Source: Streptomyces sp. yr375
GTDB taxonomy: Bacteria > Actinomycetota > Actinomycetes > Streptomycetales > Streptomycetaceae
Length of the DNA stretch: 64,000 nt
Direction of reading: 5' to 3'
Assembly: GCF_900110755.1 (NCBI RefSeq)
Contig: NZ_FOFF01000007.1
Span: forward strand, 124,001-188,000
The position numbers and the translations under genes were made by a program. The notes below the pieces were generated by a model. The model was not told where the DNA came from. It made no database searches and saw nothing but the letters and a program-made list of their open reading frames with translations. This document shows positions 1 to 64,000 of the stretch, in pieces (positions within the stretch are counted from its first letter, which is position 1; every line of letters starts with the position of its first letter).

Positions 1-1694
1 CCCACCGTGATGGCGAACGCCAGCAGGGCGAGCGGCCAGCCGTAGAAGGCGTTCTGTTCGGTGGGGTTGAGGGAGAGGGCGTCGGCGCGGCCCGCGTCGC
101 CCGCGATCAGGGAGCGTTCGGCGAACGAGAGCAGCGCGCGCACGGAGTTGGCGACGCCGGGCGCGCTGCCGTGGTCGATGCCCGAGTAGCTCTGCGGGCC
201 GGAGAACTGCCAGGCCAGCGGGTAGAGGACGAGCGGCAGGCAGACGGCGGCGGCGATCGCCAGACCGTTCAGCAGCGGGCGGAACGCGCGGCGCGCCACG
301 TCGGGGCGTACGACGCCGTACACGACCGCGAACAGGAGCATGCCCAGCGCGGCCAGCAGCAGCGGCTCCTCGCCGAGGAAGAACTGGTACGCCGCCAGCA
401 GGCCGAGGACGACCGCGTCCCGGGTGACGCGCGCGCCGGTCGTCAGCCGCAGGGCGCGCTCGACGATCAGCGGGATCACGAACAGGACGACGAAGTTCGG
501 GTGGGCGTTGGCGTGGCTGATCATCGGCGGGGCGAACGCGGCCAGCGTGGCCCCGGCGAAGGCGGCGGGCCGCAGTCGGACGAGCCGGCGCACGATCAGC
601 CGGTACCAGGCGGCGGCGGTGGCGGCCAGGCCCAGCGTCATCACCAGGCTGAGGGTGACGGCCGGGCCGAGGAGCAGGGTGAGCGGGGTGAGCGGGACGG
701 ACAGGCCGAGCATCGTCGTGTTGGCCATCAGGTTCACGCCGTCGGGGAAGCCCTGAAGGTCGCTGAAGAGGGGATTGCGCAGGTGGGCGACGTTGTCGGC
801 GGTCACCGCGAAGAACCACTCCCACTGGTTCTGGTCCTGGAGGGAGTCGGTGAGATAGCGGTGGGCGGGGTCGAACACGCGGCCCGAGTAGAGGGCCGTC
901 GCCATCGCGACGAACAGGACGGCGGCCAGGACGTCAGCGGGGCGCAGCCGCAGCGCCGGGATCCGCAGCCGGGCCAGATCGCGCAGGAACCGGAGGTAGT
1001 CGGCGGGGCGGACCTTCGAGCCGGGCTGGTGCGACCAGTGCACGGGCACCTCGGCGACGGGCCAGCCGGCCCGCTGGAAGTAGCGCAGCACCTCGACGTC
1101 GATGGCCCAGCCGTTGAGCCGGGAGGCGGCGAAGGCGGCGCGGGCCTTGTCGCCGTCGAAGAGCTTGAAGCCGCACTGGGTGTCGCGGATCCCGCGCAGG
1201 GTGGTCCGGCGGATGAGCAAGTTGCCCGACTTGCCCAGGAGTTCGCGTATTCGGTGCTGCCGGTCGCCAAGTGTCGCACCGGGTACGGCCCGTGAGCCGA
1301 CCGCCGCCGCGCAGCCGTCGGTGAGCGCCTTCTCCAGCCGCCCCAACTCCTCGACGGGGGTGGCGAGATCGGCGTCCATGACGAGGATGTGACGGCCCCG
1401 GCTGGCGGCCACCCCGAGCCGCAGGGCGTGCCCCTTGCCCCGGTTGCCTGAGCCGCCGACGACGAGCTTCACGCGGGGGTCGCCGCGGACGGTGACGAGT
1501 TCGCGGGTGGCGTCGGTGGAACCGTCGTCGGCGACCAGGATCTCCCAACTGCCCCAGTGGCTCCCGGTCGAGTGGAGGTGGCGGGTGACGGCGTCCAGGG
1601 TCGCGCCGAGCCGGCGTTCCTCGTTGAACGCGGGGACGACGACGGAGAGTTCGAGCGGTGCGGTCGGGGTCGGGGCGGTGGGCCTCCCGCTCAT
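1..1694 (-). CDS. Membrane glycosyltransferase, GT2 domain plus multi-TM C-terminus (partial, runs off left edge)
   Basis: About 564 codons are visible and the frame is still open at base 1, so the C-terminus is missing. Residues about 15-240 are a family 2 glycosyltransferase domain: the sugar-nucleotide strand VVVPAFNEE, then DDGSTDAT, then MDADLATP carrying the DXD-like metal site, close to dolichyl/polyprenyl-phosphate glucosyltransferases. From about residue 255 a long polytopic membrane region begins, with repeated hydrophobic segments and large loops, as in GT-C type enzymes. Such fusions are inferred to charge a lipid carrier and use it in an extracytoplasmic transfer. The ATG at 1694 overlaps the stop of the upstream GntR gene (ATGA), which suggests translational coupling. 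The sugar and acceptor cannot be read from sequence. Confidence 0.85.
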   Translation of the reverse strand, partial: MSGRPTAPTPTAPLELSVVVPAFNEERRLGATLDAVTRHLHSTGSHWGSWEILVADDGSTDATRELVTVRGDPRVKLVVGGSGNRGKGHALRLGVAASRGRHILVMDADLATPVEELGRLEKALTDGCAAAVGSRAVPGATLGDRQHRIRELLGKSGNLLIRRTTLRGIRDTQCGFKLFDGDKARAAFAASRLNGWAIDVEVLRYFQRAGWPVAEVPVHWSHQPGSKVRPADYLRFLRDLARLRIPALRLRPADVLAAVLFVAMATALYSGRVFDPAHRYLTDSLQDQNQWEWFFAVTADNVAHLRNPLFSDLQGFPDGVNLMANTTMLGLSVPLTPLTLLLGPAVTLSLVMTLGLAATAAAWYRLIVRRLVRLRPAAFAGATLAAFAPPMISHANAHPNFVVLFVIPLIVERALRLTTGARVTRDAVVLGLLAAYQFFLGEEPLLLAALGMLLFAVVYGVVRPDVARRAFRPLLNGLAIAAAVCLPLVLYPLAWQFSGPQSYSGIDHGSAPGVANSVRALLSFAERSLIAGDAGRADALSLNPTEQNAFYGWPLALLAFAITV

Positions 1695-2392
1695 CCGGCC
1701 GCCTGCCGCTCGATCAGGGTGATGGAGGCGTCGTTGTAGGCGGCGAGGATCCGGCGGGCGGCGTCGGTGTCGTGGGCGTACAGGGCGTCGACGAGGTCCG
1801 GGTAGCCGGACCACAGATGGCCGCGCAGATCGGTCAGCCGCCGCAGGTGCTGCACCGTGCACACCCAGGACTGCAGGCGCAGCCGGTGCAGGAAGTCGGA
1901 GAGGTAGGGGTTGCCGTACAGCGCGCCCAGCTCGCGCCAGAAGCGCAGGTCGTAGCCGATGAGGACGGTCAGGTCACCGGCGGACGCGGCCCGCCGCGCC
2001 GCCTCGCCGCGCCTGCGCACACCCGCGATGGCGGCGGCCGTCCGCGGCTCCTCGAAGTTCTGCGGGGGCTGCCGGCCCTCGTGCACGGCGAGGAACATCC
2101 CCTCGATGATCAGGCTGCGCGCCTGGACCATGCCCCGGTAGTCCTCGACGCGGTACTCGTGGACCCGGAAACCCCGGTGCTGGTCGGCTTCCAGCAGACC
2201 CTGCGCCGAAAGATCGACGAGGGCCTCGCGGACGGGGGTCGCGGAGACGCCGTACTGCTCGGCGATCTCCTTCACCGTGAACTCCTGCCCCGGCTGCAAC
2301 CGCCCCCCCAGCACCTCGTCGCGAAGCGCGTCGGCGATCTGCTGTCGCAGGGTGCTGCGCGTCACGGCGCCGTTGCCGCTGCTGCCGGACAT
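1691..2392 (-). CDS. GntR-family transcriptional regulator, FCD (FadR-like) subfamily
   Basis: This 233-residue protein has an N-terminal winged helix-turn-helix (residues about 12-75, with the GntR signature YGVSATPVREAL in the recognition region) followed by an all-helical FCD ligand-binding domain (about 85-220). FCD regulators usually bind small carboxylates or metals and release DNA when the ligand binds. The gene is followed, with a 4-bp overlap, by the membrane glycosyltransferase gene. Upstream, in the same orientation and 160 bp away, is the aminotransferase gene; that gap could hold its operator, but no clear palindrome stands out. The true target is unknown. Confidence 0.85.
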   Translation of the reverse strand: MSGSSGNGAVTRSTLRQQIADALRDEVLGGRLQPGQEFTVKEIAEQYGVSATPVREALVDLSAQGLLEADQHRGFRVHEYRVEDYRGMVQARSLIIEGMFLAVHEGRQPPQNFEEPRTAAAIAGVRRRGEAARRAASAGDLTVLIGYDLRFWRELGALYGNPYLSDFLHRLRLQSWVCTVQHLRRLTDLRGHLWSGYPDLVDALYAHDTDAARRILAAYNDASITLIERQAAG

Positions 2393-2552
2393 GGTCGAGG
2401 CGTCTCCATCGTCAGGGGCGAAAGAAAGGTGGCGTGCTCGTCGGTATGTACGAGCACGCCACCTTACGCGTTCGATGATTTCAAGCCCCTACATGTGCGG
2501 CGACCAGTCGGTGTACGCGGCCGGGCATCGCGCCCGGTACTCCTCTACTCCG

Positions 2553-3908
2553 TCACTCCGTGTACTCGTCGGCGACCGAGAGGGCCGTGTCGAGTGCCGC
2601 GAGCCCCTCCTTGACCTCCGACTCGGAGATGTTGAGCGGCGGCACGAAGTGGGTCCGGTTCATGTTCACGAACGGCCACACCCCGGCCTTCTTGGCGGCG
2701 GCGGCGAAGGCGGCCATCGGCGCGTTCGCCGCACCGGAGGCGTTGTACGGCACGAGCGGTTCGCGGGTCTCCCGGTTCTTCACCAGCTCGACCGCCCAGA
2801 ACATGCCGGCGCCGCGCACCTCGCCCACGCTCGGGTGCCGCTCGGCCAGCGCCGCAAGGCCCGGCCCGACGACGGACGCGCCCAGGTTCCGCGCGTTGTC
2901 GACGATCCCCTCCTCCGCCATGACGTTGATCGTCGCGACGGCGGCGGCGCAGGCCAGCGGATGCCCGGAGTACGTCAGACCGCCGGGGTACGGCTTCTTC
3001 CCGAAGGTGTCCGCGATCGCGCCCGAGATGGCGACCCCGCCGAGCGGTACGTATCCGCTGGTCACGCCCTTGGCGAAGGTCATCAGGTCGGGCGTGACGT
3101 CGTACAGGTCGGCCGCGAACCACTCACCGGTGCGCCCGAACCCGGCCATGACCTCGTCCAGGATGAAGACGATGCCGTGCCGGTCGCAGATCTCCCGCAC
3201 CCCGGCGAGGTAGCCGGGCGGCGGGAGCATGATCCCGGCGGTGCCCGGGACGGACTCCAGGATGATCGCGGCGATCGTCCCCGGCCCCTCGAAGGCGATG
3301 GTCGTCTCCAGGTGCTCCAGCGCCCGCGCGCACTCCTGCTCCTCCGTCTCCGCGTAGAAACGCGAGCGGTACAGGAACGGCGCCCAGAAGTGCACCACCC
3401 CGGCGGAGGCGGTGTCGGAGGTCCAGCGGCGCGGGTCGCCCGTGAGGTTCACGGCCTGGTGGGTGCCGCCGTGGTACGAGCGGTAGGCGGAGAGCACCTT
3501 GGCGCGCCCGGTGTGCAGCCGCGCCAGGCGCACGGCGTGCTCGACGGCGTCCCCGCCCGCGGTGGTGAAGAAGATCTTGTCCAGGTCGCCGGGGGTCCGC
3601 TCGGCGATCAGCCGGGCCGCCTCCGCGCGCGCCTCGACGGCGAACACCGGCGCGAAGGTGGTCAGGCGCGCGGCCTGCTCCTGGATCGCGGCGACGACCT
3701 TCGGGTGCTGGTAGCCGATGTTCGTGAAGACGAGCCCGCTGGTGAGGTCGAGATACCGGTTGCCGTCGTGGTCCCAGAAGTACGACCCCTCCGCGCCGGC
3801 CACGGCGAGCGGGTCGATGAGCTCCTGCGCGGACCAGGAGTGGAAGACGTGCGCACGGTCCATGGCTTTGAGGGCCGCGCCGGCCTGGGGGTCGCTCTGA
3901 GGGGTCAT
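2553..3908 (-). CDS. Class III PLP-dependent aminotransferase (omega-transaminase type)
   Basis: This 451-residue fold-type I enzyme belongs to the class III aminotransferases, which move an amino group between an amine or omega-amino acid and a keto acid. Asp251 in FILDEVMAGFGRTG is the expected pyridine-nitrogen partner, and Lys280 in MTFAKGVTSGYVP is the expected Schiff-base lysine. The frame extends upstream to 4103, but the ATG at 3908 is preferred because homology-like sequence begins there and the extension would run through the regulatory gap. It is divergent from the DJ-1/MarR pair, with a palindrome in the 184-bp gap between them. The substrate (beta-alanine, taurine, 4-aminobutyrate or other) is not decided by sequence. 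Confidence 0.87.
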   Translation of the reverse strand: MTPQSDPQAGAALKAMDRAHVFHSWSAQELIDPLAVAGAEGSYFWDHDGNRYLDLTSGLVFTNIGYQHPKVVAAIQEQAARLTTFAPVFAVEARAEAARLIAERTPGDLDKIFFTTAGGDAVEHAVRLARLHTGRAKVLSAYRSYHGGTHQAVNLTGDPRRWTSDTASAGVVHFWAPFLYRSRFYAETEEQECARALEHLETTIAFEGPGTIAAIILESVPGTAGIMLPPPGYLAGVREICDRHGIVFILDEVMAGFGRTGEWFAADLYDVTPDLMTFAKGVTSGYVPLGGVAISGAIADTFGKKPYPGGLTYSGHPLACAAAVATINVMAEEGIVDNARNLGASVVGPGLAALAERHPSVGEVRGAGMFWAVELVKNRETREPLVPYNASGAANAPMAAFAAAAKKAGVWPFVNMNRTHFVPPLNISESEVKEGLAALDTALSVADEYTE

Positions 3909-4042
3909 GGCGGTGAGCGTAGAAGTCCGCGAGGCGGCGGCGATATCGGCGTCATGTTCCGTCGTCGGGGCGAATCCGCGACAGGTTGTCGGGAGTGGGG
4001 GCCAATACGGGCTGCTCGAGACATTGACAGCATGCTGCGTAA

Positions 4043-4060
4043 ATGACAGCCTGTTGTCAT
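4043..4060. promoter_or_regulatory. Palindromic operator candidate in divergent promoter region
   Basis: Arms ATGACA and TGTCAT are perfect inverted repeats with a 6-bp spacer, 33 bp before the DJ-1 start. A TTGACA hexamer lies at 4024-4029. The size and symmetry suit a MarR dimer, and a marR-type gene lies in the operon it precedes. Assignment to that regulator is inference. Confidence 0.5.
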
Positions 4061-4092
4061 AAGTATGGGTCTCGGGAGCTGTAGGAGGAGTC

Positions 4093-4725
4093 ATGAACCG
4101 CAAGCCTGTGCATCTCGCCGTCTACGACACCCTGGCCGACTGGGAGACGGGGCACGCGACCGCGTATCTCGCCCGCGCCGGGTACGGGATCCGGACGGTC
4201 GGCCCGTCCGAGGCGCCGGTGACCAGCATCGGCGGCCTGCGGATCACACCGGACCTGGCCCTGGCCGCCCTGCGCCCGGAGGACAGTTCCCTGCTGATCC
4301 TCCCGGGCGCCGATCTCTGGGACACCTCCGACCTCGCGCCCTTCGCCCGCACGGCGCGGGAGTTCCTGGCCGCCGGGGTGCCCGTCGCCGCGATCTGCGG
4401 CGCCACCGCCGGACTCGCCCGCGAGGGCCTGCTCGACACCCGGGACCACACCAGCGCGGTGTCCTTCTACCTGGCCGCGACGGGGTACGGCGGCGGGGAG
4501 CGGTACGTCGACGCCGACGCGGTGACGGACACGGCGGCGGGTGGCGCGCTGATCACCGCCGGTCCGACCGAACCGGTCGCCTTCGCGCGCGAGATCTTCC
4601 GGCTCCTCGGCGTGTACGAGGGGGAGGTGCTGGACGCCTGGTACCGGCTGTTCCACGACTCGGACCCGGCGGCTTACGCCGTACTGCAGAAGGCGGCGGC
4701 GGAGCAGGAGGGGGCACGGGGGTGA
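4093..4725 (+). CDS. DJ-1/PfpI family protein (type 1 glutamine amidotransferase-like)
   Basis: This 210-residue protein has the DJ-1/PfpI flavodoxin-like fold. The nucleophile-elbow cysteine is Cys102 in AICGATAGLA, and the early acidic residue expected to pair with it lies in DWETGH near residue 18. Family members act as chaperones, glyoxalases, proteases or isonitrile hydratases, so the activity stays open. A strong ribosome-binding site (GTAGGAGGAG) precedes the ATG. The gene is translationally coupled (GTGA overlap) to a MarR regulator and divergent from the aminotransferase. This arrangement suggests a small stress- or metabolite-responsive operon controlled by its own second gene. Confidence 0.88.
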   Translation: MNRKPVHLAVYDTLADWETGHATAYLARAGYGIRTVGPSEAPVTSIGGLRITPDLALAALRPEDSSLLILPGADLWDTSDLAPFARTAREFLAAGVPVAAICGATAGLAREGLLDTRDHTSAVSFYLAATGYGGGERYVDADAVTDTAAGGALITAGPTEPVAFAREIFRLLGVYEGEVLDAWYRLFHDSDPAAYAVLQKAAAEQEGARG

Positions 4726-5189
4726 GCGGGGAACATCAGGAGCTGCTCAGCCGCAGCGCGCTCGGGGTCTTCCGCCTGAACGGCCAATTCCTCGCCGTCG
4801 CCGAGGAGTTGGCGCGGCCCGCCGGGATCAGCGCCGCCTGGTGGCAGGTGCTCGGCGCGGTGCTGGGGGAGCCGCTGCCGGTGTCCGGCATCGCCCGCGC
4901 GATGGGCATCACCCGGCAGAGCGTGCAGCGCGTCGCCGACCTGCTGGTGGGCAGGGGGCTGGCCGAGTACCGGCCGAACCCGGCGCACCGGCGCGCCAAA
5001 CTGCTGGCGCCCACGGCGGCGGGCCGGGCCGCGATCGCCCGCATCGACCCCGGGCACGCGGCCTTCGCCGACCGACTGGCGGCGGCGTACGGGGGAGAAG
5101 CGGAGCTGGCCGAGGCCGTACGGGTGCTGGAGCGGCTGTCGAAGGCGCTGGACGCCCTGGAACCGCCGCCGCCTGTTACGCAACCGTAG
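4722..5189 (+). CDS. MarR-family transcriptional regulator
   Basis: This 155-residue protein has the MarR winged-helix layout: a helical dimerisation segment, a recognition helix around RAMGITRQSVQRVADLL, the wing around EYRPNPAHRRAKLL, and a C-terminal helix. The start is the GTG at 4722, which overlaps the stop of the DJ-1 gene. The product most likely represses its own operon through the palindrome at 4043-4060 and is released by a phenolic or oxidative signal, as for other MarR proteins; that is inference. The tail ends in a proline run. Confidence 0.85.
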   Translation: MSGEHQELLSRSALGVFRLNGQFLAVAEELARPAGISAAWWQVLGAVLGEPLPVSGIARAMGITRQSVQRVADLLVGRGLAEYRPNPAHRRAKLLAPTAAGRAAIARIDPGHAAFADRLAAAYGGEAELAEAVRVLERLSKALDALEPPPPVTQP

Positions 5190-5267
5190 ACATCAAGCCA
5201 CTCGACACCCCGAACGGCCGGTTTATCCTCGGCTCGATCACACATGTGGGGGAAAGGCGGCGCTGCC

Positions 5268-7007
5268 ATGGAGAAGCTGGGGATCGGGGACCCGCAGCGC
5301 ATCGGCGGCTACCGGCTGCTCGCGCGGCTGGGGGCGGGCGGCATGGGGCAGGTCTACCTCGCGCGGTCGGACCGGGGGCGGACGGTCGCCGTGAAGCTGG
5401 TCCGGCGGGAACTGGCGGCGCGCGAGGAGTTCCGGGCGCGCTTCCGGCAGGAGGTGCGCAGCGCCCAGCGGGTCGGCGGGTTCTGGACCGCGCCCGTCCT
5501 GGACGCCGACACCGAGGCCGAGGTGCCCTGGGTGGCCACCGGGTATGTCGCCGGGCCGAGCCTCCAGCAGGTCGTGAGCCACGACCACGGGCCACTGCCC
5601 GAGCGGTCGGTACGCATCCTCGCCGCCGGGCTCGCGCACGCGCTGACCAACATCCACGCCGCCGGGATCGTCCACCGCGACCTCAAGCCGTCCAACGTGA
5701 TGGTCACCATCGAGGGGCCGCGTGTCATCGACTTCGGGGTCGCGCGGGCGCTGGAGAGCGTGACCGGCGACAGCCGGCTGACCCAGGCCGGCGCGGTGAT
5801 CGGCTCGCCCGGCTTCATGGCCCCCGAGCAGGTGCGCGGCGGCCCCGTCACCCCGGCCAGCGACGTGTTCTGCCTCGGCGCGGTCCTCTGCTACGCCGCC
5901 ACCGGCGCCTACCCCTTCGGCTCCGCCGACACCGGCGCGCACGCCCTGATGTTCCGCATCGCCGAGGACGAACCCGACCTCTCGCGCGTCCCCGAGGGCA
6001 TCGCCGACCTGGTCCGCGCCTGCCTGCGCAAGGACCCGGCCGCCCGCCCCACCCTGGACCAGGTCCTGGAACGCACCGGCGCCGACGACACCGTCTCCGA
6101 CGGCCGCTCCCGCGACCCCTGGCTGCCCGGCACCCTGGTCGCCCAACTCGGCCGCCACGCGGTGCGGTTGCTGGAGGTGGAGGACCCCGAGGCAGCGCAC
6201 AACACGAGCGCGACCTTCTTCAAGCCCCCGGCGACACTCCCCGAGCCGCCCCCGGAGACGGCACCGGAACACGCCGGCCCACGCGGCATCCCACCCCAGA
6301 CACCCCCACCCCAGACACCCCAGACACCCCCACCCACCACCCACCCGGCCTACGGCCACCCCCGACAACACCCGTCCCCCACCTACGGCTACCCACCCCA
6401 GCAGAACCCGTACGCGGCCGAGCCCCAGGTCTCCCAGGTCCCCCAGGATTCCCCGCGCCGCAACGGCCGTACGACGACGTTGCTGATCCTGACTGCCGTG
6501 GTGGTGGCGATAGCCGCAGGCGGCTCGGTGTACGCGTACCTGACCGGCGACGACACCCCCGCCACCGGCACCACCGCCTCCAACTCCCCCTCGCAGAAGG
6601 CCCCGACGCTGCTGCCGTCCCCCTCGGAGTCGGCGTCCCCTTCTCCCGGTGATTCCCCGTCGGACGGTGTGGTCCCGGCGGCCTACCTCGGCGTCTGGAC
6701 CACCACGATCGAGAACGCGACCGGCACGAACAAGCGCCAACTCACCATCAGCCAGGGCGAGGTGGGCGACGCGGTACTGGGCCTGGTGGCCGAAGGGGAC
6801 ACCTACCGCTGCGAGTTCACCGCCGCCCTCTCCAAGCGCCCCGGCGGCAAAGGCCCGTTGGAGATCGGCCCCTCGAAAATCACCACCGCCGCCCCCCGCA
6901 CCGCCTGCACCCCGGGTGCCGCCTCGGAGGTCACCCTCCTGGCAGACGGCCGCCTACAACGGGTCAACACCGGCACGGGAGAGAAACTGACTTACACGAA
7001 ACAGTGA
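5268..7007 (+). CDS. Transmembrane serine/threonine protein kinase (Hanks type)
   Basis: This 579-residue protein has a complete N-terminal kinase domain: glycine loop LGAGGMGQVYLA (21-32), Lys43, catalytic HRDLKPSN with Asp138, and DFG with Asp155. Next comes a proline-rich cytoplasmic linker (about 310-395), a single transmembrane helix near 401-422, and a small extracytoplasmic domain with two cysteines that probably senses a signal. The ATG at 5268 is chosen because AGGCGG lies seven bases upstream; an in-frame ATG at 5244 has no comparable site. It is transcribed in the direction of ybaB-recR but separated from them by the opposing SLATT gene. Substrates cannot be predicted. Confidence 0.9.
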   Translation: MEKLGIGDPQRIGGYRLLARLGAGGMGQVYLARSDRGRTVAVKLVRRELAAREEFRARFRQEVRSAQRVGGFWTAPVLDADTEAEVPWVATGYVAGPSLQQVVSHDHGPLPERSVRILAAGLAHALTNIHAAGIVHRDLKPSNVMVTIEGPRVIDFGVARALESVTGDSRLTQAGAVIGSPGFMAPEQVRGGPVTPASDVFCLGAVLCYAATGAYPFGSADTGAHALMFRIAEDEPDLSRVPEGIADLVRACLRKDPAARPTLDQVLERTGADDTVSDGRSRDPWLPGTLVAQLGRHAVRLLEVEDPEAAHNTSATFFKPPATLPEPPPETAPEHAGPRGIPPQTPPPQTPQTPPPTTHPAYGHPRQHPSPTYGYPPQQNPYAAEPQVSQVPQDSPRRNGRTTTLLILTAVVVAIAAGGSVYAYLTGDDTPATGTTASNSPSQKAPTLLPSPSESASPSPGDSPSDGVVPAAYLGVWTTTIENATGTNKRQLTISQGEVGDAVLGLVAEGDTYRCEFTAALSKRPGGKGPLEIGPSKITTAAPRTACTPGAASEVTLLADGRLQRVNTGTGEKLTYTKQ

Positions 7008-7052
7008 GCCCCCTCCAGCCCGTCGGGAGCCGCCCCCTCACCGCTACCGCGG

Positions 7053-7763
7053 CTACCGCGGCTCAGGCGGCCGCTGCCGAGGCATGTTCGGCCGGGCGTT
7101 CACCCCGGGCGGCGCCGGAAACCGCCCCGCACCGGCCACATCGGCCCGCCCGCCGGAGGCGACCGCCTGGAGCCCCACCGGAGTGGCCCCGCTGCGGAAC
7201 TCGACCATCCAGTCACCCGTCTCCGCACGCACCAGGTCCGTGACGTCCTCCGAGAACCGCCGCAGCACCCCGAGACACCGCTCGGCGGCCTCGCTCGCCG
7301 TGCCCTCGGCGGGCCCCAGCACCTCCCGGACGCTCTCCGAGGCCCAGTCGAACTGCAACACCTGCAACCGCCGCTGCACGGCCTGCGCGGTGGCCACGTC
7401 CCGCATCCACCCGGACGTCAGCCCGAAGTAACGGTCCACCCCCACGCACGCCACCGCCAGCAGCAGCGCCAGATACCCCCAGGGGGCGACCCCGCCCATC
7501 ACCCGGGTCAGATCCAGCAACGGCAGCGCGGCCCCGCACACCGCTCCCGCCGCCGCCCCGCCGCGCAGCACCCGCGCGCCCCGCCGCTTCCACACCCGGT
7601 CGGTGAGATACCAGGCGACGGTCTCCAGCGCCCCGCGCTCCACCCACCGGTACAGCTCGTCCAGCCGCTCGGCGGGCTCGCCCCAGTCCCCGAGGGGAAA
7701 CGCCCGCCCGGTCAGGTCGCCCTGCGGTGGACCCTCGGGCTGCATCTCCGGCTGCTGACCCAC
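7053..7763 (-). CDS. SLATT domain-containing membrane protein
   Basis: This protein of about 236 residues has two adjacent transmembrane helices in the middle (around the segments beginning GGAAAGAVCGAALPLL and WGYLALLLAVACV), flanked by amphipathic helices. That is the layout of SLATT (SMODS and SLOG-associating 2TM effector) proteins, a family linked by others to nucleotide-signal immunity and often found alone in Streptomyces. The GTG at 7763 is chosen because AGGGAG lies six bases upstream. A longer frame to 7844 would translate a tandem repeat and has no ribosome site. No SMODS cyclase or SLOG gene is adjacent, so a housekeeping membrane role is as likely as defence. Confidence 0.7.
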   Translation of the reverse strand: MGQQPEMQPEGPPQGDLTGRAFPLGDWGEPAERLDELYRWVERGALETVAWYLTDRVWKRRGARVLRGGAAAGAVCGAALPLLDLTRVMGGVAPWGYLALLLAVACVGVDRYFGLTSGWMRDVATAQAVQRRLQVLQFDWASESVREVLGPAEGTASEAAERCLGVLRRFSEDVTDLVRAETGDWMVEFRSGATPVGLQAVASGGRADVAGAGRFPAPPGVNARPNMPRQRPPEPR

Positions 7764-7775
7764 CCGGCACTCCCT

Positions 7776-7820
7776 ACTGACGACAACTGACGACGACTGA
7801 CGACGACTGACGACGACTGA
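7776..7820. repeat. 10-bp tandem repeat in the ybaB / SLATT divergent gap
   Basis: Four copies of ACTGACGAC(A/G) followed by ACTGA lie directly upstream of the SLATT ribosome site. The rest of the 355-bp gap (7764-8118) shows no gene or recognisable RNA beyond the ybaB leader. Confidence 0.85.
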
Positions 7821-8118
7821 TCCCGACCGAACGCGACCGAACACGAAGAGTTACGCCACGTGACCTCTGCTGCTGACGATGCTGATGCTGATACGCCGGA
7901 TCCTTCCTACCGCCCAATGGGTGGCGAAGAGGAAGGTTTCGCCTCCGTTACGCCCGGAAGTGGGCCTTGATCAGGTATACGCCTCACACGGAACTCACTC
8001 GAAAGAGTGCTGGGGCGACGCCCGCGCGGACCACGTAGGCTCGTGCCAGGGCAGGAGGATCCCGCCCGAAAAGCCGTGACGGCGGTACGAGGACAACGTA
8101 CGAGAACAGGAGCTGATC

Positions 8119-8463
8119 GTGATTTCCGGTGGTGGCCAGCCCAACATGCAGCAACTGCTCCAGCAGGCCCAGAAGATGCAGCAGAACCTGGCCCGCGCCC
8201 AGGAGGAGCTGGCGAACACGGAGGTCGACGGGCAGGCGGGCGGCGGCCTGGTGAAGGCCACCGTGACCGGCTCCGGCGAGCTGCGCGCCCTCACGATCGA
8301 CCCGAAGGCGGTGGACCCGGACGACACCGAGACCCTCGCCGACCTGGTCGTGGCGGCCGTCCACGCGGCCAACGAGAACGCGCAGACGCTCCAGCAGCAG
8401 AAGCTCGGCCCGCTGGCCCAGGGCCTGGGCGGCGGCACCGGCATCCCCGGACTGCCGTTCTAG
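8119..8463 (+). CDS. ybaB: YbaB/EbfC family nucleoid-associated protein
   Basis: This 114-residue protein has a Gln/Met-rich amphipathic N-terminal helix ([20 protein letters not shown]) and the conserved strand [18 protein letters not shown]. YbaB proteins form small dimers that bind DNA and are thought to shape the nucleoid; they are almost always encoded just before recR. The start is GTG with AGGAGC upstream. Its position next to recR confirms the assignment. Confidence 0.93.
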
Positions 8464-8559
8464 CCCCCGTCCCGCCTTTCTAAGACCACCCCAGGCCAAC
8501 TACCGTACGTACTTGCAAGGACCGCAGGAACCGCAGGACTCAGGAAGGACGGCAGTCCG

Positions 8560-9159
8560 TTGTACGAAGGCGTGGTCCAGGACCTCATCGACGAGCTGGG
8601 GCGACTGCCCGGCGTCGGTCCCAAGAGCGCGCAGCGGATCGCCTTCCACATCCTCCAGGCGGAGCCGACGGACGTACGGCGGCTCGCGCAGTGCCTGATG
8701 GAGGTCAAGGCGAAGGTCCGCTTCTGCGCGACCTGCGGCAACGTGGCGCAGGAGGAGCTGTGCGGCATCTGCCGCGACCCGCGCCGCGACCCGACGGTGA
8801 TCTGTGTCGTCGAGGAGCCGAAGGACGTCGTCGCGGTCGAACGCACGCGCGAGTTCCGCGGCCGGTACCACGTGCTGGGCGGCGCGATCAGCCCCATCGA
8901 GGGCGTCGGCCCCGATGACCTGCGGATACGAGAACTTCTGGCCCGGCTGGCCGACGGTTCGGTGACCGAACTGATCCTGGCCACGGACCCCAACCTGGAG
9001 GGCGAGGCGACAGCCACCTACCTCGCCCGCATGATCAAGCCCATGGGCCTGAAGGTCACCCGCCTGGCCAGCGGCCTCCCGGTGGGTGGCGACCTGGAAT
9101 ACGCGGACGAGGTCACCCTCGGCCGCGCCTTCGAGGGGAGACGACTCCTAGATGTCTGA
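8560..9159 (+). CDS. recR: Recombination mediator protein RecR
   Basis: This 199-residue protein has the full RecR layout: helix-hairpin-helix ([15 protein letters not shown], residues 16-30), a four-cysteine zinc finger (Cys56, Cys59, Cys68, Cys71), a Toprim domain, and the C-terminal [12 protein letters not shown] and [12 protein letters not shown] segments. RecR acts with RecO to load RecA onto SSB-coated single-stranded DNA. The start is the TTG at 8560, with AGGAAGGA ten bases upstream and the normal N-terminus MYEGVVQDL. The stop overlaps the next gene by 8 bp. Confidence 0.96.
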
Positions 9160-9814
9160 CGCCACGCTGCACGCGACCGACCAGAGCCCCGACGACTTCG
9201 CGGTCCAGATCGCGGACCAGGTCGAAAGCTTCCTGGTAGCCGTCACAGAGGTGGCCAAGGGCGACGAGCCGGGCTCGGCGGTCCCCTTCCTCCTCCTGGA
9301 GGTCTCCCAGCTCCTGCTGGCCGGCGGCCGTCTCGGCGCCCACGAGGACATCGTCCCCGACGAGCGCTACGAGCCCGACCCGGGCTTCGAGCCGGACGCG
9401 GACGAGCTCCGCGAGAACCTGGCCAGGCTGCTGGAGCCGGTGGACGTCTACTCCGAGGTCTTCGACCCCTACGAGCCCCGCAAGGCGCCCGTGCCGGCCC
9501 GGATCTCCGACGACCTCGCCGACGTCATCGCCGACCTGCGCCACGGCATGGTCCACTACCGCGCGGGCCGCACCACCGAGGCCCTGTGGTGGTGGCAGTT
9601 CTCCTACTTCTCCAACTGGGGCTCCACCGCCTCGGCGACCCTGCGCGCCCTGCACTCGGTCCTCGCCCACGTCCGCCTGGACCAGCCCCTGGAGGAACTG
9701 GACGGCCTCGACACCGACCAGAGCCCCCTGGGCGACGAGACCCTGGAGTTCGAGGCGGGCCGCGTCATGGCCCAGGAGATCGGCGGCCACCCGACCGCCC
9801 GCCCCGCGAACTAG
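9152..9814 (+). CDS. DUF5063 domain-containing protein
   Basis: This is a 220-residue acidic, soluble, mostly helical protein with no signal peptide or membrane helix. It carries a Trp-rich segment ([15 protein letters not shown], about residues 145-159) characteristic of DUF5063 proteins, which in Streptomyces are encoded directly after recR. The ATG lies inside the recR 3' end, so the two are translationally coupled. The function is unknown; the position suggests a link to DNA recombination, but nothing in the sequence shows an activity. Confidence 0.8.
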
Positions 9815-9879
9815 CCGCCTTCTGAACTGCCCCGAAGTCAGGGGGTGTTGGCGGGCGTTGGCGGGTATCGGCGGGGACC

Positions 9880-10700
9880 AGATGGCAACGGCCGTGCCGG
9901 TGACGGCGATTCCGGCGGCGCGGTCCTCGGGCATGGACACCGTGATGATGCTCGGGCGGCCCATGTCGTCGCCCTGACGGATCGTCAAGGTCGCGGGTGC
10001 GTCGACGAGTTCGAGTTCCCGCAGGTAGCCGCCGAAGGCGGCCGCCGCCGCGCCGGTGGCCGGGTCCTTGACGACTCCGCCCGGCGGGAAGGGGTTGCGG
10101 GCGTGGAAGAGCGTCGGTGACTCCCGCCAGACCAGGTCGACGGTGGTCCAGTCGTGGCGGGCCATGAGGGCGGCCAGCGCGGGCATGTCGTAGTCGAGGT
10201 CGGCCGGCCGCGGTCGGCGGCGGCGATCACCGGATGCCGGGCGCCGGCGTAGGCCGTGCGGGGCGGCAGCGCCGGGTCGAGGGCGGCGACGGACCAGCGC
10301 AGCGCCGCCGGCAGCTCGGCCAGGTCCGGCCCGGCGAGGGGCTCGGTGCGCGGGGCGACGCTCACCAGGGTCGCCACGGTCGTCCCGTCGGCGGCCATGG
10401 CGGTGGTGACGGGGACCGTGCCCACGCTGGTGCGCAGGGGCAGGGGCAGGGGCAGGGGCCCGGTGCCGTGCCGGTCGGCGTGGGCGACCGCCGGGGCGAT
10501 CGTCGCGTGGCCGCAGAACGGCGCCTCCGCGAGCGGGCTGAAGTAGCGGACGGCCGGTGTGCCGTCGTCGCCCGGCACCACGAACGCCGATTCCGAGTAC
10601 CCGACTTCGGCCGCCGTCGCCGACATGGTCGCGTCGTCGACGCTGGTGGCGTCGAGCACCACACCCGCGGGTTGCCGCCGGCCGGTAAACGCGCCTGCTT
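9880..10700 (-). pseudogene. Decayed PhzF-family isomerase/epimerase gene
   Basis: Two frames together encode a PhzF-like protein. The N-terminal part (AFTGRRQPAGVVLDA, then the motif APFCGHATIA) is in one frame; the C-terminal part (DLDYDMPALAALMARHDW, then DPATGAAAAAFGGYL and GIAVTGTAVAI) is in another. The shift falls near 10200-10212, where one base appears lost in a GGCCGGCC tract. There is also no start codon near the expected N-terminus and no stop after the expected C-terminus, so decay is not a single sequencing error. PhzF enzymes are DapF-like isomerases. Confidence 0.75.
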
Positions 10701-10812
10701 TCGAAGGTTGGCGGGGTCTTGTATGTGCGCTGTACGACGGCTGGACGGGCGTTAACCGGCCAACGGCGAATCTTGAGTCATCCCAACCGGAACAAGCCGC
10801 ACAGGAGTTGCG

Positions 10813-11310
10813 ATGACCCGCAAGACCCGCATACGCGCCGCCCTCGTCACCGCTACCGCCCTCGCCGCCGCCGCCACGGTGACGGTCGGGGTCAGTGCGG
10901 CCGGCAACGACAAGCCCGCCAACCCCACCAAGAAGCAGATCGCGGCCCTCTTCGACGGCTGGAACGCGGCGCTGAAGACCGGCGACCCGAAGAAGGTGGC
11001 CGACCGCTACGCCAAGGACGCGGTGCTGCTGCCCACCGTCTCCAACAAGATCCGCACCGACCGCGCCGAGATCATCGACTACTTCGACCACTTCCTGCCG
11101 AACACGCCGGTCGGCACGAAGATCGAGACGCACATCAACATCCTCGACAGCAACTCGGCCATCGACACCGGCATCTACAAGTTCAACCTCACCAACCACG
11201 AGACCCGCAAGAAGAGCGAGGTCGTGGCCCGCTACACCTACGAGTACGAGAAGCGCGACGGCGTGTGGAAGATCGTCAACCACCACTCGTCGATGATGCC
11301 CGAGGGCTGA
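10813..11310 (+). CDS. Secreted SnoaL-like / SgcJ-EcaC family protein
   Basis: This 165-residue protein starts with a Sec-type signal peptide (basic MTRKTRIRAAL, an alanine-rich core, a likely cleavage after VSAAG near residue 34). The mature part is a single NTF2/SnoaL-like cone fold of the CaMKII-association/SgcJ group (IAALFDGWNAALKTGDPKKVADRYAKDAVLLPT). Extracytoplasmic members may bind small ligands; no catalytic set is certain. It is convergent with the sensor kinase gene, ending 8 bp away. A role as an external partner of that sensor is a guess from position only. Confidence 0.75.
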   Translation: MTRKTRIRAALVTATALAAAATVTVGVSAAGNDKPANPTKKQIAALFDGWNAALKTGDPKKVADRYAKDAVLLPTVSNKIRTDRAEIIDYFDHFLPNTPVGTKIETHINILDSNSAIDTGIYKFNLTNHETRKKSEVVARYTYEYEKRDGVWKIVNHHSSMMPEG

Positions 11311-11317
11311 GCCGGCC

Positions 11318-12694
11318 TCAGCCGGTGCGCTGCGTCGTCGCCCGCAGGGTGAGGCGTACGCCCAGCCCGCCCCCGGGCGCGTCCACCAGCGTCACCGCCC
11401 CGCCGTCGTCGGTCACCAGTTGCTTGACGACGGCGAGGCCGAGACCGGAACCGGAGCGCCCGGTGAGGCCCTGACCGCGCCAGAAGCGGTCGAAGGCGCG
11501 GGACTTCTCCGCGTCGGACATGCCCGGACCCTCGTCGAGGACCGACAGCACCACCTTGTCGCCCTTCGACTCCGTCCGGACGGTGATCGTCCCGCCGTCC
11601 GGTGAGACCTCCAGGGCGTTCGAGAGCACGTTGTCCAGCACCTGGTCCAGATGACCGGGGCTGGCCAGCACAGCCGGCCGGTCGTCGACACTCCCCCATA
11701 GCGCGATGGTGACTCCGCGCTCGTCGGCGGCCGGCCTCCACACCGACAGCCGTTCGGCCACGATGTCCGTCAGGGACAGCGGCTCGGCGGCCGTCACCTT
11801 GGCCTCGGCCCGGGCCAGCACCAGCAGCCCGTTGACCAGCCGGCTCATCCGCACCACCTCGGCGGTCGCCTGCTCCACGTCCTCCCGGACGGACTCGTCG
11901 TCGACGCCGTCGGCGATGTTGTCCAGGGAGAGCCGGAGCGCCGTCAGCGGGGTCCTGAGCTGGTGCGACGCGTCCGCGACGAAGATCCGCTGTGAGGCGA
12001 TCAGGGCTTCGAGGCGCTCGCCCGCCTGGTTGAGGGTGCGGGCCAGGGTCTGCGTCTCCTGGGGGCCCGTCACGGGGGAGCGGGCGGTCAGGTCGCCGTC
12101 GCTGAACTTGCTCGCCATGTCGTTGAGCTGGCGCAGCGGGGCGGTGATCCGGCGGGCCGCCGCCGCGCCGATCAGCGCGGCCACGCCCAGCACCGCCACC
12201 GCGAGCCCTGCGCGGAACCCCCAGATCGTCCACAGCCTGCTGGTGAGTCCGGACGTCGAGTAGACGACCCGTACGGCGCCGACGACCTCGCCGCCGTGGT
12301 GCGCCGGGACCGTGATCACCAGGTTGCGGCCCCAGATGAACTTCGAGCCCCAGTCGGTGGTGGAAGCTCCCTGCCCGAGGGCCTTCGTCAGGGCCGCGTC
12401 CGGGTGCGGGCCGGGGATGCCCGGCGCGCACGGCCGGCCCTTCGTCGTGATCTGGACCTGGACCTTGTCCTTGGTCATCTCGGCGTCGTAGGCCTTGGCC
12501 ATCTTCTCCAGCGCCTGGCAGGACGCGGTGTCGCCGTTGCCCAGGAGCAGCGCCATGGTGGCCGCCTCGCGCGTCACGGAGTGGTTGGTGTCGCCGCGCA
12601 ACTGGGCGGTGAGCGTGAAGGCCACCGGCACGGTGAACAGGCCGATGGCGACGGCGACCAGCAGCACGTAACTGCGGATGAGCTGCTTGATCAT
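11318..12694 (-). CDS. Two-component sensor histidine kinase
   Basis: This 458-residue protein has an N-terminal transmembrane helix (about 10-31), an extracytoplasmic sensor loop (about 32-155), a second membrane helix (about 160-180) and HAMP. A HisKA dimerisation domain follows with phospho-acceptor His244 in DASHQLRTPLTAL, then a HATPase domain with N, G1 (VLDEGPGMSD) and G2 (GSGLGLAVVKQL) boxes. Its ATG overlaps the regulator stop by 4 bp, so the pair is made together. The signal is unknown. Confidence 0.93.
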   Translation of the reverse strand: MIKQLIRSYVLLVAVAIGLFTVPVAFTLTAQLRGDTNHSVTREAATMALLLGNGDTASCQALEKMAKAYDAEMTKDKVQVQITTKGRPCAPGIPGPHPDAALTKALGQGASTTDWGSKFIWGRNLVITVPAHHGGEVVGAVRVVYSTSGLTSRLWTIWGFRAGLAVAVLGVAALIGAAAARRITAPLRQLNDMASKFSDGDLTARSPVTGPQETQTLARTLNQAGERLEALIASQRIFVADASHQLRTPLTALRLSLDNIADGVDDESVREDVEQATAEVVRMSRLVNGLLVLARAEAKVTAAEPLSLTDIVAERLSVWRPAADERGVTIALWGSVDDRPAVLASPGHLDQVLDNVLSNALEVSPDGGTITVRTESKGDKVVLSVLDEGPGMSDAEKSRAFDRFWRGQGLTGRSGSGLGLAVVKQLVTDDGGAVTLVDAPGGGLGVRLTLRATTQRTG

Positions 12695-13422
12695 GACGCC
12701 GGACCAGATCCCTCTGTCGTGGCGTCGTTCACGATCTCCAGGCGGAAGCCGACGCCCCGGACCGCCTCGATGGTGATGACCCCGGCGAACTTCCGCCGCA
12801 GCGCCGCCACATGCACGTCCAGCGTCTTCGTCGGCCCGAACCAGTTCGCGTCCCAGACCGCTTCCATGATCTGCTCGCGCGACATCAGCGCCCCCGGCTC
12901 CTCGGTGAGGAAGGCCAGCAGGTCGTACTCCTTCGGCGCGAGCGCGACCTCCTCGCCGGCCACGTGCACCCGGGCCGCCTTGCGGTCGATGGTCAGCCGG
13001 GACCCGTACCGGTCCGAGCCGCCCGCCGCCTGGCCGGTCGCGCTCTCGTCCGCCGCGCGCGGCTGGACGCGCCGCATCACCGCTCGTATCCGCGCGATCA
13101 CCTCACGCACCCCGAACGGCTTGGACACATAGTCGTCGGCGCCCAGTTCCAGGCCGACGACCCGGTCCGTCTCGTCGCTGCGGGCGCTGATCACGATGAT
13201 CGGCACATCGCCGCGCTCGCGCAGCGCCCGGCAGACGTCGAGTCCGTCGGTGTCGGGCAGGCCGAGGTCCAGCAGTACGACATCGTAGGGGCCGGCGTGG
13301 GCGAGGGCGGCGGCGCCGGTGCTCACCCAGTCGACCTCGAAGCCGTAGCGCTGCAGACCGCGCCGCAGCGACTCGGCGACCGGTTCGTCGTCTTCCACCA
13401 GGAGTACGTGCACGCGCCGCAC
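12691..13422 (-). CDS. Two-component response regulator, OmpR/PhoB family
   Basis: This 243-residue protein has a receiver domain with Asp10-Asp11 equivalents at EDDEP, phospho-acceptor Asp52 in VVLLDLGLPDTDG and the conserved Lys in DDYVSKPFG. A C-terminal winged-helix effector follows (about 150-235, with LAPKEYDLLAFL and TLDVHVAALRRKF). It is first in the operon with its kinase. The leader between 13423 and aspartokinase at 13646 is a divergent region that must hold promoters for both; no repeat stands out there. Confidence 0.93.
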   Translation of the reverse strand: MRRVHVLLVEDDEPVAESLRRGLQRYGFEVDWVSTGAAALAHAGPYDVVLLDLGLPDTDGLDVCRALRERGDVPIIVISARSDETDRVVGLELGADDYVSKPFGVREVIARIRAVMRRVQPRAADESATGQAAGGSDRYGSRLTIDRKAARVHVAGEEVALAPKEYDLLAFLTEEPGALMSREQIMEAVWDANWFGPTKTLDVHVAALRRKFAGVITIEAVRGVGFRLEIVNDATTEGSGPAS

Positions 13423-13645
13423 ATTAGTCCTTGAAAATTAATTCACAGCCATCACTTGCGTGTCAGTGGGCAGGGAGGTTCTGTGACGCGTGCCTGGGAC
13501 CCGCCTCCCGACACCTCCCGACATCTCCCGCGAATCTCACCATGCGGGACTCAGGAGGCGGATTTCGGGCGCTCGTTAGACTGAGCCGACCCGCTGTACA
13601 AGGGCGTACGGGCGGGGAAACGAACAAACCGAGCGAGGAGCGCAC

Positions 13646-14962
13646 GTGGGCCTTGTCGTGCAGAAGTACGGAGGCTCCTCCGTAGCCGATGCCGAGGGCA
13701 TCAAGCGCGTCGCCAAGCGGATCGTGGAAGCGAAGAAGAACGGCCACCAGGTGGTCGTCGTCGTTTCCGCGATGGGCGACACGACGGACGAGCTGATCGA
13801 TCTCGCCGAGCAGGTGTCACCGATGCCCAGCGGCCGGGAATTCGACATGCTGCTGACCGCCGGAGAGCGGATCTCCATGGCGCTGCTGGCGATGGCGATC
13901 AAGAACCTGGGGCACAGCGCCCAGTCGTTCACCGGCAGCCAGGCGGGCGTCATCACCGACTCCGTCCACAACAAAGCCCGGATCATCGATGTCACGCCGG
14001 GCCGCATCCGGACCGCGCTGGACGAGGGCAACATCGCCATCGTCGCCGGGTTCCAGGGCGTCAGCCAGGACAAGAAGGACATCACCACGCTGGGCCGCGG
14101 CGGGTCGGACACCACCGCCGTCGCGCTCGCCGCCGCGCTCGACGCCGAGGTCTGCGAGATCTACACCGACGTCGACGGCGTGTTCACCGCCGACCCGCGC
14201 GTGGTGAAGAAGGCGCAGAAGATCGACTGGATCGCCTTCGAGGACATGCTGGAACTCGCGGCCTCCGGTTCCAAGGTGCTGCTCCACCGCTGCGTGGAGT
14301 ACGCCCGCCGCTACGACATCCCGATCCACGTCCGCTCCAGCTTCAGCGGACTCCAGGGCACCTGGGTCAGCAGCGCGCCGACCCGACAGACTCAGCTTCA
14401 GCTTCAGCATCAGAGCCAGCATCAGCAAGGGGACAAGCCGGTGGAGCAGGCCATCATCTCCGGTGTCGCGCACGACACCTCCGAGGCCAAGGTCACGGTC
14501 GTCGGCGTGCCGGACAAGCCGGGCGAGGCCGCCGTGATCTTCCGGACGATCGCCGACGCCGAGATCAACATCGACATGATCGTGCAGAACGTGTCCGCCG
14601 CGTCCACCGGACTGACGGACATCTCCTTCACGCTCCCCAAGGCGGAGGGCCGCAAGGCCATCGACGCCCTGGAGAAGAACAAGGCCGGCATCGGCTTCGA
14701 GTCGCTGCGCTACGACGACCAGATCGGGAAGATCTCGCTGGTCGGCGCGGGCATGAAGACCAACCCGGGCGTCACGGCCGACTTCTTCAAGGCGCTGGCC
14801 GACGCGGGCGTCAACATCGAGCTCATCTCGACCTCCGAGATCCGCATCTCGGTCGTCACCCGCGCCGACGACGTCAACGAGGCCGTGCGCGCCGTGCACA
14901 CCGCCTTCGGACTCGACTCCGACAGCGACGAAGCCGTCGTCTACGGAGGCACCGGCCGCTGA
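13646..14962 (+). CDS. Aspartate kinase (aspartokinase), alpha/beta type
   Basis: This 438-residue enzyme phosphorylates L-aspartate, the first step to lysine, threonine, methionine, isoleucine and diaminopimelate. The amino acid kinase domain covers residues 1-240 ([33 protein letters not shown]), followed by two ACT regulatory domains (about 266-435, with [15 protein letters not shown] and [16 protein letters not shown]). The GTG at 13646 has GAGGAG upstream. An unusual Gln/His-rich stretch (residues about 249-261) sits at the junction between the kinase and ACT domains, encoded by a 6-bp repeat. An in-frame GTG with its own ribosome site at 14441 probably yields a separate regulatory beta subunit, as in coryneform lysC. 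The gene overlaps asd by one base. Confidence 0.94.
14392..14426 (+). repeat. In-frame 6-bp degenerate tandem repeat inside aspartokinase
   Basis: The units are CTTCAG, CTTCAG, CATCAG, AGCCAG and CATCAG. They encode a Gln/Leu/His run between the catalytic and ACT domains, where related enzymes have an ordinary short linker. Confidence 0.85.
14441..14962 (+). other. Probable internal start for aspartokinase beta subunit
   Basis: A GTG at 14441 in the aspartokinase frame is preceded by AAGGGGA with seven bases of spacing and begins [17 protein letters not shown], the usual first residues of the ACT region. It would make a 173-residue regulatory subunit. Overlapping in-frame alpha/beta aspartokinase genes are established in Corynebacterium; their use here is inferred. 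Confidence 0.55.
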
Positions 14963-16050
14963 TGGCCCCGCAGCCAGGCACGTCCGCCCGGCGGCGGCCG
15001 ACGCTCGCGGTCGTGGGGGCGACCGGAGCCGTCGGCACCGTCATGCGCCAGATCCTGTCCCAGCGGGCGGACGTCTGGGGCGAGATCCGGCTCGTCGCGT
15101 CCGCGCGCTCGGCCGGCCGCAAGCTGGCCGTGCGCGGCACGGAGGTCGAGGTCCTCGCCCTGTCGGAGGAGGTCTTCGACGGGGTCGACGTCGCCATGTT
15201 CGACGTCCCCGACGACGTCGCCGCGCACTGGGCGCCGATCGCCGCCGCCAAGGGCGTGGTCGTCGTCGACAACTCCGGCGCCTTCCGGATGGACCCGCAG
15301 GTGCCGCTCGTCGTCCCCGAGGTCAATCCGCACGCGGTGCGCACCCGGCCGCGCGGGATCGTCGCCAACCCCAACTGCACGACCCTGTCGATGATCGTCG
15401 CCCTGGGCGCGCTGCACGCCGAGTACGGGCTGCGCGAGCTGGTGGTGTCGTCGTACCAGGCGGTGAGCGGGGCCGGGCGGGCCGGGGTGGAGACGCTGCG
15501 GCAGCAGATCGCGCTGGTCGCGGGCACCGAGCTGGGCACCAGCCCCGGTGACGTGCGGCGGGCCGTCGGCGACAACACCGGGCCGTTCCCGGAGCCGGTC
15601 GCGCTGAACGTCGTCCCGTGGGCCGGGTCGCTGCGCGAGGACGGCTGGTCGTCGGAGGAGATGAAGGTGCGGGACGAGTCCCGCAAGATCCTCGGGCTGC
15701 CCAAGCTGCCGGTGGCGGTGACCTGCGTCCGCGTCCCCGTCGTCACGACGCACTCGCTCACCGTCCACGCCCGCTTCCAGGACGAGGTGACCGTCGACGG
15801 GGCCCGCGAGATCATCGCGACGGCCCCCGGCGTCGTCCTCTTCGACAACCCGGCGGCGGGGGAGTTCCCGACGCCCGCCGACGTCGTCGGCACCGACCCG
15901 ACGTGGGTGGGCCGGGTCCGGCGTGCCCTCGACGACCCGACGGCGCTCGAACTGTTCGTGTGCGGCGACAACCTGCGCAAGGGCGCGGCCCTCAACACCG
16001 CGCAGATCGCGGAGCTGCTGGCGGCGGAGTTGGCGGCGGAGACGGCGTGA
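14962..16050 (+). CDS. asd: Aspartate-semialdehyde dehydrogenase
   Basis: This 362-residue enzyme reduces aspartyl phosphate, made by the preceding enzyme, to aspartate semialdehyde with NADPH. It has an N-terminal Rossmann motif ([12 protein letters not shown], 17-28), active-site Cys139 in [10 protein letters not shown] and the substrate-binding stretch [13 protein letters not shown]. The ATG overlaps the aspartokinase stop (TGATG), the usual aspartokinase-asd operon. An extension of about ten basic residues precedes the fold. Downstream an 11-bp unit CCTGCCGGCGA is repeated at 16057-16085. Confidence 0.95.
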
Positions 16051-16168
16051 GTCCGGCCTGCCGGCGACCTGCCGGCGACCTGCCGGGACAGGCCTGACGG
16101 CGGCCTGCCGGGACAGATGTGAGGCGGTCGATGGTCCGGATCACTTGTATCGGACACGTTTGACGCCT

Positions 16169-16192
16169 GAAAATCCCTACAGAAGGATTTTC
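16169..16192. promoter_or_regulatory. A+T-rich hairpin or operator upstream of the sigma-factor gene
   Basis: Perfect 8-bp arms GAAAATCC and GGATTTTC flank an 8-bp loop in an otherwise GC-rich 356-bp gap (16051-16406). It could be an operator or the end of the aspartokinase-asd transcript. The gap also holds GCGCGGAGAGC twice (near 16212 and 16255) and no gene. Confidence 0.4.
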
Positions 16193-16406
16193 TCCCCGTT
16201 TTCCGCAACCGCGCGGAGAGCGGGGAGCGTCTTTGCGGTCACCCCTAGGGGGCGCGCGGAGAGCTGGGCGTGGGGACGCCCTTTCCTATGGGACTGGGAT
16301 GCAGCGGAAGAGCGGGACAGATGAGACGGGCGCGGGTGGCCTTGGCCGACGCAAAAGTGACGCGGCAGGCGTACAACCCCCACGGGGGGAAGTGTGTCCA
16401 ACTGGC

Positions 16407-17081
16407 GTGGCAGAGGTACTCGAACTCCCGGTGGCGCCCCGCGGCGCGGCTCTACGGCCGCCGCGCGGCACCCTCAAACCCCGCATGTCCGGCGCGCCCG
16501 GCGGCATGCCGGTGATCGCGCCCATGCCCGCGGCGCGGCCCACCCGCGTACCCGGCCAGCGTGACGGCGTCGAGGACGCGGTCGCGGCCGGCACCACCGT
16601 CGACCACCTCACCGAGACCTACCGGGCCCACTACCGCTCGCTGCTCGGCCTCGCCGCGCTCCTCCTCGACGACACCGCCTCCTGCGAGGACGTCGTGCAG
16701 GAGGCCTTCATCCGCGTCCACTCCGCGCGCAAACGCGTCCGCGACCCGGAGAAGACCCTCGCCTATCTCCGTCAGACGGTCGTCAACCTCTCCCGCTCCG
16801 CCCTGCGCCGCCGCATCCTCGGCCTGAAGCTGCTCTCCAAGCCGATGCCGGACATGGCCAGCGCGGAGGAGGGGGCCTACGACCAGTTGGAGCGCGACTC
16901 GCTCATCAAGGCGATGAAGGGCCTCCAGCGCCGGCAGCGCGAGGTCCTCGTGCTGCGCTACTTCGCGGACATGACGGAGGCCCAGGTCGCCGAGACCCTC
17001 GGCGTCTCCCTCGGCTCGGTCAAGGCGTACGGCTCACGCGGCATCGCCGCCCTGCGCATAGCCATGGAGGCGTCGGCGTGA
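16407..17081 (+). CDS. SigE-family (ECF) RNA polymerase sigma factor
   Basis: This protein of about 224 residues has a basic, proline-rich N-terminal tail of some 55 residues. Sigma region 2 follows (YRAHYRSLLGLAALLLDDTASCEDVVQEAFIRV), then region 4 (LQRRQREVLVLRYFADMTEAQVAETLGVSLGSVKAYGSRG). The GTG at 16407 is preferred because it gives VAEVLELPVAP; the frame stays open upstream to 16233, so the start is not certain. The gene overlaps a membrane-protein gene by 4 bp, the classic sigma/anti-sigma pairing. Confidence 0.88.
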   Translation: MAEVLELPVAPRGAALRPPRGTLKPRMSGAPGGMPVIAPMPAARPTRVPGQRDGVEDAVAAGTTVDHLTETYRAHYRSLLGLAALLLDDTASCEDVVQEAFIRVHSARKRVRDPEKTLAYLRQTVVNLSRSALRRRILGLKLLSKPMPDMASAEEGAYDQLERDSLIKAMKGLQRRQREVLVLRYFADMTEAQVAETLGVSLGSVKAYGSRGIAALRIAMEASA

Positions 17082-18301
17082 GCAGGGAGACCGGCAGGGG
17101 GGCCGACAGAGAGGCCGACAAGGGGGCCGACAGAGAGGCCGACAAGGGGGCCGACAGAGAGGCCGACAAGGGGGCCGAAAAGGAGACCGTTTCGCCCTTT
17201 CCCCCCGTTTCATCCAGTTCGTCGGGCGCGCAAGCCCCGAAGCCATCGCACGCTGGGAACTCAACCGTGAACCACCACCTCGACGACCAGAGCCCCGAAG
17301 GGCTCGACTCGGACGAGCTGGCACTGCGCCGGATGCTGCACGACGCCGTCCAGGAGATGGAGCCACGCGACGGCTCCCTGGACCACCTGCGGCGGGCCGT
17401 CCCGGTGCGCCGGGCCCGTAAGCGGCAGGCGGCCGTCGGCATGGCGGCCGCGGCGCTCTTCCTCGGCACCGCCGTCCCGGCCGTGCTGCACGTCTCGGGG
17501 GCGGGCGGTTCCGACGCCAACCCTTCCATCGCCGGCCAGGCCTCACAGGCGCAGGGGGGCGTGGATCAGGGCAAGAACCCCGACGGCGGCTCCTCGGGCA
17601 GGGTCGGCGACTCCTCCGGCAAGACCGGTGAGGAGAGCAGGGGCGGCGCCGTCGACACCGGTCCGGGCAAGGAGTCCGCGGGCGCGTCGGCGTCCAGCGG
17701 CAGCGGTCCGACCGCCGCGGCGCAGCCGAGCGTGGCCTGCACACCGGCCCAGCTCACCGCCGCCGCACCCGTCGTCGAGGTGCCCGACGCGGCCGGCATC
17801 GTCTACGGCACGTTCCGCGTCGCGAACTCCTCCACCACCGCCTGTACCGTCGGCGGCGCGGTCGCGGTGACGTACGAGGCGCAGGGCGCCGCCGACGCCA
17901 CGAAGATCACCGTGGTGGAGCACGCCTCCGGGGACGCGGCGGCCGGCCTGCCCGACCCCTCCCTCTACGTCACGAAGTACGACCTCGCCCCCGGCTCCGC
18001 CTACGAGGTGAAGTTCGCCTGGCAGGCCGCCACGACCTGCCCCACGACCGGCAGCGCCAGTGGCGGCGACAGCGGCGGCGGTACGGCGTCGCCGTCGCCG
18101 TCGGCGTCCACCGAGCCGTCCGGCGCGGTCGGCGAGACCGGCTCCGGCACCTCGGCCCAACTGCTCACCGCCGACGGCACGGCCGACGGCAGCGTCGTCG
18201 TGTCGTACACGGCCGAGGCCGGTTCCCCGGCCACCAAGGCGACGGTGACGAACGCGTGCGCGGGGACGATCTACCGGACGGGCGTACTGGCGTCGTCCTG
18301 A
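17078..18301 (+). CDS. Single-pass membrane protein coupled to the sigma factor (possible anti-sigma or sensor)
   Basis: This 407-residue protein has a charged cytoplasmic N-terminus, one transmembrane helix (about 112-134, core GMAAAALFLGTAVPAVL) and a Ser/Gly/Thr-rich extracytoplasmic region. The latter includes a small beta domain with conserved cysteines (SVACTPAQL, TTACTVGGAV, ATTCPTTG, TNACAG). The GTG at 17078 overlaps the sigma stop and has GGAGG seven bases upstream, so the N-terminal repeat is probably translated. No zinc anti-sigma HxxxCxxC motif is present, so a role in holding the sigma factor is inferred from gene order alone. The 3' end overlaps convergent SURF1 by 31 bp. Confidence 0.75.
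   Translation: MSRETGRGADREADKGADREADKGADREADKGAEKETVSPFPPVSSSSSGAQAPKPSHAGNSTVNHHLDDQSPEGLDSDELALRRMLHDAVQEMEPRDGSLDHLRRAVPVRRARKRQAAVGMAAAALFLGTAVPAVLHVSGAGGSDANPSIAGQASQAQGGVDQGKNPDGGSSGRVGDSSGKTGEESRGGAVDTGPGKESAGASASSGSGPTAAAQPSVACTPAQLTAAAPVVEVPDAAGIVYGTFRVANSSTTACTVGGAVAVTYEAQGAADATKITVVEHASGDAAAGLPDPSLYVTKYDLAPGSAYEVKFAWQAATTCPTTGSASGGDSGGGTASPSPSASTEPSGAVGETGSGTSAQLLTADGTADGSVVVSYTAEAGSPATKATVTNACAGTIYRTGVLASS
17099..17170 (+). repeat. 24-bp tandem repeat, three perfect copies, in frame
   Basis: Each unit encodes GADREADK, giving a strongly charged repeat at residues 8-31 of the sigma partner. Three identical 24-bp copies suggest recent expansion. A start at the later GTG near 17266 would leave it untranslated, but the better ribosome site is upstream of the repeat. 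Confidence 0.9.
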
Positions 18302-19137
18302 ACCGCTGACACCTGCGGCCCGCCGGCGACGTCGGCCTTGTCGTCGCTCCCCTCGCTCCCCTCGGTTCCCTCGGTCCCCTCGGGAAGGATCCCGAGTTCC
18401 GCGTCGCGGATGAACTCCACCTCGCGGCGCAGCAGCCGGAACCACATGAACACCACGAACCCGGCGAAGACGAACCACTCGCCGGTGTAGCCGAGGTTCT
18501 GGAACGCCTTCAGGTCGAGGCCGGTGTCGGCCGCCGCCTTCGCGGGCACCGCCGTCATCCCGGGGGCCGCGGTGTCGAGGGTGACCCAGGCGTTGTAGAG
18601 GTCGTACGGCACGAGGTTGACGAGCGAGGCCGCGCTGATCGCCGCGGTCTGCCCGGCCGGCAGTCCGCCCCGGGCGCTCACCCCGTTGTCGCCGGGCTGC
18701 TCGGAGGCCTGGAGCGCGCCGGTGACGGTGACCTCGCCTGCGGGCGGCGCCGGGGCCTTGGCCGCGTCGGCGTCGCCGGGCAGCCAGCCGCGGACGACGG
18801 GCAGCGCCTTGCCGCCGTCGGTGCGCAGCAGGGTCAGTACGTAGTAGCCGTTCCTGCCGTCGAGTTCCCGGTCGGGCACCAGCAACTGGGTGGCGTAGCG
18901 CCCGGTGGCGGTGGTCTGCCTGCCGGAGGTCGCCTTGTCGACGGGGAGCAGCTCGGCCAGCGGGCGCGCGGTGTCCGTGCGGGCGGACTCGGTCTGCGCC
19001 TTCGCGTCGCGGTGGTCGCCCATCCGCGCCTCGAACCGGCTGAGCTGCCAGGACCCCATGTACACACAGAAGGGGATGGCCAGCAGCACGAAGACGTTGA
19101 TCCCCCACCAGCGGGAAGTCAGCAGAAACCGGTACAC
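18271..19137 (-). CDS. SURF1 family cytochrome oxidase assembly protein
   Basis: This 288-residue protein has two transmembrane helices, near the N-terminus (WWGINVFVLLAIPFCVYMGSW) and near residue 240 (WFVFAGFVVFMWFRLL), bracketing an extracytoplasmic domain with the SURF1 signatures GSWQLSRFE and VVRGWLP. SURF1 helps insert haem a into cytochrome aa3 oxidase. The start is chosen at GTG 19137 (VYRFLLTSRWW); GTG 19146, three codons upstream, is equally possible and neither has a good ribosome site. The C-terminal tail has a GTEGTEGSEGS repeat. The 3' end overlaps the opposing gene by 31 bp. Confidence 0.9.
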   Translation of the reverse strand: MYRFLLTSRWWGINVFVLLAIPFCVYMGSWQLSRFEARMGDHRDAKAQTESARTDTARPLAELLPVDKATSGRQTTATGRYATQLLVPDRELDGRNGYYVLTLLRTDGGKALPVVRGWLPGDADAAKAPAPPAGEVTVTGALQASEQPGDNGVSARGGLPAGQTAAISAASLVNLVPYDLYNAWVTLDTAAPGMTAVPAKAAADTGLDLKAFQNLGYTGEWFVFAGFVVFMWFRLLRREVEFIRDAELGILPEGTEGTEGSEGSDDKADVAGGPQVSAVQDDASTPVR

Positions 19138-19300
19138 GCCCTCCACGGTACGGGGCGGCTGCGGGGAGCCGGTTGGCGGGGGCCCGGCGGGGGTCTGGAG
19201 GGTGCCTGGCACGGTCCGGTGGGTGCGAAGACGGTAGGAGTTATCCACAGGCTGGGGGCCGGGGCGGACGATTGTCGGCGTGAGCGGGCAGTATGGGCTC

Positions 19301-21121
19301 ATGACTGAGAGCAACGGGTCCGCCGCACCCGCATCGGAGCGGTACGAAGAGATGCCGGACTGGGAGAGGCGCTTCCGCGCGCCCCGCGTGTCGCTGCCCG
19401 ACTGGGCGGAGGACGCGCCCGACCACGCCCTGTTCGTGTCGAACGCGACGGGGACGTACGAGCTGTACGCCTGGAACCGTGCCACGGGCGAACAGCGCCA
19501 GGTGACCGACCGGGCCAACGGCACGACGGACGGTGTGCTCTCCCCGGACGGCGCGTGGATCTGGTGGTTCGACGACAAGGACGGCGACGAGTTCGGCGTC
19601 TGGCGCCGCCAGCCCTTCACCGGCGGTGAGAACGAGCCGGCGACCCCGGGCCTGGACCCCTCCTACCCGGCGGGCCTGGCCCTGAGCAGGGACGGCCGTA
19701 CGGCGGTGGTGGGCCGCTCGACGGACGAGGACGGCACGACGATCCATGTGTCCCGCACCGGCGAGCCCCCCTTCGAGCTGTATCGCCACCGGGAGTCGGC
19801 GGGCGTCGGCGACCTGTCCCACGACGGCGCCCTGATCGCGATCGAGCACACCGAGCACGGCGACGCGATGCACTCCGCGCTGCGCGTGCTGCGCCCCGAC
19901 GGCTCGAAGGTCGCCGAGCTGGACGACACGAAGGGCGGCACCGAGGAACTGGGCCTGGAGGTCCTGGGCTTCGCCCCGGTCGACGGCGACACGCGGCTGC
20001 TGATCGGGCATCAGCGCCGGGGCCGCTGGGAGCCGCTGGTGTGGGACGTGGCGACGGGCGCGGAGACGGACCTCGCCCTGGACCTGCCGGGCGACGTCAG
20101 CGCCGAGTGGTACCCGGACGGCTCGGGCCTGCTCGTCGTGCACGGCTTCGAGGCGCGCAGCGAGATGTTCCGCTACGACTTCGCGGACGGCGCGCTGGTG
20201 AAGGTCGAGACGCCGCCGGGCACGGTGTCGGGGGCGACGGCCCGGCCGGACGGCAGCGTGGAGTACCTGTGGTCCTCCGCCGCCCAGCCGCCGGTGGTCC
20301 GTTCGACGAGCGGCGAGGTGGTCCTGGACCCGCCCGGCATGAAGTCCCCGGGCTCGGTCCCGGTGCGGGACGTGTGGGTGGAGGGCCCAGGCGGCCGTAT
20401 CCACGCCCTGGTCCAGAAGCCGGCGGGCGCCACCGGCCCCCTCCCCACGGTCTTCGACATCCACGGCGGCCCGACCTGGCACGACAGCGACGCCTTCGCG
20501 GCGGCCCCGGCGGCCTGGGTGGACCACGGGTACGCGGTCGTCCGCGTCAACTACCGCGGCTCCACGGGCTACGGCCGCGCGTGGACGGACGCCCTGAAGC
20601 ACCGGGTGGGCCTGATCGAGCTGGAGGACATCGAGGCGGTACGGCAGTGGGCCGTCTCCTCCGGCCTCGCGGACCCCGCCCGCCTGATCCTCACCGGCGG
20701 CTCCTGGGGCGGCTACCTCACCCTCCTCGGCCTCGGCGTCCAGCCCGACGCCTGGGCTTTGGGCATCGCGGCGGTCCCCGTCGCCGACTACGTCACGGCC
20801 TACCACGACGAGATGGAGGCCCTCAAGGCGATGGACCGCACCCTCATGGGCGGCACCCCGGAGGAGGTCCCCGACCGCTTCGAGGCCTCGTCCCCCCTGA
20901 CCTACGTCGACAAGGTCCGTTCCCCCGTCTACATCTCGGCCGGCGTCAACGACCCCCGCTGCCCCATCCGCCAGATCGACAACTACGTACGCCGCCTGGA
21001 AGCAAGGTCGGCCCCCCACGAGGTCTACCGCTACGACGCGGGCCACGGCTCCCTGGTCGTAGACGAACGCATCAAACAAGTCCGACTCGAACTGGAATTC
21101 GCGGAGCGGCACTTGGACTAA
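19301..21121 (+). CDS. S9 family peptidase (prolyl oligopeptidase-type)
   Basis: This protein of about 606 residues has an N-terminal beta-propeller built of repeats such as LSPDGAWIWWFDDKDGDEFG (about 30-350) and a C-terminal alpha/beta hydrolase domain. The nucleophile Ser is in TGGSWGGYLTLLG, the Asp in SAGVNDPRCP and the His in DAGHGSLVV, completing the catalytic triad. No signal peptide is visible, so it is probably cytoplasmic and cleaves short peptides. ATG 19301 is preferred; an in-frame GTG at 19280 is possible. The gene stands alone, divergent from SURF1, with one TTATCCACA at 19241 in the gap. Confidence 0.93.
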   Translation: MTESNGSAAPASERYEEMPDWERRFRAPRVSLPDWAEDAPDHALFVSNATGTYELYAWNRATGEQRQVTDRANGTTDGVLSPDGAWIWWFDDKDGDEFGVWRRQPFTGGENEPATPGLDPSYPAGLALSRDGRTAVVGRSTDEDGTTIHVSRTGEPPFELYRHRESAGVGDLSHDGALIAIEHTEHGDAMHSALRVLRPDGSKVAELDDTKGGTEELGLEVLGFAPVDGDTRLLIGHQRRGRWEPLVWDVATGAETDLALDLPGDVSAEWYPDGSGLLVVHGFEARSEMFRYDFADGALVKVETPPGTVSGATARPDGSVEYLWSSAAQPPVVRSTSGEVVLDPPGMKSPGSVPVRDVWVEGPGGRIHALVQKPAGATGPLPTVFDIHGGPTWHDSDAFAAAPAAWVDHGYAVVRVNYRGSTGYGRAWTDALKHRVGLIELEDIEAVRQWAVSSGLADPARLILTGGSWGGYLTLLGLGVQPDAWALGIAAVPVADYVTAYHDEMEALKAMDRTLMGGTPEEVPDRFEASSPLTYVDKVRSPVYISAGVNDPRCPIRQIDNYVRRLEARSAPHEVYRYDAGHGSLVVDERIKQVRLELEFAERHLD

Positions 21122-21423
21122 CCGACCGGCTCTCCGAGCGAGGACGCCGACGCCCCCGCTCTCGACGATCACCACTGGGACCAGGAAGCAGCGACCAGGG
21201 GACAGGGAGCAGGGATCGGCGGGGGCGGGGCGCCTCACCGTCAACGGGGGGAGGGGCTGATTCCGGATAAGCCTCAAGCCTGGAATAGCTTGATGCGGCA
21301 CGGGGGCGGGGCGGGTAGCGGTCATGTGCATCGAGCGTCCGCCGGGTGCGCCACTCATTCCTCGCCGCCGGCCTCGGGCCGGAGGAGCGCGGTGGAGAAC
21401 GGTGGAGAACGGTGGAGCGGAGC
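21122..21423. other. Gap without a gene
   Basis: No coding frame is convincing here. The gap holds an inverted repeat TCAAGC/GCTTGA at 21274-21293 and a 10-bp unit GGTGGAGAAC repeated near 21393-21412. It lies between two convergent genes. Confidence 0.6.
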
Positions 21424-21600
21424 CTATTCATAGTGCTCCCAGGTGTGCCCGCCCCTGTGCCCTTCGGCCAGCCAGCAGGCGTCCCCTTTCGACGGGCCTG
21501 CCGAATTGCAGTAGTTCATCTTCTGCACCCTGACGTCGCTGCCGTCGGTGTTCCAGGAGATCCAAACGGCTCCGCAGTCTTCGGGGTTCAGTTCCCTCAT
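21424..21600 (-). CDS. Small Cys/His-containing hypothetical protein, 5' end uncertain
   Basis: The 58 residues from the ATG at 21600 read as real protein: MRELNPEDCGAVWISWN, a second cysteine in MNYCNSAG, and a final GDACWLAEGHRGGHTWEHYE. The same frame continues upstream with plausible sequence (IPDYATCDLDKHSFGDHF). The only good ribosome site with a start, AAAGGAG and a GTG near 21752, lies in a different frame that closes at about 21600. Either the start is the internal ATG, or a frameshift has broken a longer gene. It lies directly downstream of the palindrome at 21813-21838, so it may be controlled by the neighbouring GntR protein. The function is unknown. Confidence 0.5.
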   Translation of the reverse strand: MRELNPEDCGAVWISWNTDGSDVRVQKMNYCNSAGPSKGDACWLAEGHRGGHTWEHYE

Positions 21601-21812
21601 GTGTGCGAAGTGATCGCCGAACGAGTGTTTGTCGAGATCGCAGGTGGCGTAGTCCGGGATCGGTCTTCGCCGGGAAGCCCGTCGGGGAAGTTCGTCGCCG
21701 CATTCCGCATGCGGTCCGGAACGATCAACGAAGCAGAACAGGTCGTCACCGCGACTCCTTTCAATCGGCCGTCCCCGGGACCGTTGCGAGCGGTCGTCGG
21801 GCGCTGAAAGGA

Positions 21813-21838
21813 GACTGGACCGGTGGACCGGTCCAGTC
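21813..21838. promoter_or_regulatory. 26-bp operator between the GntR gene and the small protein
   Basis: Perfect 12-bp inverted arms (GACTGGACCGGT and its complement) flank a 2-bp centre. The core is shared with the site at 22597-22608 on the other side of the GntR gene, which makes the GntR protein the likely binder. Confidence 0.65.
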
Positions 21839-21857
21839 AAGTGAAACGTCAGTTTTG

Positions 21858-22577
21858 CTACCCCATCGGGTAGTTGTCGGCCTGCTCGAACACATGCGAC
21901 GGTGTCACGCCCTCTTCGCACACGAGAGGTCGGCGTTCGTCGTCGAGGGCCACGTGCAACACGACGGCCACCGCCGTCGGCGCATCGACGTCCAGCAGTC
22001 GGGCTTCGTCCTCGGTGGCCAGCCGCACCGTCGTGACGTCCGTACCCTCCACCGGGAAACGGCCCGTTTCGCGGCGCACATACAGCGTGGTGCCCTCGGC
22101 GATCGGCCCCGTCAGCGCCAGGCGCGGCGCGGCGTCCGCGACGGCGGGCGGGAACCAGGCCGTCACCAGGCTGTGCGGCGATCCGTCGTCGAGCAGCACC
22201 AGCCGGATCCTGCGCAGCGCTGCCTCGCCGGACTCCAGTCCCAGGGCGTCGGCGATGTGCGGCGGAGGCGTCGCACGGTCCGGGACGCCGAGTCGGCGGT
22301 ACGGTGCGCCGCCCGACATCCGGGTGGAGCCTGCCCGGCGGCCGCCCGCGGGCCGGGCGATCGGCGTCTCGGTGACAGTGAATCCGGTGCCCTGCCGTGC
22401 GGCCACCAGGCCGTCGTTGCGCAGGACGTCGTAGGCCTTGACGACGGTGGCCCGCGACACGGTCCACTGTTCGGCCAGGTCGCGACCGGAGGGCAGTGGA
22501 TCGCCGGGGCCGAACTCGCCGTTCGCCATGCGGGTGCGCAGATCCTCGGCGATCAGTTCGTACTTCAGCGTTGGCAT
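21858..22577 (-). CDS. GntR-family regulator, HutC/UTRA subfamily
   Basis: This 239-residue protein has an N-terminal winged helix (LIAEDLRTRMANGEFGPGDPLPSGRDLAEQWTVSRATVVKAYDVL in order) and a C-terminal UTRA ligand domain (about 75-235) with the closing pattern of a chorismate-lyase-like fold. The ATG at 22577 is preferred over the in-frame GTG at 22586. Symmetrical TGGAC/GTCCA sites lie just upstream of its start and just downstream of its stop. This suggests it represses itself, the divergent methyltransferase gene 38-48 bp away and the small gene at 21424. The ligand is unknown. Confidence 0.87.
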   Translation of the reverse strand: MPTLKYELIAEDLRTRMANGEFGPGDPLPSGRDLAEQWTVSRATVVKAYDVLRNDGLVAARQGTGFTVTETPIARPAGGRRAGSTRMSGGAPYRRLGVPDRATPPPHIADALGLESGEAALRRIRLVLLDDGSPHSLVTAWFPPAVADAAPRLALTGPIAEGTTLYVRRETGRFPVEGTDVTTVRLATEDEARLLDVDAPTAVAVVLHVALDDERRPLVCEEGVTPSHVFEQADNYPMG

Positions 22578-22596
22578 GGGGCGCACTTCCGTTCAC

Positions 22597-22608
22597 TGGA
22601 CTGGTCCA
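22597..22608. promoter_or_regulatory. GntR operator in the divergent promoter
   Basis: TGGAC and GTCCA arms surround a 2-bp centre, with ACCGGT following. It matches the half-sites of the larger palindrome at 21813-21838 and lies between the divergent GntR and methyltransferase starts, so one protein could control both. Confidence 0.6.
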
Positions 22609-22624
22609 CCGGTAAGCCCCCAGA

Positions 22625-23449
22625 ATGCCTCACATGACGAGCCCTGAGGTAGCGCCGGAGATCCTGAGGTTCTACGCCGAGACCGTGGACGAGGCGGACC
22701 GGCTGACCACGACGGCCGACGGGTGGCTGGAGTTGCTGCGTACGCAGGAACTGCTGCGACGACACCTGCCGGGACCGCCGGCCCGGGTGCTCGATGTCGG
22801 CGGCGGGCCAGGGGTGCACGCGCGGTGGCTCGTCGCGGACGGCTACACCGTCCATCTCGTCGACCCCGTCGCCCGGCACGTCGACCAGGCCAAGGACACG
22901 GGTGCCACCGTCGAACTGGGCGACGCCCGTGCGCTGACCGCCGCGGATGCCTCGTACGACGTGGTGCTCGTGCTGGGGCCGCTCTACCACCTGCTCGACC
23001 GCGCCGACCGTGACCGCGCCCTCGCGGAGGCCTACCGGGTGCTCAAGCCCGGCGGTCTCCTGGCAACGGCCGGCATCAATCGGTACGCGTCCCTGTTCGA
23101 GCACGCCGCGTTCGCCCACCTGCACCAGGAGCCCATGCGGACGAGTATCGGGGGCATCCTCGCCACCCAGATCCATGACGGCGAGAAGGCGTTCACCGCG
23201 GCTTACTTCCACAGCGGCGGACAACTGCGTGACGAGGTGGCCGAGGCGGGCTTCGCCCAGGCCGAGGTGTTCGGCGTCGAGGGCCCGGCCTGGTCCATGC
23301 TCGCGGCGGCGGAGCGGAACACCGGCGAGTCCTTCCGCGACACGGAACTGTTCCGGTCGGCCCTGGCCGCCGCGCGCATGGCGGAGCCCTATCCGGAACT
23401 TCTCGCGGCGAGCTCCCACCTGCTGGCGATCGGACGACGCCCCGGCTGA
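22625..23449 (+). CDS. Class I SAM-dependent methyltransferase
   Basis: This 274-residue Rossmann-fold methyltransferase has motif I VLDVGGGPGVHARWL (about 54-68), acidic motif II in HLVDPVARHV, motif III ELGDARALTAAD and the post-motif YDVVLVLGPLYHLLD. The acceptor is not predictable; this group (Methyltransf_11/25 type) modifies small molecules. The ATG at 22625 or at 22634 could start it, and neither has a clear ribosome site, which may mean a leaderless transcript. It shares its upstream operator with the divergent GntR gene. Confidence 0.88.
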   Translation: MPHMTSPEVAPEILRFYAETVDEADRLTTTADGWLELLRTQELLRRHLPGPPARVLDVGGGPGVHARWLVADGYTVHLVDPVARHVDQAKDTGATVELGDARALTAADASYDVVLVLGPLYHLLDRADRDRALAEAYRVLKPGGLLATAGINRYASLFEHAAFAHLHQEPMRTSIGGILATQIHDGEKAFTAAYFHSGGQLRDEVAEAGFAQAEVFGVEGPAWSMLAAAERNTGESFRDTELFRSALAAARMAEPYPELLAASSHLLAIGRRPG

Positions 23450-23536
23450 CCTCGGCGGACACCGTCCCGCCCGAAGGGGCCGCGCGGCGCGCCGGAAGCA
23501 TCCCCGGCCCCCAGCCCTCATCCCCCCTGCCTACGC

Positions 23537-25516
23537 CTACCCCTGCGCCCCCGGCACCCTCCGCCCCCGGCGTCGCAGCAACTGGGCCAAGCCCCGGCGG
23601 GTGGCCGCCAGTACGGCGCGGTCCTCGCTGTGCAGGACGTACGTGTCCGGTAGGTCCCAGAGCAGGTCGGGTTTGTCGGGCTGGCCTTCCTCGCCGGTGT
23701 AGACGGCAAGGACGCGCCAGTAGCCGGGGCGGAAGGCCTCGCCGATCGTTCTGCCGTCCAACTGGGCGTGTTCTCCGACCCGTAGGGCGGCGAACAGCAG
23801 GACGCGTCGTTCCACCGGGATCGCGCCCAGGACCTGGCGGCCCATCATCGCCCCGGCGAAGGAGGGGGCCGAGAGGTGGGAGACGCTGCGGCTTCGGGTG
23901 AGGGCCTGGGGGTGGGCGGCGCGCAGGGTGCGGTAGACGGCGGTGGCGAAGTCGTCGTCGTACAGGCGCAGGACCACGCGGAGGTCGGGGCGCAGGGAGC
24001 GGGCGTAGAGCGCCGCTTCGAGGTTCGTGGTGTCGGAGCTGGTCACCGCGAGCAGGGCGTGCGCGCGGTGGATCTTCGCGGCCTCCAGGACGCCCTCCTG
24101 GGTGACGTCGCCCAGGACGACCGGCACCCGCAGCCGCCGCGCGACCGCGAGTCCGCGTGCCTCGGGGCCCGCCTCGACGCACACCACGGGGATGTTCAGC
24201 TCGCGCAGCCGGATCAGCACCCGGGTGCCGATCTTGCCCAGGCCGAGGAGTACGACGTGGCCGCCCAGGCCACGGGGCGGCCGGCGCAGCGCCCCCGCCC
24301 CGCGGAACGTTCCCAGCGCTTCCAGCACCGCCGCCAGCAGGACCGGCAGCAGCAGCAACCCGACCAGTCCGGAGAGGAGTTGGAGGATCTGGCGGGCGGT
24401 GGTCGAGCCGATCGCCGGGTCGTTGATGGAGAACAGGTCCAGCAGGGTCAGGTACAGGGCGCCCAGCGGATGGATGCCGGTCGCCAGCCACAACGCCACC
24501 GCCAGCGCGAACACGGACCCCACCAGCCCGGCCAGCGACCACCTGAGCCGCCGCGAGAGCAGCGAGGCGAGCGGCGCGACCACCCCGACCGCCCGCCCGG
24601 ACGGCAGCGCGGGGCCCGCCGCGTACGCGACCTGCTCGAGTACCAGCGACCCGCGCCGGCCGGCCGCCGCGGCCTCCCGCACGGTCGCCGCGTCCGGCAG
24701 CAGCAGCGGCCCCTGCTCGCCGCTGGCCTCGGAACCGTCCGCGAAGGCCGGGTCGTTGACGTTCGCGGAGAGCAGCGCGAGGGTGGGCAGGCCCGGCGGG
24801 TCGGGTTCGCCGGCGGCGGCCGGCAGCCGCTCCACGGCGCGCAGCAGCAGTCCGTCCGTCTGGACGACCTTGCTGGTGCCGACGACGGCGGTCGCGGCCA
24901 GCGCGGGCGCGGCGGTGTCCGCGTCGGACAGGACGGTCGTCGAGGCGTCGCCCGCCGGGCCGCCGTCCCCCGGCGCCTCCCCCGGTCCGGCCCCGGTGGC
25001 CAACGCGGCCGCCTGGTCGAGGAGTTCCTCGATGTGCTGGCCCAACCGCCGGTTGTAGAGCCGCAGTACGAGCCGCAGCCGGGGGTTGAGCCGGCGGGCG
25101 GTGAGGGCGGCGCGGATGTTGGTCTCGTCGTCGTCGTACACGAGCGCCAGTGCGGCGGCCCGTTCCACGCCCGCCTCGGCGAGCACCGCCTCGGTGGCCT
25201 CGACGGCCTCCAACGTCCGCTGTCCGACGGCCGGTTCACTCGGCGCGGCGGCCGGTGTGCCGTTGCCCGCCGCCCGGTTGACGGCCGCGCTCACCATCCG
25301 GTCGAGCAGCGCCGCCGACACCGCCCGGGCCCGTCCGACGACCGGGGGCCGTACCGTTCGCTCGGCGGGCGGTACGACGAGGGTGACCTGTTCCTCGTAG
25401 ATGCCCCGCAGCTCGGCGGCGAGCCGGTGCGCGAGACCGTCGTCGCCGCACACCACCATGTGCGCGCCCGGCGACTGCCCCGGACGCGGCTGACCCTGAT
25501 TCGGCACGCTCACCAC
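23537..25516 (-). CDS. Channel-like membrane protein with two NAD-binding (TrkA-N/RCK) domains
   Basis: This 659-residue protein has an N-terminal TrkA-N domain (AHMVVCGDDGLAHRLAAEL), two membrane helices in the middle (about 345-368 and 398-420), then a second TrkA-N domain with intact HVVLLGLGKIGTRVLIRL and a TrkA-C-like tail. The pattern resembles CASTOR/POLLUX or Kch-type channels, in which RCK domains gate ion flow. The loop between the helices (LDLFSINDPAIGSTTAR) lacks a TVGYG selectivity filter, so potassium transport cannot be claimed. The first NAD site is degenerate (CGDDG rather than GxGxxG). It stands alone and starts at GTG. Confidence 0.8.
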   Translation of the reverse strand: MVSVPNQGQPRPGQSPGAHMVVCGDDGLAHRLAAELRGIYEEQVTLVVPPAERTVRPPVVGRARAVSAALLDRMVSAAVNRAAGNGTPAAAPSEPAVGQRTLEAVEATEAVLAEAGVERAAALALVYDDDETNIRAALTARRLNPRLRLVLRLYNRRLGQHIEELLDQAAALATGAGPGEAPGDGGPAGDASTTVLSDADTAAPALAATAVVGTSKVVQTDGLLLRAVERLPAAAGEPDPPGLPTLALLSANVNDPAFADGSEASGEQGPLLLPDAATVREAAAAGRRGSLVLEQVAYAAGPALPSGRAVGVVAPLASLLSRRLRWSLAGLVGSVFALAVALWLATGIHPLGALYLTLLDLFSINDPAIGSTTARQILQLLSGLVGLLLLPVLLAAVLEALGTFRGAGALRRPPRGLGGHVVLLGLGKIGTRVLIRLRELNIPVVCVEAGPEARGLAVARRLRVPVVLGDVTQEGVLEAAKIHRAHALLAVTSSDTTNLEAALYARSLRPDLRVVLRLYDDDFATAVYRTLRAAHPQALTRSRSVSHLSAPSFAGAMMGRQVLGAIPVERRVLLFAALRVGEHAQLDGRTIGEAFRPGYWRVLAVYTGEEGQPDKPDLLWDLPDTYVLHSEDRAVLAATRRGLAQLLRRRGRRVPGAQG

Positions 25517-25587
25517 GAGGGAGAAGACTGCCTCACCGGGGCGGGAGGTTCCACGGACGACGTGAACACCTTGCGCGAGACTCCCGT

Positions 25588-26709
25588 ATGAAAGGGGAGG
25601 GAATGCAGCAAACAGGCAGCAGAGACAGCAGAGACAGTACGGAAGCCGGAGGTGCGCGACGCGTGGCCATCACCGAAGACGCGGTCCCGCACGCCGACGG
25701 CACGCGCCACGACGCAACAGAGACGCCGGACGGACCGCCGGACGGATCGCCGGACGAACCCAGGCGGCTGACCTCCCCCCTCGTCCTGACCATGCTGCTG
25801 CTCCTGATGGTGCTGCTGCAGAGTCCGATCCGCCGCGCGCTGTCCGCCCCGGTGATGCAGAGCTGGACGACGGTGTTCGTGGCGGTCGTGGTCCAGGCGC
25901 TGCCGTTCCTGGTGCTGGGGGTGCTGCTGTCGGCGGCGATCGCCGTCTACGTACCCCCCTCGTTCTTCGCCCGCGCCCTGCCCTCCCGGCCCGCGCTCGC
26001 CGTCCCGGTCGCCGGGCTCGCGGGCGCGGTGCTGCCGGGCTGCGAGTGCGCGTCGGTGCCGGTGGCCGGAGCCCTGGTCCGCCGGGGCGTGACCCCGGCC
26101 GCGGCTCTCGCCTTCCTGCTCTCCGCCCCCGCGATCAACCCGATCGTGCTGACGGCGACGGCCGTCGCGTTCCCCCGCAACCCCGAGATGGTGCTCGCCC
26201 GCTTCGCCGGCAGCCTGCTCGTGGCGTGCGTGATGGGCTGGCTGTGGCAACGGCTGGGCCGCACGGACTGGCTGCGCCTGCCGGCCCACGCGCCGCACGA
26301 GGGGGAGACGAAGGGCGCGGCGTTCTGGGACTCGGTCCGGCACGACGTCATGCACGCGGGCGGTTTCCTCGTCGTGGGCGCGATGGCGGCGGCGACCCTG
26401 AAGGCAGTCGCCCCGCAGGAATGGCTGCGGACGGCGGCGGAGAACCCGTTCCTGGCGGTCCTGACCCTCGCCGTCCTCGCGGTCGTCCTCTCCATCTGCT
26501 CGGAGGCGGACGCGTTCGTCGCCGCGTCCCTGACCCAGTTCTCCCTGACGGCCAAGCTCGCCTTCCTGGTGGTCGGCCCGATGATCGACCTCAAGCTGTT
26601 CGCGATGCAGGCGGGCACGTTCGGCCGGGGCTTCGCGCTGCGCTTCGCCCCGGCGACGTTCGTCCTGGCCATCGCGTCGGCGGTCCTGACCGGATGGATA
26701 CTCCTGTGA
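25588..26709 (+). CDS. YraQ/DUF318-type permease
   Basis: This 373-residue polytopic protein (about eight to ten membrane helices) has two related halves. The first holds LPGCECASVPVAGALVRRGVTPAAAL and SAPAINPIVLTATA; the second holds ICSEADAFVAASLTQF. These are the signatures of the DUF318/YraQ permease family (which includes ArsP), paired here with a TIGR03943 protein. Metal, arsenical or carbon-compound transport has been proposed for relatives; the substrate is not known here. The ATG at 25588 or 25603 could be the start. The stop overlaps the next gene (GTGA). Confidence 0.85.
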   Translation: MKGEGMQQTGSRDSRDSTEAGGARRVAITEDAVPHADGTRHDATETPDGPPDGSPDEPRRLTSPLVLTMLLLLMVLLQSPIRRALSAPVMQSWTTVFVAVVVQALPFLVLGVLLSAAIAVYVPPSFFARALPSRPALAVPVAGLAGAVLPGCECASVPVAGALVRRGVTPAAALAFLLSAPAINPIVLTATAVAFPRNPEMVLARFAGSLLVACVMGWLWQRLGRTDWLRLPAHAPHEGETKGAAFWDSVRHDVMHAGGFLVVGAMAAATLKAVAPQEWLRTAAENPFLAVLTLAVLAVVLSICSEADAFVAASLTQFSLTAKLAFLVVGPMIDLKLFAMQAGTFGRGFALRFAPATFVLAIASAVLTGWILL

Positions 26710-27449
26710 ACCGACAGTCCCAGGCGGCCGTCCTCTTCCTCCTCGGCGCGGCCCTCCTCCACGCCGGCACCACAGACCTCTACCTCCGCTACGTCAAGTC
26801 AGGCCTACGCCCCCTGCTCCTGGCGTCGGGCGCGGTCCTGATCCTGACGGCCCTGGCGACGGCCTGGTACGAACGCCGAAAGACGAAGCGGGAACAGAAA
26901 CAGAAGGATGTAAAGGATGTAGCGGACGCAGGGCACTCCCACCCCGAACCCCGTGTCTCCTGGCTCCTGATCCTCCCCCTCCTGGCGCTGATCCTGGTCG
27001 CCCCGCCCGCCCTGGGCTCGTACAGCGCGAACCGCACCGGCACGGCCCTGCAAGAGCCGCTCGCCTATCCCGCCCTGGCCGCCACGAACCCGCTCCCGCT
27101 CAACGTCGTCGACTACGCGGGCCGAGCCGTCTACGACCACGGCCGCACCCTCGCCGGCCGCGAGATCCGGCTCACCGGCTTCGTCGCCCTGGACCACGAC
27201 GGCACCCCCTACCTGGTCCGCATGGCCCTCAACTGCTGCGCCGCCGACGCCCAGCCGGTCAAGATCGGCCTGACCGGCGACATCCCCCCGGTCCTCCAAC
27301 CGGACGCCTGGCTGACCGTCACCGGCACCTACATCCCCCGCACCACCCACGACCCGGTCAACAACGGCCCGATCCCCTTCATCAAGATCACCGACGCCCG
27401 ACCGACCCCGATCCCACGAGACCCGTACGACGAGTCGTGGAACAACTGA
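26706..27449 (+). CDS. TIGR03943/DUF1980 family membrane protein
   Basis: This 247-residue protein has two N-terminal membrane helices (AAVLFLLGAALLHAG and LLASGAVLILTALATAW) and a third near residue 95. An extracytoplasmic domain follows with FVALDHDGTPYLVRMALNCCAADA, whose double cysteine is a family hallmark. It is always encoded with a DUF318 permease, and the GTG at 26706 overlaps that gene's stop, so the two form one transport unit. In other bacteria such pairs sit in metal-responsive gene sets. No zinc-repressor box is evident upstream here. Confidence 0.85.
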   Translation: MNRQSQAAVLFLLGAALLHAGTTDLYLRYVKSGLRPLLLASGAVLILTALATAWYERRKTKREQKQKDVKDVADAGHSHPEPRVSWLLILPLLALILVAPPALGSYSANRTGTALQEPLAYPALAATNPLPLNVVDYAGRAVYDHGRTLAGREIRLTGFVALDHDGTPYLVRMALNCCAADAQPVKIGLTGDIPPVLQPDAWLTVTGTYIPRTTHDPVNNGPIPFIKITDARPTPIPRDPYDESWNN

Positions 27450-27451
27450 CC

Positions 27452-27486
27452 GGACGCCGGACGCCGGACGCCGGACGCCGGACGCC
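27452..27486. repeat. 7-bp tandem repeat GGACGCC, five perfect copies
   Basis: It starts directly after the stop of the DUF1980 gene and lies between that gene and the convergent toxin gene. It is GC-rich and non-coding. Confidence 0.9.
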
Positions 27487-27522
27487 GGGCGGAGTGAGCC
27501 ACCGGATCTCCCTTTCCGGCCG

Positions 27523-27909
27523 TCAGGGCCACGTACGCTCGATCCGGTCCTGCCGCACGGCGTAGGCGGCCGGTCCGCCTCTGACGATCGCCCGGTGGAT
27601 CGCGTCCCGACGGGCGTGGAGCCGTTCGACCATCTCGATGCTGCGGAGCTGCTGATTGTCGAGGTAGAAGAGCACCGCCCCACGCTCCTGTACCGGCTGG
27701 ATCTCCAGATCCCGGGTCTTGATCCGGCCGTCCTTGGACAACGGGACCCACGACCGGTCGAGGCCGTGCGTGATCCACTCCTCGTCCGGGACGTCCTGGC
27801 CGTCGTCCGGGAAGACGTCCCCGATGCGGTGGACGATCCAGCCGAGTGCCCTCAGCCCTTCCGCGACCCGCCGCCCGAGATTCCGATCGAGGAAGAACTC
27901 AGGCGGCAA
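27523..27909 (-). CDS. PIN-like toxin, VapC45 type
   Basis: This 128-residue protein has the short PIN-like layout of VapC45/DUF5615 relatives: FFLDRNLGRRVAEGLRALGW with the first acidic residue, a DEEWITHG segment, SKDGRIKTRD, and a C-terminal basic helix. PIN toxins are metal-dependent ribonucleases; the weaker acidic set makes activity likely but unproven. The start is taken as TTG 27909, which overlaps the antitoxin gene by 11 bp. The antitoxin-first order with overlapping ends is typical of a toxin-antitoxin operon. Confidence 0.72.
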   Translation of the reverse strand: MPPEFFLDRNLGRRVAEGLRALGWIVHRIGDVFPDDGQDVPDEEWITHGLDRSWVPLSKDGRIKTRDLEIQPVQERGAVLFYLDNQQLRSIEMVERLHARRDAIHRAIVRGGPAAYAVRQDRIERTWP

Positions 27910-28555
27910 GGCGCACCACTGCGTGGCACAGGGCCTCGACCTGGTCAGGGGTCATGCCGAAGTCGTACGCGATGTCCTCGACGCTCTCCCCGGCCTCCCA
28001 CAGGTCGGTGATGGCCCCGACCGAGACGCGGTTCGCGGCCACGACGGGGAGACCGTGGCCGAACCTCGGGTCGATCACGACCGGGACGGAGTCCGGGTAC
28101 TGCCTCAGCCGCAGGCTCGTGGGGAAGTCGTCGTCCGCGTCCCAGGTCAGGTAGCGCAGGTAGCCGGAGACCACTTCCTGGATCGGGGCCTGACCGTCCC
28201 GGGCCCGGCGCAGGTCGCCGAAGCCGTGCTCGACGAAGATGTCCACGCCGTCCGTCGCGATGCGCTTCGACACCAGGCCGTACGGGGTGTCGAAAGCGTC
28301 GCGCACGGCGGCCGCGGCCTCCCTGATCTCGCTCATGCGCAGGCCCAGGGAACGCAGGGACCGCAGTACGTGCGCCTCGGCCACGGCGATGAACGGCACC
28401 GAGGGCTGCCCTGTGCGGACGGGCTCCACCTGGTGGACGAGCGGTGCTCCCGCCGCCTTGCCCTTGAGCCACGAGGTCAGGGTCGACTGGGGGATCTCCA
28501 AGTACGAGGACGTTTCCGTGGGCGTCAGGAGCCCGTCCCTGAACCTGTCGACCAT
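27899..28555 (-). CDS. DUF433/VapB45-type antitoxin with HTH domain
   Basis: This 218-residue protein has an N-terminal MerR/HTH-like DNA-binding segment (LTPTETSSYLEIPQSTLTSWL, residues about 10-30) and a C-terminal DUF433 domain (VIDPRFGHGLPVVAANRVSVGAI, then DIAYDFGMTPDQVEALCHAV). DUF433 proteins accompany VapC45-like toxins and are thought to neutralise them and repress the operon. The ATG at 28555 follows GAGGAGGTGG; a longer frame to 28642 is not needed. Confidence 0.75.
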   Translation of the reverse strand: MVDRFRDGLLTPTETSSYLEIPQSTLTSWLKGKAAGAPLVHQVEPVRTGQPSVPFIAVAEAHVLRSLRSLGLRMSEIREAAAAVRDAFDTPYGLVSKRIATDGVDIFVEHGFGDLRRARDGQAPIQEVVSGYLRYLTWDADDDFPTSLRLRQYPDSVPVVIDPRFGHGLPVVAANRVSVGAITDLWEAGESVEDIAYDFGMTPDQVEALCHAVVRLAA

Positions 28556-28646
28556 GATCCACCTCCTCTTGCTCTTGGCGCCGGTTGCCGGATGGTCGCA
28601 CATCAAGCCTCCCACCCGCGGGCCGTCGGAACACCGCTGCACCGGC

Positions 28647-29641
28647 TCAACCAGCCGCGCGGAGAGGCTCCTCGGCTCGACGGTTCCGGTCGTCCCGGCG
28701 GTTGCGGCACTCCAGGCAGAGGTCCGGGCCTGCCGAGCGGAAGGCGCGCTCGCAGCCGTCGCAGGTCTTGAAGGGGACGACGGCCTGTCGCACCCCAGAT
28801 CCCCCAGATCCCCCAGATCCCCCAGATCCCTCGGATCCCCCTGATCCGGCTGGTTCCCCGGGTCCCGCCGTTCTGGCCGGTGTGAGCAGGGGAGTCTCCT
28901 TCAGCCGGAAGGCGAGGATGCCCACGGGGCGGGTCAGCAGGGGGTCCGGGAGTCGGGCGGTGAGCTGTTCGGTGATCTCGGTGGGCAGGAGGCCCGCCGC
29001 GAGCCACCGGCTGACCGCCGGAGCGAGGCGGGCCGCCTCCTGCTCGGACAGGATCAGGCGCGGATCGACGCGGCGCAGCGAGGCGAGCACGGCGACCGCC
29101 CGCGGGTCGGCTGCGGTGAGGGACGGCGTCGGCTCCCGCGGTTCCTCCCTCACGGCCGCCGCTTCCCGTACGGGCGTTGCGGCGGCGGGCGGGGCTTCGT
29201 CCGCCAAAGGCTTCCGGGGGCGCGGCGGCTTCGGGGGCTCAGGGCCGTCCGGCGCGGGTCGTCCACCCGGCCCCGACGTCCCCCCGGCGCGCCGCACGGC
29301 ACGTCGTGGAAGTACGTCCGGGTACGGATGCGCCCACTGGGTCCGCGCTCGCGGCGGCGCTCCAAGTGGCCCGCCCGCTCAAGCTCCTTGAGCGCCCGGG
29401 AGATCAGGATCTCGCCCTCGGTGAAGTGCGCGCACAGGGCGGCGATGGTCACGGGGGTGCCGTCGGGCAGCGAGAGGATGTAGGCCGCGACGCCGATCGT
29501 GACCGCGCTGCCGCGCCGCTGGGCGAGGGCGTTGGCGAGCACGGTGAAGCCGGCGGTGAGGCGGGTGCGTACGTGGATCACGCCGGAGGTCGGGGCTCCG
29601 GCGTCGGCGCGCAGGCGCGCGTTAGAATGCGTTTCAGCCAT
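28647..29641 (-). pseudogene. Frameshifted HTH / zinc-ribbon regulator
   Basis: The N-terminal 110 or so residues (MAETHSNARLRADAGAPTSG, then the winged helix TIAALCAHFTEGEILISRALKELERAGHLERR) are in one frame, which then degenerates and ends at 29150. The expected C-terminal part is in the next frame: DPRLILSEQEAARLAPAVSRW, then PVGILAFRLKETPL and the cysteine knuckle TCDGCERAFRSAGPDLCLEC. The switch point is a run of six C at 29280-29285. Together the two parts give a protein of about 331 residues of a type common in Streptomyces. One base change would restore it, so sequencing error, real loss or slippage are all possible. Confidence 0.75.
28793..28828 (-). repeat. 9-bp tandem repeat encoding a Gly-Gly-Ser linker
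   Basis: Four perfect copies of CCCCAGATC are followed by two degenerate ones to 28846. On the coding strand they give (GGS)n between the HTH-protein core and its zinc knuckle. The length is a multiple of three, so the frame is kept. Confidence 0.9.
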
Positions 29642-30145
29642 TGGGAAGGTCTAGCTTCCTGAGCGGTCAGGCCCTCGTCCGGGATTGCCGTCCCGGCGGG
29701 GGCCGTCGTTTGTCTGCGGTTGTCGCGGCGAACGTAACCGCTCCGCTTCCGCCGCTGCAAGCCGGTCACCCGCACGGGTGACACGGGCGGGGAGGGGGGG
29801 TGGGTGGGTAGTTCTTTCCCTGGTCCTTAAGGGAGGCCAGTGGCCCACCGGCCCCTCGCCGACAAGGTCCCGGCGAGCGAGGAAGACGGACCGTCACCGG
29901 TACCCGGTTGACGCGGAAGCGGTGTGGCCGGGCGGCGACCGGCAAGGCCGAGCCCAAACCCGATGCGGAGCCCGCCTTCGAGGACGACGGTGGAAATATG
30001 ACACTTCGGTGCGGGGGCGTCACATTTCTCTCGAGTCACGTCCACCCGTCCCCGGACGCTTGCACGCACCGCTGAACTTCGAAGACCTGGTTAAGCCTTC
30101 CTCAACCCCTGGTGGCCAGGCGGTGAGCGGCCCATGATGGGGGCC
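29642..30145. other. Gap with no confident gene
   Basis: A 23-codon frame starting at GTG 29840 (MAHRPLADKVPASEEDG) has GGGAGG close upstream and could be a small peptide or a gene remnant. Downstream, TGKAEPKPDAEPAFEDDGG is readable in another frame near 29940. Nothing else is recognisable; the promoter of the luciferase-like gene must lie here. Confidence 0.45.
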
Positions 30146-30532
30146 ATGACGGCGGCCTCGCGTGCCTTGGCACGACTCGCGACCTGGCCGGACCTCGCGG
30201 AGGACCGGCCTAGCTGTGGCACTGGTCGGGCGGTGCGCTCGGGCGGTGTCGAGATCGTGCACTTCCATTCCGACGTGAGTGTCGACCTGCATCTCACGGC
30301 CAAGGCGATCCGGCGGTACGAGAGGGACCTGCGGCACTCCACCGCCATCCGGCTGCTGCCCGGCTCGCCTTGGGTGACCGTCCACCTGGAGTGTGAGACG
30401 GACATCGACCTGCTCATGACGCTGGTCAGCGCCGCCCTCCAAGCCCACCAGCAGAATCCGGCCGCCGCCGACGCCCCCCTCCCACGCTGCAACGACCACC
30501 GGGAGGTGGCGCTCAGCCGCGAGACCGGGTGA
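30146..30532 (+). CDS. Luciferase-like domain (DUF5519) protein
   Basis: This 128-residue protein has the compact pattern LARLATWPDLAEDRPSCGTGRA, IVHFHSDVSVDLHLTAKAI, TAIRLLPGSPWVTVHLE and CNDHREVAL found in small Streptomyces proteins annotated as luciferase-domain/DUF5519. No enzymatic activity is established. Three ATGs (30134, 30137, 30146) are in frame; the last is chosen because GGGGG precedes it and homology-like sequence begins there. It stands alone. Confidence 0.75.
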   Translation: MTAASRALARLATWPDLAEDRPSCGTGRAVRSGGVEIVHFHSDVSVDLHLTAKAIRRYERDLRHSTAIRLLPGSPWVTVHLECETDIDLLMTLVSAALQAHQQNPAAADAPLPRCNDHREVALSRETG

Positions 30533-30560
30533 GTAGCCGTCCCGTCTCCTCCGCGTCTGG

Positions 30561-30583
30561 ATAGCTGACGGGCCGTCAGTTAT
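30561..30583. promoter_or_regulatory. TetR-type palindrome
   Basis: Arms CTGACG and CGTCAG surround GGC, and the flanks ATAG/TTAT extend the symmetry. It lies 63 bp before the start of the hypothetical gene at 30646. Such CTGACGG-type palindromes are common TetR operators in Streptomyces; no TetR gene is in this window. Confidence 0.55.
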
Positions 30584-30645
30584 CGTCTGCCGTGCCGGCT
30601 CGTGTGTGCCGACGCGTGCCTTCCGACGTAGAAGGGGTGAGCGCC

Positions 30646-31158
30646 ATGGAGACCGACCGGGAACGTTCGACCCGTCCTCCCCGCAGTTCGCAGCCGCCGG
30701 GGGATCCCCGTTGGGTGGCGATGTTTTATGACGCGCCCTCGGCGTCCTGGCGGCAGGCCGCCGAATCTCCCGACCGGACGCCCGTACTGTTCGCGATCGG
30801 TGAGATGACCCAGGTCAAACGGGGCCGGGGTGATGACTTCGCCGTCGATCTGTGGGGTCCGGAGGGTGGGGAGTGGCGGCGGTTCGACCCGGTTTCGCCG
30901 GTGGCGGTCGAAGCGGCGGTCGAAGTGGCGGTCGACGCGTCGGTCGATGCTTCGGCCGTTGTCGGGCATGCCAAGTTCGCGGAGCGTATGGAGGGGCGGC
31001 GGCATCAGGTTCTCGTCGCCGGGTTGAGCAAGGCCGGGCTCTATGATCTTGCCCCGGACGATGTGGCGGCCGTTCGGGTGTTGGTCGAGCGGGTCGACGA
31101 GAGCACGTTGCGGCGGGTCGTGCACTGGATGGCGGTGGCCGGCGCGCCGGGGGAGTGA
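30646..31158 (+). CDS. Hypothetical protein with a Val/Ala-Asp repeat
   Basis: This 170-residue soluble protein has a basic N-terminus (RERSTRPPRSSQPPG), a beta-rich middle (RWVAMFYDAPSASW, PVLFAIGEMTQVKRGRGDDF), a low-complexity run VAVEAAVEVAVDASVDASAV at about residues 91-110, and a helical C-terminus. The ATG at 30646 follows AAGGGG by eight bases. The palindrome upstream suggests regulation by a TetR protein. I do not recognise the family. Confidence 0.6.
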   Translation: METDRERSTRPPRSSQPPGDPRWVAMFYDAPSASWRQAAESPDRTPVLFAIGEMTQVKRGRGDDFAVDLWGPEGGEWRRFDPVSPVAVEAAVEVAVDASVDASAVVGHAKFAERMEGRRHQVLVAGLSKAGLYDLAPDDVAAVRVLVERVDESTLRRVVHWMAVAGAPGE

Positions 31159-31162
31159 GCTG

Positions 31163-31936
31163 TCAGGTGGGCGTCGGGTAGGTCCAGTGGAACGACGTCA
31201 GGGCTCTTGCCCTGGCCTCCACGACCGCCATGCGCGCCGCCCGTTCGACGGGGTCGACGTGTGACGGGTGGCCCGTGACCTGGCCGTCCCACTTGCGGTA
31301 GTACAGGCCGACCGTCGCCGAGAACCAGCCCCGGCTCACCGCGTCGAGGGCCAGCAGCAGGCCGGTGTCCTCGGAGGCGGGCAGGGCCATCCAGCCGCCG
31401 AGCGCGGTGAGGAGGTCCCGTCGTACGAAGAGGCTCGCGGGGTGCACCGGTGCGCGGAAGTCGTTGGCCTTCCAGAGGGCGAGCACCGTGCCGCGCTCGA
31501 TGGGGCCTTCGGCCGGGTCGCCGGGGAAGGCGACCGTGGAGCCGTCCGGGAGCAGGTCGAGGGTGCGTGAGGTGGCCCAGCCGAGGGCCGGGTCGGCCTC
31601 CAGGGCGGCCAGGTCGCGGGCGAGGGCGCCGGGCGCGAGGCGGTCGTCGGCGTCCAGGACCTTCACGTACTCGCCCTGCGCGTGCGCGAGCGCGAGGGTG
31701 CGGGCTACTCCGGGGCCGCCGGGACGCCCCTGGCGGAAGACCACGCGGGTGTCGGCGGCGGGCAGGTGCGGTGCGACCTCGTCCGTCGTGCCGTCCTCGC
31801 GGATCACCCACTGCCACTCCCACCCCGGGGGCAACTCCTGTGCGCACAGCGACGCGTAGGCCTCGGGGAGGTGGCGGGCGGCGGGGGCGTGCACGGCGGT
31901 GACGATCACGATGCGCCGGTTCACGGGAGGGTTCAC
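31163..31936 (-). CDS. Family 2 glycosyltransferase
   Basis: This 257-residue soluble GT-A enzyme has IVIVTAVHAPAARHLPEAYAS at the N-terminus, VIREDGTTDEV for nucleotide-sugar binding, and VKVLDADDRLAPGAL with the DXD-like metal site. SEDTGLLLAL, near residue 200, supplies the ED base motif. It probably transfers a sugar to a small molecule or lipid; no carrier genes lie nearby. The start is GTG 31936 or 31924, both without a clear ribosome site. It is convergent with the hypothetical gene at 30646, only 4 bp away. Confidence 0.85.
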   Translation of the reverse strand: MNPPVNRRIVIVTAVHAPAARHLPEAYASLCAQELPPGWEWQWVIREDGTTDEVAPHLPAADTRVVFRQGRPGGPGVARTLALAHAQGEYVKVLDADDRLAPGALARDLAALEADPALGWATSRTLDLLPDGSTVAFPGDPAEGPIERGTVLALWKANDFRAPVHPASLFVRRDLLTALGGWMALPASEDTGLLLALDAVSRGWFSATVGLYYRKWDGQVTGHPSHVDPVERAARMAVVEARARALTSFHWTYPTPT

Positions 31937-31988
31937 GCGGGGTTCACGGGGAGTACTTGCCCCTTCCCGGACGGTTCGCCCAGGTCAC

Positions 31989-32072
31989 CGGGCACGCAAA
32001 GGCCCGGCCGCTGGCGACGGGGGATGCACCAGCGACCGGGCTATGGCCAAGGCTAACAAGGCTGTCGGCCCG
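31989..32072 (+). ncRNA. Candidate orphan structured RNA (weakly GEMM/c-di-GMP-riboswitch-like)
   Basis: Nested pairings can be drawn: CGGGC (31989-31993) with GCCCG (32068-32072), GCCCGG (32002-32007) with CCGGGC (32036-32041), and CGCTGG (32009-32014) with CCAGCG (32029-32034). The unpaired stretch ACGCAAAG at 31994-32001 resembles the conserved segment of GEMM-I riboswitches, but the rest of that consensus, including a GNRA loop and receptor, is not clear. No gene follows on the + strand, which weakens a riboswitch claim. The same hairpins could serve the opposite strand as the leader of the glycosyltransferase. Confidence 0.33.
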
Positions 32073-32103
32073 ACGGGAGTCGACTTCTCTCCTGCCTCGC
32101 CGT

Positions 32104-32119
32104 TGTGATCGGGATCACT
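32104..32119. promoter_or_regulatory. Crp-like palindrome
   Basis: GTGATC and GATCAC flank GG inside TGTGATCGGGATCACT, close to the GTG(N6)GNCAC motif described for Streptomyces Crp. It lies between the candidate RNA and the end of the STAND gene. The rest of this gap to 32228 is pyrimidine-rich, with repeated CCCTCG-type units. Confidence 0.4.
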
Positions 32120-32228
32120 GTCACACCACCCCCCTTGTTTAACCCTTGCTTATCTCTCGCCAATCCCTCGCCAATCCCTCATCTTTCCCTCGTCTTTCCC
32201 TCACGCGTCCCTCCTCCCCATCCCTTAC

Positions 32229-35200
32229 TCATCGTTCGCACGGAGGCTCGTAAGAGAGTCGGGGCAGGTACTCGTGCCACTTGTCCGCTGTCAGGACGCC
32301 TCGGGTGGTCGCGCAGATGCGGCTGATCGCCGTGTTCACGTCCAGGTTCCACAGGCGGACGGTGTCGGCGCCGCTGGAGACGCCGAGCATGTGGCTGTTG
32401 GGGCTGAAGGAGAGGAAGTTGCCGGTCTTGGCGTTGGGGCTCATGGACTGGCCGATGGGGGAGGCGTCGGCGGGGACGGCGACGTTCCACAGGCGGACCG
32501 TGTTGTCGTCGCCGCCGCTGGCGAGGGTGCGGCCGTCACGGCTGTAGGTGAGGGAGACGACCGCCTCGGAGTGGCCGGTGAGCGGCGAGCCGAGGCGGGT
32601 CGCGTCGGCCGGGTCGGTGATGTTCCACAGCCGGACCGTGTCGTCGTCGCTGCCGCTGGCCAGGGTGTGGCCGTCCGGACTGTAGGCGAGGGTGTTGACG
32701 GGGGCCACGTGGCCGGTGAGGGGCTTGCCGAGCGGGGTCGTACGGCCCGGGTCGGTCACGTCCCACAGGCGGATGGTGCCGTCCGCGCTGCCGCTGGCCA
32801 GGGTGTGGCCGTCCGGGCTGAAGACGAGGGCGTTGATGTAGCCCTTGTGGCCGGCGAGCGGAGCGCCGAGCGGGACGACGTGGGAGGGGTCGGCGACGTT
32901 CCAGAGCTGGATGCGGCGGTCGTCGTAGGCGGTCGCCAGGATCCGTCCGTCGGGGCTGAAGGACAGCGCGTCGGAGCCCATGAAACGGGTCTGGAGGGGG
33001 ATGGGCGGTCCGGAGGAGACCGGGTGGGTCGGGTCCGTGACGTTCCACAGGTACACCGCGCGGTCCGGCGACAGCACGGCGAGGGTGCGGCCGTCGGGGG
33101 AGAACGCGGGCTGGCGGTCGCCGCTGTCCTTCGGCATGAACGCCTCGCTGAGGGAGACGGGACGGCCGGGGGACTCCACGTTCCACAGCCGGATGCGTCC
33201 GTCGCGGGCGGCGGTGGCGAGCACCTTGCCGTCCGGGCGGAACACCCCGTTGCGGCCGATCATGTCCGACGTCGGGATCGACCACAGCCGGACCTTGTTG
33301 TCGCCGCTGCCGGTGGCGAGGGTGCGGCCGTCGGGACTGAAGCCCAGCGCGTACATCTCGCCGCTGCCGCCCGCCAGCGGCTCGCCGACCTGGGACGGGA
33401 ACTCCGGATCGCGCACGTTCCACAGACTCGCCGTCGAGTCGGCGCTCGCGGCGGCCAGCAGGGAGCCGTCCGGACTGAAGGCGACGGACCAGACCGGGCC
33501 GGTGTGCCCCGGGATCGGTGCGCCGATCTGCGTCGCGCGGCGCGGGTCGGTGACGTTCCACAGCCGGATCGTGTCGTCCGCGCTGCCGCTCGCGAGGGTC
33601 AGGCCGTCGGGGCTGAAGTCCAGCGAGTGCACGGTGTCGGTGTGCCCGGTCAGCGCCTTGCCGACCGGCTCGGGGCGGCGCGGATCGGCCGTGTTCCACA
33701 GCCGGATCGTGTTGTCGTCGCCGCCCGCCGCGAGCAGCTTGCCGTCCGGGCTGAACGCCACGGACCGCACGGCGGCGCCGTGCCCGGTCAGCGGCGCGCC
33801 CAGCGGGCGGACCCGCGCGGGGTCGGCCGTGTTCCACAGCCGTACGGTGTGGTCCTCGCCGGCCGAGGCCAGCGTCCGCCCGTCCGGGCTGAACGCGAGC
33901 AGGTAGATCGTGCCGGTGTGGCCGGTCAGGGGTGCCCCGAGGGAGCGTGGGTGGGCGGGGTCGCGGACGTCCCACAGGCGGACGGTGCCGTCGTCGCCGG
34001 CGCTGGCCAGGGTGTGGCCGTCCGGACTGAACACCGCGCTGCTCACCCAGCTCGTGTGACCGGTGAGGGGCCTGCCGAGCGGCTTGGGGTGGGACCGGTC
34101 GCTCACGTCCCACAGGCGGACGGTGCGGTCGTAGCTGGCGGTGGCCAGCAGCTTGCCGTCCGGGCTGAACGAGGTGAGGTAGACGGCGCCGGTGTGGCCG
34201 AGCAGGGGCGTGGCCAGCGGCGCGTTGACGATCGAGATCAGGCGGTTGCGGGTGCCCTCGTCGTCGGGCCGCAGGTCGTGCGCCACCAGGTCGAGCTGGG
34301 CGGACAGCGACGGATCCGTGTACTGGACGCGGTCGGCCTCCGCCACCACCTGCTCGAACACGGCGTCGTTGCGCTGCTGCCACGCGACGACGGCCGCGCC
34401 GACCGCCACCATCGACAGCACCACCAGCGCCGACACCGCCGCCCGGAAGACCCACACCATCCGCCGGCGCAGCCGGACCGAGGCGGCCAGGAACTCCACC
34501 GCGCTGCGCGTCAGGAAGGTGTTGCCGGCCGACTTCGCCCAACTGCGGGCCTGCTCGAGCCGCGAACCCCGGTACAGCAGCGCCGAGTCGCGGTTCGAGC
34601 CCTCCCAGGCCCGGCCGTCCTCCTCCAGCCGCTGCCGCAGCAGATGGTCGCTGCGGTCCTCGTCGATCCAGTCGCGCAGCCGGGGCCAGGCGTGCAGCAG
34701 CGCCTCGTGGGTGATCTCCACGGTCTCCGCGTCCAGCGTCACGAGGCGGGCGCTCACCAGCGCTTCGAGCGACTCCTCCGTCTTGCCGGGATCGGTCGAC
34801 TCCGCCGCCAACTGACGGCGCGTGCCCCGCCGCCGGGTGGCCTGGGTGTCCTCACCGAGCCGCACCAGCCGCAGCAGGAGCAGCCGCGCGGCGCTGCGGG
34901 CCGCCGGGTCGAGCCTGGACCAGGCCCGTTCGGCGGTCGCCGCGACCGCGCCCTGGATGCCGCCCGCCGCGCGGTAGCCGGCCAGCGTCAGCCGGCCCGC
35001 CTTGCGGCGCTGCCAGGTGGCGAGCAGGGCGTGCGACAGCAGGGGCAGCACACCGGCGTGCGCCCCGCGCGGACCGTCGACGGTCACCTCGCGGATGATC
35101 AGCTCCGCGAGGCCGGGTTCCAGCTCCAGCCCCACGGCCCGGGCCGGCCCGCTCACCGCCTCCCGCAACTCCGGCGTGGTCAGCGGCCCGAGCACCATGT

Positions 35201-36332
35201 GCCGGTGCTGGAGCGCGTCGGAGAGTTCCGAGTGGGCGAGGCACTGCTCGTAGAAGTCGGCGCGGATGCCCAGGACCACGAGGACGGGGGGAAGGGTGGC
35301 TTCCTTTTCCCTTTCATCCGCTTCGTTGTCGTCCGCGGGAGTGCAGGCCGCGTGGAGGAGCTGGATGAAGAGACGCCGGGTGGATTCGTCGGGGCAGAGA
35401 GTGAACGCCTCTTCGAACTGGTCGACGATGATGACGGGGCGGGTGGGAGAGGGGGTGAGGGAGGGGGTTGAGGGTTCGGAGGGGGAGGGTGACTCGCGTA
35501 GAGCCCAGGCGGCGAAAGCCTTCCGTACGGCGGTCGCGAAGCGCGGGGTGCCGGGCTCCTCGGCGGTGACGGGGGCGAGTTCGGGGATGCGGTCGGTCAG
35601 CTCGGCGAGGGGATCCGCGCCGGGCACGAGCTGGAGGACCGTCGCCGCACTGTTCTTCTCGCCGGACGTACCACTCGCCGCGCCGCCCAGCGCCCCGTCC
35701 TGCAGCGCGGGTACGAGGCCGGCGCTGAGCAGCGAGGACTTGCCCGCTCCGGACGCGCCGACCAGCATGACCAGGCCCCCCGTCCGTTCCGCCGCGCGGA
35801 GTTGGGCGACGAGGGCGTCCGTGCTCCGCTCCCGGCCGAAGAACCACCGGGCGTCCTGCTCGCGGTACGAGGCGAGGCCCCGGTACGGGCACACGCCCCC
35901 GGGGACGCCCGACCCCTCGGCCGCGGGCCGTTCCTCCTCCTCCTCCGCGGCGGCGACCGGGACGTCGCCGACGACCGGATCGGCCACCGCCCGCTCCCAC
36001 AGCCGCTGCCACTGGGCGAGGTCGTACAGCCCGGCGGACACCGGCGCGGGTCGCGCGCGGCGGGCGTCGGGTATCAGGACGTGCAGCACCGCGGCGAGGG
36101 CGGCGAACTGTGCGGGCACGTTGCGGGCCCGTCGCCAGTCGCTGATCCGCTGGGCGGACACCCGTACGGGTCGCCCCCGTTCGTCGACCCGCTGCAGCCG
36201 GACGACCGCTTCGCTCACGCGCTTGAGCGGAGGGTTGCCAGCCTCCTTGTACAGCAGCGCGAGCCGTTCCGCGAAGGCTGTGCGTGCGCCCGAGTCGGAA
36301 CTCAAGGCCTCCACCCCTAACTTCCCCCGCAC
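32229..36332 (-). CDS. HTH / STAND NTPase / WD40 protein (nSTAND1 type)
   Basis: This 1367-residue protein has an N-terminal helix-turn-helix-like domain (about 15-90, RVSAQRISDWRRARNVPAQF) and an NTPase module with Walker A VGASGAGKSSLLSAGLV (about 190) and Walker B VIIVDQFEEAF (about 300). A winged-helix/helical arm follows, then one transmembrane helix near 625-650, and 14 WD40 repeats (FSPDGxxLAxxxxDxTVRLW), enough for two seven-bladed propellers. STAND proteins switch between closed and open oligomeric states when their sensor repeats bind a trigger; many act in signalling and some in phage defence. It is divergent from Wadjet across a 494-bp gap. A defence role is inference from family and position. 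Confidence 0.9.
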   Translation of the reverse strand: MRGKLGVEALSSDSGARTAFAERLALLYKEAGNPPLKRVSEAVVRLQRVDERGRPVRVSAQRISDWRRARNVPAQFAALAAVLHVLIPDARRARPAPVSAGLYDLAQWQRLWERAVADPVVGDVPVAAAEEEEERPAAEGSGVPGGVCPYRGLASYREQDARWFFGRERSTDALVAQLRAAERTGGLVMLVGASGAGKSSLLSAGLVPALQDGALGGAASGTSGEKNSAATVLQLVPGADPLAELTDRIPELAPVTAEEPGTPRFATAVRKAFAAWALRESPSPSEPSTPSLTPSPTRPVIIVDQFEEAFTLCPDESTRRLFIQLLHAACTPADDNEADEREKEATLPPVLVVLGIRADFYEQCLAHSELSDALQHRHMVLGPLTTPELREAVSGPARAVGLELEPGLAELIIREVTVDGPRGAHAGVLPLLSHALLATWQRRKAGRLTLAGYRAAGGIQGAVAATAERAWSRLDPAARSAARLLLLRLVRLGEDTQATRRRGTRRQLAAESTDPGKTEESLEALVSARLVTLDAETVEITHEALLHAWPRLRDWIDEDRSDHLLRQRLEEDGRAWEGSNRDSALLYRGSRLEQARSWAKSAGNTFLTRSAVEFLAASVRLRRRMVWVFRAAVSALVVLSMVAVGAAVVAWQQRNDAVFEQVVAEADRVQYTDPSLSAQLDLVAHDLRPDDEGTRNRLISIVNAPLATPLLGHTGAVYLTSFSPDGKLLATASYDRTVRLWDVSDRSHPKPLGRPLTGHTSWVSSAVFSPDGHTLASAGDDGTVRLWDVRDPAHPRSLGAPLTGHTGTIYLLAFSPDGRTLASAGEDHTVRLWNTADPARVRPLGAPLTGHGAAVRSVAFSPDGKLLAAGGDDNTIRLWNTADPRRPEPVGKALTGHTDTVHSLDFSPDGLTLASGSADDTIRLWNVTDPRRATQIGAPIPGHTGPVWSVAFSPDGSLLAAASADSTASLWNVRDPEFPSQVGEPLAGGSGEMYALGFSPDGRTLATGSGDNKVRLWSIPTSDMIGRNGVFRPDGKVLATAARDGRIRLWNVESPGRPVSLSEAFMPKDSGDRQPAFSPDGRTLAVLSPDRAVYLWNVTDPTHPVSSGPPIPLQTRFMGSDALSFSPDGRILATAYDDRRIQLWNVADPSHVVPLGAPLAGHKGYINALVFSPDGHTLASGSADGTIRLWDVTDPGRTTPLGKPLTGHVAPVNTLAYSPDGHTLASGSDDDTVRLWNITDPADATRLGSPLTGHSEAVVSLTYSRDGRTLASGGDDNTVRLWNVAVPADASPIGQSMSPNAKTGNFLSFSPNSHMLGVSSGADTVRLWNLDVNTAISRICATTRGVLTADKWHEYLPRLSYEPPCER

Positions 36333-36477
36333 CTGGATTCCGGACCGGAAAACCCACTTTATATGGCTGACCTGCGGAGAAGGGGTTGACCGGACAACGG
36401 ATCCTCCTCTCCCCGGGCCTTAGCTGGCAGGATCCGGAACACAGCAGCGCAGCAACCGGGCGCGCTCGACGACGCCC

Positions 36478-36529
36478 GCACCGTTCGGCGCCGGTCCGCA
36501 CGAGGGGAGGGACCGGAGCCGAACGGTGC
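36478..36529. promoter_or_regulatory. Long hairpin in the STAND/Wadjet divergent gap
   Basis: Left arm GCACCGTTCGGC-G-CCGGTCC pairs with right arm GGACCGG-A-GCCGAACGGTGC: 19 base pairs with one mismatch around a 12-base loop. Immediately after it, GCAGACGG occurs twice among GCGCG tracts. The 494-bp gap (36333-36826) holds no gene, so this is the prime candidate for an operator or for an RNA element in the jetA leader. Confidence 0.55.
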
Positions 36530-36826
36530 GGCGCGTACGGCGCGCAGACGGTTCGCAGACGGCGCGCGTACGACACCTCGAACGTCGTCGCCGCGCCCCC
36601 GGCCCTCTGACCTGCGCCCCCTGGCCCCGCCCCCGTGTCCCCGCCCGCGCGCGCGTGATCTACCGTGAGCCACGGCCGCTCCGGGACGGGCGACTCGGCC
36701 CGCCCACCGCTGAGGCCACGGCGGTTCTCCGCATTCCGCCCAGGTTGTCAGTGGTGGCCTTTACGGTGGTGAGAGCTGGGTAGGGCTCGCCGTCGGGGAA
36801 GGAGCCGTCGGGGAAGGGGGAGGCGG

Positions 36827-38572
36827 GTGCGCAGGGTTCCGCCGGAGATGTTCCGGTTCACCACGGGGGATCGTGCCGATCTCCACGGCGCGGTGCTGCG
36901 GGCGTTCGGCGCGGCCAACGAGCGGCTGGAGACGGCACTCGGGCTCGACGAGGTCCGGTCCCGGCTGCGCACGGTCGGCTGGCTGGACGCGATCACGGAC
37001 GAGGAACTGCACGAGGCGCTCAGAAAACTCCAGCACTGGAACCTGCTGGACGTCGTCCAGAACCACGCGGAGAACTACCGCACAGCCGAGGAGTACGAGC
37101 GCCGCAACCTCCAGTACTCCCTGACCCGCCAGGGCGAGGCCGCCATCGCGGGGGTGGAGCACGCGCTGACGGTGCTCGCGTCGACGGGCGCGCTCCAGAC
37201 CGCCGTACTGGAAGCGATCACCGACCGGCTCGACGAGCTGTACGTCCTGCTGGAGCAGCCCGCGTCGGCGGACCGCCGCATCTTCAGCACCCTCCAGGAA
37301 CTGGAGGGGCACCTCGAAACGCTGCTGGACAACACCAAGGTGTTCAACGGCGAACTGCAACGGCTGCTGCGCGCCGAAGGCACCGACGCCGGGGTCTTCC
37401 GCGAGGTCAAGGCGTCGACGGTGGCGTACCTGCGCGAGTTCCTGGTCAACCTCGACCGGCGCGGGGCCGGGGTCGCCGTCGCGGTGGCCCGGGTGGAGGA
37501 GCGCGGCACCGGTGTGCTGCACGAGCGCGCGCTGCGGGGCGCGGAGCTGCCTCCGTCGGCCGGGGCGGACCCGTCGGCGGCGTGGCTGGAGCGGCGCAGG
37601 GCGCGCTGGGCGGGGCTGCGGGCCTGGTTCCTGCCGGCCGACGGGTCGCCGCCCCGGGTCGAGCAACTGCACGACGTGGCCCGGCGGGCGATCGTCTCGC
37701 TGCTTCAGGTGCTCGACCGGATCACGGAGTCCCGTCGCCGTTCGTCCAGCGCCGTCCAGGACTTCCGGGAACTCGCCCGCTGGTTCGCCGCCGCGCCCAC
37801 GGAGGAGGACCTGCACCGGCTGTGGTCGCTCGCCTTCGGCCTCGGCTCCGCGCGCCACGCCCACCTCGCGCACCCCGATCCCGAGCTGGTCCCCGTCTCC
37901 CGGACCTGGGCCGCCGCACCCCCGGTGGAGGTGTCCGCACTGCTGCGCACCAGCGGCCGTACGGAGCGCTTCACCCGGACCGGCAAGGTGCGGGACGTCT
38001 CCGCGACCCGCGCCGCCCGAGCCGAGCGCGCCCGCCGCGAACGCGCCGAACTCCAGGCGGCCTGGCAGATGCTGGCCACGGACGGTCCCGTACGGCTCTC
38101 CGCCTTCGCCGAACTCGACGCCGAACTCGACCCGGCAGCCTTCGAGCGCCTGTTCGACCTGCTCGGCAGGGCCCTCTCGTCCTGCCCGGACAGCACGGGA
38201 GTACGGCGGGCCGCGAGCGCGGACGGCGCAGTGGAGATCGTCCTCGCGGCCATGGACTCGGCCGAGGCCGACGAGGCCGACGAGGCCGACGACCGGATCG
38301 CCACGCTGCGCACCTCGACGGGGGTGATGACCGGCCCGGACTACGTCGTCCAGATCCGCAACGCGGACGCAGGGATGGATGTGGGGATGGGCGTGGGGGT
38401 GGACATAGGGAGGACGGACGTAGGGGTGGACGTAGGGACAGGGCCGCGCCGCCTGAGCGCGCGGGCGGAGACGACCACTCCCCACCCGTCGACCACCCCG
38501 CACTCGACGACCACTCCCCACCCGTTGACCACCCCGCACCCGTCGACCGCACACGAGGAGGCCGTCGGATGA
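36827..38572 (+). CDS. jetA: Wadjet type III protein JetA (TIGR02677/DUF2397)
   Basis: This 581-residue MukF/kleisin-like subunit has an N-terminal winged-helix/dimerisation part (RFTTGDRADLHGAVLRAFGAANERL, LHEALRKLQHWNLLDVVQNH, EYERRNLQYSLTRQGEAAI) and a long helical middle with FSTLQELEGHLETLLD. The C-terminal winged helix covers about residues 400-500. In Wadjet, JetA bridges the SMC-like JetC heads and binds JetB. The last 70 residues are low complexity (Gly/Val-Asp, then TTTPHPSTTPHS repeats) and look like a local addition. GTG 36827 follows AAGGGGGAGG; ATG 36848 is an alternative. The stop overlaps jetB (ATGA). Confidence 0.93.
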   Translation: MRRVPPEMFRFTTGDRADLHGAVLRAFGAANERLETALGLDEVRSRLRTVGWLDAITDEELHEALRKLQHWNLLDVVQNHAENYRTAEEYERRNLQYSLTRQGEAAIAGVEHALTVLASTGALQTAVLEAITDRLDELYVLLEQPASADRRIFSTLQELEGHLETLLDNTKVFNGELQRLLRAEGTDAGVFREVKASTVAYLREFLVNLDRRGAGVAVAVARVEERGTGVLHERALRGAELPPSAGADPSAAWLERRRARWAGLRAWFLPADGSPPRVEQLHDVARRAIVSLLQVLDRITESRRRSSSAVQDFRELARWFAAAPTEEDLHRLWSLAFGLGSARHAHLAHPDPELVPVSRTWAAAPPVEVSALLRTSGRTERFTRTGKVRDVSATRAARAERARRERAELQAAWQMLATDGPVRLSAFAELDAELDPAAFERLFDLLGRALSSCPDSTGVRRAASADGAVEIVLAAMDSAEADEADEADDRIATLRTSTGVMTGPDYVVQIRNADAGMDVGMGVGVDIGRTDVGVDVGTGPRRLSARAETTTPHPSTTPHSTTTPHPLTTPHPSTAHEEAVG

Positions 38573-39942
38573 GCACGCTCGCCAACCAACTGGTGGTGGT
38601 CGAACGGGAAGAGGTCGCGCGGGGCATCCGGCTGCTGCTCGCCCAGCCGTTGATCACCGAGCGCGGCGACCCCGTGGCCTTCGAGGTGGTCCGGCGTCGC
38701 AAGGAGCCGTTGGCCAAGTGGTTCGACTACACCTGCGGCTGGAGTCTGGTGGTGGAGCCGCGGCGCGGCTACGCCCGGCTGCTCAAGGTCCGCCCGACCG
38801 CCGACGCCTCCCGTCCCGCCCTCCGTCCCCGCGCGGGCCGCGCGCCCTTCGATCGCCGCCGGTACGTGCTGCTGTGCGTCACCGCGGCGGAGCTGACCTC
38901 CGTACCGATGACGACCATCGGCCTGCTCGCCGACCGCGTCGTCCAGGCCATGGCCGCCGATCCGGCGCTCGCCCCGTTCGACACCACCAGCCGCCGCGAG
39001 CGGATGGCCTTCGTCGACGTCCTGAAGCTGCTGGAGTCGTACGGCGTCCTGGCGGTCGTCGACGGCCTGACGGAGTCGTTCGTGGACACGGCGGAGGCGA
39101 AAGTCCTCTACCGGGTGGACGTCACCCTCCTGATGAGGCTGCCCGCGGCCCCCGTCGGGCCGTCACGCCTCGCGCTGCCCGCACAGGAGGTGCCGGCCCG
39201 CTTCGAGGAACTCCTCGCGGAGCTGATGCGCGAGCGCCGCTACGGCACACCGCCGCCCGCCACGCATCCGGCGCAGCCGGAGCATCTGGCAGATGCGGCA
39301 GATGCGGCAGATGCGGCATATGCGGGAGATACGGCGTTTACGGCACATCCGGCGCAACTGGCAGCAGGGGACGAGGCGTTCGTCGTCTCCGACACCCGGC
39401 GCAACCTGTGGCTGCGCCACTCCGTACTGCGCCGCCTCTTCGACGACCCGGTCCTCTACAGGGAGGACCTGACCGACGACGAGCTGGCCTACCTCGCGTC
39501 CCCCACGGGCCGTCAGATCCTGCGGCGCGCGGTGGAGCAGGCCGGACTCGTCCTGGAGGAACGCGCGGAGGGCTATCTCCTCGTCGACCCCGACGCCGTG
39601 GCCACCGACTCCACGTTCCCGGACGACTCCTCGACCGCCCGGGTCGCCGCACTGCTCCTCCTCGAAGGCATCGCCGACACCCCCGGCGGCGCGACCCCCG
39701 AGCAGCTCGCCGAGGCGGCGTCCGCCCTGCTGCGGCGGTTCCCCCGCTGGGCGAAGGCCTACCAGGCGACCGAGGGCGCGCACCGGCTGGCCGACGACGC
39801 CGTGGCCGTACTGCGCGACTTCGGCCTCGCCCGCGCCATCGGCGACCGCGTCGTACCCCGCCCGGCCGCCCACCGGTACCGCGTGGCACACACGAGCACG
39901 ACCACCGCTACCGCCACGACCGAGGAAGGAGGCCCGCTGTGA
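38569..39942 (+). CDS. jetB: Wadjet type III protein JetB (TIGR02678/DUF2398)
   Basis: This 457-residue MukE/KITE-like subunit has family patterns EREEVARGIRLLLAQPLI, FDYTCGWSLVVEPRRGYARL, RRRYVLLCVTAAEL and RHSVLRRLFDDPVLYREDL, then a C-terminal winged helix (GAHRLADDAVAVLRDFGL). In the complex JetB sits on JetA near the JetC heads. A 9-bp repeat adds an Ala-Asp stretch near residues 241-255, in a loop between domains. Both ends overlap neighbours by 4 bp (ATGA with jetA, GTGA with jetC), so the subunits are made in one coupled series. Confidence 0.92.
   Translation: MSTLANQLVVVEREEVARGIRLLLAQPLITERGDPVAFEVVRRRKEPLAKWFDYTCGWSLVVEPRRGYARLLKVRPTADASRPALRPRAGRAPFDRRRYVLLCVTAAELTSVPMTTIGLLADRVVQAMAADPALAPFDTTSRRERMAFVDVLKLLESYGVLAVVDGLTESFVDTAEAKVLYRVDVTLLMRLPAAPVGPSRLALPAQEVPARFEELLAELMRERRYGTPPPATHPAQPEHLADAADAADAAYAGDTAFTAHPAQLAAGDEAFVVSDTRRNLWLRHSVLRRLFDDPVLYREDLTDDELAYLASPTGRQILRRAVEQAGLVLEERAEGYLLVDPDAVATDSTFPDDSSTARVAALLLLEGIADTPGGATPEQLAEAASALLRRFPRWAKAYQATEGAHRLADDAVAVLRDFGLARAIGDRVVPRPAAHRYRVAHTSTTTATATTEEGGPL
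39289..39333 (+). repeat. 9-bp tandem repeat inside jetB
   Basis: Three perfect GCAGATGCG units and two degenerate ones encode (ADA)n between the N- and C-terminal parts of JetB. The frame is kept. Confidence 0.9.
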
Positions 39943-42900
39943 ACGTGACCGAACTGCCGGTACGCGGCACGGACCGGCCGGACGCCGCTCCTCCCACGGC
40001 TCCCACAGACACCACCACCCGCCCCACGGGCGGCACCCCCGAGGCCCGCAACCGGTGGCAGCCCGTCCGCGCCGGGATCCTCAACGTCTGGCGCTACTAC
40101 GACGAGACGTTCACCTTCCACGAGGGACGGCTGCTGCTGCGCGGACCGAACGGCACGGGCAAGTCGAAGGCGCTGGAACTGCTGCTGCCGTTCCTGTTCG
40201 ACGCGAACCTCAGGCCCCACCGCCTCTCCACCTTCGGCGGTTCCGAACGCACCATGCACTGGAACCTCATGGGCGAAGGCGCCACCGGCAAGACCCGCGT
40301 GGGATACGTGTGGCTGGAGTTCGGCCACGCCGACGGCCGCTGGTTCTCCTGCGGCGCCCGGCTCCAGGCCAGCATCCACACCAGCGGCGTCCAGACCGAC
40401 TACTTCACCACCGCCCGCCGCCTCGCCCGCCCCGACGGCGTGTCCCTCGTCAACGAGGCGGGCCAGCCCCTCACCCGGCCCGCGCTCGCGGATGCTCTCG
40501 CCCTGGCGGGCGACGGCGAGATCCACGCCACGGCGGCCGACTACCGGGCCACGATCCGCCGCACCCTCTTCGACGGCCTCGGCGAGCAGCGCTTCGAGGC
40601 GCTGATCACCGCCCTGCTCCAGCTCCGGCAGCCGAAACTCTCCGAGCGGCTCGACCCGTCCCTCCTGTCCACGCTGCTGTCCAAGGCCCTCCCGCCGCTC
40701 GGCGAGAGCGAGATCGGCGAACTCGCCGAGGGCTTCGAGCGGCTCGACCGGCAGCGCGAGGACCTGAAGCGGCTGGACGAGGAGGTCACCGCCGCTGCTG
40801 CCATTGCCGGTCGCCAACGCGGTTACACCCAGCGGGTGTTGCGGTCGGCCGCCGCGCAACTGATCTCCGCGACGACGGACATGGACAACCGCGCCCGGAT
40901 CGCCCGGGAGAGCGCGGAGCAGCACCGGCAGGCCGTGCACGACCAGGAGGCCACCGGGCGGCGCAGGGCGGAGTTGGGCGAGCGCGTCGCGGAACTCGAG
41001 GCCGCCGTCCAGGGGTTGCTGGACAGCGACCTCTACCAGCAGGGCAAGGAGCTGGACCAGCTCCGCCGCCGTACCCAGGACACCGCGCAGGCGGCCGACC
41101 GGCTGCGCGCCACCGCCGACGACCGGCAGCGCCGGGCCCGCGCGGACGAGGAGCAGGCGGCCACCGCCGCCCGGCAGGCCGAGGAGTGCGCCCACCACGC
41201 CCGGGACACCGCCGAGGACGCCGAACGGACCGCCCGCACCGTGGGCATGGAGTCGGTGCACACGGAGATGCGCGCCGCCCTCGCCGACGCGCCCGCGGAC
41301 GCCCCCACCGCCGACGACCCCGCGCGGGAGGCGACCCGGGTCCGGCAGGTCCGCCACCTGCTGCGCGGCGCGGTCAAGGGCCGCCGCGACCAGATGGCCG
41401 CCGTCCGGGAAGCCGTCGAACGCCATGAGCGGGCCGTCGGCGACCGCACCGCCGCCGAAACGCTCCTCGACGGCGCCCGGGACGGCCTCGCCGAGGCCAT
41501 GACCCGGCGCGACGAAGCGGCCCGGGAGTGCGCGCAGGCCCTGCGGGCCCAGGCGGAACAGCTCCGGGAATGGGCCGCCGGATGCGTGGAGCTGCGCATC
41601 GGCGACGTCGAGGAACTGGCCGCCCGAGCCGCCGTCGAGGCGGACGTCCTGGCCGTCGTGGAGCGCGCCGTACGCGCCCTTGACCAGCAGATCACCCAGT
41701 CCGAGACCCGGGTCGAAGCGGCCCGGAAGACCGGCCACGATCAGCGGGAGAGGTTCGTCCGGGCCATCGAGGCACTCACCGCGGAAGCCGACCTTCCGCC
41801 GGTCGCCCCGCCGACCCGTACGACGGACCGTTCGACGATGGAGGGCGCGCCCCTGTGGCGGCTGGTGGCCTTCCGCGACGGCGTTCCCGAGGAGGTCCAG
41901 GCGGGCGTCGAGGCGGCGCTCGAGGCGTCGGGGCTGCTCGACGCGTGGCTGAGCCCCGAGGACACCATCGACCTGGCCGGCCACGACACCTTCGCGGCGC
42001 CCGGCTGGGCGACCCCCGCGCCGGGGCCGTCCCTGCGGGAGGTCCTGCGCCCCGAGAAGGACATCCCGGTCGCCGCCGACCGCGTGGACCGCCTCCTCGC
42101 GGGCATCGCCTACGGGGAACACCTCCCGCACTGGCACACCGCCGCCGTCGCCGCGGACGGTAGCTGGCGACTGGCCGCGGCCATCGGCACCTGGAGCAAG
42201 GCGGCCCCCGCCCACATCGGCGCCCACGCCCGTGACCAGGCAAGACAGCGCCGTATCACGGACCTGACCGACCGGCTCACCGCGCTGAACACCCACATCG
42301 CGGCGCTCGACACCCGCCTCGGCGCGCTGCGCGAGAGCCGCTCCCGCCTCGACGCCGACCTCGCCGCCCGCCCCCGGCACCGGGAACTCGACGAAACACG
42401 CCGCCGGTGGGACCGCGCGGAGGAGGCGGTCGGCGTCCGCGACGACGCCGTCCGCCGGGCGGTCAAGGTCCTCGACGGACGCGAGGCCGACGTCAGCCGC
42501 TGCCTGCGCACCCTGGGCCGACTGTCCTCCGAACACGCCCTGCCCACCGAGCGCGGCCGGCTGAACGAACTGTCCGCCGCCGTCGACGCGTTCGCCGACA
42601 CCGCCGACGCCTGGGCCGACGCCCACCTGCACTGGTCCACCGCCCTCGGCCGGTCCGCCGCCGCCCGACACCAGGCCGAACGCTCCACGGAGGCCGCCCG
42701 CGAGGCCCAGGCCGAAGCCGACCGCGCCGACGCCGAGGCGCGGGCGCTCGCCGCCACCCTCCAGGCCGCGGACAGCACCGTCGGCGAGGACTTCCGCCAG
42801 ACAGCCGTCCGCATCGGCGAGTTGAGACAGGACGTCCGCCGCAGCCGTGAGCAGATCAGCGCGAGCGACGGCGAACTGGGCCGCCTGCAACGCCGTATCG

Positions 42901-44150
42901 GCTCCCTGGAAGCGACCATGGCCATGGACGCCCTGCGCCGCGACGAGGCGACCGCCGCCCGCGACGCCTCGGCCCTCCGCTTCCGGCACCTGTGCCTGCT
43001 CGGCCTGCCCCAGGACGCGGGCGTCCCCCCGGACCGCACCGCGTCGGGCCTGACCGCGTCGGACGGCACCCGCGCCACCCTGGAAGCGGCCCGCGAGATC
43101 GCCGCCGAGTGGCCCGGCCTCGCCCACGAACCACGCAACCTCGGGGACGCCGTCCAGCGCCTCTCCGAGGCCGTCCACCAGGCCCGTCAGGTCCTCGGCC
43201 GGCGCGCCGACCTCGACCTGGAGGCCGACGACGACGTCCAGATCTTCACCGCCACCATGGACGGCGCCCGCATCGGCGCGACGGGCCTGCTCCACACCCT
43301 CACCGCCGAACGGGACGGCAGCCGCGACGACATCACCGTCGCCGAGCGCCGCCTCTTCGACCAGACCCTCACCGGCGACACCCGCCGCCACCTCGCCGCC
43401 CGCATCCGCCAGGCCAACGAACTCGTCGACCGCATGAACGGCCACCTGGAGCGCGTCCGCACCGCGTCGAAGGTCTCCGTCCAACTGGTGTGGCGCATCC
43501 ACCCCGACCTCCCGGCCGGCACCCAGACCGCCCGCACCCTCCTCCTCAAGGAACCGAAGAACGTCACCGACGCCGACCGCGAGGCCCTGCACGACTTCTT
43601 CCGGGCCCGCATCGAGGAGGCCAAGGCCAGGAACACGGCGGCCACCTGGGAGGAACAGCTCGCCGAAGTGCTCGACTACACGGCCTGGCACCAGTTCGTC
43701 GTCCGCCTCGACCGCGCGAACGGCGCCGGCTGGCAGGTCCTCACCAAAAAACTGCACGGCGCGCTCTCCGGCGGCGAAAAGGCCATCGCCCTGCACCTGC
43801 CCCTCTTCGCCGCGGTCGCCGCGCACTACGAGGCCGTCCCCGAAGCACCTCGCCCGATCCTCCTCGACGAGGTCTTCGTCGGCGTCGACACCACCAACCG
43901 CGGCCAGATCTTCGCCCTCCTCACCGCCCTAGACCTCGACTTGATGCTCACCTCAGACCACGAGTGGTGCCACTACCGCGAACTCCCCGGCATCGCCATC
44001 CACCAACTCATCACAGGAACAGACGGCGACGACGCGGTCACCAGCGCCCGGTTCGTATGGACGGGGGCGGGGATGCGGGCGGATGAGGGGGATGGGGGAG
44101 ATGCGGGGGGCGCCGGGGAAGTGGGAGATGAGAGGGACGGAGGGGACTGA
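39939..44150 (+). CDS. jetC: Wadjet type III protein JetC, SMC/MukB-like ATPase (TIGR02680)
   Basis: This 1403-residue ATPase has Walker A GPNGTGKS at residues 69-76 near the N-terminus. Long Arg/Glu/Ala-rich coiled coils (about 260-560 and 780-1200) flank a hinge-like globular part. The C-terminal head carries signature LSGGEKAIALHLPLFAAV and Walker B RPILLDEVFVGVD. JetC is the motor that extrudes DNA loops, and Wadjet uses it to test whether DNA is a small circle. GTG 39939 has GGAGG six bases upstream and overlaps jetB. The tail after TGTDGDDAV is Gly/Asp-rich low complexity continuing into a purine-rich tract. Confidence 0.94.
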   Translation: MNVTELPVRGTDRPDAAPPTAPTDTTTRPTGGTPEARNRWQPVRAGILNVWRYYDETFTFHEGRLLLRGPNGTGKSKALELLLPFLFDANLRPHRLSTFGGSERTMHWNLMGEGATGKTRVGYVWLEFGHADGRWFSCGARLQASIHTSGVQTDYFTTARRLARPDGVSLVNEAGQPLTRPALADALALAGDGEIHATAADYRATIRRTLFDGLGEQRFEALITALLQLRQPKLSERLDPSLLSTLLSKALPPLGESEIGELAEGFERLDRQREDLKRLDEEVTAAAAIAGRQRGYTQRVLRSAAAQLISATTDMDNRARIARESAEQHRQAVHDQEATGRRRAELGERVAELEAAVQGLLDSDLYQQGKELDQLRRRTQDTAQAADRLRATADDRQRRARADEEQAATAARQAEECAHHARDTAEDAERTARTVGMESVHTEMRAALADAPADAPTADDPAREATRVRQVRHLLRGAVKGRRDQMAAVREAVERHERAVGDRTAAETLLDGARDGLAEAMTRRDEAARECAQALRAQAEQLREWAAGCVELRIGDVEELAARAAVEADVLAVVERAVRALDQQITQSETRVEAARKTGHDQRERFVRAIEALTAEADLPPVAPPTRTTDRSTMEGAPLWRLVAFRDGVPEEVQAGVEAALEASGLLDAWLSPEDTIDLAGHDTFAAPGWATPAPGPSLREVLRPEKDIPVAADRVDRLLAGIAYGEHLPHWHTAAVAADGSWRLAAAIGTWSKAAPAHIGAHARDQARQRRITDLTDRLTALNTHIAALDTRLGALRESRSRLDADLAARPRHRELDETRRRWDRAEEAVGVRDDAVRRAVKVLDGREADVSRCLRTLGRLSSEHALPTERGRLNELSAAVDAFADTADAWADAHLHWSTALGRSAAARHQAERSTEAAREAQAEADRADAEARALAATLQAADSTVGEDFRQTAVRIGELRQDVRRSREQISASDGELGRLQRRIGSLEATMAMDALRRDEATAARDASALRFRHLCLLGLPQDAGVPPDRTASGLTASDGTRATLEAAREIAAEWPGLAHEPRNLGDAVQRLSEAVHQARQVLGRRADLDLEADDDVQIFTATMDGARIGATGLLHTLTAERDGSRDDITVAERRLFDQTLTGDTRRHLAARIRQANELVDRMNGHLERVRTASKVSVQLVWRIHPDLPAGTQTARTLLLKEPKNVTDADREALHDFFRARIEEAKARNTAATWEEQLAEVLDYTAWHQFVVRLDRANGAGWQVLTKKLHGALSGGEKAIALHLPLFAAVAAHYEAVPEAPRPILLDEVFVGVDTTNRGQIFALLTALDLDLMLTSDHEWCHYRELPGIAIHQLITGTDGDDAVTSARFVWTGAGMRADEGDGGDAGGAGEVGDERDGGD

Positions 44151-44236
44151 GGAGACGACGGAAACGAGGGAGACGACGGAAACGAGGGCGATTAAGGGAA
44201 ACGAGGGAGATGAGGGAGATAAGGGAGGCGGCGGAG
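44070..44236 (+). repeat. Purine-rich degenerate repeat tract, jetC end and jetC-jetD gap
   Basis: The coding strand is almost entirely A and G here, with repeated GAGGGAGA, GACGACGGAAACGAGGG and GGGAGATAAGGGAGG units. It encodes the acidic Gly-Asp tail of JetC, then fills the 86-bp gap before jetD and ends in jetD's own ribosome site. Confidence 0.8.
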
Positions 44237-45544
44237 ATGACCGGGACAGGAAATCCAGGACGTGAGCGCCCCACAACTCCCCCTCCGCCTCCCCCTTCTG
44301 CCTCCCCCCTCCCCCTCCCGGCTCCCCCACACCTCACCACCCCCCACCTGCGCCCGCTCTGGCAGGCGGTGCACGACCGCATCTCCTCCGGCCGCCCCGT
44401 CACCAGCGTGCGCCTGGGCCCGCTGGACGACGACGAACGGGAGGCCCTGGCCGACCTCCTCGGCATGGACCGCCTGCCGGACCAGCGCCCCACCGTCCGC
44501 CTGACCAGGCTGGCGGACGCCGTGGCCGAGGCCGGCGGCGGCACCGTACGCGACCTGGTCACCCAGATCATCGGCCCACTCGACGACCGAGCGGCCGAAC
44601 GCCGTCGCCGCGACGACGAACGCACGGCACTGTGGTCCTGGCTGACGACCCACGACACGATCCGAACCCAGCCCGTCCTCACGGACTGGACGACGTACTG
44701 CCGCACCCAGGGCCTGCTGGCCGGCTCCACCACCCGCACCCGCGACCTCCTCTCCGCCGCCCTCACCGTGCTCGCCGCGCTGCCCGCCGAGGGCGAGCCG
44801 CTACCGGTGTTCGCCGCGCGGGTCCGGCACGGCGACCCGCACGCCCTGGACGACGGCACCCGCCTGTCCGCCCTCGTCCTACGGGCCCTGTCCACGCTCT
44901 ACGACACACCCGTGCCCGACAGTTCCCAAGCGCGGCGCGAGTTGTGGTCCCGGGCCGGTGTCGCCGACGACGACCTGTCCACGACGGTCCTGGCCGCCGG
45001 ACTCCGCCTGACCGGCGAGGGCACGCTGAGCCGCCTGGCCCGCATCTGCGCCGAGGCGGGCCAAGCGGTCTCGCTCACCCTCGCCCAGTTGAGATCACCG
45101 GGCGAGTACGGCTTCCCGGCCCGACCCGTCCACATCACGGAGAACCCGAGCGTCCTCGCCCTGGCCCTGCGCCGCTTCGGCGCCGACTGCCCACCCCTCG
45201 TCTGCACCTCGGGCTGGCCGAACGGCGCGGCCGTCCGCCTCCTCCACCTCCTGGCAGCAGAGGGCGCGACCCTCCACTACCACGGCGACTTCGACGGCGA
45301 GGGCATACGCATCGCAGCCCACGTCATGCACAAAACCCCCGCAGTCCCCTGGCGCATGACCACCCACGACTACCTGACAGCCCTCGCCACCACCCCCCAA
45401 GCCCCCTCCCCAGGCCGCCTCACCGAGGCCCCGTGGGACCCGACCCTCACCCCAACCATGGCGACCCACGACAAAGCAGTCATGGAGGAATCGATGACGG
45501 ACACCCTCCTGCAAGACCTGTCACGAGAACGCACCCACCAATGA
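44237..45544 (+). CDS. jetD: Wadjet type III nuclease JetD (TIGR02679/DUF2399, Toprim-like)
   Basis: This 435-residue protein has a proline-rich N-terminal tail, a DUF3323-like N-terminal domain, and a C-terminal Toprim-like domain (DUF2399) with VHITENPSVLALAL supplying the catalytic Glu and LHYHGDFDGEGIRIAAHV the DxD metal pair. JetD is the topoVI-A/Spo11-like subunit that cuts plasmid DNA after extrusion stalls. The ATG at 44237 has GGGAGG eight bases upstream; ATG 44210 is in frame but would translate repeat sequence. It completes a four-gene system with all key residues present. Confidence 0.92.
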   Translation: MTGTGNPGRERPTTPPPPPPSASPLPLPAPPHLTTPHLRPLWQAVHDRISSGRPVTSVRLGPLDDDEREALADLLGMDRLPDQRPTVRLTRLADAVAEAGGGTVRDLVTQIIGPLDDRAAERRRRDDERTALWSWLTTHDTIRTQPVLTDWTTYCRTQGLLAGSTTRTRDLLSAALTVLAALPAEGEPLPVFAARVRHGDPHALDDGTRLSALVLRALSTLYDTPVPDSSQARRELWSRAGVADDDLSTTVLAAGLRLTGEGTLSRLARICAEAGQAVSLTLAQLRSPGEYGFPARPVHITENPSVLALALRRFGADCPPLVCTSGWPNGAAVRLLHLLAAEGATLHYHGDFDGEGIRIAAHVMHKTPAVPWRMTTHDYLTALATTPQAPSPGRLTEAPWDPTLTPTMATHDKAVMEESMTDTLLQDLSRERTHQ

Positions 45545-45704
45545 ACGGGCCTGCGGGCATCGTGGCCGTGGCTACGGTCAGTCCATGCAGTGGATCACCC
45601 TCCTGCTGTGCCAGCCGCGCCCTGAAGTCGGCGAAGCCGCCGTAGGACCAGCCGACGTCCGGACCGGAGGTGTCTCCATCTCCCGGGAACACCATCAATC
45701 CCAT
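45480..45704 (-). pseudogene. Probable truncated hypothetical gene (remnant)
   Basis: The first 36 or so codons from the ATG at 45704 (MGLMVFPGDGDTSGPDVGWS, then YGGFADFRARLAQQEG) look like the start of a small protein common in Streptomyces, with GAAGAGG upstream. After about 45597 the sequence loses that character, and the frame runs antisense into the jetD 3' end. It is best read as a fragment left by rearrangement at the island boundary. Confidence 0.45.
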
Positions 45705-45825
45705 GCCATCCTCTTCATTCCCCGAGCGCACAGGATCCGGAGGGAACGACGTCCGCAACCGAGATAATCGGGGCGACCCTCAGCTCCGCCGGCGTCGACT
45801 GACGGCCGACACCCTCGCTACGGCC

Positions 45826-45905
45826 TGTCTGAAGGACGTCGACGGGATCGATGCCGATGAGTGGACACCCCGGGAACTCCGGCACAGCCTCCTGTCACGA
45901 AGTTA
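45826..45905 (+). pseudogene. Integrase C-terminal fragment from an earlier element
   Basis: The residues LKDVDGIDADEWTPRELRHS closely match residues 313-332 of the intact integrase encoded at 59029-60198, and the DNA is also similar. Homology stops where the left attachment repeat begins, so the remainder of the gene was deleted. It marks a former element of the same family at the same tRNA. Confidence 0.8.
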
Positions 45906-46013
45906 GACACGCACCAACGCCAGAGGGCCCTTACCTACCCGGTAAGGGCCCTCTGAACTGCTGTCTAGCTGTCGGGGTGGCGGGATTTGAACCCACGACC
46001 TCTTCGTCCCGAA
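45894..46013. repeat. Left attachment site: 120-bp direct repeat (att)
   Basis: It matches 60229-60348 at 116 of 120 positions. It contains a copy of the tRNA terminator hairpin and, from 45972, the 3' 42 bp of tRNA-Pro. The tRNA copy is incomplete because the 5' half is absent after 46013. A 17-bp piece of its outer end (GTCACGCAGTTAGACAC) occurs again at 46112-46128 just inside the element. Confidence 0.93.
45922..45954 (-). terminator. Duplicate tRNA-Pro terminator hairpin
   Basis: Perfect 14-bp arms AGAGGGCCCTTACC and GGTAAGGGCCCTCT flank loop TACCC. The stem is the same as at the intact tRNA; only the loop differs. Confidence 0.8.
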
Positions 46014-46053
46014 GCAACTTGGGCGAGGGCTCTGCCTTGGGCTGCGACGCGGT

Positions 46054-46503
46054 TCACCTGTGGTGATGGTCCGTAGACGTCCGCGCTCGTTCGCTGCTGT
46101 GCGTGGGTGTTGTCACGCAGTTAGACACCCACGCTTGCTGACCACAGCTCAGCAAGCGCAGGTCGTTCGAGACCATGACCTGAGCGAGGCGTCCGGCGAT
46201 GGCCACGACTTCGGGCCAGGCTGATGCCTGAAGGTACTCAGCGTCGGTGTCGTGGGGTGCCTCCGCGGCGGCAGCGTTGAGCGCGACACCGAGGGCCCGC
46301 ATAAGGGTTACCTCTTCCTCGGTTCTCAAGCTGATGCCGAGGTACCGCTCGGGCTCATCGGCGTCACAGAAGTCATCGAAGAGCGTGTGGAAGACGTGGT
46401 CGATGTTCTCGAACTCCGAAGGGTCGAGCCACACGTCCCGCTGCCATGGTGGATTGGCCAGAGCCAAGACCACAGGTACGACGTGGACACGGTGATTCGC
46501 CAT
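46054..46503 (-). CDS. SCO4402-like hypothetical protein
   Basis: This protein of about 149 residues has the acidic pattern WLDPSEFENIDHVFHTLFDD, then FCDADEPERYLGISLRTEEEV, known from small Streptomyces proteins of the SCO4402 type; their function is unknown. The ATG at 46503 follows GGAG; the frame upstream to 46608 looks non-coding. The last 25 codons run through the repeated 17-bp att-end sequence and look unlike the rest, so the original 3' end has probably been replaced at the junction. Confidence 0.65.
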   Translation of the reverse strand: MANHRVHVVPVVLALANPPWQRDVWLDPSEFENIDHVFHTLFDDFCDADEPERYLGISLRTEEEVTLMRALGVALNAAAAEAPHDTDAEYLQASAWPEVVAIAGRLAQVMVSNDLRLLSCGQQAWVSNCVTTPTHSSERARTSTDHHHR

Positions 46504-47219
46504 GACTTGGGCTTCTCCGCTCACGAGCCCGAGCCTAGCGACCACACCCTCAGAAGGCGCTGGTGTTTTCAGGAGCACCACTTTAGGAGAGAGGCGGGGG
46601 CATCGCACCTGTGACCTGGGGCTTCGATGACTCGTGAGATGCCCAGCAACTCAACCGCCAGACACCCTCGTTGACCGTGGCTGACCGCTGCATCTGGCAC
46701 GACAGTGGCACGGACCTCAGCCGACGACAGCCAGCCACGACGGCGGGTGCGACGGCCGACCAGGCGCGCGTATGCCTCGCTGCACCCCACCGGCCTCAGC
46801 CACGCTACTGGCTTGCGCCGTCGACCAGAGCAAGCCGCGACGGCCGGCCCCGTGACGACGGCACGTGAGCCCACAGCTTGGGAAGCTGCGATCATTCAGA
46901 TACGACTCGGAACGATCACTCGGCAGACGTCCGCCACACGTCCAGCCGGACCCTTACCTCGTGCTTGTGGGTGTGCCAGAAGACGCCTCGACGGAGGCCC
47001 CGAGGGCGGGCAGATCCATCCCCAGCGGCATGGCCGTGATCTCGGCCAGCGCTACGACGTCAGACACACCGCCTACACGTATGAAGACGCCAAGGGCTGG
47101 CGGCCGATGACCAGCGAAACTGCACCGGCCCTGGAGGGCTCCTACGTCGGCTCGCCAAGTCCATCTGTCAGCGGCGCCTCGTACCATCCAACTGACGGCG
47201 GCAACCTGGGAGGGGCAAA
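46504..47219. other. Gap without a confident gene at the left end of the AICE
   Basis: Several overlapping frames exist, but none has a ribosome site, codon bias and protein-like sequence together. Short stretches such as YLVLVGVPEDASTEAPRAG (+ strand, near 46957) could be relics. The ribosome site and promoter of the gene at 47220 lie at its right end. Confidence 0.55.
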
Positions 47220-48203
47220 GTGGCCGAGTCGGCTGAGCACGCTTTTCTATCCGATGCAGTTCTGCAAATTCTTGAGAATACGTCAGAGTCTCGCCTTTAT
47301 GCGTACAAAGAGGCGGACCGTAAACGTTTTGATTTCGCTTGCGATCTCGCCACCAATTGGAAGAGGGCTGTTTCGGGGCAGACGCTCTGGAAACATAACG
47401 AGGGTATCGATAAAGACATCAGGATGCTGCTTTCTGAAGCAGCATCAGACGTCCTCGTCTATGTTGCCCGCACTACCATGAAGAATAAGGCGGTGCTGTA
47501 CGAGGCTATCTCCGACTACAAAAAAGCCGGGCTGGCAGACAGGCTTGACCGGCTGCGCGTATTCTGGGTTCCAGAAGACTTTGACGCCGACTCGGAGAGT
47601 CATAGGAGTCTAGTTTACACAGAACTCGAAAACTCGTTGTCTCGTGATCTCCTGCTTGCAGTTGTTCTCGGCGGCATCACTGAGCGTGATGTCGCTTCCT
47701 TTGCGACGTGGAGCGGAATGTGTGGACTCAGTCTCGCAGTCTTGGCGCAAGTCGAAGCATCTGGCTTTGGTAACTACACGCAGCTCGGAAAGCAGATGGG
47801 TGTCGGGGTCGCTCCGGTAAAGGAGAGGATTATCCGTCTGAACCTTACGGGATTCATCGTCCGTAGCCCGGATCCTCGAAAATCGGGAACCATTTATGAA
47901 GTGTCGCCCAAGGGGTACGCCCTCATGGATCTTTGTGGAAGACTAGCTGCCGAGCGAGACAAAGGTGGCCACGTGGACTCTGGATTGAGGCATGTGTGCT
48001 CACTGCTGGGCATCGATACGAGGAGAGTTGACCTCTGGCCTTTTATGCCCGGTTATGATGCGTCACGCGATGGGGGCCTAAGTCCTCATCCTCACCGCGA
48101 TACCTCCTTGCGGCTGGCCAAAGAAATTAACGACGCACTCGCTAGATGGGGTGTGTCACTGCCAGACCCTCACTACGAAATTCCCGACCTGAATTTTTCG
48201 TAA
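47220..48203 (+). CDS. Unrecognised protein with a central winged-helix domain (AICE cargo)
   Basis: This 327-residue soluble protein starts at GTG 47220 with GGGAGG six bases upstream. The N-terminal 150 residues (RLYAYKEADRKRFDFACDLA, DKDIRMLLSEAASDVLVYVA, RTTMKNKAVLYEAISDYKK) form an alpha/beta domain I do not recognise; the acidic and lysine residues around DVLVYVARTTMKNK vaguely recall restriction-endonuclease folds. Residues about 175-240 are a MarR-like winged helix (YTQLGKQMGVGVAPVKERI, then wing and SPKGYALMDL). The C-terminal 90 residues are unassigned. Codons are much richer in A and T than in neighbours, a sign of transfer. It is convergent with the HNH gene. It may be a DNA-sensing or nuclease component of a defence pair; that is a guess. 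Confidence 0.7.
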   Translation: MAESAEHAFLSDAVLQILENTSESRLYAYKEADRKRFDFACDLATNWKRAVSGQTLWKHNEGIDKDIRMLLSEAASDVLVYVARTTMKNKAVLYEAISDYKKAGLADRLDRLRVFWVPEDFDADSESHRSLVYTELENSLSRDLLLAVVLGGITERDVASFATWSGMCGLSLAVLAQVEASGFGNYTQLGKQMGVGVAPVKERIIRLNLTGFIVRSPDPRKSGTIYEVSPKGYALMDLCGRLAAERDKGGHVDSGLRHVCSLLGIDTRRVDLWPFMPGYDASRDGGLSPHPHRDTSLRLAKEINDALARWGVSLPDPHYEIPDLNFS

Positions 48204-48489
48204 GGTCGGCGGAGTCTCAATGACCGAGTCAAGGCACTTCCGTCGGCCTATCCCCTCGATGCGAAATACGGGCGGGGCGGTCGCTGAGGTCTGCCGGGCT
48301 GGTCGTCCGGATGCCTGCGGTCGGTGATGACTGGGTGCGGTCGCGGTGGTTGCTGTGCTTCGCTGCTGTACAGCAGAACAGTTTCTCGCCCGTCACCTGC
48401 GGGCACCGATTGCCAGCGTTGGTCGACCTCGGACGGCTCAGCCCCGGCACATTGCCGTCAGTTTCGTCGACCCACCCTGACGACCTGGA
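48204..48489. other. Gap between the two cargo genes
   Basis: No gene is evident. A perfect 14-bp palindrome CTGCTGTACAGCAG lies at 48363-48376. The base composition is GC-rich here, unlike the two genes it separates. Confidence 0.55.
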
Positions 48490-49380
48490 TCAATACCATC
48501 GACGATACCGATTACTAGGGTCCTCAACTTTGTCGGATTTTCTGGAATTGCAGTTCTCGCAGAGCAACTGGAGATTGGTGACGTCATTCAAACCGCCTCG
48601 CGCAAGCGGCACCATATGGTCATAATTACCAACGTTCAATGTGTCAATGAGCCCGGACAAGTCTGTTCCGCAAGCCGTACACCTACCGCGATCGCGGTAA
48701 AAGACGGCCCTGCGTGCCCACATCGGGGGGCGAACTCGCTTCAGTTCCCCGTCACGCACAAAAAGGTCCGACAATGATGCTTCGTCCGCGTCAAAACCGT
48801 CACTAGCGACCTCCTCAACATACCCGGAAAGAAATTGGTTCAAATTAGCCAAGGCTCGCCGGTTCAGAAACATCACATAAAAGACTTCGTCGGTGACACG
48901 GGACATGAGGTCCTCGTAAGCCTGAGTCCACCGTAGATTCAAAAGGTAGTCGTAGCACGCATTTACGACACAATGCGGATCCTTGGGTTCTGATGAGCTA
49001 CCTTCACTGCCGGGGATCCCCTCAGGGTCAGGCTCGTCAGGAATGAAGAACAAGGGCTCGTCGATGATTCCATATTGCAACATCGCGGCGTCAACAGGAA
49101 GAATCCAATCCGGATAGATGGGGTCAGGGCCGAATGGCACTCGTGTTGGGCCGTCAGTATCATTCATCAGGATTTCATCAGCAACGAAGCGGATGAATTT
49201 ATGAAGGGCGGAATCCTTCTGCCAATGTGGAAGGAAATCGTAAATTCCGTCGTTTACCGTCAGTCCTTCCAGGTGGCGCAAATGTGAGAACGGGTCGCGC
49301 ATGATGGTGTCCACTGCATTGGCAATCCGGTACGTACGGAAGTACTCATGCGTCAACCACTCGTTCTTCTTTGCCCTCAC
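48490..49380 (-). CDS. HNH endonuclease-domain protein (AICE cargo)
   Basis: This 296-residue protein has a C-terminal HNH nuclease domain (about 225-290): RGRCTACGTDLSG with the first CxxC, YDHMVPLARGGLNDVTNLQL with the catalytic DH and Asn, and LCENCNSRKSDK with the second CxxC. The N-terminal 220 residues are acidic and helical, with FRTYRIANAVDTIMRDPFSH and a Pro/Asp-rich insert, and match no family I know. GTG 49380 has GGGGAG upstream. Its composition is A+T-rich like the gene at 47220, so both probably arrived together. HNH proteins of this size act as restriction nucleases, effectors or homing enzymes; an effector role is inferred. Confidence 0.78.
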   Translation of the reverse strand: MRAKKNEWLTHEYFRTYRIANAVDTIMRDPFSHLRHLEGLTVNDGIYDFLPHWQKDSALHKFIRFVADEILMNDTDGPTRVPFGPDPIYPDWILPVDAAMLQYGIIDEPLFFIPDEPDPEGIPGSEGSSSEPKDPHCVVNACYDYLLNLRWTQAYEDLMSRVTDEVFYVMFLNRRALANLNQFLSGYVEEVASDGFDADEASLSDLFVRDGELKRVRPPMWARRAVFYRDRGRCTACGTDLSGLIDTLNVGNYDHMVPLARGGLNDVTNLQLLCENCNSRKSDKVEDPSNRYRRWY

Positions 49381-49492
49381 ACGCCCTCCCCTGGGCTTGT
49401 TTACCGTCGATCCAATCTTGCCTGACGGTTGGGACTATGCATGCGTTTTCGGCGAACCTGAGGTCGGTGGAGCGGCTTTGGGGTGGCGCTGC

Positions 49493-49601
49493 TTTGGCGC
49501 GAGTGATCATGGCCCCGTAAGCTTCCGGCGCGTCGGGCAGTCTGTGGACCTGCCCGGTAAAGCACGACGTTGGGGCCATGATCTGCGAGGCTCGCGCCAA
49601 A
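49493..49601. repeat. 109-bp nested inverted repeat (cruciform or structured RNA)
   Basis: The outer arms are TTTGGCGCGAG (49493-49503) and CTCGCGCCAAA (49591-49601). Second arms of 12 bp are GATCATGGCCCC (49505-49516) and GGGGCCATGATC (49572-49583), and an inner hairpin is CGGGCAG/CTGCCCG (49534-49556). The gap 49381-49804 holds no gene; GC-rich CCGGCC repeats follow near 49700-49760. It may be a replication or transfer site or a regulatory RNA. Confidence 0.75.
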
Positions 49602-49804
49602 GTGGCTCCGTAAAGCCGTGGAGCTGACCGCCCCAGCCACGACGTACCCCTTCTCTGGCATCAGGCGGGCTGCATGCTTTGAGCGCGGCACGGGCGCCGG
49701 CCGGGCTGGAGCGGGACGAAGGCAGGAGCGCAGGCCCGGCCGGGGGCCGGGCCGCGCGCGGGGAGCGTAGCGAGCCGCCTTGAACCCGTAAAGAATGTTG
49801 TCAC

Positions 49805-50899
49805 TCAGGAGGCGGCTGGGATGCGCCAGAGTGGGGCCGTGTACTGCTCCGGGCGGCTCTTGACGAGCAATCGGCGCAGGTCATCGCGCTGTGAGCCGTC
49901 GAGGTTCAGGGCCTCGGTGAGGTGGCGGAACGTCGTGTGCGTGACTCCACGGCTTCGGGCTTCTGCCTCGAACTGAGCGAGCTGGCGTAGTACTGACTCA
50001 GCATCGAGCTTCGTCGGCCGCTGCTCCTTGAGCCAGAGGGCCTTGTTGCGCTCGTAGTCGATTTCGGAGAAGCCGCAGATCTCGCGGCTCAGTGCTTCCA
50101 CCTGGCCCAGGGTGGTTGTCGACATGATGGCGCGGGCCAGCTCGTTGCGGCTCAACGCGTCGTCCAGGTCGACCGCGTGGAGTGTCGGGCCTTCGTCTGT
50201 CAGGGGGATGGGAAGGCCGGCGTCTCGGATCTCGCATGTGCCGCGTACGCCGCGGGCTGTTGCCGTGAGCATGCCGGTTGCTTCCGAGGGGTGCCAGTCC
50301 AGGACCGGACCGACCGGCTCGGCGTCCTTCGCCGTGAAGGTGTGGACGAGGGGGCCGAGCATGCTGCGCAGGTCCTCGGGCGACAGTTCGCCGTCCAGGC
50401 CGGGGCCTGCGACCAACAGGCGGATTGGGGCGTTCACTTGGCCGCACGCTGCCAGTGTTAGGGAGTCCGCGAGCGGGCTCTTCAGCGTCGGTTCGTCGCC
50501 TCGGGCCAGCACGTCGCCGCCGACGTCCAGGAGATCGATTGAGGTCGGCTGTAGGTGAGTGACCAGGTCTTCGAGCTGGCGCGTGACGCCCTCGGCGCCG
50601 TGGCTCGGGTCGATCAGCGCGAAGGCGTGTGGGAGCTCTGCCGCTAGGCGGGGGAGTGTGGAGCCCGCCGGTGCGATGGGGCGGGCCTTCGCCGGCACCT
50701 TCCGTACGGTCGGGGTGAGTGGTTCGAGGCCGGTGAAGTCGTCGGGTCCTCGGGGGCCCGGTACGGGGTCGATCAGCAAGCGGTCCCACGCGTACGTGAG
50801 GATCACCGCCTGGTCCTCGTCGCCGTACAGGGCGGCGTGAAGCATTGCGGCGGCGACTGCGTCGCCCCCTCCTCCTGCTGCGACGATCAACCGCGTCAT
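49805..50899 (-). CDS. DUF1152 domain-containing protein
   Basis: This 364-residue protein begins with a Rossmann-like glycine loop (MTRLIVAAGGGGDAVAAAML) and has VDLLDVGGDVLARGDEP-type acidic strands, both features of DUF1152. The family is frequent on Streptomyces mobile elements and has no known reaction; the first motif suggests nucleotide or dinucleotide binding. The ATG at 50899 is chosen over an upstream GTG at 50932. It is divergent from the first GntR gene across an operator-bearing 81-bp gap, so that repressor may also silence it. Confidence 0.8.
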   Translation of the reverse strand: MTRLIVAAGGGGDAVAAAMLHAALYGDEDQAVILTYAWDRLLIDPVPGPRGPDDFTGLEPLTPTVRKVPAKARPIAPAGSTLPRLAAELPHAFALIDPSHGAEGVTRQLEDLVTHLQPTSIDLLDVGGDVLARGDEPTLKSPLADSLTLAACGQVNAPIRLLVAGPGLDGELSPEDLRSMLGPLVHTFTAKDAEPVGPVLDWHPSEATGMLTATARGVRGTCEIRDAGLPIPLTDEGPTLHAVDLDDALSRNELARAIMSTTTLGQVEALSREICGFSEIDYERNKALWLKEQRPTKLDAESVLRQLAQFEAEARSRGVTHTTFRHLTEALNLDGSQRDDLRRLLVKSRPEQYTAPLWRIPAAS

Positions 50900-50937
50900 G
50901 GGCCCAAGACTACGGGGTTGCCCATTGACCACTCACC

Positions 50938-50966
50938 CTATAGTGGCCAGAGGCTATAGCCACTTG
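50938..50966. promoter_or_regulatory. Operator of the first AICE GntR repressor
   Basis: CTATAGTGGCC is followed by palindromic GGCTATAGCC and CACTTG. The half-site AGTGGCTA recurs twice at 51758-51798 downstream of the gene, which points to autoregulation. Confidence 0.6.
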
Positions 50967-50980
50967 GACGAGGAGGGGAC

Positions 50981-51721
50981 ATGCCTCAGATCGAGGAGAC
51001 GCAGCCGAAGTATCTCCAGATCGCTCACTTCATTCGCGATCAGATCCTGCGCGGTGATCTGCGGCCGGGGGACGAGGTTCCATCGGAGCGGCAGTTGGCG
51101 GCTGACTGGAAGGTGTCCCGGCCTACGGCGGCGCGGTCTTTGGAGGCGCTGAGCAATCAGGGGCTCGTCGAGAAGCGGCAGGGGTCCGGGACGTACGTGC
51201 GGAGCCTTGAAGTGAACAGGCGGGCACGGGAGTTGTACGGGCGGGCTCGGCAGACCGGGAAGATCTACACGCCCGGCGAGTACGCGGTCATCACCTCCGC
51301 CGGGTGGCTGGATGCGCCGGATCATGTCGCTGAGGCCTTGGGGCTGGTGAAGGACCGGCGGGCCGTGCATCGCCGGCGGGTGACCAACAACCAGGACGGG
51401 CCCATCACGCTGTCTACCTCGTGGTTCGCGCCGGAGATCGGGCAGCGGGCGCCCAAGCTCCTGGAGCCTGAGCGGATCCAGGAGGGCACCCTGATGTACG
51501 TCGAGAACATGACGGGGCGGCAGGGGAGTTACGCGGAAGACCGTATGTGCGCTCGGCAGGCTACCGACGAGGAAGCGGCTGACCTCCAGCTTGCGGCCGG
51601 GTCTGCTGTGCTGATCGTGCATCACGTCGTCTTCGACCTCCAGGACCGGCCGTTGGAGTTCGCCGAAGCCACCTACCCGCCGAACCGTTGGGCGTTCGAG
51701 CAGGGGTATCCGCTCACCTGA
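50981..51721 (+). CDS. GntR-family repressor with UTRA domain (KorSA-like)
   Basis: This 246-residue protein has a GntR winged helix at residues 8-75 (YLQIAHFIRDQILRGDLRPG, DEVPSERQLAADWKVSRPTA) and a UTRA domain (about 95-240) ending in EFAEATYPPNRWAFEQGYPL. KorSA of pSAM2, a protein of this type, keeps the element quiescent by repressing its activator and transfer genes. The ATG has GAGGAGGGGA upstream. Repeated AGTGGCTA sites lie on both sides of the gene. Confidence 0.88.
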   Translation: MPQIEETQPKYLQIAHFIRDQILRGDLRPGDEVPSERQLAADWKVSRPTAARSLEALSNQGLVEKRQGSGTYVRSLEVNRRARELYGRARQTGKIYTPGEYAVITSAGWLDAPDHVAEALGLVKDRRAVHRRRVTNNQDGPITLSTSWFAPEIGQRAPKLLEPERIQEGTLMYVENMTGRQGSYAEDRMCARQATDEEAADLQLAAGSAVLIVHHVVFDLQDRPLEFAEATYPPNRWAFEQGYPLT

Positions 51722-51757
51722 TGAGTCCTCACTTCAAGGAAGTGCTTGCGCACTACG

Positions 51758-51798
51758 AGTGGCTAATGCCACTATCCAGTAAGTGGCTAAGGCCACTT
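51758..51798. promoter_or_regulatory. Two further AGTGGCTA palindromes
   Basis: AGTGGC-TAAT-GCCACT (51758-51773) and AAGTGGC-TAAG-GCCACTT (51781-51798, 7-bp core arms) stand in tandem 20 bp before the start of the small zinc-finger gene. Centre spacing is 24 bp. The same half-site precedes the GntR gene, so the repressor probably also controls the genes downstream. Confidence 0.65.
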
Positions 51799-51817
51799 GA
51801 TCGGAAGGGGGCCCGGA

Positions 51818-51991
51818 GTGACGAGTCGGCGGCAGGACAAGGGAGCGCACTTACCTTGCAGGAGTTGTCGGGGGCGCGGCTGGAAGCGTGTCGGCTCCCG
51901 TACGGCTCTCGCGCTTGCTGCTGCCGCTGACCGCACCCGTGCCACATCGAAGCGGCGCTGCCTCGACTGCGACGGCAGCGGCAAGGAGTGA
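51818..51991 (+). CDS. Small zinc-finger-like protein
   Basis: This 57-residue basic protein has two cysteine pairs in DnaJ-like knuckles, PCRSCRGRGWK near the N-terminus and RCLDCDGSGKE at the C-terminus, separated by an Arg/Ala helix. GTG 51818 follows AAGGGGG. Such proteins are common in Streptomyces mobile elements beside the GntR repressor; no function is established. It lies just 7 bp before the ATP-binding protein gene, so the two are likely co-transcribed. Confidence 0.65.
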   Translation: MTSRRQDKGAHLPCRSCRGRGWKRVGSRTALALAAAADRTRATSKRRCLDCDGSGKE

Positions 51992-51997
51992 GCGCGC

Positions 51998-52438
51998 ATG
52001 GTGGCTTACACGATCGACCGCTATCCCTCTGAGGACTCACCGCGGCTCGGGGCCATGACCCTGCATCCGGCTCCGGAGTCGGTTCCCAGGGCCCGGCGCT
52101 GGTTCCGGAAGTTCATCGCCCCGTACAACCCGGCCTGTTCGGTCGAGGACTGCGCGCTGATGATCTCGGAGCTGGTGACCAACGCCATCCGCTACGGCCA
52201 GGCTGACGAACCGTGGCTGGTGCGGGTGGAGTGGTTTCGGGATGACACCTCGCTCCGCATCGAGGTGCATAACCCCGGCTTCCCGGCCAATGTGCGGCTT
52301 CGGCGGCCTGACGCCAATGACGCGCACGGGCGGGGGCTGCTGCTGGTCGACTCGATCGCCGAGTCCTGGCATTCCGGGCCCAGTCGCTTCGGCGGAACGG
52401 TGGTCGCCTTTGTCGTCGCCGATGCCTGGCCGTCGTGA
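51998..52438 (+). CDS. HATPase-fold ATP-binding protein (RsbW/anti-sigma-kinase-like)
   Basis: This 146-residue single-domain GHKL protein has N box LMISELVTNAIRYG (about 54-67), G1-like EVHNPGFPANV and G2-like HGRGLLLVDSIAESW. Streptomyces encodes many such stand-alone ATPases, some acting as anti-sigma factors. On this element it may link transfer to host physiology, which is inference. The ATG at 51998 is used. Confidence 0.85.
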   Translation: MVAYTIDRYPSEDSPRLGAMTLHPAPESVPRARRWFRKFIAPYNPACSVEDCALMISELVTNAIRYGQADEPWLVRVEWFRDDTSLRIEVHNPGFPANVRLRRPDANDAHGRGLLLVDSIAESWHSGPSRFGGTVVAFVVADAWPS

Positions 52439-52484
52439 GGGCAATACCCTCCGTTGGTACTGCGCCGACGGATTCGTCGCTAGT

Positions 52485-52507
52485 CTGGTTGACCAGTTGA
52501 CTTGGCC
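52485..52507. promoter_or_regulatory. Operator of the second AICE GntR repressor
   Basis: CTGGTTGACCAG (5-bp arms) is followed by AGTTGACTTGG, whose complement carries the AAGTCAACT core that recurs at 53753-53814. It lies 24 bp before the GntR start. Confidence 0.55.
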
Positions 52508-52530
52508 AATCTCGACAGGCGGCGGCGTTC

Positions 52531-53259
52531 ATGGCGTATGAAGTGGAGGCACCGAAGTACGTACGCCTCGCGCAGACCATCCAGCAACGCATCGAGGATG
52601 GCACCTATCCGCCCGGTACACGGGTGCCCAGCGAGAATCAGCTCGTGCAGTCCTTCGGGATGTCCCGTCCGACCGTCGTCCGGGCGCTGGAGCTGCTGAA
52701 GCGTGACGGCTGGCTGGAATCGCGGCAGGGCTTCGGCACGATCGTGCGCGGACGGCCGGCCGTCGTCGAGCACAAGGACCGCCGGGGGAGCGAAGCGCTC
52801 ACACGGGATGAGACCCGGACGCCGGGCCGCCTGCTGGAGGTGGGTCAGGTTCCTGTTCCGGCGCGGGTCGCCTCCGCGCTTGGGCTGCCGAAGCGGGCCG
52901 AGGTTCTCGTCCGTCGATTCCTTGTCGTGGAGGACGGCGAACCTGTTGAGCTGGTGTCGTCGTACTTCCCCGACGGCATGGTCGACGGTACCGAGCTGGG
53001 GAGCGCCGAACCGCTGAGTGGCGGCAGCCGTGCACATCTGGAAGCACGCAAGAAGGTTCGCTTCGATCACGTGACGGAACGGGTCTCTGCTCGCCTGCCT
53101 GACCCTGGTGAGGCCGAGCTGCTGGAGCTTCCCGACGGTGTGCCCGTGCTGAGCGTCCTGGTCGTGGCGGCTGATGCTGCCGGTCAGGCGCTGCAAGTGT
53201 CTGACGTGCTCCTTCCCGCGGATCGGCAAGAGCTTGAAGACACCTACCGCTTGCGCTGA
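52531..53259 (+). CDS. Second GntR-family repressor with UTRA domain
   Basis: This 242-residue protein has a winged helix (YVRLAQTIQQRIEDGTYPPG, TRVPSENQLVQSFGMSRPTV; about 9-75) and a UTRA domain (about 90-235). It differs enough from the other GntR protein (50981) to need different operators. Sites with core AAGTCAACT occur before this gene and twice before the SCO3933-type gene at 53851, so it probably controls the replication-transfer operon. An ATG start at 52531 is used. Confidence 0.87.
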   Translation: MAYEVEAPKYVRLAQTIQQRIEDGTYPPGTRVPSENQLVQSFGMSRPTVVRALELLKRDGWLESRQGFGTIVRGRPAVVEHKDRRGSEALTRDETRTPGRLLEVGQVPVPARVASALGLPKRAEVLVRRFLVVEDGEPVELVSSYFPDGMVDGTELGSAEPLSGGSRAHLEARKKVRFDHVTERVSARLPDPGEAELLELPDGVPVLSVLVVAADAAGQALQVSDVLLPADRQELEDTYRLR

Positions 53260-53264
53260 CAGCT

Positions 53265-53684
53265 CTATGCCCGCGGCTGTCTCGTCGCCAGTCGGTAAAC
53301 GAGGTACGTGAAGCCGAGGATGATGTCGGCGGCTGCCCATAGGCCGATGATGAGCCCCACACCGATCGTGGTTCCGACGTCGCTCGCGTCCTTGCACAGC
53401 TTCAAGTTGTCGCCGGTCAGCCCTCGACACTCTTCGGGTGTTCCGCTGCCGCTCGCGGCGCCTGTGATCACCCAGATCAGAAAGAGGATTTGGACTGCCA
53501 GGAAGATCCAGAGAAAGATCCTGTGGCGCTTCTTCGGCGGCGGGGCCGTCGTCCCATCATTGTGGTACCCACTTGACGGCGGGCCCTGAGTCGGTGCCTG
53601 CCAGGTGTCCGGAGCCGGCGAGGACCCCTGAGAGCCGCGCGGCCCCCATGAATGCGGCTCTTGAGCGCGGTGTTTGTTGTCCAT
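53265..53684 (-). CDS. Two-TM membrane protein with proline-rich N-terminus
   Basis: This 139-residue protein has a hydrophilic Pro/Ser/Gly-rich first 50 residues, then PPPKKRHR, one membrane helix (IFLWIFLAVQILFLIWVITG), a short loop with two cysteines (EECRGLTGDNLKLCKD), and a second helix (GVGLIIGLWAAADIILGFTY). It is encoded against the backbone direction on many Streptomyces elements, and its role is unknown. The ATG at 53684 follows GAGGAGGG. Its promoter region is shared with the operators at 53753-53814. Confidence 0.7.
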   Translation of the reverse strand: MDNKHRAQEPHSWGPRGSQGSSPAPDTWQAPTQGPPSSGYHNDGTTAPPPKKRHRIFLWIFLAVQILFLIWVITGAASGSGTPEECRGLTGDNLKLCKDASDVGTTIGVGLIIGLWAAADIILGFTYLVYRLATRQPRA

Positions 53685-53752
53685 GGCGCGCCCTCCTCTT
53701 GCTGCTGGGTTCATGATGCGCTCGCCCTCGTGGGCTGTCTCGTTGACCATGG

Positions 53753-53814
53753 CAAGTCACTTGACAAGTCAACTTGGCATCTCTAGCTTCGAACTTGCTA
53801 AGTCAACTTGTCAG
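53753..53814. promoter_or_regulatory. Repeated AAGTCAACTTG operators before the transfer operon
   Basis: TTGACAAGTCAA (53761-53772) is palindromic, and AAGTCAACTTG occurs at 53766-53776 and again at 53800-53810 (ending TCAG). CAAGTCA lies at 53753. They sit in the divergent gap between the membrane protein and the SCO3933-type gene, matching the site before the second GntR gene. Confidence 0.6.
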
Positions 53815-53850
53815 GCTGGCAGGTTGATCGACTCAGAAGGAGAAATCTCT

Positions 53851-54201
53851 GTGCGTGTGATCCGCGTTGATGCCTCGACCGCCACGATCCTGCTCACCGA
53901 AGCGCCGGCGCCGAAGGTGCGTGACCGGCAGACCGGTGAGATCGCGAAGGACGCCGTGAGTGGCGAGGCGCTGATGACCATCGGCGTCGTGTACATCGAC
54001 GAGGGTGAGTCGTCGCTGATCCAGGTCACCATCCCGGAGAGCGGAGTGACGGACGGTCTGACCGTCGGTGCTCCGGTCTCGCTGCCGGGGCTCGTCGCCC
54101 GGCCCTGGCAGTCCGTGTTCAACGGTCGCGAGCGGCACGGCATCGCCTACCGCGCCACGGCCGTCATGCCCGGTGCGTTCCATATGGCTCAGGCGGGCTG
54201 A
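53851..54201 (+). CDS. SCO3933-type regulatory protein
   Basis: This 116-residue small beta-rich protein has MRVIRVDASTATILLTEAPA, RDRQTGEIAKDAVSGE and LVARPWQSVFNGRERHGIAY. It matches the SCO3933 family encoded in front of the TraB-like gene in many AICEs and thought to be regulatory. GTG 53851 follows AAGGAG by eight bases. It is first in the transfer-replication operon under the AAGTCAACTTG sites; the next gene starts 5 bp after its stop. Confidence 0.82.
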   Translation: MRVIRVDASTATILLTEAPAPKVRDRQTGEIAKDAVSGEALMTIGVVYIDEGESSLIQVTIPESGVTDGLTVGAPVSLPGLVARPWQSVFNGRERHGIAYRATAVMPGAFHMAQAG

Positions 54202-54206
54202 TCGAC

Positions 54207-55580
54207 GTGACCGACCTGGTGACGTTGGCCGAGCTGGGCGGACCGCTCGCCGTGATGGGCGGCGCGGCCTACGCCCGGCACGCTCACCCGGCGGCGTACT
54301 GGTCCACGGTTGGGCTGCCGCTCTCGGTGGCCCGGCTGCTGGCCTCGTACTCCTCGACCATGGACGCCTGCGGGCTGACCGTCGAGCCGTCCCGGTGGCG
54401 GGCCCTGGCTGTCCGGGCGACTACCCGGCGGGAGGTGCGGCCGGTTCCCCCGCGTCGCGGAGTGATCCGGCCCAATGCGACTGGCCTGCGGGTACGGCTG
54501 CGGCTCGCTCCCGGGCAGGAACCTGCGGACGTGGCTGCCTCGGCCGAACGGCTGCGGCACGCCTGGGGTGTTCACGCCGTGTACGTGCGGGATGTGAAGC
54601 CCGGTGTGGTCGAACTGCGGCTCGTCGGGTACGACGTCTTGCGCAAGGTGCGGATGCCTCGGCAGGCCGATGGTGGGTTTCTGCGGGTGCCGGTGGCGCT
54701 GCGGGAGGACGCGACGGCGTTCGTCCGTGACTACCGCGCCGTACCGCATGAACTCGTCCTCGGCGCCACGCTGTCAGGCAAGTCCATGTACCTGCGGCAC
54801 CTCGTCGCCGGCCTCGCCCGACAGCACGTCGCCCTCGTGGGTGTCGACTGCAAGCGCGGCGTGGAGCTGGCGCCGTTCGCCTCGCGGCTCTCCGCGCTGG
54901 CGACTGACCCCGACGAAGCGGCTGAGCTGCTGCCGGTCCTAGTCAAGGAAATGGAGGACCGATACGACCTGATCAAGGCCCGTCAGGGCATCGCGCCCGG
55001 CACCCCGGACGAGGAGATCACCTCGGATGTCTGGGGACTGCCCGAGAGCGAACGCCCCGCTCCCATCGTGCTGTTCGTCGACGAGGTCGCGGAACTCTTC
55101 CTCGTCGCCACCCGCAAGGATGAGGAACGGCGCGACGAGATGGTCACCCACCTCATCCGCCTGGCCCAGCTCGGCCGTGCGGCCGGCATCTACCTCGAAG
55201 TGTGCGGGCAGCGCTTCGGCGCCGAACTCGGCAAGGGCGCGACCATGCTCCGGGCCCAGCTCACCGGCCGTATCTGTCACCGCGTCAATGACGAAGCCTC
55301 CGCCAAGATGGCGCTCGGCGACATCGCGCCCGAAGCCGTCTACGCGGCCTGCACCATCGCTCCTGAACTCCCCGGCCTGGCCGTCGCCGGTGACACCTCC
55401 GGCGGCTGGTCTCGCATCCGAACTCCCTACCTGTCCCTCGCCGACGCCGCGGCCGTCTGCCGTGAGTCGGCGCACCTCGCCCCGGATGTTCCGGCGCTCG
55501 CGCCGTTCCGGCCGTACGTCCCGCCCGCGCCCGTGGAGGCGTCCGGACCGGTGACCGCTCCCCGCCCGGTCACCGAGTAA
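54207..55580 (+). CDS. FtsK/SpoIIIE-type DNA translocase (TraB/TraSA-like)
   Basis: This 457-residue protein has Walker A LVLGATLSGKS (residues 183-193), Walker B PIVLFVDEVAELFL (about 287-300) and the downstream LAQLGRAAGIYLEVCGQRF, all typical of the FtsK-HerA core. Unlike chromosomal FtsK it has no obvious multi-helix membrane domain and no gamma recognition domain, only a short C-terminal tail. In Streptomyces plasmids and AICEs this single hexameric pump moves double-stranded DNA into the recipient. It is the central transfer gene of the element. Confidence 0.9.
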   Translation: MTDLVTLAELGGPLAVMGGAAYARHAHPAAYWSTVGLPLSVARLLASYSSTMDACGLTVEPSRWRALAVRATTRREVRPVPPRRGVIRPNATGLRVRLRLAPGQEPADVAASAERLRHAWGVHAVYVRDVKPGVVELRLVGYDVLRKVRMPRQADGGFLRVPVALREDATAFVRDYRAVPHELVLGATLSGKSMYLRHLVAGLARQHVALVGVDCKRGVELAPFASRLSALATDPDEAAELLPVLVKEMEDRYDLIKARQGIAPGTPDEEITSDVWGLPESERPAPIVLFVDEVAELFLVATRKDEERRDEMVTHLIRLAQLGRAAGIYLEVCGQRFGAELGKGATMLRAQLTGRICHRVNDEASAKMALGDIAPEAVYAACTIAPELPGLAVAGDTSGGWSRIRTPYLSLADAAAVCRESAHLAPDVPALAPFRPYVPPAPVEASGPVTAPRPVTE

Positions 55581-55671
55581 CTCCCCACCTTCGCCCAGAA
55601 CCACCGGTCGGCGCGGCCGTCCCGCGCCACGTCCCTACCCCCGCCATGCCCGAATCGGAGAGGAACTGCCC

Positions 55672-55932
55672 GTGACTGCGTCCATGGCCTTCTGCGCGGA
55701 CGGCAACACCATCGTCCGCCTCTGTGAGTACGGCACGGTCCGTACCCCGCTCCTCACCCTCGACGGTGAGGGCCACTCCTTGACCGTGTCGGCCTTCGAC
55801 CGGGTGCCCATCGCCGAACACCTGACGTTCGCCCGTGAGCTGGCCGCCGCCTGCGCCGACTACGTCAGGGCCCTGGAGACCTACGCCGCCGCCCTGCCCG
55901 ACGGTGAGACGGACCGGGACGAGAGGCCGTGA
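55672..55932 (+). CDS. Small AICE hypothetical protein
   Basis: This 86-residue acidic soluble protein begins ASMAFCADGNTIVRLCEYG and has a helical second half (AEHLTFARELAAACADYVRA). It starts at GTG 55672 after GAGAGGAA and overlaps the DUF2637 gene by 4 bp. It sits in the transfer operon between traB and the spread genes. The function is unknown. Confidence 0.65.
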   Translation: MTASMAFCADGNTIVRLCEYGTVRTPLLTLDGEGHSLTVSAFDRVPIAEHLTFARELAAACADYVRALETYAAALPDGETDRDERP

Positions 55933-56525
55933 TGCGGCTTCCCGTCCGCGTGGACGCCGTACTCGTCCAAGCCCTCATCGCTGCCGCGCTGTCCTTCGCC
56001 CACCTTCACGACCTGGCCGCCGCTGCCGGGCAAGACGGCTGGAAGGCGTGGGCCTATCCGGTCTCCGTCGACCTGCTGTTGGTGGCGGCCTGGCGGCGGC
56101 TGCGCTCCGGTGGGTCGAAAGCGGCCGGGTGGTGCTGGTTCCTCGTCGCGCTGATCGCTTCGCTCGGAGCCAACGTCGTCACGGCCGGCCTGCTCGACCT
56201 GGACGCCGTACCGGCCTGGCTCCGCATCCTCGTCGCTGGATGGCCCGCGGTCGCCTTCCTCGGCGGAACCCTCCTCGCCCACGGCTCGACGGAAGAGCCG
56301 GAAGCGGTGACGACCCCGACGGCGGAACTGGTCGCCGTGGAAGCCGAGCCGGAACCGGCTCCGCCGTCCGCCACCCCGGTCCCGCCCGCCCTCGTCGCAC
56401 ACGCCCGCAGGGTCGCCGACGAACACCACGCCCGCACCGGATTCCCCATTGACACCTCGACCCTCCGCGCCCGGCTCGGCGTCCCGCTGCCGCTCGCCGA
56501 AGCCATCGCCACCCAACTCACCTGA
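55929..56525 (+). CDS. DUF2637 membrane protein (spread-type)
   Basis: This 198-residue protein has about four membrane helices in the first 120 residues (VQALIAAALSFAHLHDLAAA, WAYPVSVDLLLVAAW, WCWFLVALIASLGANVVTAG, ILVAGWPAVAFLGGTLLAHG). A cytoplasmic C-terminal segment follows with a helix-turn-helix-like piece (GFPIDTSTLRARLGVPLPLA). DUF2637/SpdB-type proteins help spread transferred DNA along hyphal septa. The start is GTG 55929 (GTGA overlap) or ATG 55932. Confidence 0.82.
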   Translation: MMRLPVRVDAVLVQALIAAALSFAHLHDLAAAAGQDGWKAWAYPVSVDLLLVAAWRRLRSGGSKAAGWCWFLVALIASLGANVVTAGLLDLDAVPAWLRILVAGWPAVAFLGGTLLAHGSTEEPEAVTTPTAELVAVEAEPEPAPPSATPVPPALVAHARRVADEHHARTGFPIDTSTLRARLGVPLPLAEAIATQLT

Positions 56526-56545
56526 ACTCAGGAGCACTTCAACTC

Positions 56546-56746
56546 ATGCGTCCGTCCACGCTCCGCGCTCTCAACCGTGCCGCCGAGCTGACCCGTCAGA
56601 ACCGCCTCACCGAAGCAATGCTCATCGCCGAACCCGTGATCCTCACCGCCGACCCGGTCGAGGGCGCGGAGATCCGGCGGTGGCTGCTCGACCACGTCGC
56701 CGACTTCACCGGCGAGAACCACGACGAACCGAAGGAGCTGCCCTGA
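56546..56746 (+). CDS. Small AICE hypothetical protein
   Basis: This 66-residue helical protein (MRPSTLRALNRAAELTRQNR, then ADPVEGAEIRRWLLDHVADF) has AGGAGC upstream and a one-base overlap (TGATG) with the next gene. It belongs to the spread cluster by position only. Confidence 0.6.
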   Translation: MRPSTLRALNRAAELTRQNRLTEAMLIAEPVILTADPVEGAEIRRWLLDHVADFTGENHDEPKELP

Positions 56747-56937
56747 TGTCCGCCACCCCGCGCTTCCGCCGCCTCGTCCGCATCGGACCCGTCCAGGTCG
56801 GCACCTACTACGACGGCCGGGGCCGCGAGAAGCACGCCGCCGTCTGCACGGCTCCGCGCTGCGGCTTCTCCGCCGACTACGACAGCCGCACCGCCGCCGA
56901 GCTGGCCGCCCGCACCCACCGCTGCCGCGTCCGCTGA
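56746..56937 (+). CDS. Mobile element transfer protein (small)
   Basis: This 63-residue basic protein, RLVRIGPVQVGTYYDGRGRE followed by CTAPRCGFSADYDSRTAAEL and a terminal HRC, matches small proteins annotated in Streptomyces AICEs as mobile element transfer proteins. The three cysteines and final histidine suggest a zinc site. It overlaps the previous stop by one base. Confidence 0.72.
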   Translation: MSATPRFRRLVRIGPVQVGTYYDGRGREKHAAVCTAPRCGFSADYDSRTAAELAARTHRCRVR

Positions 56938-56954
56938 TCCGCTGAGGAGATTCC

Positions 56955-57149
56955 GTGACCGTCTCGCTCCCGCTCGTCTTCGTCCTGGGCGTCATCGCCT
57001 GGGCCGCGATCAAGTTCCTCGGCGTCCGCATCTGGGTCGCCGTCGTCATCGCGCTGTTCGGCTTCTGGCTCTCGCACACCTTCCTCGCCCCCGCCATCGA
57101 AACCGGCACCCGTACCGGAGTCGGCGTCGTCAACGGCAACGACAAGTGA
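56955..57149 (+). CDS. Small two-TM membrane protein
   Basis: This 64-residue protein has two hydrophobic helices (VSLPLVFVLGVIAWAAIKFL and IWVAVVIALFGFWLSHTFLA) and a short polar tail. It starts at GTG 56955 after GAGGAGATTCC. Its position between the transfer protein and SpdD suggests a spread function. Confidence 0.68.
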   Translation: MTVSLPLVFVLGVIAWAAIKFLGVRIWVAVVIALFGFWLSHTFLAPAIETGTRTGVGVVNGNDK

Positions 57150-57163
57150 CAAGGAGGTACGCC

Positions 57164-57412
57164 GTGTTGTTCCGCCCGCACCTGCCCGACACCCCGCACC
57201 TGCCGACCACCAGCGCCACGCAGCACCAGGTGCAGGCCCCGGCACCGCCCGCCGGCCGCTCGCTCACCCCCTACGCGGGTGCGGTCGCCGCCGTGGTCGT
57301 CGTCGGCATCGTCCTCACTGCGCTCCTGGCAGCCGTCGCTGTCACGGCTATCTCGGTCGCCATCGCCGCCGTGGTCCTGCGCTCCCTCGTCACCGGCGCC
57401 AACAGGCGCTGA
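57164..57412 (+). CDS. SpdD-like spread protein
   Basis: This 82-residue protein has a Pro/Thr-rich N-terminus (FRPHLPDTPHLPTTS) and one long hydrophobic segment (YAGAVAAVVVVGIVLTALLA, continuing to VVLRSLV), the SpdD pattern. The GTG at 57164 is chosen because AAGGAGG lies six bases upstream. It completes the spread cluster before the replication gene. Confidence 0.72.
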   Translation: MLFRPHLPDTPHLPTTSATQHQVQAPAPPAGRSLTPYAGAVAAVVVVGIVLTALLAAVAVTAISVAIAAVVLRSLVTGANRR

Positions 57413-57500
57413 CCGGCCTCCGGGGCGGCAAACGCCGCCAAGCATCCCGCCGCCCCGGGGCCGTCCCTCCCAACCACCGAAACAGCCGAAAGGGACTTCC

Positions 57501-58844
57501 ATCCTTACGCACTCGACCCCGCCCCCGCTGGCGGAGCTGAGCACCCTCGCCGCCCTCGGCACCATGCCCGCCCTCGCGCGACAGCTCGCGGGCCTTGGCG
57601 GCTGCACCAACCCTGTACGCCTCGACGGACACCGCACTGAGTACGACATCGACACCCGCACGGGCGAGATCGGCAACCTCCTTCACCGCCTCGACTCGGC
57701 AACCCTCCCCGCCGGTCACCTCCTGGTCCGCTGCAACAACCGGCGGGCAACGCGTTGTGCGGCCTGTGCAGAGGTCTACCGGCGCGACACCTTCCAGCTG
57801 ATCACCGCCGGCCTGCGGGGCGGCAAGGGCACCCCCGACCAGGTCGCCACCCACCCGCGCGTCTTCGCCACCTTCACCGCCCCTGGCTTCGGGCCGGTCC
57901 ACAACCGCCGCACGGACGGCCGTGCCTGTCGCTGCGGCCTCCGTCACGACCAGGAGGACGCTGTACTCGGCACTCCGCTCGACCCGGACACCTACGACTA
58001 CGAAGCGGCCGTTCTCTGGAACGCGCACGCCGGCGCCCTCTGGCGGCGCTTCTCGATCTACCTCCGCCGTGAGGTCGCCAAGCGCGCCGGTCTCACCCAA
58101 CGCACCTTCCGCGACCACGCCCGCGTCTCCTTCGCGAAGGTGGCGGAATACCAGAAGCGCGGAGCGGTCCACTTCCATGCGGTCATCCGACTCGATGGAC
58201 CGGAAGGCGGCGACACCCCGCCCCCGGCCTGGGCCACAGCCGAGCTGCTGACCGACGCCATTCGCGCTGCCGTGACCGCCTCCCGCGTCGAGGGCCCGGT
58301 GATCGACGGTCGGGCCCACTCCTTCACCTTCGGCCGTCAGCTCGACGTCCGGCCTATCCGCTCCGCCGACTTCGACGACGGCCAGGAGCTGACCGAGCGG
58401 GCCGTAGCGGCGTACATCGCGAAGTACGCCACCAAGGGCGCCGAGACGACGACCGGCACCCTGGACCGGCCGATCCGGTTCCTCGCCGAGCTGGCTCAGG
58501 CCCGGATCAGCGACCACGCCCGACGCCTGATCCGTACCGCCTGGACCCTCGGCGCACGCAAGGACCTGGAACACCTCCGCCTGCGCGCCTGGGCTCACAT
58601 GCTCGGCTTCCGCGGCCACTTCTCCACCAAGTCCCGCCGCTACTCCACCACCCTCGGCGCCCTTCGTACCGCCCGCGCTGATTGGCGGCGGGCTCAGACG
58701 GCTCCGCCTGTCCCGCAGGCCGGCGAAACCACGCTCGTCCTCGCCCACTGGGTGTTCGCCGGTACAGGCCTCAGCGCTGCCGAGACCTGGCTTGCCGCAA
58801 CCCTCGAACCCGCTCCCGGAACAGAAGGAGAACCCACCGCATGA
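57501..58844 (+). CDS. Replication initiator protein (RepSA-type, rolling-circle)
   Basis: This protein of about 447 residues has a cysteine-rich N-terminal region (VRCNNRRATRCAACAEVYRR), then FATFTAPGFGPVHNR, RVSFAKVAEYQKRGAVHFHA (the HxH metal motif of a HUH initiator) and the later YIAKYATKGAE with candidate catalytic tyrosines. It starts rolling-circle replication of the excised element. A ribosome site (AAAGGGA) ends five bases before an in-frame ATC at 57501, exactly where a start is expected; the first ordinary ATG is at 57564. The coordinate given assumes a non-standard or mutated start. Its stop overlaps the excisionase ATG. Confidence 0.85.
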   Translation: MLTHSTPPPLAELSTLAALGTMPALARQLAGLGGCTNPVRLDGHRTEYDIDTRTGEIGNLLHRLDSATLPAGHLLVRCNNRRATRCAACAEVYRRDTFQLITAGLRGGKGTPDQVATHPRVFATFTAPGFGPVHNRRTDGRACRCGLRHDQEDAVLGTPLDPDTYDYEAAVLWNAHAGALWRRFSIYLRREVAKRAGLTQRTFRDHARVSFAKVAEYQKRGAVHFHAVIRLDGPEGGDTPPPAWATAELLTDAIRAAVTASRVEGPVIDGRAHSFTFGRQLDVRPIRSADFDDGQELTERAVAAYIAKYATKGAETTTGTLDRPIRFLAELAQARISDHARRLIRTAWTLGARKDLEHLRLRAWAHMLGFRGHFSTKSRRYSTTLGALRTARADWRRAQTAPPVPQAGETTLVLAHWVFAGTGLSAAETWLAATLEPAPGTEGEPTA

Positions 58845-59029
58845 CCGCGGCCGCGCCCGAACTGCTCACCGTCCCGGAGGTCATGACCCGGCTCAAGGTC
58901 GGCCGCACCAAGGTGTACGACCTCATCCGCACCCGCCGCCTGGTCTCTATCAAGGTCGACGGCTGCCGCCGTATCCCGGACGACGCCGTACGCGCCTTCA
59001 TCCGGCACCAGATGGGAGAAGCGGCCTGA
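58841..59029 (+). CDS. xis: Excisionase (MerR/HTH_17-type)
   Basis: This 62-residue protein is a compact winged helix: LLTVPEVMTRLKVGRTKVYD, then RLVSIKVDGCRRIPDDAVRA. Proteins of this size and fold act as directionality factors that help the integrase excise the element. The ATG overlaps the rep stop, and its own stop overlaps the integrase ATG, giving a rep-xis-int series as in pSAM2. Confidence 0.9.
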   Translation: MTAAAPELLTVPEVMTRLKVGRTKVYDLIRTRRLVSIKVDGCRRIPDDAVRAFIRHQMGEAA

Positions 59030-60198
59030 TGACCAAGCGTCGCAGCCGTGGTGACGGCGGCCTGCACTGGGACGAGAAGAGACAGCGGTGGATCGCCACG
59101 GCGAACCTTGGCTTCGACCCGAGCGGCAAGCGGATCGTCAAGCGGGGGAGTGGCAAGACCAAGACTGAGGCCAAGAACAAGCTCAAGGAGGTGTTGCGGG
59201 ACCACGAAGACGGCCTCGCCATCGCGCCCACCAACTACACGGTCAAGGACGCGGTCACAGACTGGCTCGCCTACGGGCTGGCCGGCCTCGACCCCAACAC
59301 CGTCGAGACCACCACGCTCCTCAGCGAGAAGCACGTCATCCCGTCACTCGGCGCTCGCAAGCTCCGCGACCTCAGTGCGGAGGACGTTGACCGCTGGCTG
59401 GCCACCAAGGCCAAGACGCTCAGCACCCGCACCCTCCAGTCACTCCACTCGTACCTGAACCGCGCGGTCAAGCGGGCCATGGCGCGGGACAAGGTGAAGC
59501 GCAACGTCGTCGAGCTGTGCTCGGTCCCCCAGGGGCAGGCTGGACGCCCATCCAAGGCGCTCACCTTCGCCCAGGCTGAGGCGGTGCTCAAGGGCGCCGA
59601 GGGGACCTCGATGCACGCCTACATCGTCCTCGCGCTGCTGACCGGGGCCCGCACCGAAGAACTCCGCGCCCTCACCTGGGACCATGTCTTCCTGAAAGGC
59701 CGTCCCGAAATGGACCCGCCGCAGCCTCCCCACATCGCCGTCTGGCGGTCGGTGCGGCGCACGGGAGACACCAAGACCCGGAAGTCCCGGCGCACCCTCG
59801 CCCTGCCGGCGCGCTGCGTCGAAGCGCTCTGGCAGCAATTCGAAGATCAAGGCTGGGATCGGCTCGCCGCTGACGACAAGTGGGAGGAACACGGCCTGGT
59901 CTTCTCCTCGGCCGTCGGCAAGCCGCTCGACGCTGCCAACGTCCGCCGCGCCTTCCGCCAGGCGCTCAAGGACGTCGACGGGATCAACGGAGACGAGTGG
60001 ACGCCGCGGGAGCTCCGGCACAGCTTCGTGTCCCTGCTCTCCGACCGGGGCGTGCCGCTGGAAGAGATCTCCCGGCTCGTCGGCCACTCCGGTACGGCCG
60101 TCACCGAGGAGGTCTACCGGAAGCAGATCCGGCCCGTGATCCAGACCGGCGCCGTCGTCATGGATGGCATCTTCGGCACCGAGCAACAGCGGCCGTAA
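59029..60198 (+). CDS. int: Tyrosine-family site-specific integrase
   Basis: This 389-residue recombinase has an AP2-like arm-binding start (GDGGLHWDEKRQRWIATANL), a SAM-like core-binding domain (about 70-165) and a catalytic domain (about 175-375). The catalytic residues are Arg208 in TGARTEELRAL, Arg330 in TPRELRHSFVSLL, His353 in LVGHSG and nucleophile Tyr363 in EEVYRKQI. The usual first His of motif II is Arg328, as in related actinobacterial integrases. It recombines the element's att site with the 3' end of tRNA-Pro, whose repeat starts 31 bp after the stop. Confidence 0.95.
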   Translation: MTKRRSRGDGGLHWDEKRQRWIATANLGFDPSGKRIVKRGSGKTKTEAKNKLKEVLRDHEDGLAIAPTNYTVKDAVTDWLAYGLAGLDPNTVETTTLLSEKHVIPSLGARKLRDLSAEDVDRWLATKAKTLSTRTLQSLHSYLNRAVKRAMARDKVKRNVVELCSVPQGQAGRPSKALTFAQAEAVLKGAEGTSMHAYIVLALLTGARTEELRALTWDHVFLKGRPEMDPPQPPHIAVWRSVRRTGDTKTRKSRRTLALPARCVEALWQQFEDQGWDRLAADDKWEEHGLVFSSAVGKPLDAANVRRAFRQALKDVDGINGDEWTPRELRHSFVSLLSDRGVPLEEISRLVGHSGTAVTEEVYRKQIRPVIQTGAVVMDGIFGTEQQRP

Positions 60199-60228
60199 GC
60201 ACGAAGCCAAAGCACTGAAGAATCGATA

Positions 60229-60348
60229 GTCACGCAGTTAGACACGCAGCAACGCCAGAGGGCCCTTACCGACTCGGTAAGGGCCCTCTGAACTGCTGTC
60301 TAGCTGTCGGGGTGGCGGGATTTGAACCCACGACCTCTTCGTCCCGAA
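60229..60348. repeat. Right attachment site: 120-bp direct repeat (att)
   Basis: This is the partner of 45894-46013 with four mismatches. It contains the terminator hairpin and the 3' 42 bp of the intact tRNA-Pro gene. Recombination between the two copies would release a circle of about 14.3 kb and restore one tRNA site. Confidence 0.93.
60257..60289 (-). terminator. tRNA-Pro terminator hairpin
   Basis: Perfect 14-bp arms AGAGGGCCCTTACC and GGTAAGGGCCCTCT surround loop GACTC, 17 bp downstream of the tRNA 3' end. There is no T tract, as is usual in Streptomyces. Confidence 0.8.
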
Positions 60349-60380
60349 CGAAGCGCGCTGCCAAGCTGCGCTACACCCCG
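60307..60380 (-). tRNA. tRNA-Pro (anticodon CGG)
   Basis: The 74-base cloverleaf is complete: acceptor stem CGGGGTG with CACCCCG, D stem GCGC/GCGC, anticodon stem CTTCG/CGAAG around loop TTCGGGA (anticodon CGG, reading codon CCG), and T stem GTGGG/CCCGC with loop TTCAAAT. The CCA end is not encoded. Its 3' 42 bases are the integration target, and integration keeps the gene intact. Confidence 0.96.
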
Positions 60381-60422
60381 ATGTCGCTGCTTGTCCTGCT
60401 TGTCGCGGCGACGTCGTTTACT

Positions 60423-61208
60423 TTAGCCCACTGGTGGCTGGAGACGAAATCCGGTTTTGGCGCGGTGGCGCAGGGGATTCGGGCGGGCGTGGTCGATGGC
60501 CACGAGGAGGACTGCGAGGGCGTAGAAGGCGAGGCCGAGGAGGAGGGCGTTGGCCAGGGCGTGCTTGTAGCCGTGGGCCTCGATGTCGAAGAAGGGGTAG
60601 AGGTAGCGGCCCGGTGTGCCGGGGTGGATCAGTTGGGCGCGGGTGAGGGAGAACGCCAGGTAGGCCAAGGGGTAGACCATCCACGTGGCGGCCCGGCGCA
60701 GGCGTAGTCCGCCCGGGGCGGTCAGCAGCAGCCAGTCCAGGACGGCGGCCACCGGTGTCACGGTGTGGACGAGGTGCACGGCGACCAGGTTCCAGCCGGT
60801 GGGGGCGGTCCCCGTGCCGGTCAGGGAGAAGGGGACGGCCGCGTCCGCCAGGAGCAGGTGGTAGACCAGGCCGGTGATCATGATGTAGAGCAGCGCGGCG
60901 CCGGTCAGGGCGGCGGGGAGAGGGCGGCGGGCCGTCCACGCGCGACGGGCCGACAGCAGCGTGACCAGGGCCAGCAGGATGTTGCTCTGGATCGCGAAGT
61001 GGCTGAGGACCCGCAGTGGGCTGCCGAGCAGGAGCGCGAGCGTCACGCCCGCGGCCGCCGTGCCGGCCGGCAGCAGGCGGAGGACGGCGGTCAGGGGGCG
61101 GCGAACGGGGGCCACCACCGCCGAGGCGGGGACGGAGGAGAGCAGGAGCGCGTGGGTCCGCGGAATCGCGGGCAGATCCGGGAGGTCCCTGGGTATCGGC
61201 GCGGTCAT
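60423..61208 (-). CDS. Pr6Pr family membrane protein
   Basis: This 261-residue protein has six to seven hydrophobic helices, with [40 protein letters not shown] and [20 protein letters not shown], the marks of the Pr6Pr (FAR-17a/AIG1-like) family. No enzyme activity is established for bacterial members. It is the first chromosomal gene outside the right att and lies on the same strand as the tRNA. Confidence 0.85.
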
Positions 61209-61372
61209 GCCCTCACGCTAGGCAGGGGGGCGGGAAGGGGCGATGCGGGTGAGCCGTTCGGGGGATCGGAACGGATCGGAACGGAACAGCCGACCTGCCT
61301 GCCTGTTTTCTAGCTACCTACCGGACGATCGTCTTTCGCGGGCTCCGCTCCCCGTCCTCGCCGCCCCCACCC

Positions 61373-62305
61373 CTACCGCTGCTCCTTCTCGACCAACGTC
61401 AGCAACGTCACCTCCGGTGGGCATGCGAACCTCACCGGGGTGTAGCGGTTCGTGCCGCAGCCTGCTGAGACGTGGAGGTAGGACGTACGGCCCTGTGCCG
61501 TGTGTGTCGACAGGCCCTTCACGCGGTCCGTGTCCAGGTCGCAGTTGGTGACCAGGGCACCGTAGAAGGGGATGCAGAGCTGGCCGCCGTGGGTGTGGCC
61601 GGCCAGGATCAGGGGGTAGTCGTCGGCCGTGTAGGAGTCCAGGACGCGCAGGTACGGCGCGTGCACCACGCCCATCGAGAAGTCGGACGACGCCGACGGG
61701 CCGCCGGCCACCCGTGCGTAGCGGTCGCGCTTGATGTGCGGGTCGTCCAGTCCCGTCAGCTCCACCGAGACGCCCTCGACCTTCAGCACGCCCCGGGTGT
61801 TCGTCAGGTTGAGCCAGCCCGACGCGTCGAAGCCGTCGCGCAGGTCCTCCCACGGGTTGTGGATCACGCCGACGGCGGGCGCGTTGCCGTTCAGACCGTG
61901 GCGGCCCTGGGCCTTCTCGAAGAGGTAGCGGGCGGGGTTGCGCAGCTTCGGGCCGTAGTAGTCGTTCGAGCCGAAGACGTACGCGCCCGGGAACTCCATC
62001 AGCGGCCCGAGGGCGTCCAGGACCTCGGGGACGCCCTCCGGGTCGGACAGGTTGTCGCCCGTGTTGATCACGAAGTCGGGGCGCAGGCCGGCCAGTGAGC
62101 GCAGCCAGCGCTGCTTCTTGCGCTGGCCGCCGACCATGTGGATGTCGGAGACCTGCAACACGCGCAGGGGGCGCATTCCGGCGGGGAGGACGGGGACCGT
62201 CACCCGTCGGAGGCGGAAGGAGCGGGCCTCGAAACCCGCCGCGTACACCAGACCGGCGGCGCCGGCCGCCGCCATGGACAGTGGTACTCCGTATCGCGCG
62301 CGCAT
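61373..62305 (-). CDS. Membrane-anchored metallophosphoesterase
   Basis: This 310-residue calcineurin-like phosphoesterase has metal motifs in order: QVSDIHMVGG, INTGDNLSDPEG, GSNDYYGP in place of the usual GNH, and LAGHTHGGQL with a later ALVTNCDLD. An N-terminal hydrophobic helix (VPLSMAAAGAAGLVYAAGF) probably anchors it with the enzyme outside the membrane. Related enzymes hydrolyse UDP-sugar or lipid phosphodiesters; the substrate is unknown. It is divergent from the GatB/YqeY gene, 168 bp away. Confidence 0.9.
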   Translation of the reverse strand: MRARYGVPLSMAAAGAAGLVYAAGFEARSFRLRRVTVPVLPAGMRPLRVLQVSDIHMVGGQRKKQRWLRSLAGLRPDFVINTGDNLSDPEGVPEVLDALGPLMEFPGAYVFGSNDYYGPKLRNPARYLFEKAQGRHGLNGNAPAVGVIHNPWEDLRDGFDASGWLNLTNTRGVLKVEGVSVELTGLDDPHIKRDRYARVAGGPSASSDFSMGVVHAPYLRVLDSYTADDYPLILAGHTHGGQLCIPFYGALVTNCDLDTDRVKGLSTHTAQGRTSYLHVSAGCGTNRYTPVRFACPPEVTLLTLVEKEQR

Positions 62306-62473
62306 ACGTCCATCGTGTCAGACGCCGCCGACGGTTCCACCCGCACCGCCCCTCAGGGTCTTCCCTGGTCTTCCCCCTAAGTGCCGTTCCCCTACGGGAC
62401 TTTCGGCGTGCTTCCCTCGTCCTCCCCTAAATGAACGGGCGTCCGGCCGTCCACACCTGCGACAATCAAACCC

Positions 62474-62938
62474 ATGACCACCCTCAAGTCGAAGCTGCAG
62501 GAAGACCTCAACGCCGCGATCAGGGGGCGTGACGAGCTGCGCTCCTCGACGCTCCGGCTGACGCTCACCGCGATCACCAAGGAGGAGGTCGCGGGCACGT
62601 CGAAGCGCGAGCTGTCCGACGACGAGGTGCTCAAGGTGATCACCAAGGAGGCGAAGAAGCGCCGCGAGGCGGCCGACGCCTTCGCGCAGGGTGGTCGCGC
62701 CGAGAGCGCCGAGCGGGAGAAGGCGGAGGGCGAGCTGCTCGCCACGTACCTCCCCAAGCAGCTCAGCGACGAGGAGCTGGACGACATCGTCGGCCAGGCC
62801 GTCCAGGAGGCGAAGGCGGCCGGCGCCGAGGGGCCGCGGGCCATGGGTGCCGTCATGAAGATCGTGAACCCGAAGGTGGCCGGTCTGGCGGAGGGCGGCC
62901 GCGTCGCCGCCGTCGTCAAGAAGCTGCTCGCGGGCTGA
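62474..62938 (+). CDS. GatB/YqeY domain-containing protein
   Basis: This 154-residue all-helical protein runs TLKSKLQEDLNAAIRGRDEL, then LRLTLTAITKEEVAG, TYLPKQLSDEELDDIV and MGAVMKIVNPKVAGLAEGGR. The C-terminal part matches the tail domain of the amidotransferase subunit GatB, which contacts tRNA; stand-alone YqeY proteins are conserved, with unknown function. It is a single gene ended by a strong hairpin at 63067-63131. Confidence 0.9.
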   Translation: MTTLKSKLQEDLNAAIRGRDELRSSTLRLTLTAITKEEVAGTSKRELSDDEVLKVITKEAKKRREAADAFAQGGRAESAEREKAEGELLATYLPKQLSDEELDDIVGQAVQEAKAAGAEGPRAMGAVMKIVNPKVAGLAEGGRVAAVVKKLLAG

Positions 62939-62963
62939 CCCAGCCGCCCGCATATAGGTCCTC

Positions 62964-63061
62964 GCACGCCGGCCCATGCACGCCGGCCCATGCACGCCGG
63001 CCCATGCACGCCGGCCCATGCACGCCGGCCCATGCACGCCGGTCCGCGCACACCGGTCCTT
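62964..63061. repeat. 14-bp tandem repeat GCACGCCGGCCCAT
   Basis: Five perfect copies (62964-63033) and two degenerate ones lie between the GatB/YqeY stop and its terminator. There are no spacers, so it is not a CRISPR array. Each unit contains GCCGGC. Confidence 0.93.
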
Positions 63062-63066
63062 GCACG

Positions 63067-63131
63067 GCGAACGGCCCCTGCCTCTCCGTACGGGAAGACT
63101 CTCCGTACTGCGAGAAGCAGGGGCCGTTCGC
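63067..63131. terminator. Bidirectional terminator hairpin
   Basis: Perfect 15-bp arms GCGAACGGCCCCTGC and GCAGGGGCCGTTCGC surround a 35-base loop that holds CTCCGTAC twice. It lies between convergent genes and could end both transcripts. Confidence 0.75.
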
Positions 63132-63140
63132 TGTGTTCCT

Positions 63141-63182
63141 ACTCCTACTCCTACTCCTACTCCTACTCCTACTCCTACTCCT
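63141..63182. repeat. 6-bp tandem repeat ACTCCT, seven copies
   Basis: It lies 30 bp beyond the stop of the penicillin-binding protein gene. On that gene's strand it reads AGGAGT, a series of ribosome-site-like hexamers with no gene after them. Confidence 0.9.
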
Positions 63183-63211
63183 ACTCCAGCTCCAGATGCC
63201 GGCCGGCGAAA

Positions 63212-64000
63212 TCAGCCGCGCCTGCCTCCGTTGCCGTTTCCGTTGGTCTGGCCCTGGAAGAAGGTGCCGCCGCTGTTGGCGTTGTTGCCGCCGTCGGTCG
63301 CGCCGTTGGTGAGGAGGCCGCCGATGAAGCCGTCGTCGTTGTTGTCGCCGGTGCCGCCGTTGTCGTTGCCGCCGGTGGTGTTGTTGCCGTTCCCGTTTCC
63401 GTTGCCCGGGGTCTTGGCCGCCGGCGGGTTGGGGATGTCGACGAGGTTGAACTCCGCCGCTTCCTTGCCCTCCAGCGCGCCGGTCATGGCGTCGCGCCAG
63501 ATCGGGCCGGGGGTGTCGCCGCCGTAGACCTGCGCGTGGTAGACGCCGCCGATGGTGATGTCGGTCATCTCGACCTTCTGGGTGGCGCTGCCGACCCAGA
63601 CGGCGCCCGCGAGGTTCGGCGTGTAGCCGACGAACCAGGCGTTCTTGCGGGAGTCCGTCGTACCGGTCTTACCGGCGTTGTCGCGGCCGGAGAGACCGGC
63701 CTGCCGGCCCGTACCGGAGTCGGTCACTCCGCTGAGCAGCGTGTTGATGGTGTCCGCGGTCTTCTCGCTCATCGCGCGCGAGCAGGTCGACTTGGGCACC
63801 TCCAGCGACTTCTTCGCGCCGCCCACGATCTGGGTGATCGACTCGATGGCGATCGGCGTGCAGTACATGCCCCGGCTGGCGAAGGCCGCGTACGCGGTGG
63901 CCATCGTCAGGGGGGAGAGGCCGGTGGAGCCGAGGGTCATCGACGAGGGCACCTCGGGCACCTTGTCGCCGTTGCCCTGGACCACGCCCAGCTTGTCGGT
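63212..64000 (-). CDS. Class A penicillin-binding protein / transglycosylase, C-terminal part (partial, runs off right edge)
   Basis: About 262 codons are visible. They contain the end of a transpeptidase domain: LSPLTMATAYAAFASRGMYC, the KTG box in NAGKTGTTDSRKNAWFVGYT, and YGGDTPGPIWRDAMTGAL. A long Asn/Gly-rich tail follows (GNGNGNGNNTTGGNDNGGTG, continuing to the stop). The SxxK and SxN motifs and the glycosyltransferase domain lie beyond base 64000. The enzyme cross-links peptidoglycan outside the membrane. Confidence 0.9.
   Translation of the reverse strand, partial: TDKLGVVQGNGDKVPEVPSSMTLGSTGLSPLTMATAYAAFASRGMYCTPIAIESITQIVGGAKKSLEVPKSTCSRAMSEKTADTINTLLSGVTDSGTGRQAGLSGRDNAGKTGTTDSRKNAWFVGYTPNLAGAVWVGSATQKVEMTDITIGGVYHAQVYGGDTPGPIWRDAMTGALEGKEAAEFNLVDIPNPPAAKTPGNGNGNGNNTTGGNDNGGTGDNNDDGFIGGLLTNGATDGGNNANSGGTFFQGQTNGNGNGGRRG

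What the first reader, a model, noticed from the sequence alone, without database searches (positions are those of the whole stretch)
36827..45544. Complete Wadjet type III anti-plasmid system
Four coupled genes encode DUF2397, DUF2398, an SMC-like ATPase with Walker A, signature and Walker B, and a Toprim-like nuclease with TENPS and DFDGEG motifs. This is the known type III arrangement (also called EptABCD in mycobacteria). All key residues are intact, so it is likely functional, with unusual low-complexity additions in three of four subunits.
Basis: partly seen in the sequence, partly recalled or inferred. Interest (0 to 1): 0.72.

Follow-up and report, generated by a model that had tools for sequence, protein, structure and literature searches.

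The report
Type II Wadjet anti-plasmid operon
This is an intact-looking four-gene bacterial system of a known kind (Wadjet type II, not type III as first read) that probably detects and cuts small circular plasmids, and it sits in a chromosomal hotspot where mobile elements insert beside a proline tRNA gene.

Summary
The four coupled genes are real and complete: DUF2397 (36827-38572), DUF2398 (38569-39942), a TIGR02680 SMC-like ATPase (39939-44150) and a DUF3323/DUF2399 Toprim nuclease (44210-45544). All score far above curated cut-offs, and the key ATPase and Toprim residues are present. The type is misnamed. PADLOC calls all four JetA2/B2/C2/D2, and the only clear PDB matches for A, B and C are chains of 9qe0, which I identify with the Neobacillus vireti type II Wadjet. 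EptABCD of Mycobacterium smegmatis is also a wrong alias: it belongs with MksBEFG, a type I system. About 38 actinobacterial loci, mostly Streptomyces, carry orthologous genes, usually in the same order. The low-complexity additions occur in all four proteins, are nearly private to this genome, mostly lack the host's codon signature and lie outside the conserved domains: probably recent repeat expansions. The operon lies between a conserved WD40/STAND gene and tRNA-Pro(CGG). A 14.3-kb pSAM2-like integrative element sits between operon and tRNA, and a relative without the operon has only 2.8 kb there. Its nearest relative (Actinacidiphila) has its operon beside the same tRNA. The genome encodes a second, divergent type II system. 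Ordinary but well-resolved.

The parts
36827..38572 (+). jetA (type II), DUF2397/TIGR02677 kleisin-like subunit, 581 aa
   Evidence: PF09660 E 3.5e-143, TIGR02677 520 bits vs cut-off 166, PADLOC JetA2 E 5e-261, 9qe0 chain E (JetA) E 6.5e-24
38378..38527 (+). JetA aa 518-567: private repeat-rich C-terminal extension outside the conserved domain
   Evidence: tandem repeats of 18/36 nt and 27 nt; columns occupied in under 25% of 38 orthologues; domain match ends at aa 507-515
38569..39942 (+). jetB (type II), DUF2398/TIGR02678 KITE-like subunit, 457 aa
   Evidence: PF09661 E 5.5e-103, TIGR02678 400 bits vs 125, PADLOC JetB2 E 1e-132; 9qe0 chain D (JetB) E 1.5e-4
39250..39339 (+). JetB aa 228-257: insertion of 9-nt repeats (GGCAGATGC) in a length-variable loop
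   Evidence: the surrounding stretch 39250-39354 has GC3 0.57 against 0.92-0.93 in flanking JetB
39939..44150 (+). jetC (type II), TIGR02680 SMC-like ATPase, 1403 aa from GTG
   Evidence: TIGR02680 1208 bits vs cut-off 463, PADLOC JetC2 E 0, 9qe0 chain A (JetC) E 1.4e-74
40143..40166 (+). Walker A GPNGTGKS
   Evidence: core G, N, G, G, K invariant in 41 JetC
43764..43784 (+). ABC signature LSGGEKA
   Evidence: S, second G and E invariant in 41 JetC
43854..43877 (+). Walker B PILLDEVF with catalytic Glu
   Evidence: D 40/41, E 38/41; PF13558 SbcC_Walker_B E 3.9e-21
44082..44235 (+). purine-rich 9/18-nt repeats spanning the jetC 3' end and the start of jetD
   Evidence: TRF; C tail absent in relatives; C-tail GC3 0.64
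44210..45544 (+). jetD (type II), DUF3323+DUF2399/TIGR02679 TopoVI-like Toprim nuclease, 444 aa from ATG 44210 (ATG 44237 also possible)
   Evidence: PF09664 E 7.5e-50, TIGR02679 396 bits vs 196, PADLOC JetD2 E 9e-143; predicted fold matches TopoVI-A, MksG and JetD
44210..44311 (+). JetD aa 1-34: private N-terminal extension, mostly low model confidence
   Evidence: pLDDT 38-46 over aa 1-20, 65-76 to aa 40
45140..45142 (+). Toprim metal-ligand Glu311 (TENPS)
   Evidence: invariant in 45 JetD and in alignment A1
45287..45295 (+). Toprim D-F-D 360-362 (GDFDGEG)
   Evidence: invariant in 45 JetD and in alignment A1
45829..45896 (.). remnant of an integrase 3' end, 84% like 59965-60032
   Evidence: the repeat finder
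45894..46013 (.). outer 120-bp attachment-site repeat (tRNA-Pro 3' end copy)
   Evidence: 97% identical to 60229-60348
46014..60228 (.). pSAM2-like AICE: GntR regulator, TraB-like FtsK, DUF2637, RepSA, HTH (xis-like), tyrosine integrase
   Evidence: Pfam hits, direct repeats
60306..60380 (-). intact tRNA-Pro (CGG), integration target
   Evidence: ARAGORN

Best explanation
A complete type II Wadjet (JetABCD) operon, acquired into a tRNA-Pro integration hotspot of a Streptomyces-like chromosome. JetC (SMC ATPase dimer), JetA (kleisin) and JetB (KITE) would form a motor that extrudes DNA loops. On small circular DNA the motor reels in the whole circle and the converging geometry licenses the JetD Toprim dimer to make a double-strand break, while the chromosome is spared. 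Shown here: gene content, order, family and type, conserved catalytic residues, the TopoVI-like fold of the JetD model, and the hotspot location. Inferred from studied type I and type II systems: loop extrusion, circle sensing, cleavage and anti-plasmid activity. The low-complexity segments are most likely neutral repeat expansions at tolerant positions.
For: Family and type assignment; A, B and C match chains of solved structure 9qe0, taken as the N. vireti type II complex whose purified form cuts circular DNA (PMC12647877); invariant catalytic residues; JetD fold: 1d3y TopoVI-A Z 15.1, C. glutamicum MksG 8b7f Z 13.7, P. aeruginosa JetD 7til Z 11.5; conserved ABCD order in most of 38 loci; relative without the operon at this site, G066/L135; sister operon L036 at the same tRNA.
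Against: No activity was measured. The private extensions could impair assembly or expression, and the JetD start codon is uncertain inside a repeat. The closest orthologues are only about 72% identical over the aligned core, so purifying selection in this lineage was not tested directly.
Confidence: 0.9

Rival explanations
1. It is a type III Wadjet system.
For: Four genes with an SMC and a Toprim nuclease fit the general plan of all Wadjet types.
Against: PADLOC assigns all four to the type 2 models (JetA2/B2/C2/D2) with E-values from 1e-132 to 0; the few other Jet models hit were type 1 and weak. A, B and C match 9qe0, taken as the type II complex.
Confidence: 0.03
2. The operon is intact in sequence but impaired or silent: repeat expansions in all four proteins and around the jetD start mark a decaying system.
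For: Four private repeat-rich segments, several with lost codon signature; orthologous operons in S. scabiei and S. stelliscabiei have lost jetD, so decay happens.
Against: No stop or frameshift, full-length domain matches, all catalytic residues kept, GC3 0.90-0.93 in the cores. Expansions sit at ends or in a variable loop and relatives vary in length at the same places.
Confidence: 0.12
3. The complex acts mainly in chromosome organisation (MukBEF-like) rather than plasmid defence.
For: JetABC resembles the MukBEF class of condensin (PMC9252829).
Against: A Toprim nuclease subunit is present, which MukBEF lacks; patchy distribution (30 of 101 sampled genomes over the TIGR02679 cut-off) and location in an integration hotspot.
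Confidence: 0.04

Closest known systems
Type II Wadjet JetABCD of Neobacillus vireti (taken as PDB 9qe0/9qe1; Roisne-Hamelin, Liu and Gruber 2025, cited in PMC12647877)
   Same: Same families for A, B and C by sequence; SMC size (1403 vs 1371 aa); JetD assigned to the type II model by PADLOC.
   Different: Low sequence identity and actinobacterial codon use; private low-complexity segments in all four subunits. JetD itself was not compared with the N. vireti protein.
Streptomyces/Kitasatospora/Actinacidiphila type II Wadjet operons (L033-L061, L065-L068, L070)
   Same: In most, the same four genes in the same order; 53-78% identity per subunit in the best segment.
   Different: They mostly lack the expansions of JetA 518-567, JetB 228-257, the JetC tail and JetD 1-34; only L036 lies beside tRNA-Pro among the loci scanned; L059 and L065 lack jetD, and L054 and L056 have broken jetC.
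MksBEFG / EptABCD (C. glutamicum, M. smegmatis), type I
   Same: SMC motor plus TopoVI-like Toprim nuclease; JetD model aligns with C. glutamicum MksG (8b7f).
   Different: Different families (MksG-type JetD is PF09983, found in the C. glutamicum control and absent from this genome).

Membership tests
Wadjet type II | JetA of DUF2397/TIGR02677 type | tested here: met
Wadjet type II | JetB of DUF2398/TIGR02678 type | tested here: met
Wadjet type II | JetC of TIGR02680 type with Walker A, signature, Walker B | tested here: met
Wadjet type II | JetD of DUF2399/TIGR02679 type with Toprim E and DxD | tested here: met
Wadjet type II | four genes contiguous and on the same strand | tested here: met
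   order kept in most relatives
Wadjet type II | cleaves or restricts small circular plasmids | not testable with these tools
   needs an experiment
Wadjet type III | best profile matches to type III subunit models | tested here: not met
   best matches are the type 2 models for all four; that PADLOC also holds type III models is from memory
Wadjet type I / MksBEFG / EptABCD | JetD of PF09983 (JetD_C) type | tested here: not met
   JetD matches DUF3323/DUF2399; no PF09983 match anywhere in the genome, control C. glutamicum positive

The most novel reading that the evidence does not exclude
The repeat tracts in all four subunits, above all the one spanning the jetC end and jetD start, work as a slippage-prone switch that tunes or phase-varies the nuclease, so that the host can tolerate its own plasmid-forming integrative element next door.
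Probability: 0.04. Interest if true: 0.6.

Novelty: new member of a known kind. Interest (0 to 1): 0.22.

Why it matters
Wadjet is common in Actinobacteria, but most mechanistic work is on type I. This locus gives a tractable type II case with a second divergent type II copy in the same genome, a RepSA-type AICE 350 bp away whose excised circle would be a natural candidate substrate, and a related genome without the operon at the site. It also corrects the type label and the EptABCD alias, which would otherwise propagate.

Tried and rejected
Type III label: rejected by PADLOC and PDB matches. JetD against PDB by sequence: no meaningful hit, solved by fold comparison instead. Wadjet as cargo of the present AICE: rejected, it lies outside the outer att repeat. 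An att copy left of the operon: none found with up to 2 mismatches, so the operon cannot be shown to be one discrete element. Hotspot as a dedicated defence island: not supported, ten proteins taken from the flanks of the same tRNA in relatives gave no convincing defence hits. Genus and relatives searches with JetC failed and were replaced by family and JetA searches. Panas 2014 and Doron 2018 could not be read: the ids tried are not held. dN/dS was not done: relatives are too distant for reliable dS at about 92% GC3.

Full report
What is there. The window holds four coupled genes on the plus strand at the stated coordinates. jetA 36827-38572 (581 aa) overlaps jetB 38569-39942 (457 aa) by 4 bp. 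jetB overlaps jetC, which starts at GTG 39939 and ends at 44150 (1403 aa). jetD starts at ATG 44210, or possibly ATG 44237, and ends at 45544. Residue numbers given below for JetC count from the codon at 39942, one less than from the GTG.

Families. Pfam and NCBIfam return PF09660/TIGR02677, PF09661/TIGR02678, TIGR02680 with an SbcC-type Walker B, and PF11796+PF09664/TIGR02679, all far over the curated cut-offs. PADLOC returns JetA2, JetB2, JetC2 and JetD2. In the PDB the only clear matches by sequence for A, B and C are the JetA, JetB and JetC chains of 9qe0. I identify 9qe0 with the type II Wadjet of Neobacillus vireti: PMC12647877 describes that complex as type II, cites its 2025 structure paper, and reports that it cleaves circular DNA. 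The accession itself is not named in that text, so the link is an inference from the chain names and the type assignment.

Type. The system is therefore type II. The EptABCD alias is also wrong in type: EptC is described as an MksB homologue, and the M. smegmatis operon is drawn beside the C. glutamicum MksBEFG, which is called a type I system (PMC10123090; PMC10586767). The nuclease family of that kind, PF09983, is found in C. glutamicum and nowhere in this genome.

Catalytic parts. Across 41 JetC sequences the Walker A core, the signature S-x-G-E and the Walker B D-E are conserved. Across 45 JetD sequences the Toprim Glu (E311 here) and both aspartates of DFD (D360, D362) are invariant. The corresponding metal ligands of C. 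glutamicum MksG, E236 and D279, are needed for cleavage (PMC10123090); the residue equivalence is inferred from motif and fold. The AlphaFold model of JetD (mean pLDDT 89.6) matches TopoVI-A (Z 15.1, rmsd 4.8, 236 residues), C. glutamicum MksG (Z 13.7, rmsd 5.9, 264) and P. aeruginosa JetD (Z 11.5, rmsd 11.8, 268). The rmsd values are high, so this supports the fold, not details.

Low-complexity additions. They occur in all four proteins: JetA 518-567, JetB 228-257, JetC 1386-1402 and JetD 1-34 are columns filled in fewer than a quarter of the orthologues. They coincide with tandem repeats of 9, 18, 27 and 36 nt. GC3 falls to 0.57-0.64 in the JetB insert, the JetC tail and the JetD N-terminus, against 0.90-0.93 in the cores; in the JetA tail it is 0.86. 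The start of JetD has low model confidence. Relatives also vary in length at the JetA-JetB and JetC-JetD junctions. The simplest reading is recent, probably neutral, in-frame repeat expansion at tolerant positions. Function was not tested.

Distribution. One scan returned 50 loci that encode a relative of JetA, about 38 of them close, mostly Streptomyces with Kitasatospora, Actinacidiphila, Nocardia, Amycolatopsis and Actinopolyspora. Gene order ABCD is usual; in two Nocardia loci jetD precedes jetA. In 101 sampled genomes of the window's genus, 30 exceed the TIGR02679 cut-off. The window's own genome has a second complete type II set at about 32-35% identity (L083). In that copy JetC reads GSGKT and LSGGEQ with an LDEAF Walker B, and JetD keeps CENP and DFD.

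Location. Downstream lies a 14.3-kb element bounded by 120-bp direct repeats that include the 3' end of tRNA-Pro(CGG). It encodes a GntR regulator, an FtsK/TraB-like translocase, DUF2637, a pSAM2-type RepSA initiator, an HTH protein and a tyrosine integrase. This is the att-tra-rep-int-att plan of actinomycete integrative and conjugative elements (PMC3218068). A 68-bp remnant, 84% like the 3' part of its integrase gene, lies just outside the outer repeat (45829-45896), which suggests an older, decayed element at the same site. The Wadjet operon is outside both.

The site without the operon. In G066 (L135) the chromosome is colinear with window 17237-36434, interrupted by gaps, and then reaches tRNA-Pro after about 2.8 kb, where the window has about 24 kb. 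That 2.8-kb stretch in G066 contains another copy of the tRNA 3' end. Other genomes carry different material between the same backbone and the tRNA. The probe covering tRNA-Pro and the genes on its other side matches in all 101 genomes sampled, in most of them over the metallophosphatase and YqeY genes. In the nearest relative by sequence, Actinacidiphila acididurans (L036, 72% identity over the aligned core, grouped with the window at support 0.94), the operon also lies beside tRNA-Pro, with a tRNA-end remnant about 190 bp after jetD. So the operon sits in a tRNA-Pro integration hotspot. Whether it arrived with an earlier element is plausible but not shown, since no att copy was found on its left.

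How it most likely works. By analogy with studied type I and II systems: JetABC forms an SMC motor that extrudes DNA, completes extrusion on small circles, and activates the JetD dimer to cut; large linear DNA is spared. This step is inferred from the literature. A Streptomyces chromosome is linear, so the main natural targets would be circular plasmids and excised AICE circles. The neighbouring AICE is a candidate substrate, but nothing here tests that.

Verdict. A well-supported new member of a known kind. The useful additions are the corrected type, the explanation of the low-complexity parts, the second copy and the hotspot context.

Noticed in passing
window 45894-60348: Complete-looking 14.3-kb pSAM2-like AICE integrated in tRNA-Pro(CGG), with 120-bp att repeats and low-GC cargo (46-50 kb, about 59-60% GC) that includes an HNH endonuclease and an unknown gene at 47220-48203.
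   Followed up: partly
window 45829-45896: Remnant of a related integrase 3' end just outside the outer att repeat, suggesting a previous element at the same site.
   Followed up: partly
L083 4002-12483 (own genome, contig C36): A second, divergent complete type II Wadjet operon in the same genome.
   Followed up: partly
L065 after 17273 and L059 after 16988: S. scabiei and S. stelliscabiei keep jetABC but have unrelated genes where jetD should be; only a distant JetD (34-35%) is found elsewhere in each genome.
   Followed up: partly
L063, L064: Nocardia operons have jetD in front of jetA (order DABC).
   Followed up: no
L054, L056: jetC reading frame is broken or split in two Streptomyces orthologue loci; assembly error or real decay not distinguished.
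   Followed up: no
window 32229-36332: WD40-repeat protein with an nSTAND1 NTPase domain next to the operon; conserved in place in G066 and so probably part of the backbone.
   Followed up: partly
window 62964-63066: 14-bp tandem repeat array (7.4 copies, 92% matches) downstream of the YqeY gene.
   Followed up: no

Follow-up and report, generated by a model that had tools for sequence, protein, structure and literature searches.

A complete type II Wadjet operon occupies positions 36848-45544 of the window, the 64,000-nucleotide stretch of Streptomyces sp. yr375 DNA that we analyzed, with all four genes at full length and in the order A-B-C-D on the + strand. They are jetA (36848-38572; DUF2397), jetB (38569-39942), jetC, encoding the SMC-like ATPase (39939-44150), and jetD, encoding the nuclease (44210-45544; DUF3323 and DUF2399), and the PADLOC type II profiles JetA2, JetB2, JetC2 and JetD2 cover them near full length (E-values of 3e-261, 7.5e-132, 0 and 9.2e-143, respectively); gene starts were picked from the open reading frame analysis, that of jetA being chosen among alternatives. 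The jetC reading frame is open, and its product aligns to a solved JetC (9qe0) with GPNGTGKS, LSGGEK and LLDEVF all retained, which we take to be the Walker A, signature and Walker B motifs, respectively; JetD had no match among solved structures. The operon shares its gene content, gene order and type II profiles with known JetABCD systems, and its JetC is close to 9qe0. It differs from them in adjoining an integrase relic at a tRNA gene, and its activity is predicted. The left neighbor is a gene for an nSTAND NTPase with WD40 repeats (32229-36332, - strand; Pfam match), and further to the left, at 27523-28603, is a toxin-antitoxin-like pair of PIN-domain and DUF433/HTH genes.

The attL core of a pSAM2-like AICE lies 413 bp beyond the jetD stop codon. 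The element measures 14,335 bp from core to core, which is also its predicted circle length, and is docked at a tRNA-Pro(CGG) gene (60306-60380, - strand; ARAGORN). A 120-nt direct repeat of 97% identity bounds it (45894-46013 on the attL side, 60229-60348 on the attR side), within which a 74-nt run is identical (45940-46013 and 60275-60348). Repeat comparison places the attL core, a 3′ part of tRNA-Pro, at 45957-46013 and the attR core at 60292-60348 (both + strand), and a search of the full genome recovers the core just twice, against no occurrence of a reversed control pattern. Family matches identify most of the genes in between: an SCO4402-family (DUF7945) gene (46054-46608, - strand), an HNH endonuclease-domain gene (48490-49380, - strand), a DUF1152 gene (49805-50932, - strand) and, all on the + strand, two GntR/UTRA regulators (50981-51721 and 52531-53259) on either side of a HATPase_c_2 protein (51998-52438), an SCO3933-family regulatory protein (53857-54201, with a longer frame from 53674), a TraSA-like FtsK/SpoIIIE-type transfer protein (54207-55580), the RepSA replication initiator (57279-58844, likely start 57564; Pfam E-value of 4.4e-152) and a tyrosine integrase (59029-60198; Phage_integrase). 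A gene for a 327-residue protein (47220-48203, + strand) had no family match in the searches made, and a small frame (58841-59029, + strand) is placed as an excisionase candidate by position only. The HNH protein shows weak similarity to the HNH parts of IscB and PtuB. The order att, cargo, tra, rep, xis-like, int, att is that of pSAM2-kind AICEs, which likewise carry RepSA and an FtsK-type transfer protein and dock at a tRNA 3′-end. Unlike in those elements, the cargo is AT-richer, with GC down to 0.56 near 47-49 kb, and of unassigned function; excision is predicted. An earlier note on this DNA had described a circularizing element about 430 bp from Wadjet with a circle of about 14 kb, and both figures agree with ours; we infer that both systems would work. 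The interval it marked, 44237-47219, captures the adjacency but truncates jetD at its start and leaves out the bulk of the AICE, and the note misses the relic that lies between the two systems.

That relic begins 285 bp past jetD, where 68 nt (45829-45896, + strand) are 84% identical to positions 59965-60032 of the AICE integrase and represent int1, the remnant of an older integrase. The sequence then skips about 196 bp and resumes in the hairpin that normally trails the integrase gene, here the arm formerly behind int1 (45894-45956, + strand), whose second copy is at 60229-60291. The relic is most similar, at 88%, to the integrase that G004 carries at this tRNA. An origin as a copy of the resident integrase is ruled out, both by the 84% identity against 94-97% for the adjoining att arm and by the closer G004 integrase. 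The outer side of attL is thus the end of an older element rather than plain chromosome. Accretion is recognized by traces of two or more elements that share a site specificity; the integrase relic and the repeated att arm left of attL are such traces, and they place an earlier element at the tRNA first and the AICE later.

Comparison with relatives locates the left edge of the insertion within 36525-36848, since homology to G017 (L080) ends at 36525, 323 bp before jetA. This genome has a homolog of the nSTAND gene, which therefore lies outside the insertion, near the same tRNA, with other genes between nSTAND and tRNA-Pro that are presumably UvrA-like, glyoxalase-like and AraC-like, as named by looking at their sequences. 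The right flank (2 kb) or the tRNA itself was matched in 81 of 81 genomes. When the 20 kb left of tRNA-Pro was fetched from 20 relatives, seven (L070, L072, L074, L077, L080, L088 and L089) shared core synteny with the window, which stops before the tRNA at about 17-32 kb of the window in six and reaches 36525, with the nSTAND gene included, in L080; the remaining 13 gave only short or element-borne matches. Wadjet, relic and AICE thus share a single variable insertion. Integrases or their relics stand beside tRNA-Pro in seven of the 20 (L070, L071, L076, L078, L082, L083 and L088), with two copies each in L071 and L082. The same type of AICE also occupies this tRNA in G024 and L083, where the 20 kb examined contain no Wadjet. 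A left attachment copy of the earlier element was looked for in the window and not found, nor do repeats bracket the window Wadjet (36800-45560), which has attachment sequence on its right side only; the extent of the earlier element and its inclusion of Wadjet are hence putative, a point against the reading proposed next.

We consider it very probable that the linkage arose by serial insertion, or accretion, at a single tRNA-Pro(CGG) hot spot. The 3′-end of this tRNA gene is a recurrent target of tyrosine-integrase elements. An earlier element docked there, leaving the integrase tail as its sole remainder, with Wadjet on the far side of that tail, in the same variable insertion, probably as cargo or a fellow passenger of the earlier insertion. 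The 14.3-kb AICE later entered this tRNA gene as well and split the att site beside the old tail. AICEs have been described to accrete at tRNA genes (PMC9513070, PMC3218068). The case described in PMC9513070 likewise has successive elements at one tRNA, with a remnant devoid of a transfer gene beside a complete element; the window differs from it in holding a complete Wadjet operon on the outer side of the remnant. Repeated docking at one hot spot suffices to make Wadjet and the AICE adjacent, and the neighborhood requires no working relation between them. While integrated, the AICE is chromosomal DNA and no substrate for Wadjet. Once excised, it would form a 14.3-kb circle that Wadjet should cut, and the AICE is for that reason probably kept mostly in the integrated state.

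Whether Wadjet itself came with the first element is a separate question. We infer that it did, and it is likely that it arrived by such a dock, the alternative being that Wadjet is an ordinary chromosomal operon beside which integrases landed and that the first element never carried it. We judge this alternative possible, though the less probable course of events. The missing left att copy and the nSTAND neighbor shared with G017 speak for it; against it, the G017 homology stops between nSTAND and jetA and is followed there by other genes before tRNA-Pro, and Wadjets elsewhere are bracketed by direct repeats, as detailed below. Phylogeny bears on both sides. In a JetA-D tree of 46 rows and 2679 columns, L102, L093, L090 and L104 form a clade with the window at a support of 96/94, a fork that is unresolved in a smaller tree without jetC. 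In L102 (Actinacidiphila), the same tRNA-Pro is again the neighbor, at 2 kb from Wadjet, and an att-like piece follows jetD, suggesting that this place is not wholly accidental for Wadjet, which counts against accretion. L104 and L090 carry an integrase and a relaxase-like protein (weak MobB match), L104 also MobC, with tRNA-Arg and tRNA-Thr in the lee of the integrase in L104 and L090; L093 has no integrase, relaxase-like protein or tRNA. Thus, four of the five members of the window clade are docked at tRNA or integrase sites, against one (L117) of the 36 other Streptomycetaceae rows (Fisher 0.0002, with groups picked after the data were seen). In the sister clade (27 rows), most Wadjets have no integrase in the stretch examined, as a chromosomal operon would predict. 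The stronger proposal that the Wadjets of L090 and L104 are proven element cargo was rejected, as 40 kb of G082 yielded no left att copy, and the 43-nt piece of tRNA-Arg in G081 is on a different contig.

Our preferred reading, accretion, is also supported by the rarity of the arrangement. We examined 118 other Wadjet loci, namely the best 80 of 126 JetD relatives in the GTDB collection and 38 fetched loci, with flanks limited to about 2.5 kb on the upstream and 10 kb on the downstream side, and sought RepSA, the transfer protein and the integrase with profiles built for this analysis. The earlier note had named unlinked occurrence of the two systems across relatives as evidence against its own reading, and this is what we find: RepSA and TraSA-type FtsK were near none of the 118 loci. 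An integrase was near three (L090, L104 and a fragment in L211), against none in 20 random loci. JetD is encoded in 18 of 48 and 22 of 70 other Streptomyces genomes (40 of 118), and among same-contig pairs in these 40, none lies within 30 kb of tRNA-Pro, positions being compared by eye and fragmented genomes possibly splitting the two genes across contigs. The nearest JetD on one contig is about 60 kb off (G029 and G144), being in both a distant JetD at about 60.3 kb (G029:C2:202237 and G144:C1:1789074). The JetD of G040 (L041:1170-2394) is split over two frames. On plasmids, JetD gave 26 records, of which only three match 80% or more of the query, their replicons measuring 850 kb to 2.8 Mb; the others include partial matches on smaller replicons. 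Within the flanks and contigs examined, then, the Wadjet-AICE pairing is not conserved.

This result bears on the two explanations in which linkage has a function. An AICE-encoded Wadjet inhibitor, for which the 327-residue protein (47220-48203) and the SCO4402-family, DUF1152 and HNH proteins would be candidates, is suggested by the presence of cargo genes without known function; however, none of the AICE genes matches any inhibitor known, cargo of this sort is commonplace in AICEs, and an inhibitor would need no linkage, which is in any case not found at other Wadjet loci, so that we hold this explanation to be very improbable. That Wadjet polices excision of the AICE, or that the AICE shelters beside Wadjet under selection, is hardly credible, as a circle inside the target range reported in PMC10586767 and a distance of only 413 bp are set against absence of the pair at all 118 other loci, the lack of a same-contig JetD within 30 kb of tRNA-Pro in other genomes, the relic of another integrase between the two systems and the fact that cutting a circle requires no genetic linkage. 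The tension that the earlier note saw between Wadjet and a circular intermediate stands on paper, 14.3 kb being inside a range reported mostly for type I (PMC10586767), whereas its suggestion that close linkage signals tolerance, an element-coded inhibitor or policing is not supported, given the absence of the pairing elsewhere and a relic that shows repeated docking. The pair in itself is an ordinary outcome of accretion, yet it is a natural setting in which an effect of Wadjet on integrative elements in their circular stage could be tested cleanly.

The relatives of the window Wadjet contain a possible trace of such conflict. The L090 and L104 Wadjets are 95% identical, and in both the integrase and relaxase-like genes are open while jetC is broken, by different mutations: in L104 (L104:7752) a stop replaces Trp, and in L090 (L090:6334, about 6530) a stop replaces Arg and there is a one-base shift. 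The jetC of L102 is open. Among 74 usable loci of 80 (L108, L112, L135, L147, L158 and L167 were dropped for a missing or cut jet gene), further broken jetC genes were seen in L113, L118 and L129, such that jetC is broken in two of two loci with open mobility genes against three of 72 others (Fisher 0.004, with groups seen before the test, L090 and L104 being sisters and the L113 and L129 breaks perhaps assembly errors). An either-or in which Wadjet is intact where the integrase is dead or absent (the window and L102) and jetC is broken where the integrase is open (L090 and L104) draws on these four loci and is only suggestive, and for these reasons we treat it as a lead.

Direct repeats around other Wadjets suggest that type II systems may often travel in small insertions at docking sites of this kind. 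The bracketing test covered 109 operons of the 118 loci, nine being dropped because their span was outside 6.5-12 kb or the operon was not found. Direct repeats bracket 13 of the 109, against none of 124 control placements from 43 loci, which overlap within loci and are hence not independent; inverted repeats bracket two of the 109 and five of the 124. In L138 the repeat is a tRNA-Val 3′ part and the unit holds little beyond jetDABC; in L105 and L129 it is the 3′-end of a tRNA (uracil-5-) methyltransferase-like gene; and in L111, L121, L122, L124 and L126, which belong to a single Wadjet clade and may therefore go back to one event, it is the remains of a glycosyl hydrolase family 1 gene 3′-end. 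The L104 repeat is a piece of relaxase, and four have no assignment (L148, L165, L166, of 21-22 nt, and L208). Longer flanks at 20 loci showed repeats in two, one of them L199, whose repeats were rejected as att sites because they belong to a palindromic hairpin family. A joined empty site for the L129 unit was sought as proof of insertion, and only the right flank was matched. The second Wadjet of yr375 itself (L007/L008, G000:C36:88551-102615) lies between attachment-like 155-nt direct repeats of 86% identity, 13.9 kb apart, whose sequence can be read as the 3′ part of a tRNA-Thr together with its hairpin; the unit contains Uma2, jetDCBA and a DEAD helicase, and no integrase was recognized in it. 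Among loci with a tRNA gene within 2.5 kb, the operon lies 3′ of that gene in eight of eight, and within 5 kb in 11 of 12; the sign tests on these counts use loci that are not independent (several are Amycolatopsis with tRNA-Arg) and exclude L164, where the tRNA call falls inside the operon. These units resemble defense and genomic islands at tRNA genes in placing a defense operon at an integration hot spot, and they differ in that some, such as L138 and the second Wadjet of yr375, hold little beyond Wadjet between direct repeats, with no integrase seen.

Wadjet cuts circles below about 50-100 kb, nicked ones included, according to work mostly on type I, type II being described as little studied at the date of that account, which also reports that Wadjet coexists with some plasmids or is encoded on them (PMC10586767). 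In Clostridium, Wadjet in the recipient reduces plasmid conjugation by some five orders of magnitude (PMC12287153), and in Actinobacteria, 42% of which carry Wadjet, the Streptomyces copies are enriched toward chromosome ends (PMC10482375). We speculate, while thinking it unlikely in this general form, that Actinomycetota type II Wadjets travel in units that measure about 9-14 kb and for the most part lack their own integrase. These would dock at the 3′-ends of tRNA or conserved genes and should pass a circular stage that the cargo itself would cut, a conflict visible in the jetC/integrase either-or. If true, a defense system would be spread by the kind of molecule that it destroys, and self-restriction would have to be avoided through late expression, immediate integration, outside help or the loss of one function. 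Our literature search, with most subscription journals outside its scope, found no report of Wadjet units bounded by att repeats.

Several minor observations concern the units themselves. The Wadjet unit between tRNA-Val repeats is about 9 kb long, and Lentzea xinjiangensis has a 94% copy whose right end carries a transposase-like gene (L138:9372-18593 and L139:9994-18358). In L144, L153, L155 and L156, the gene order is jetD-A-B-C with tRNA-Arg upstream and the operon on the 3′-side of the tRNA. Finally, the 3′-end of the methyltransferase-like gene (L129:12340-12420) occurs in several copies per Streptomyces genome, as would be expected of a busy integration site, and one such copy lies 184 bp past jetD in G017.
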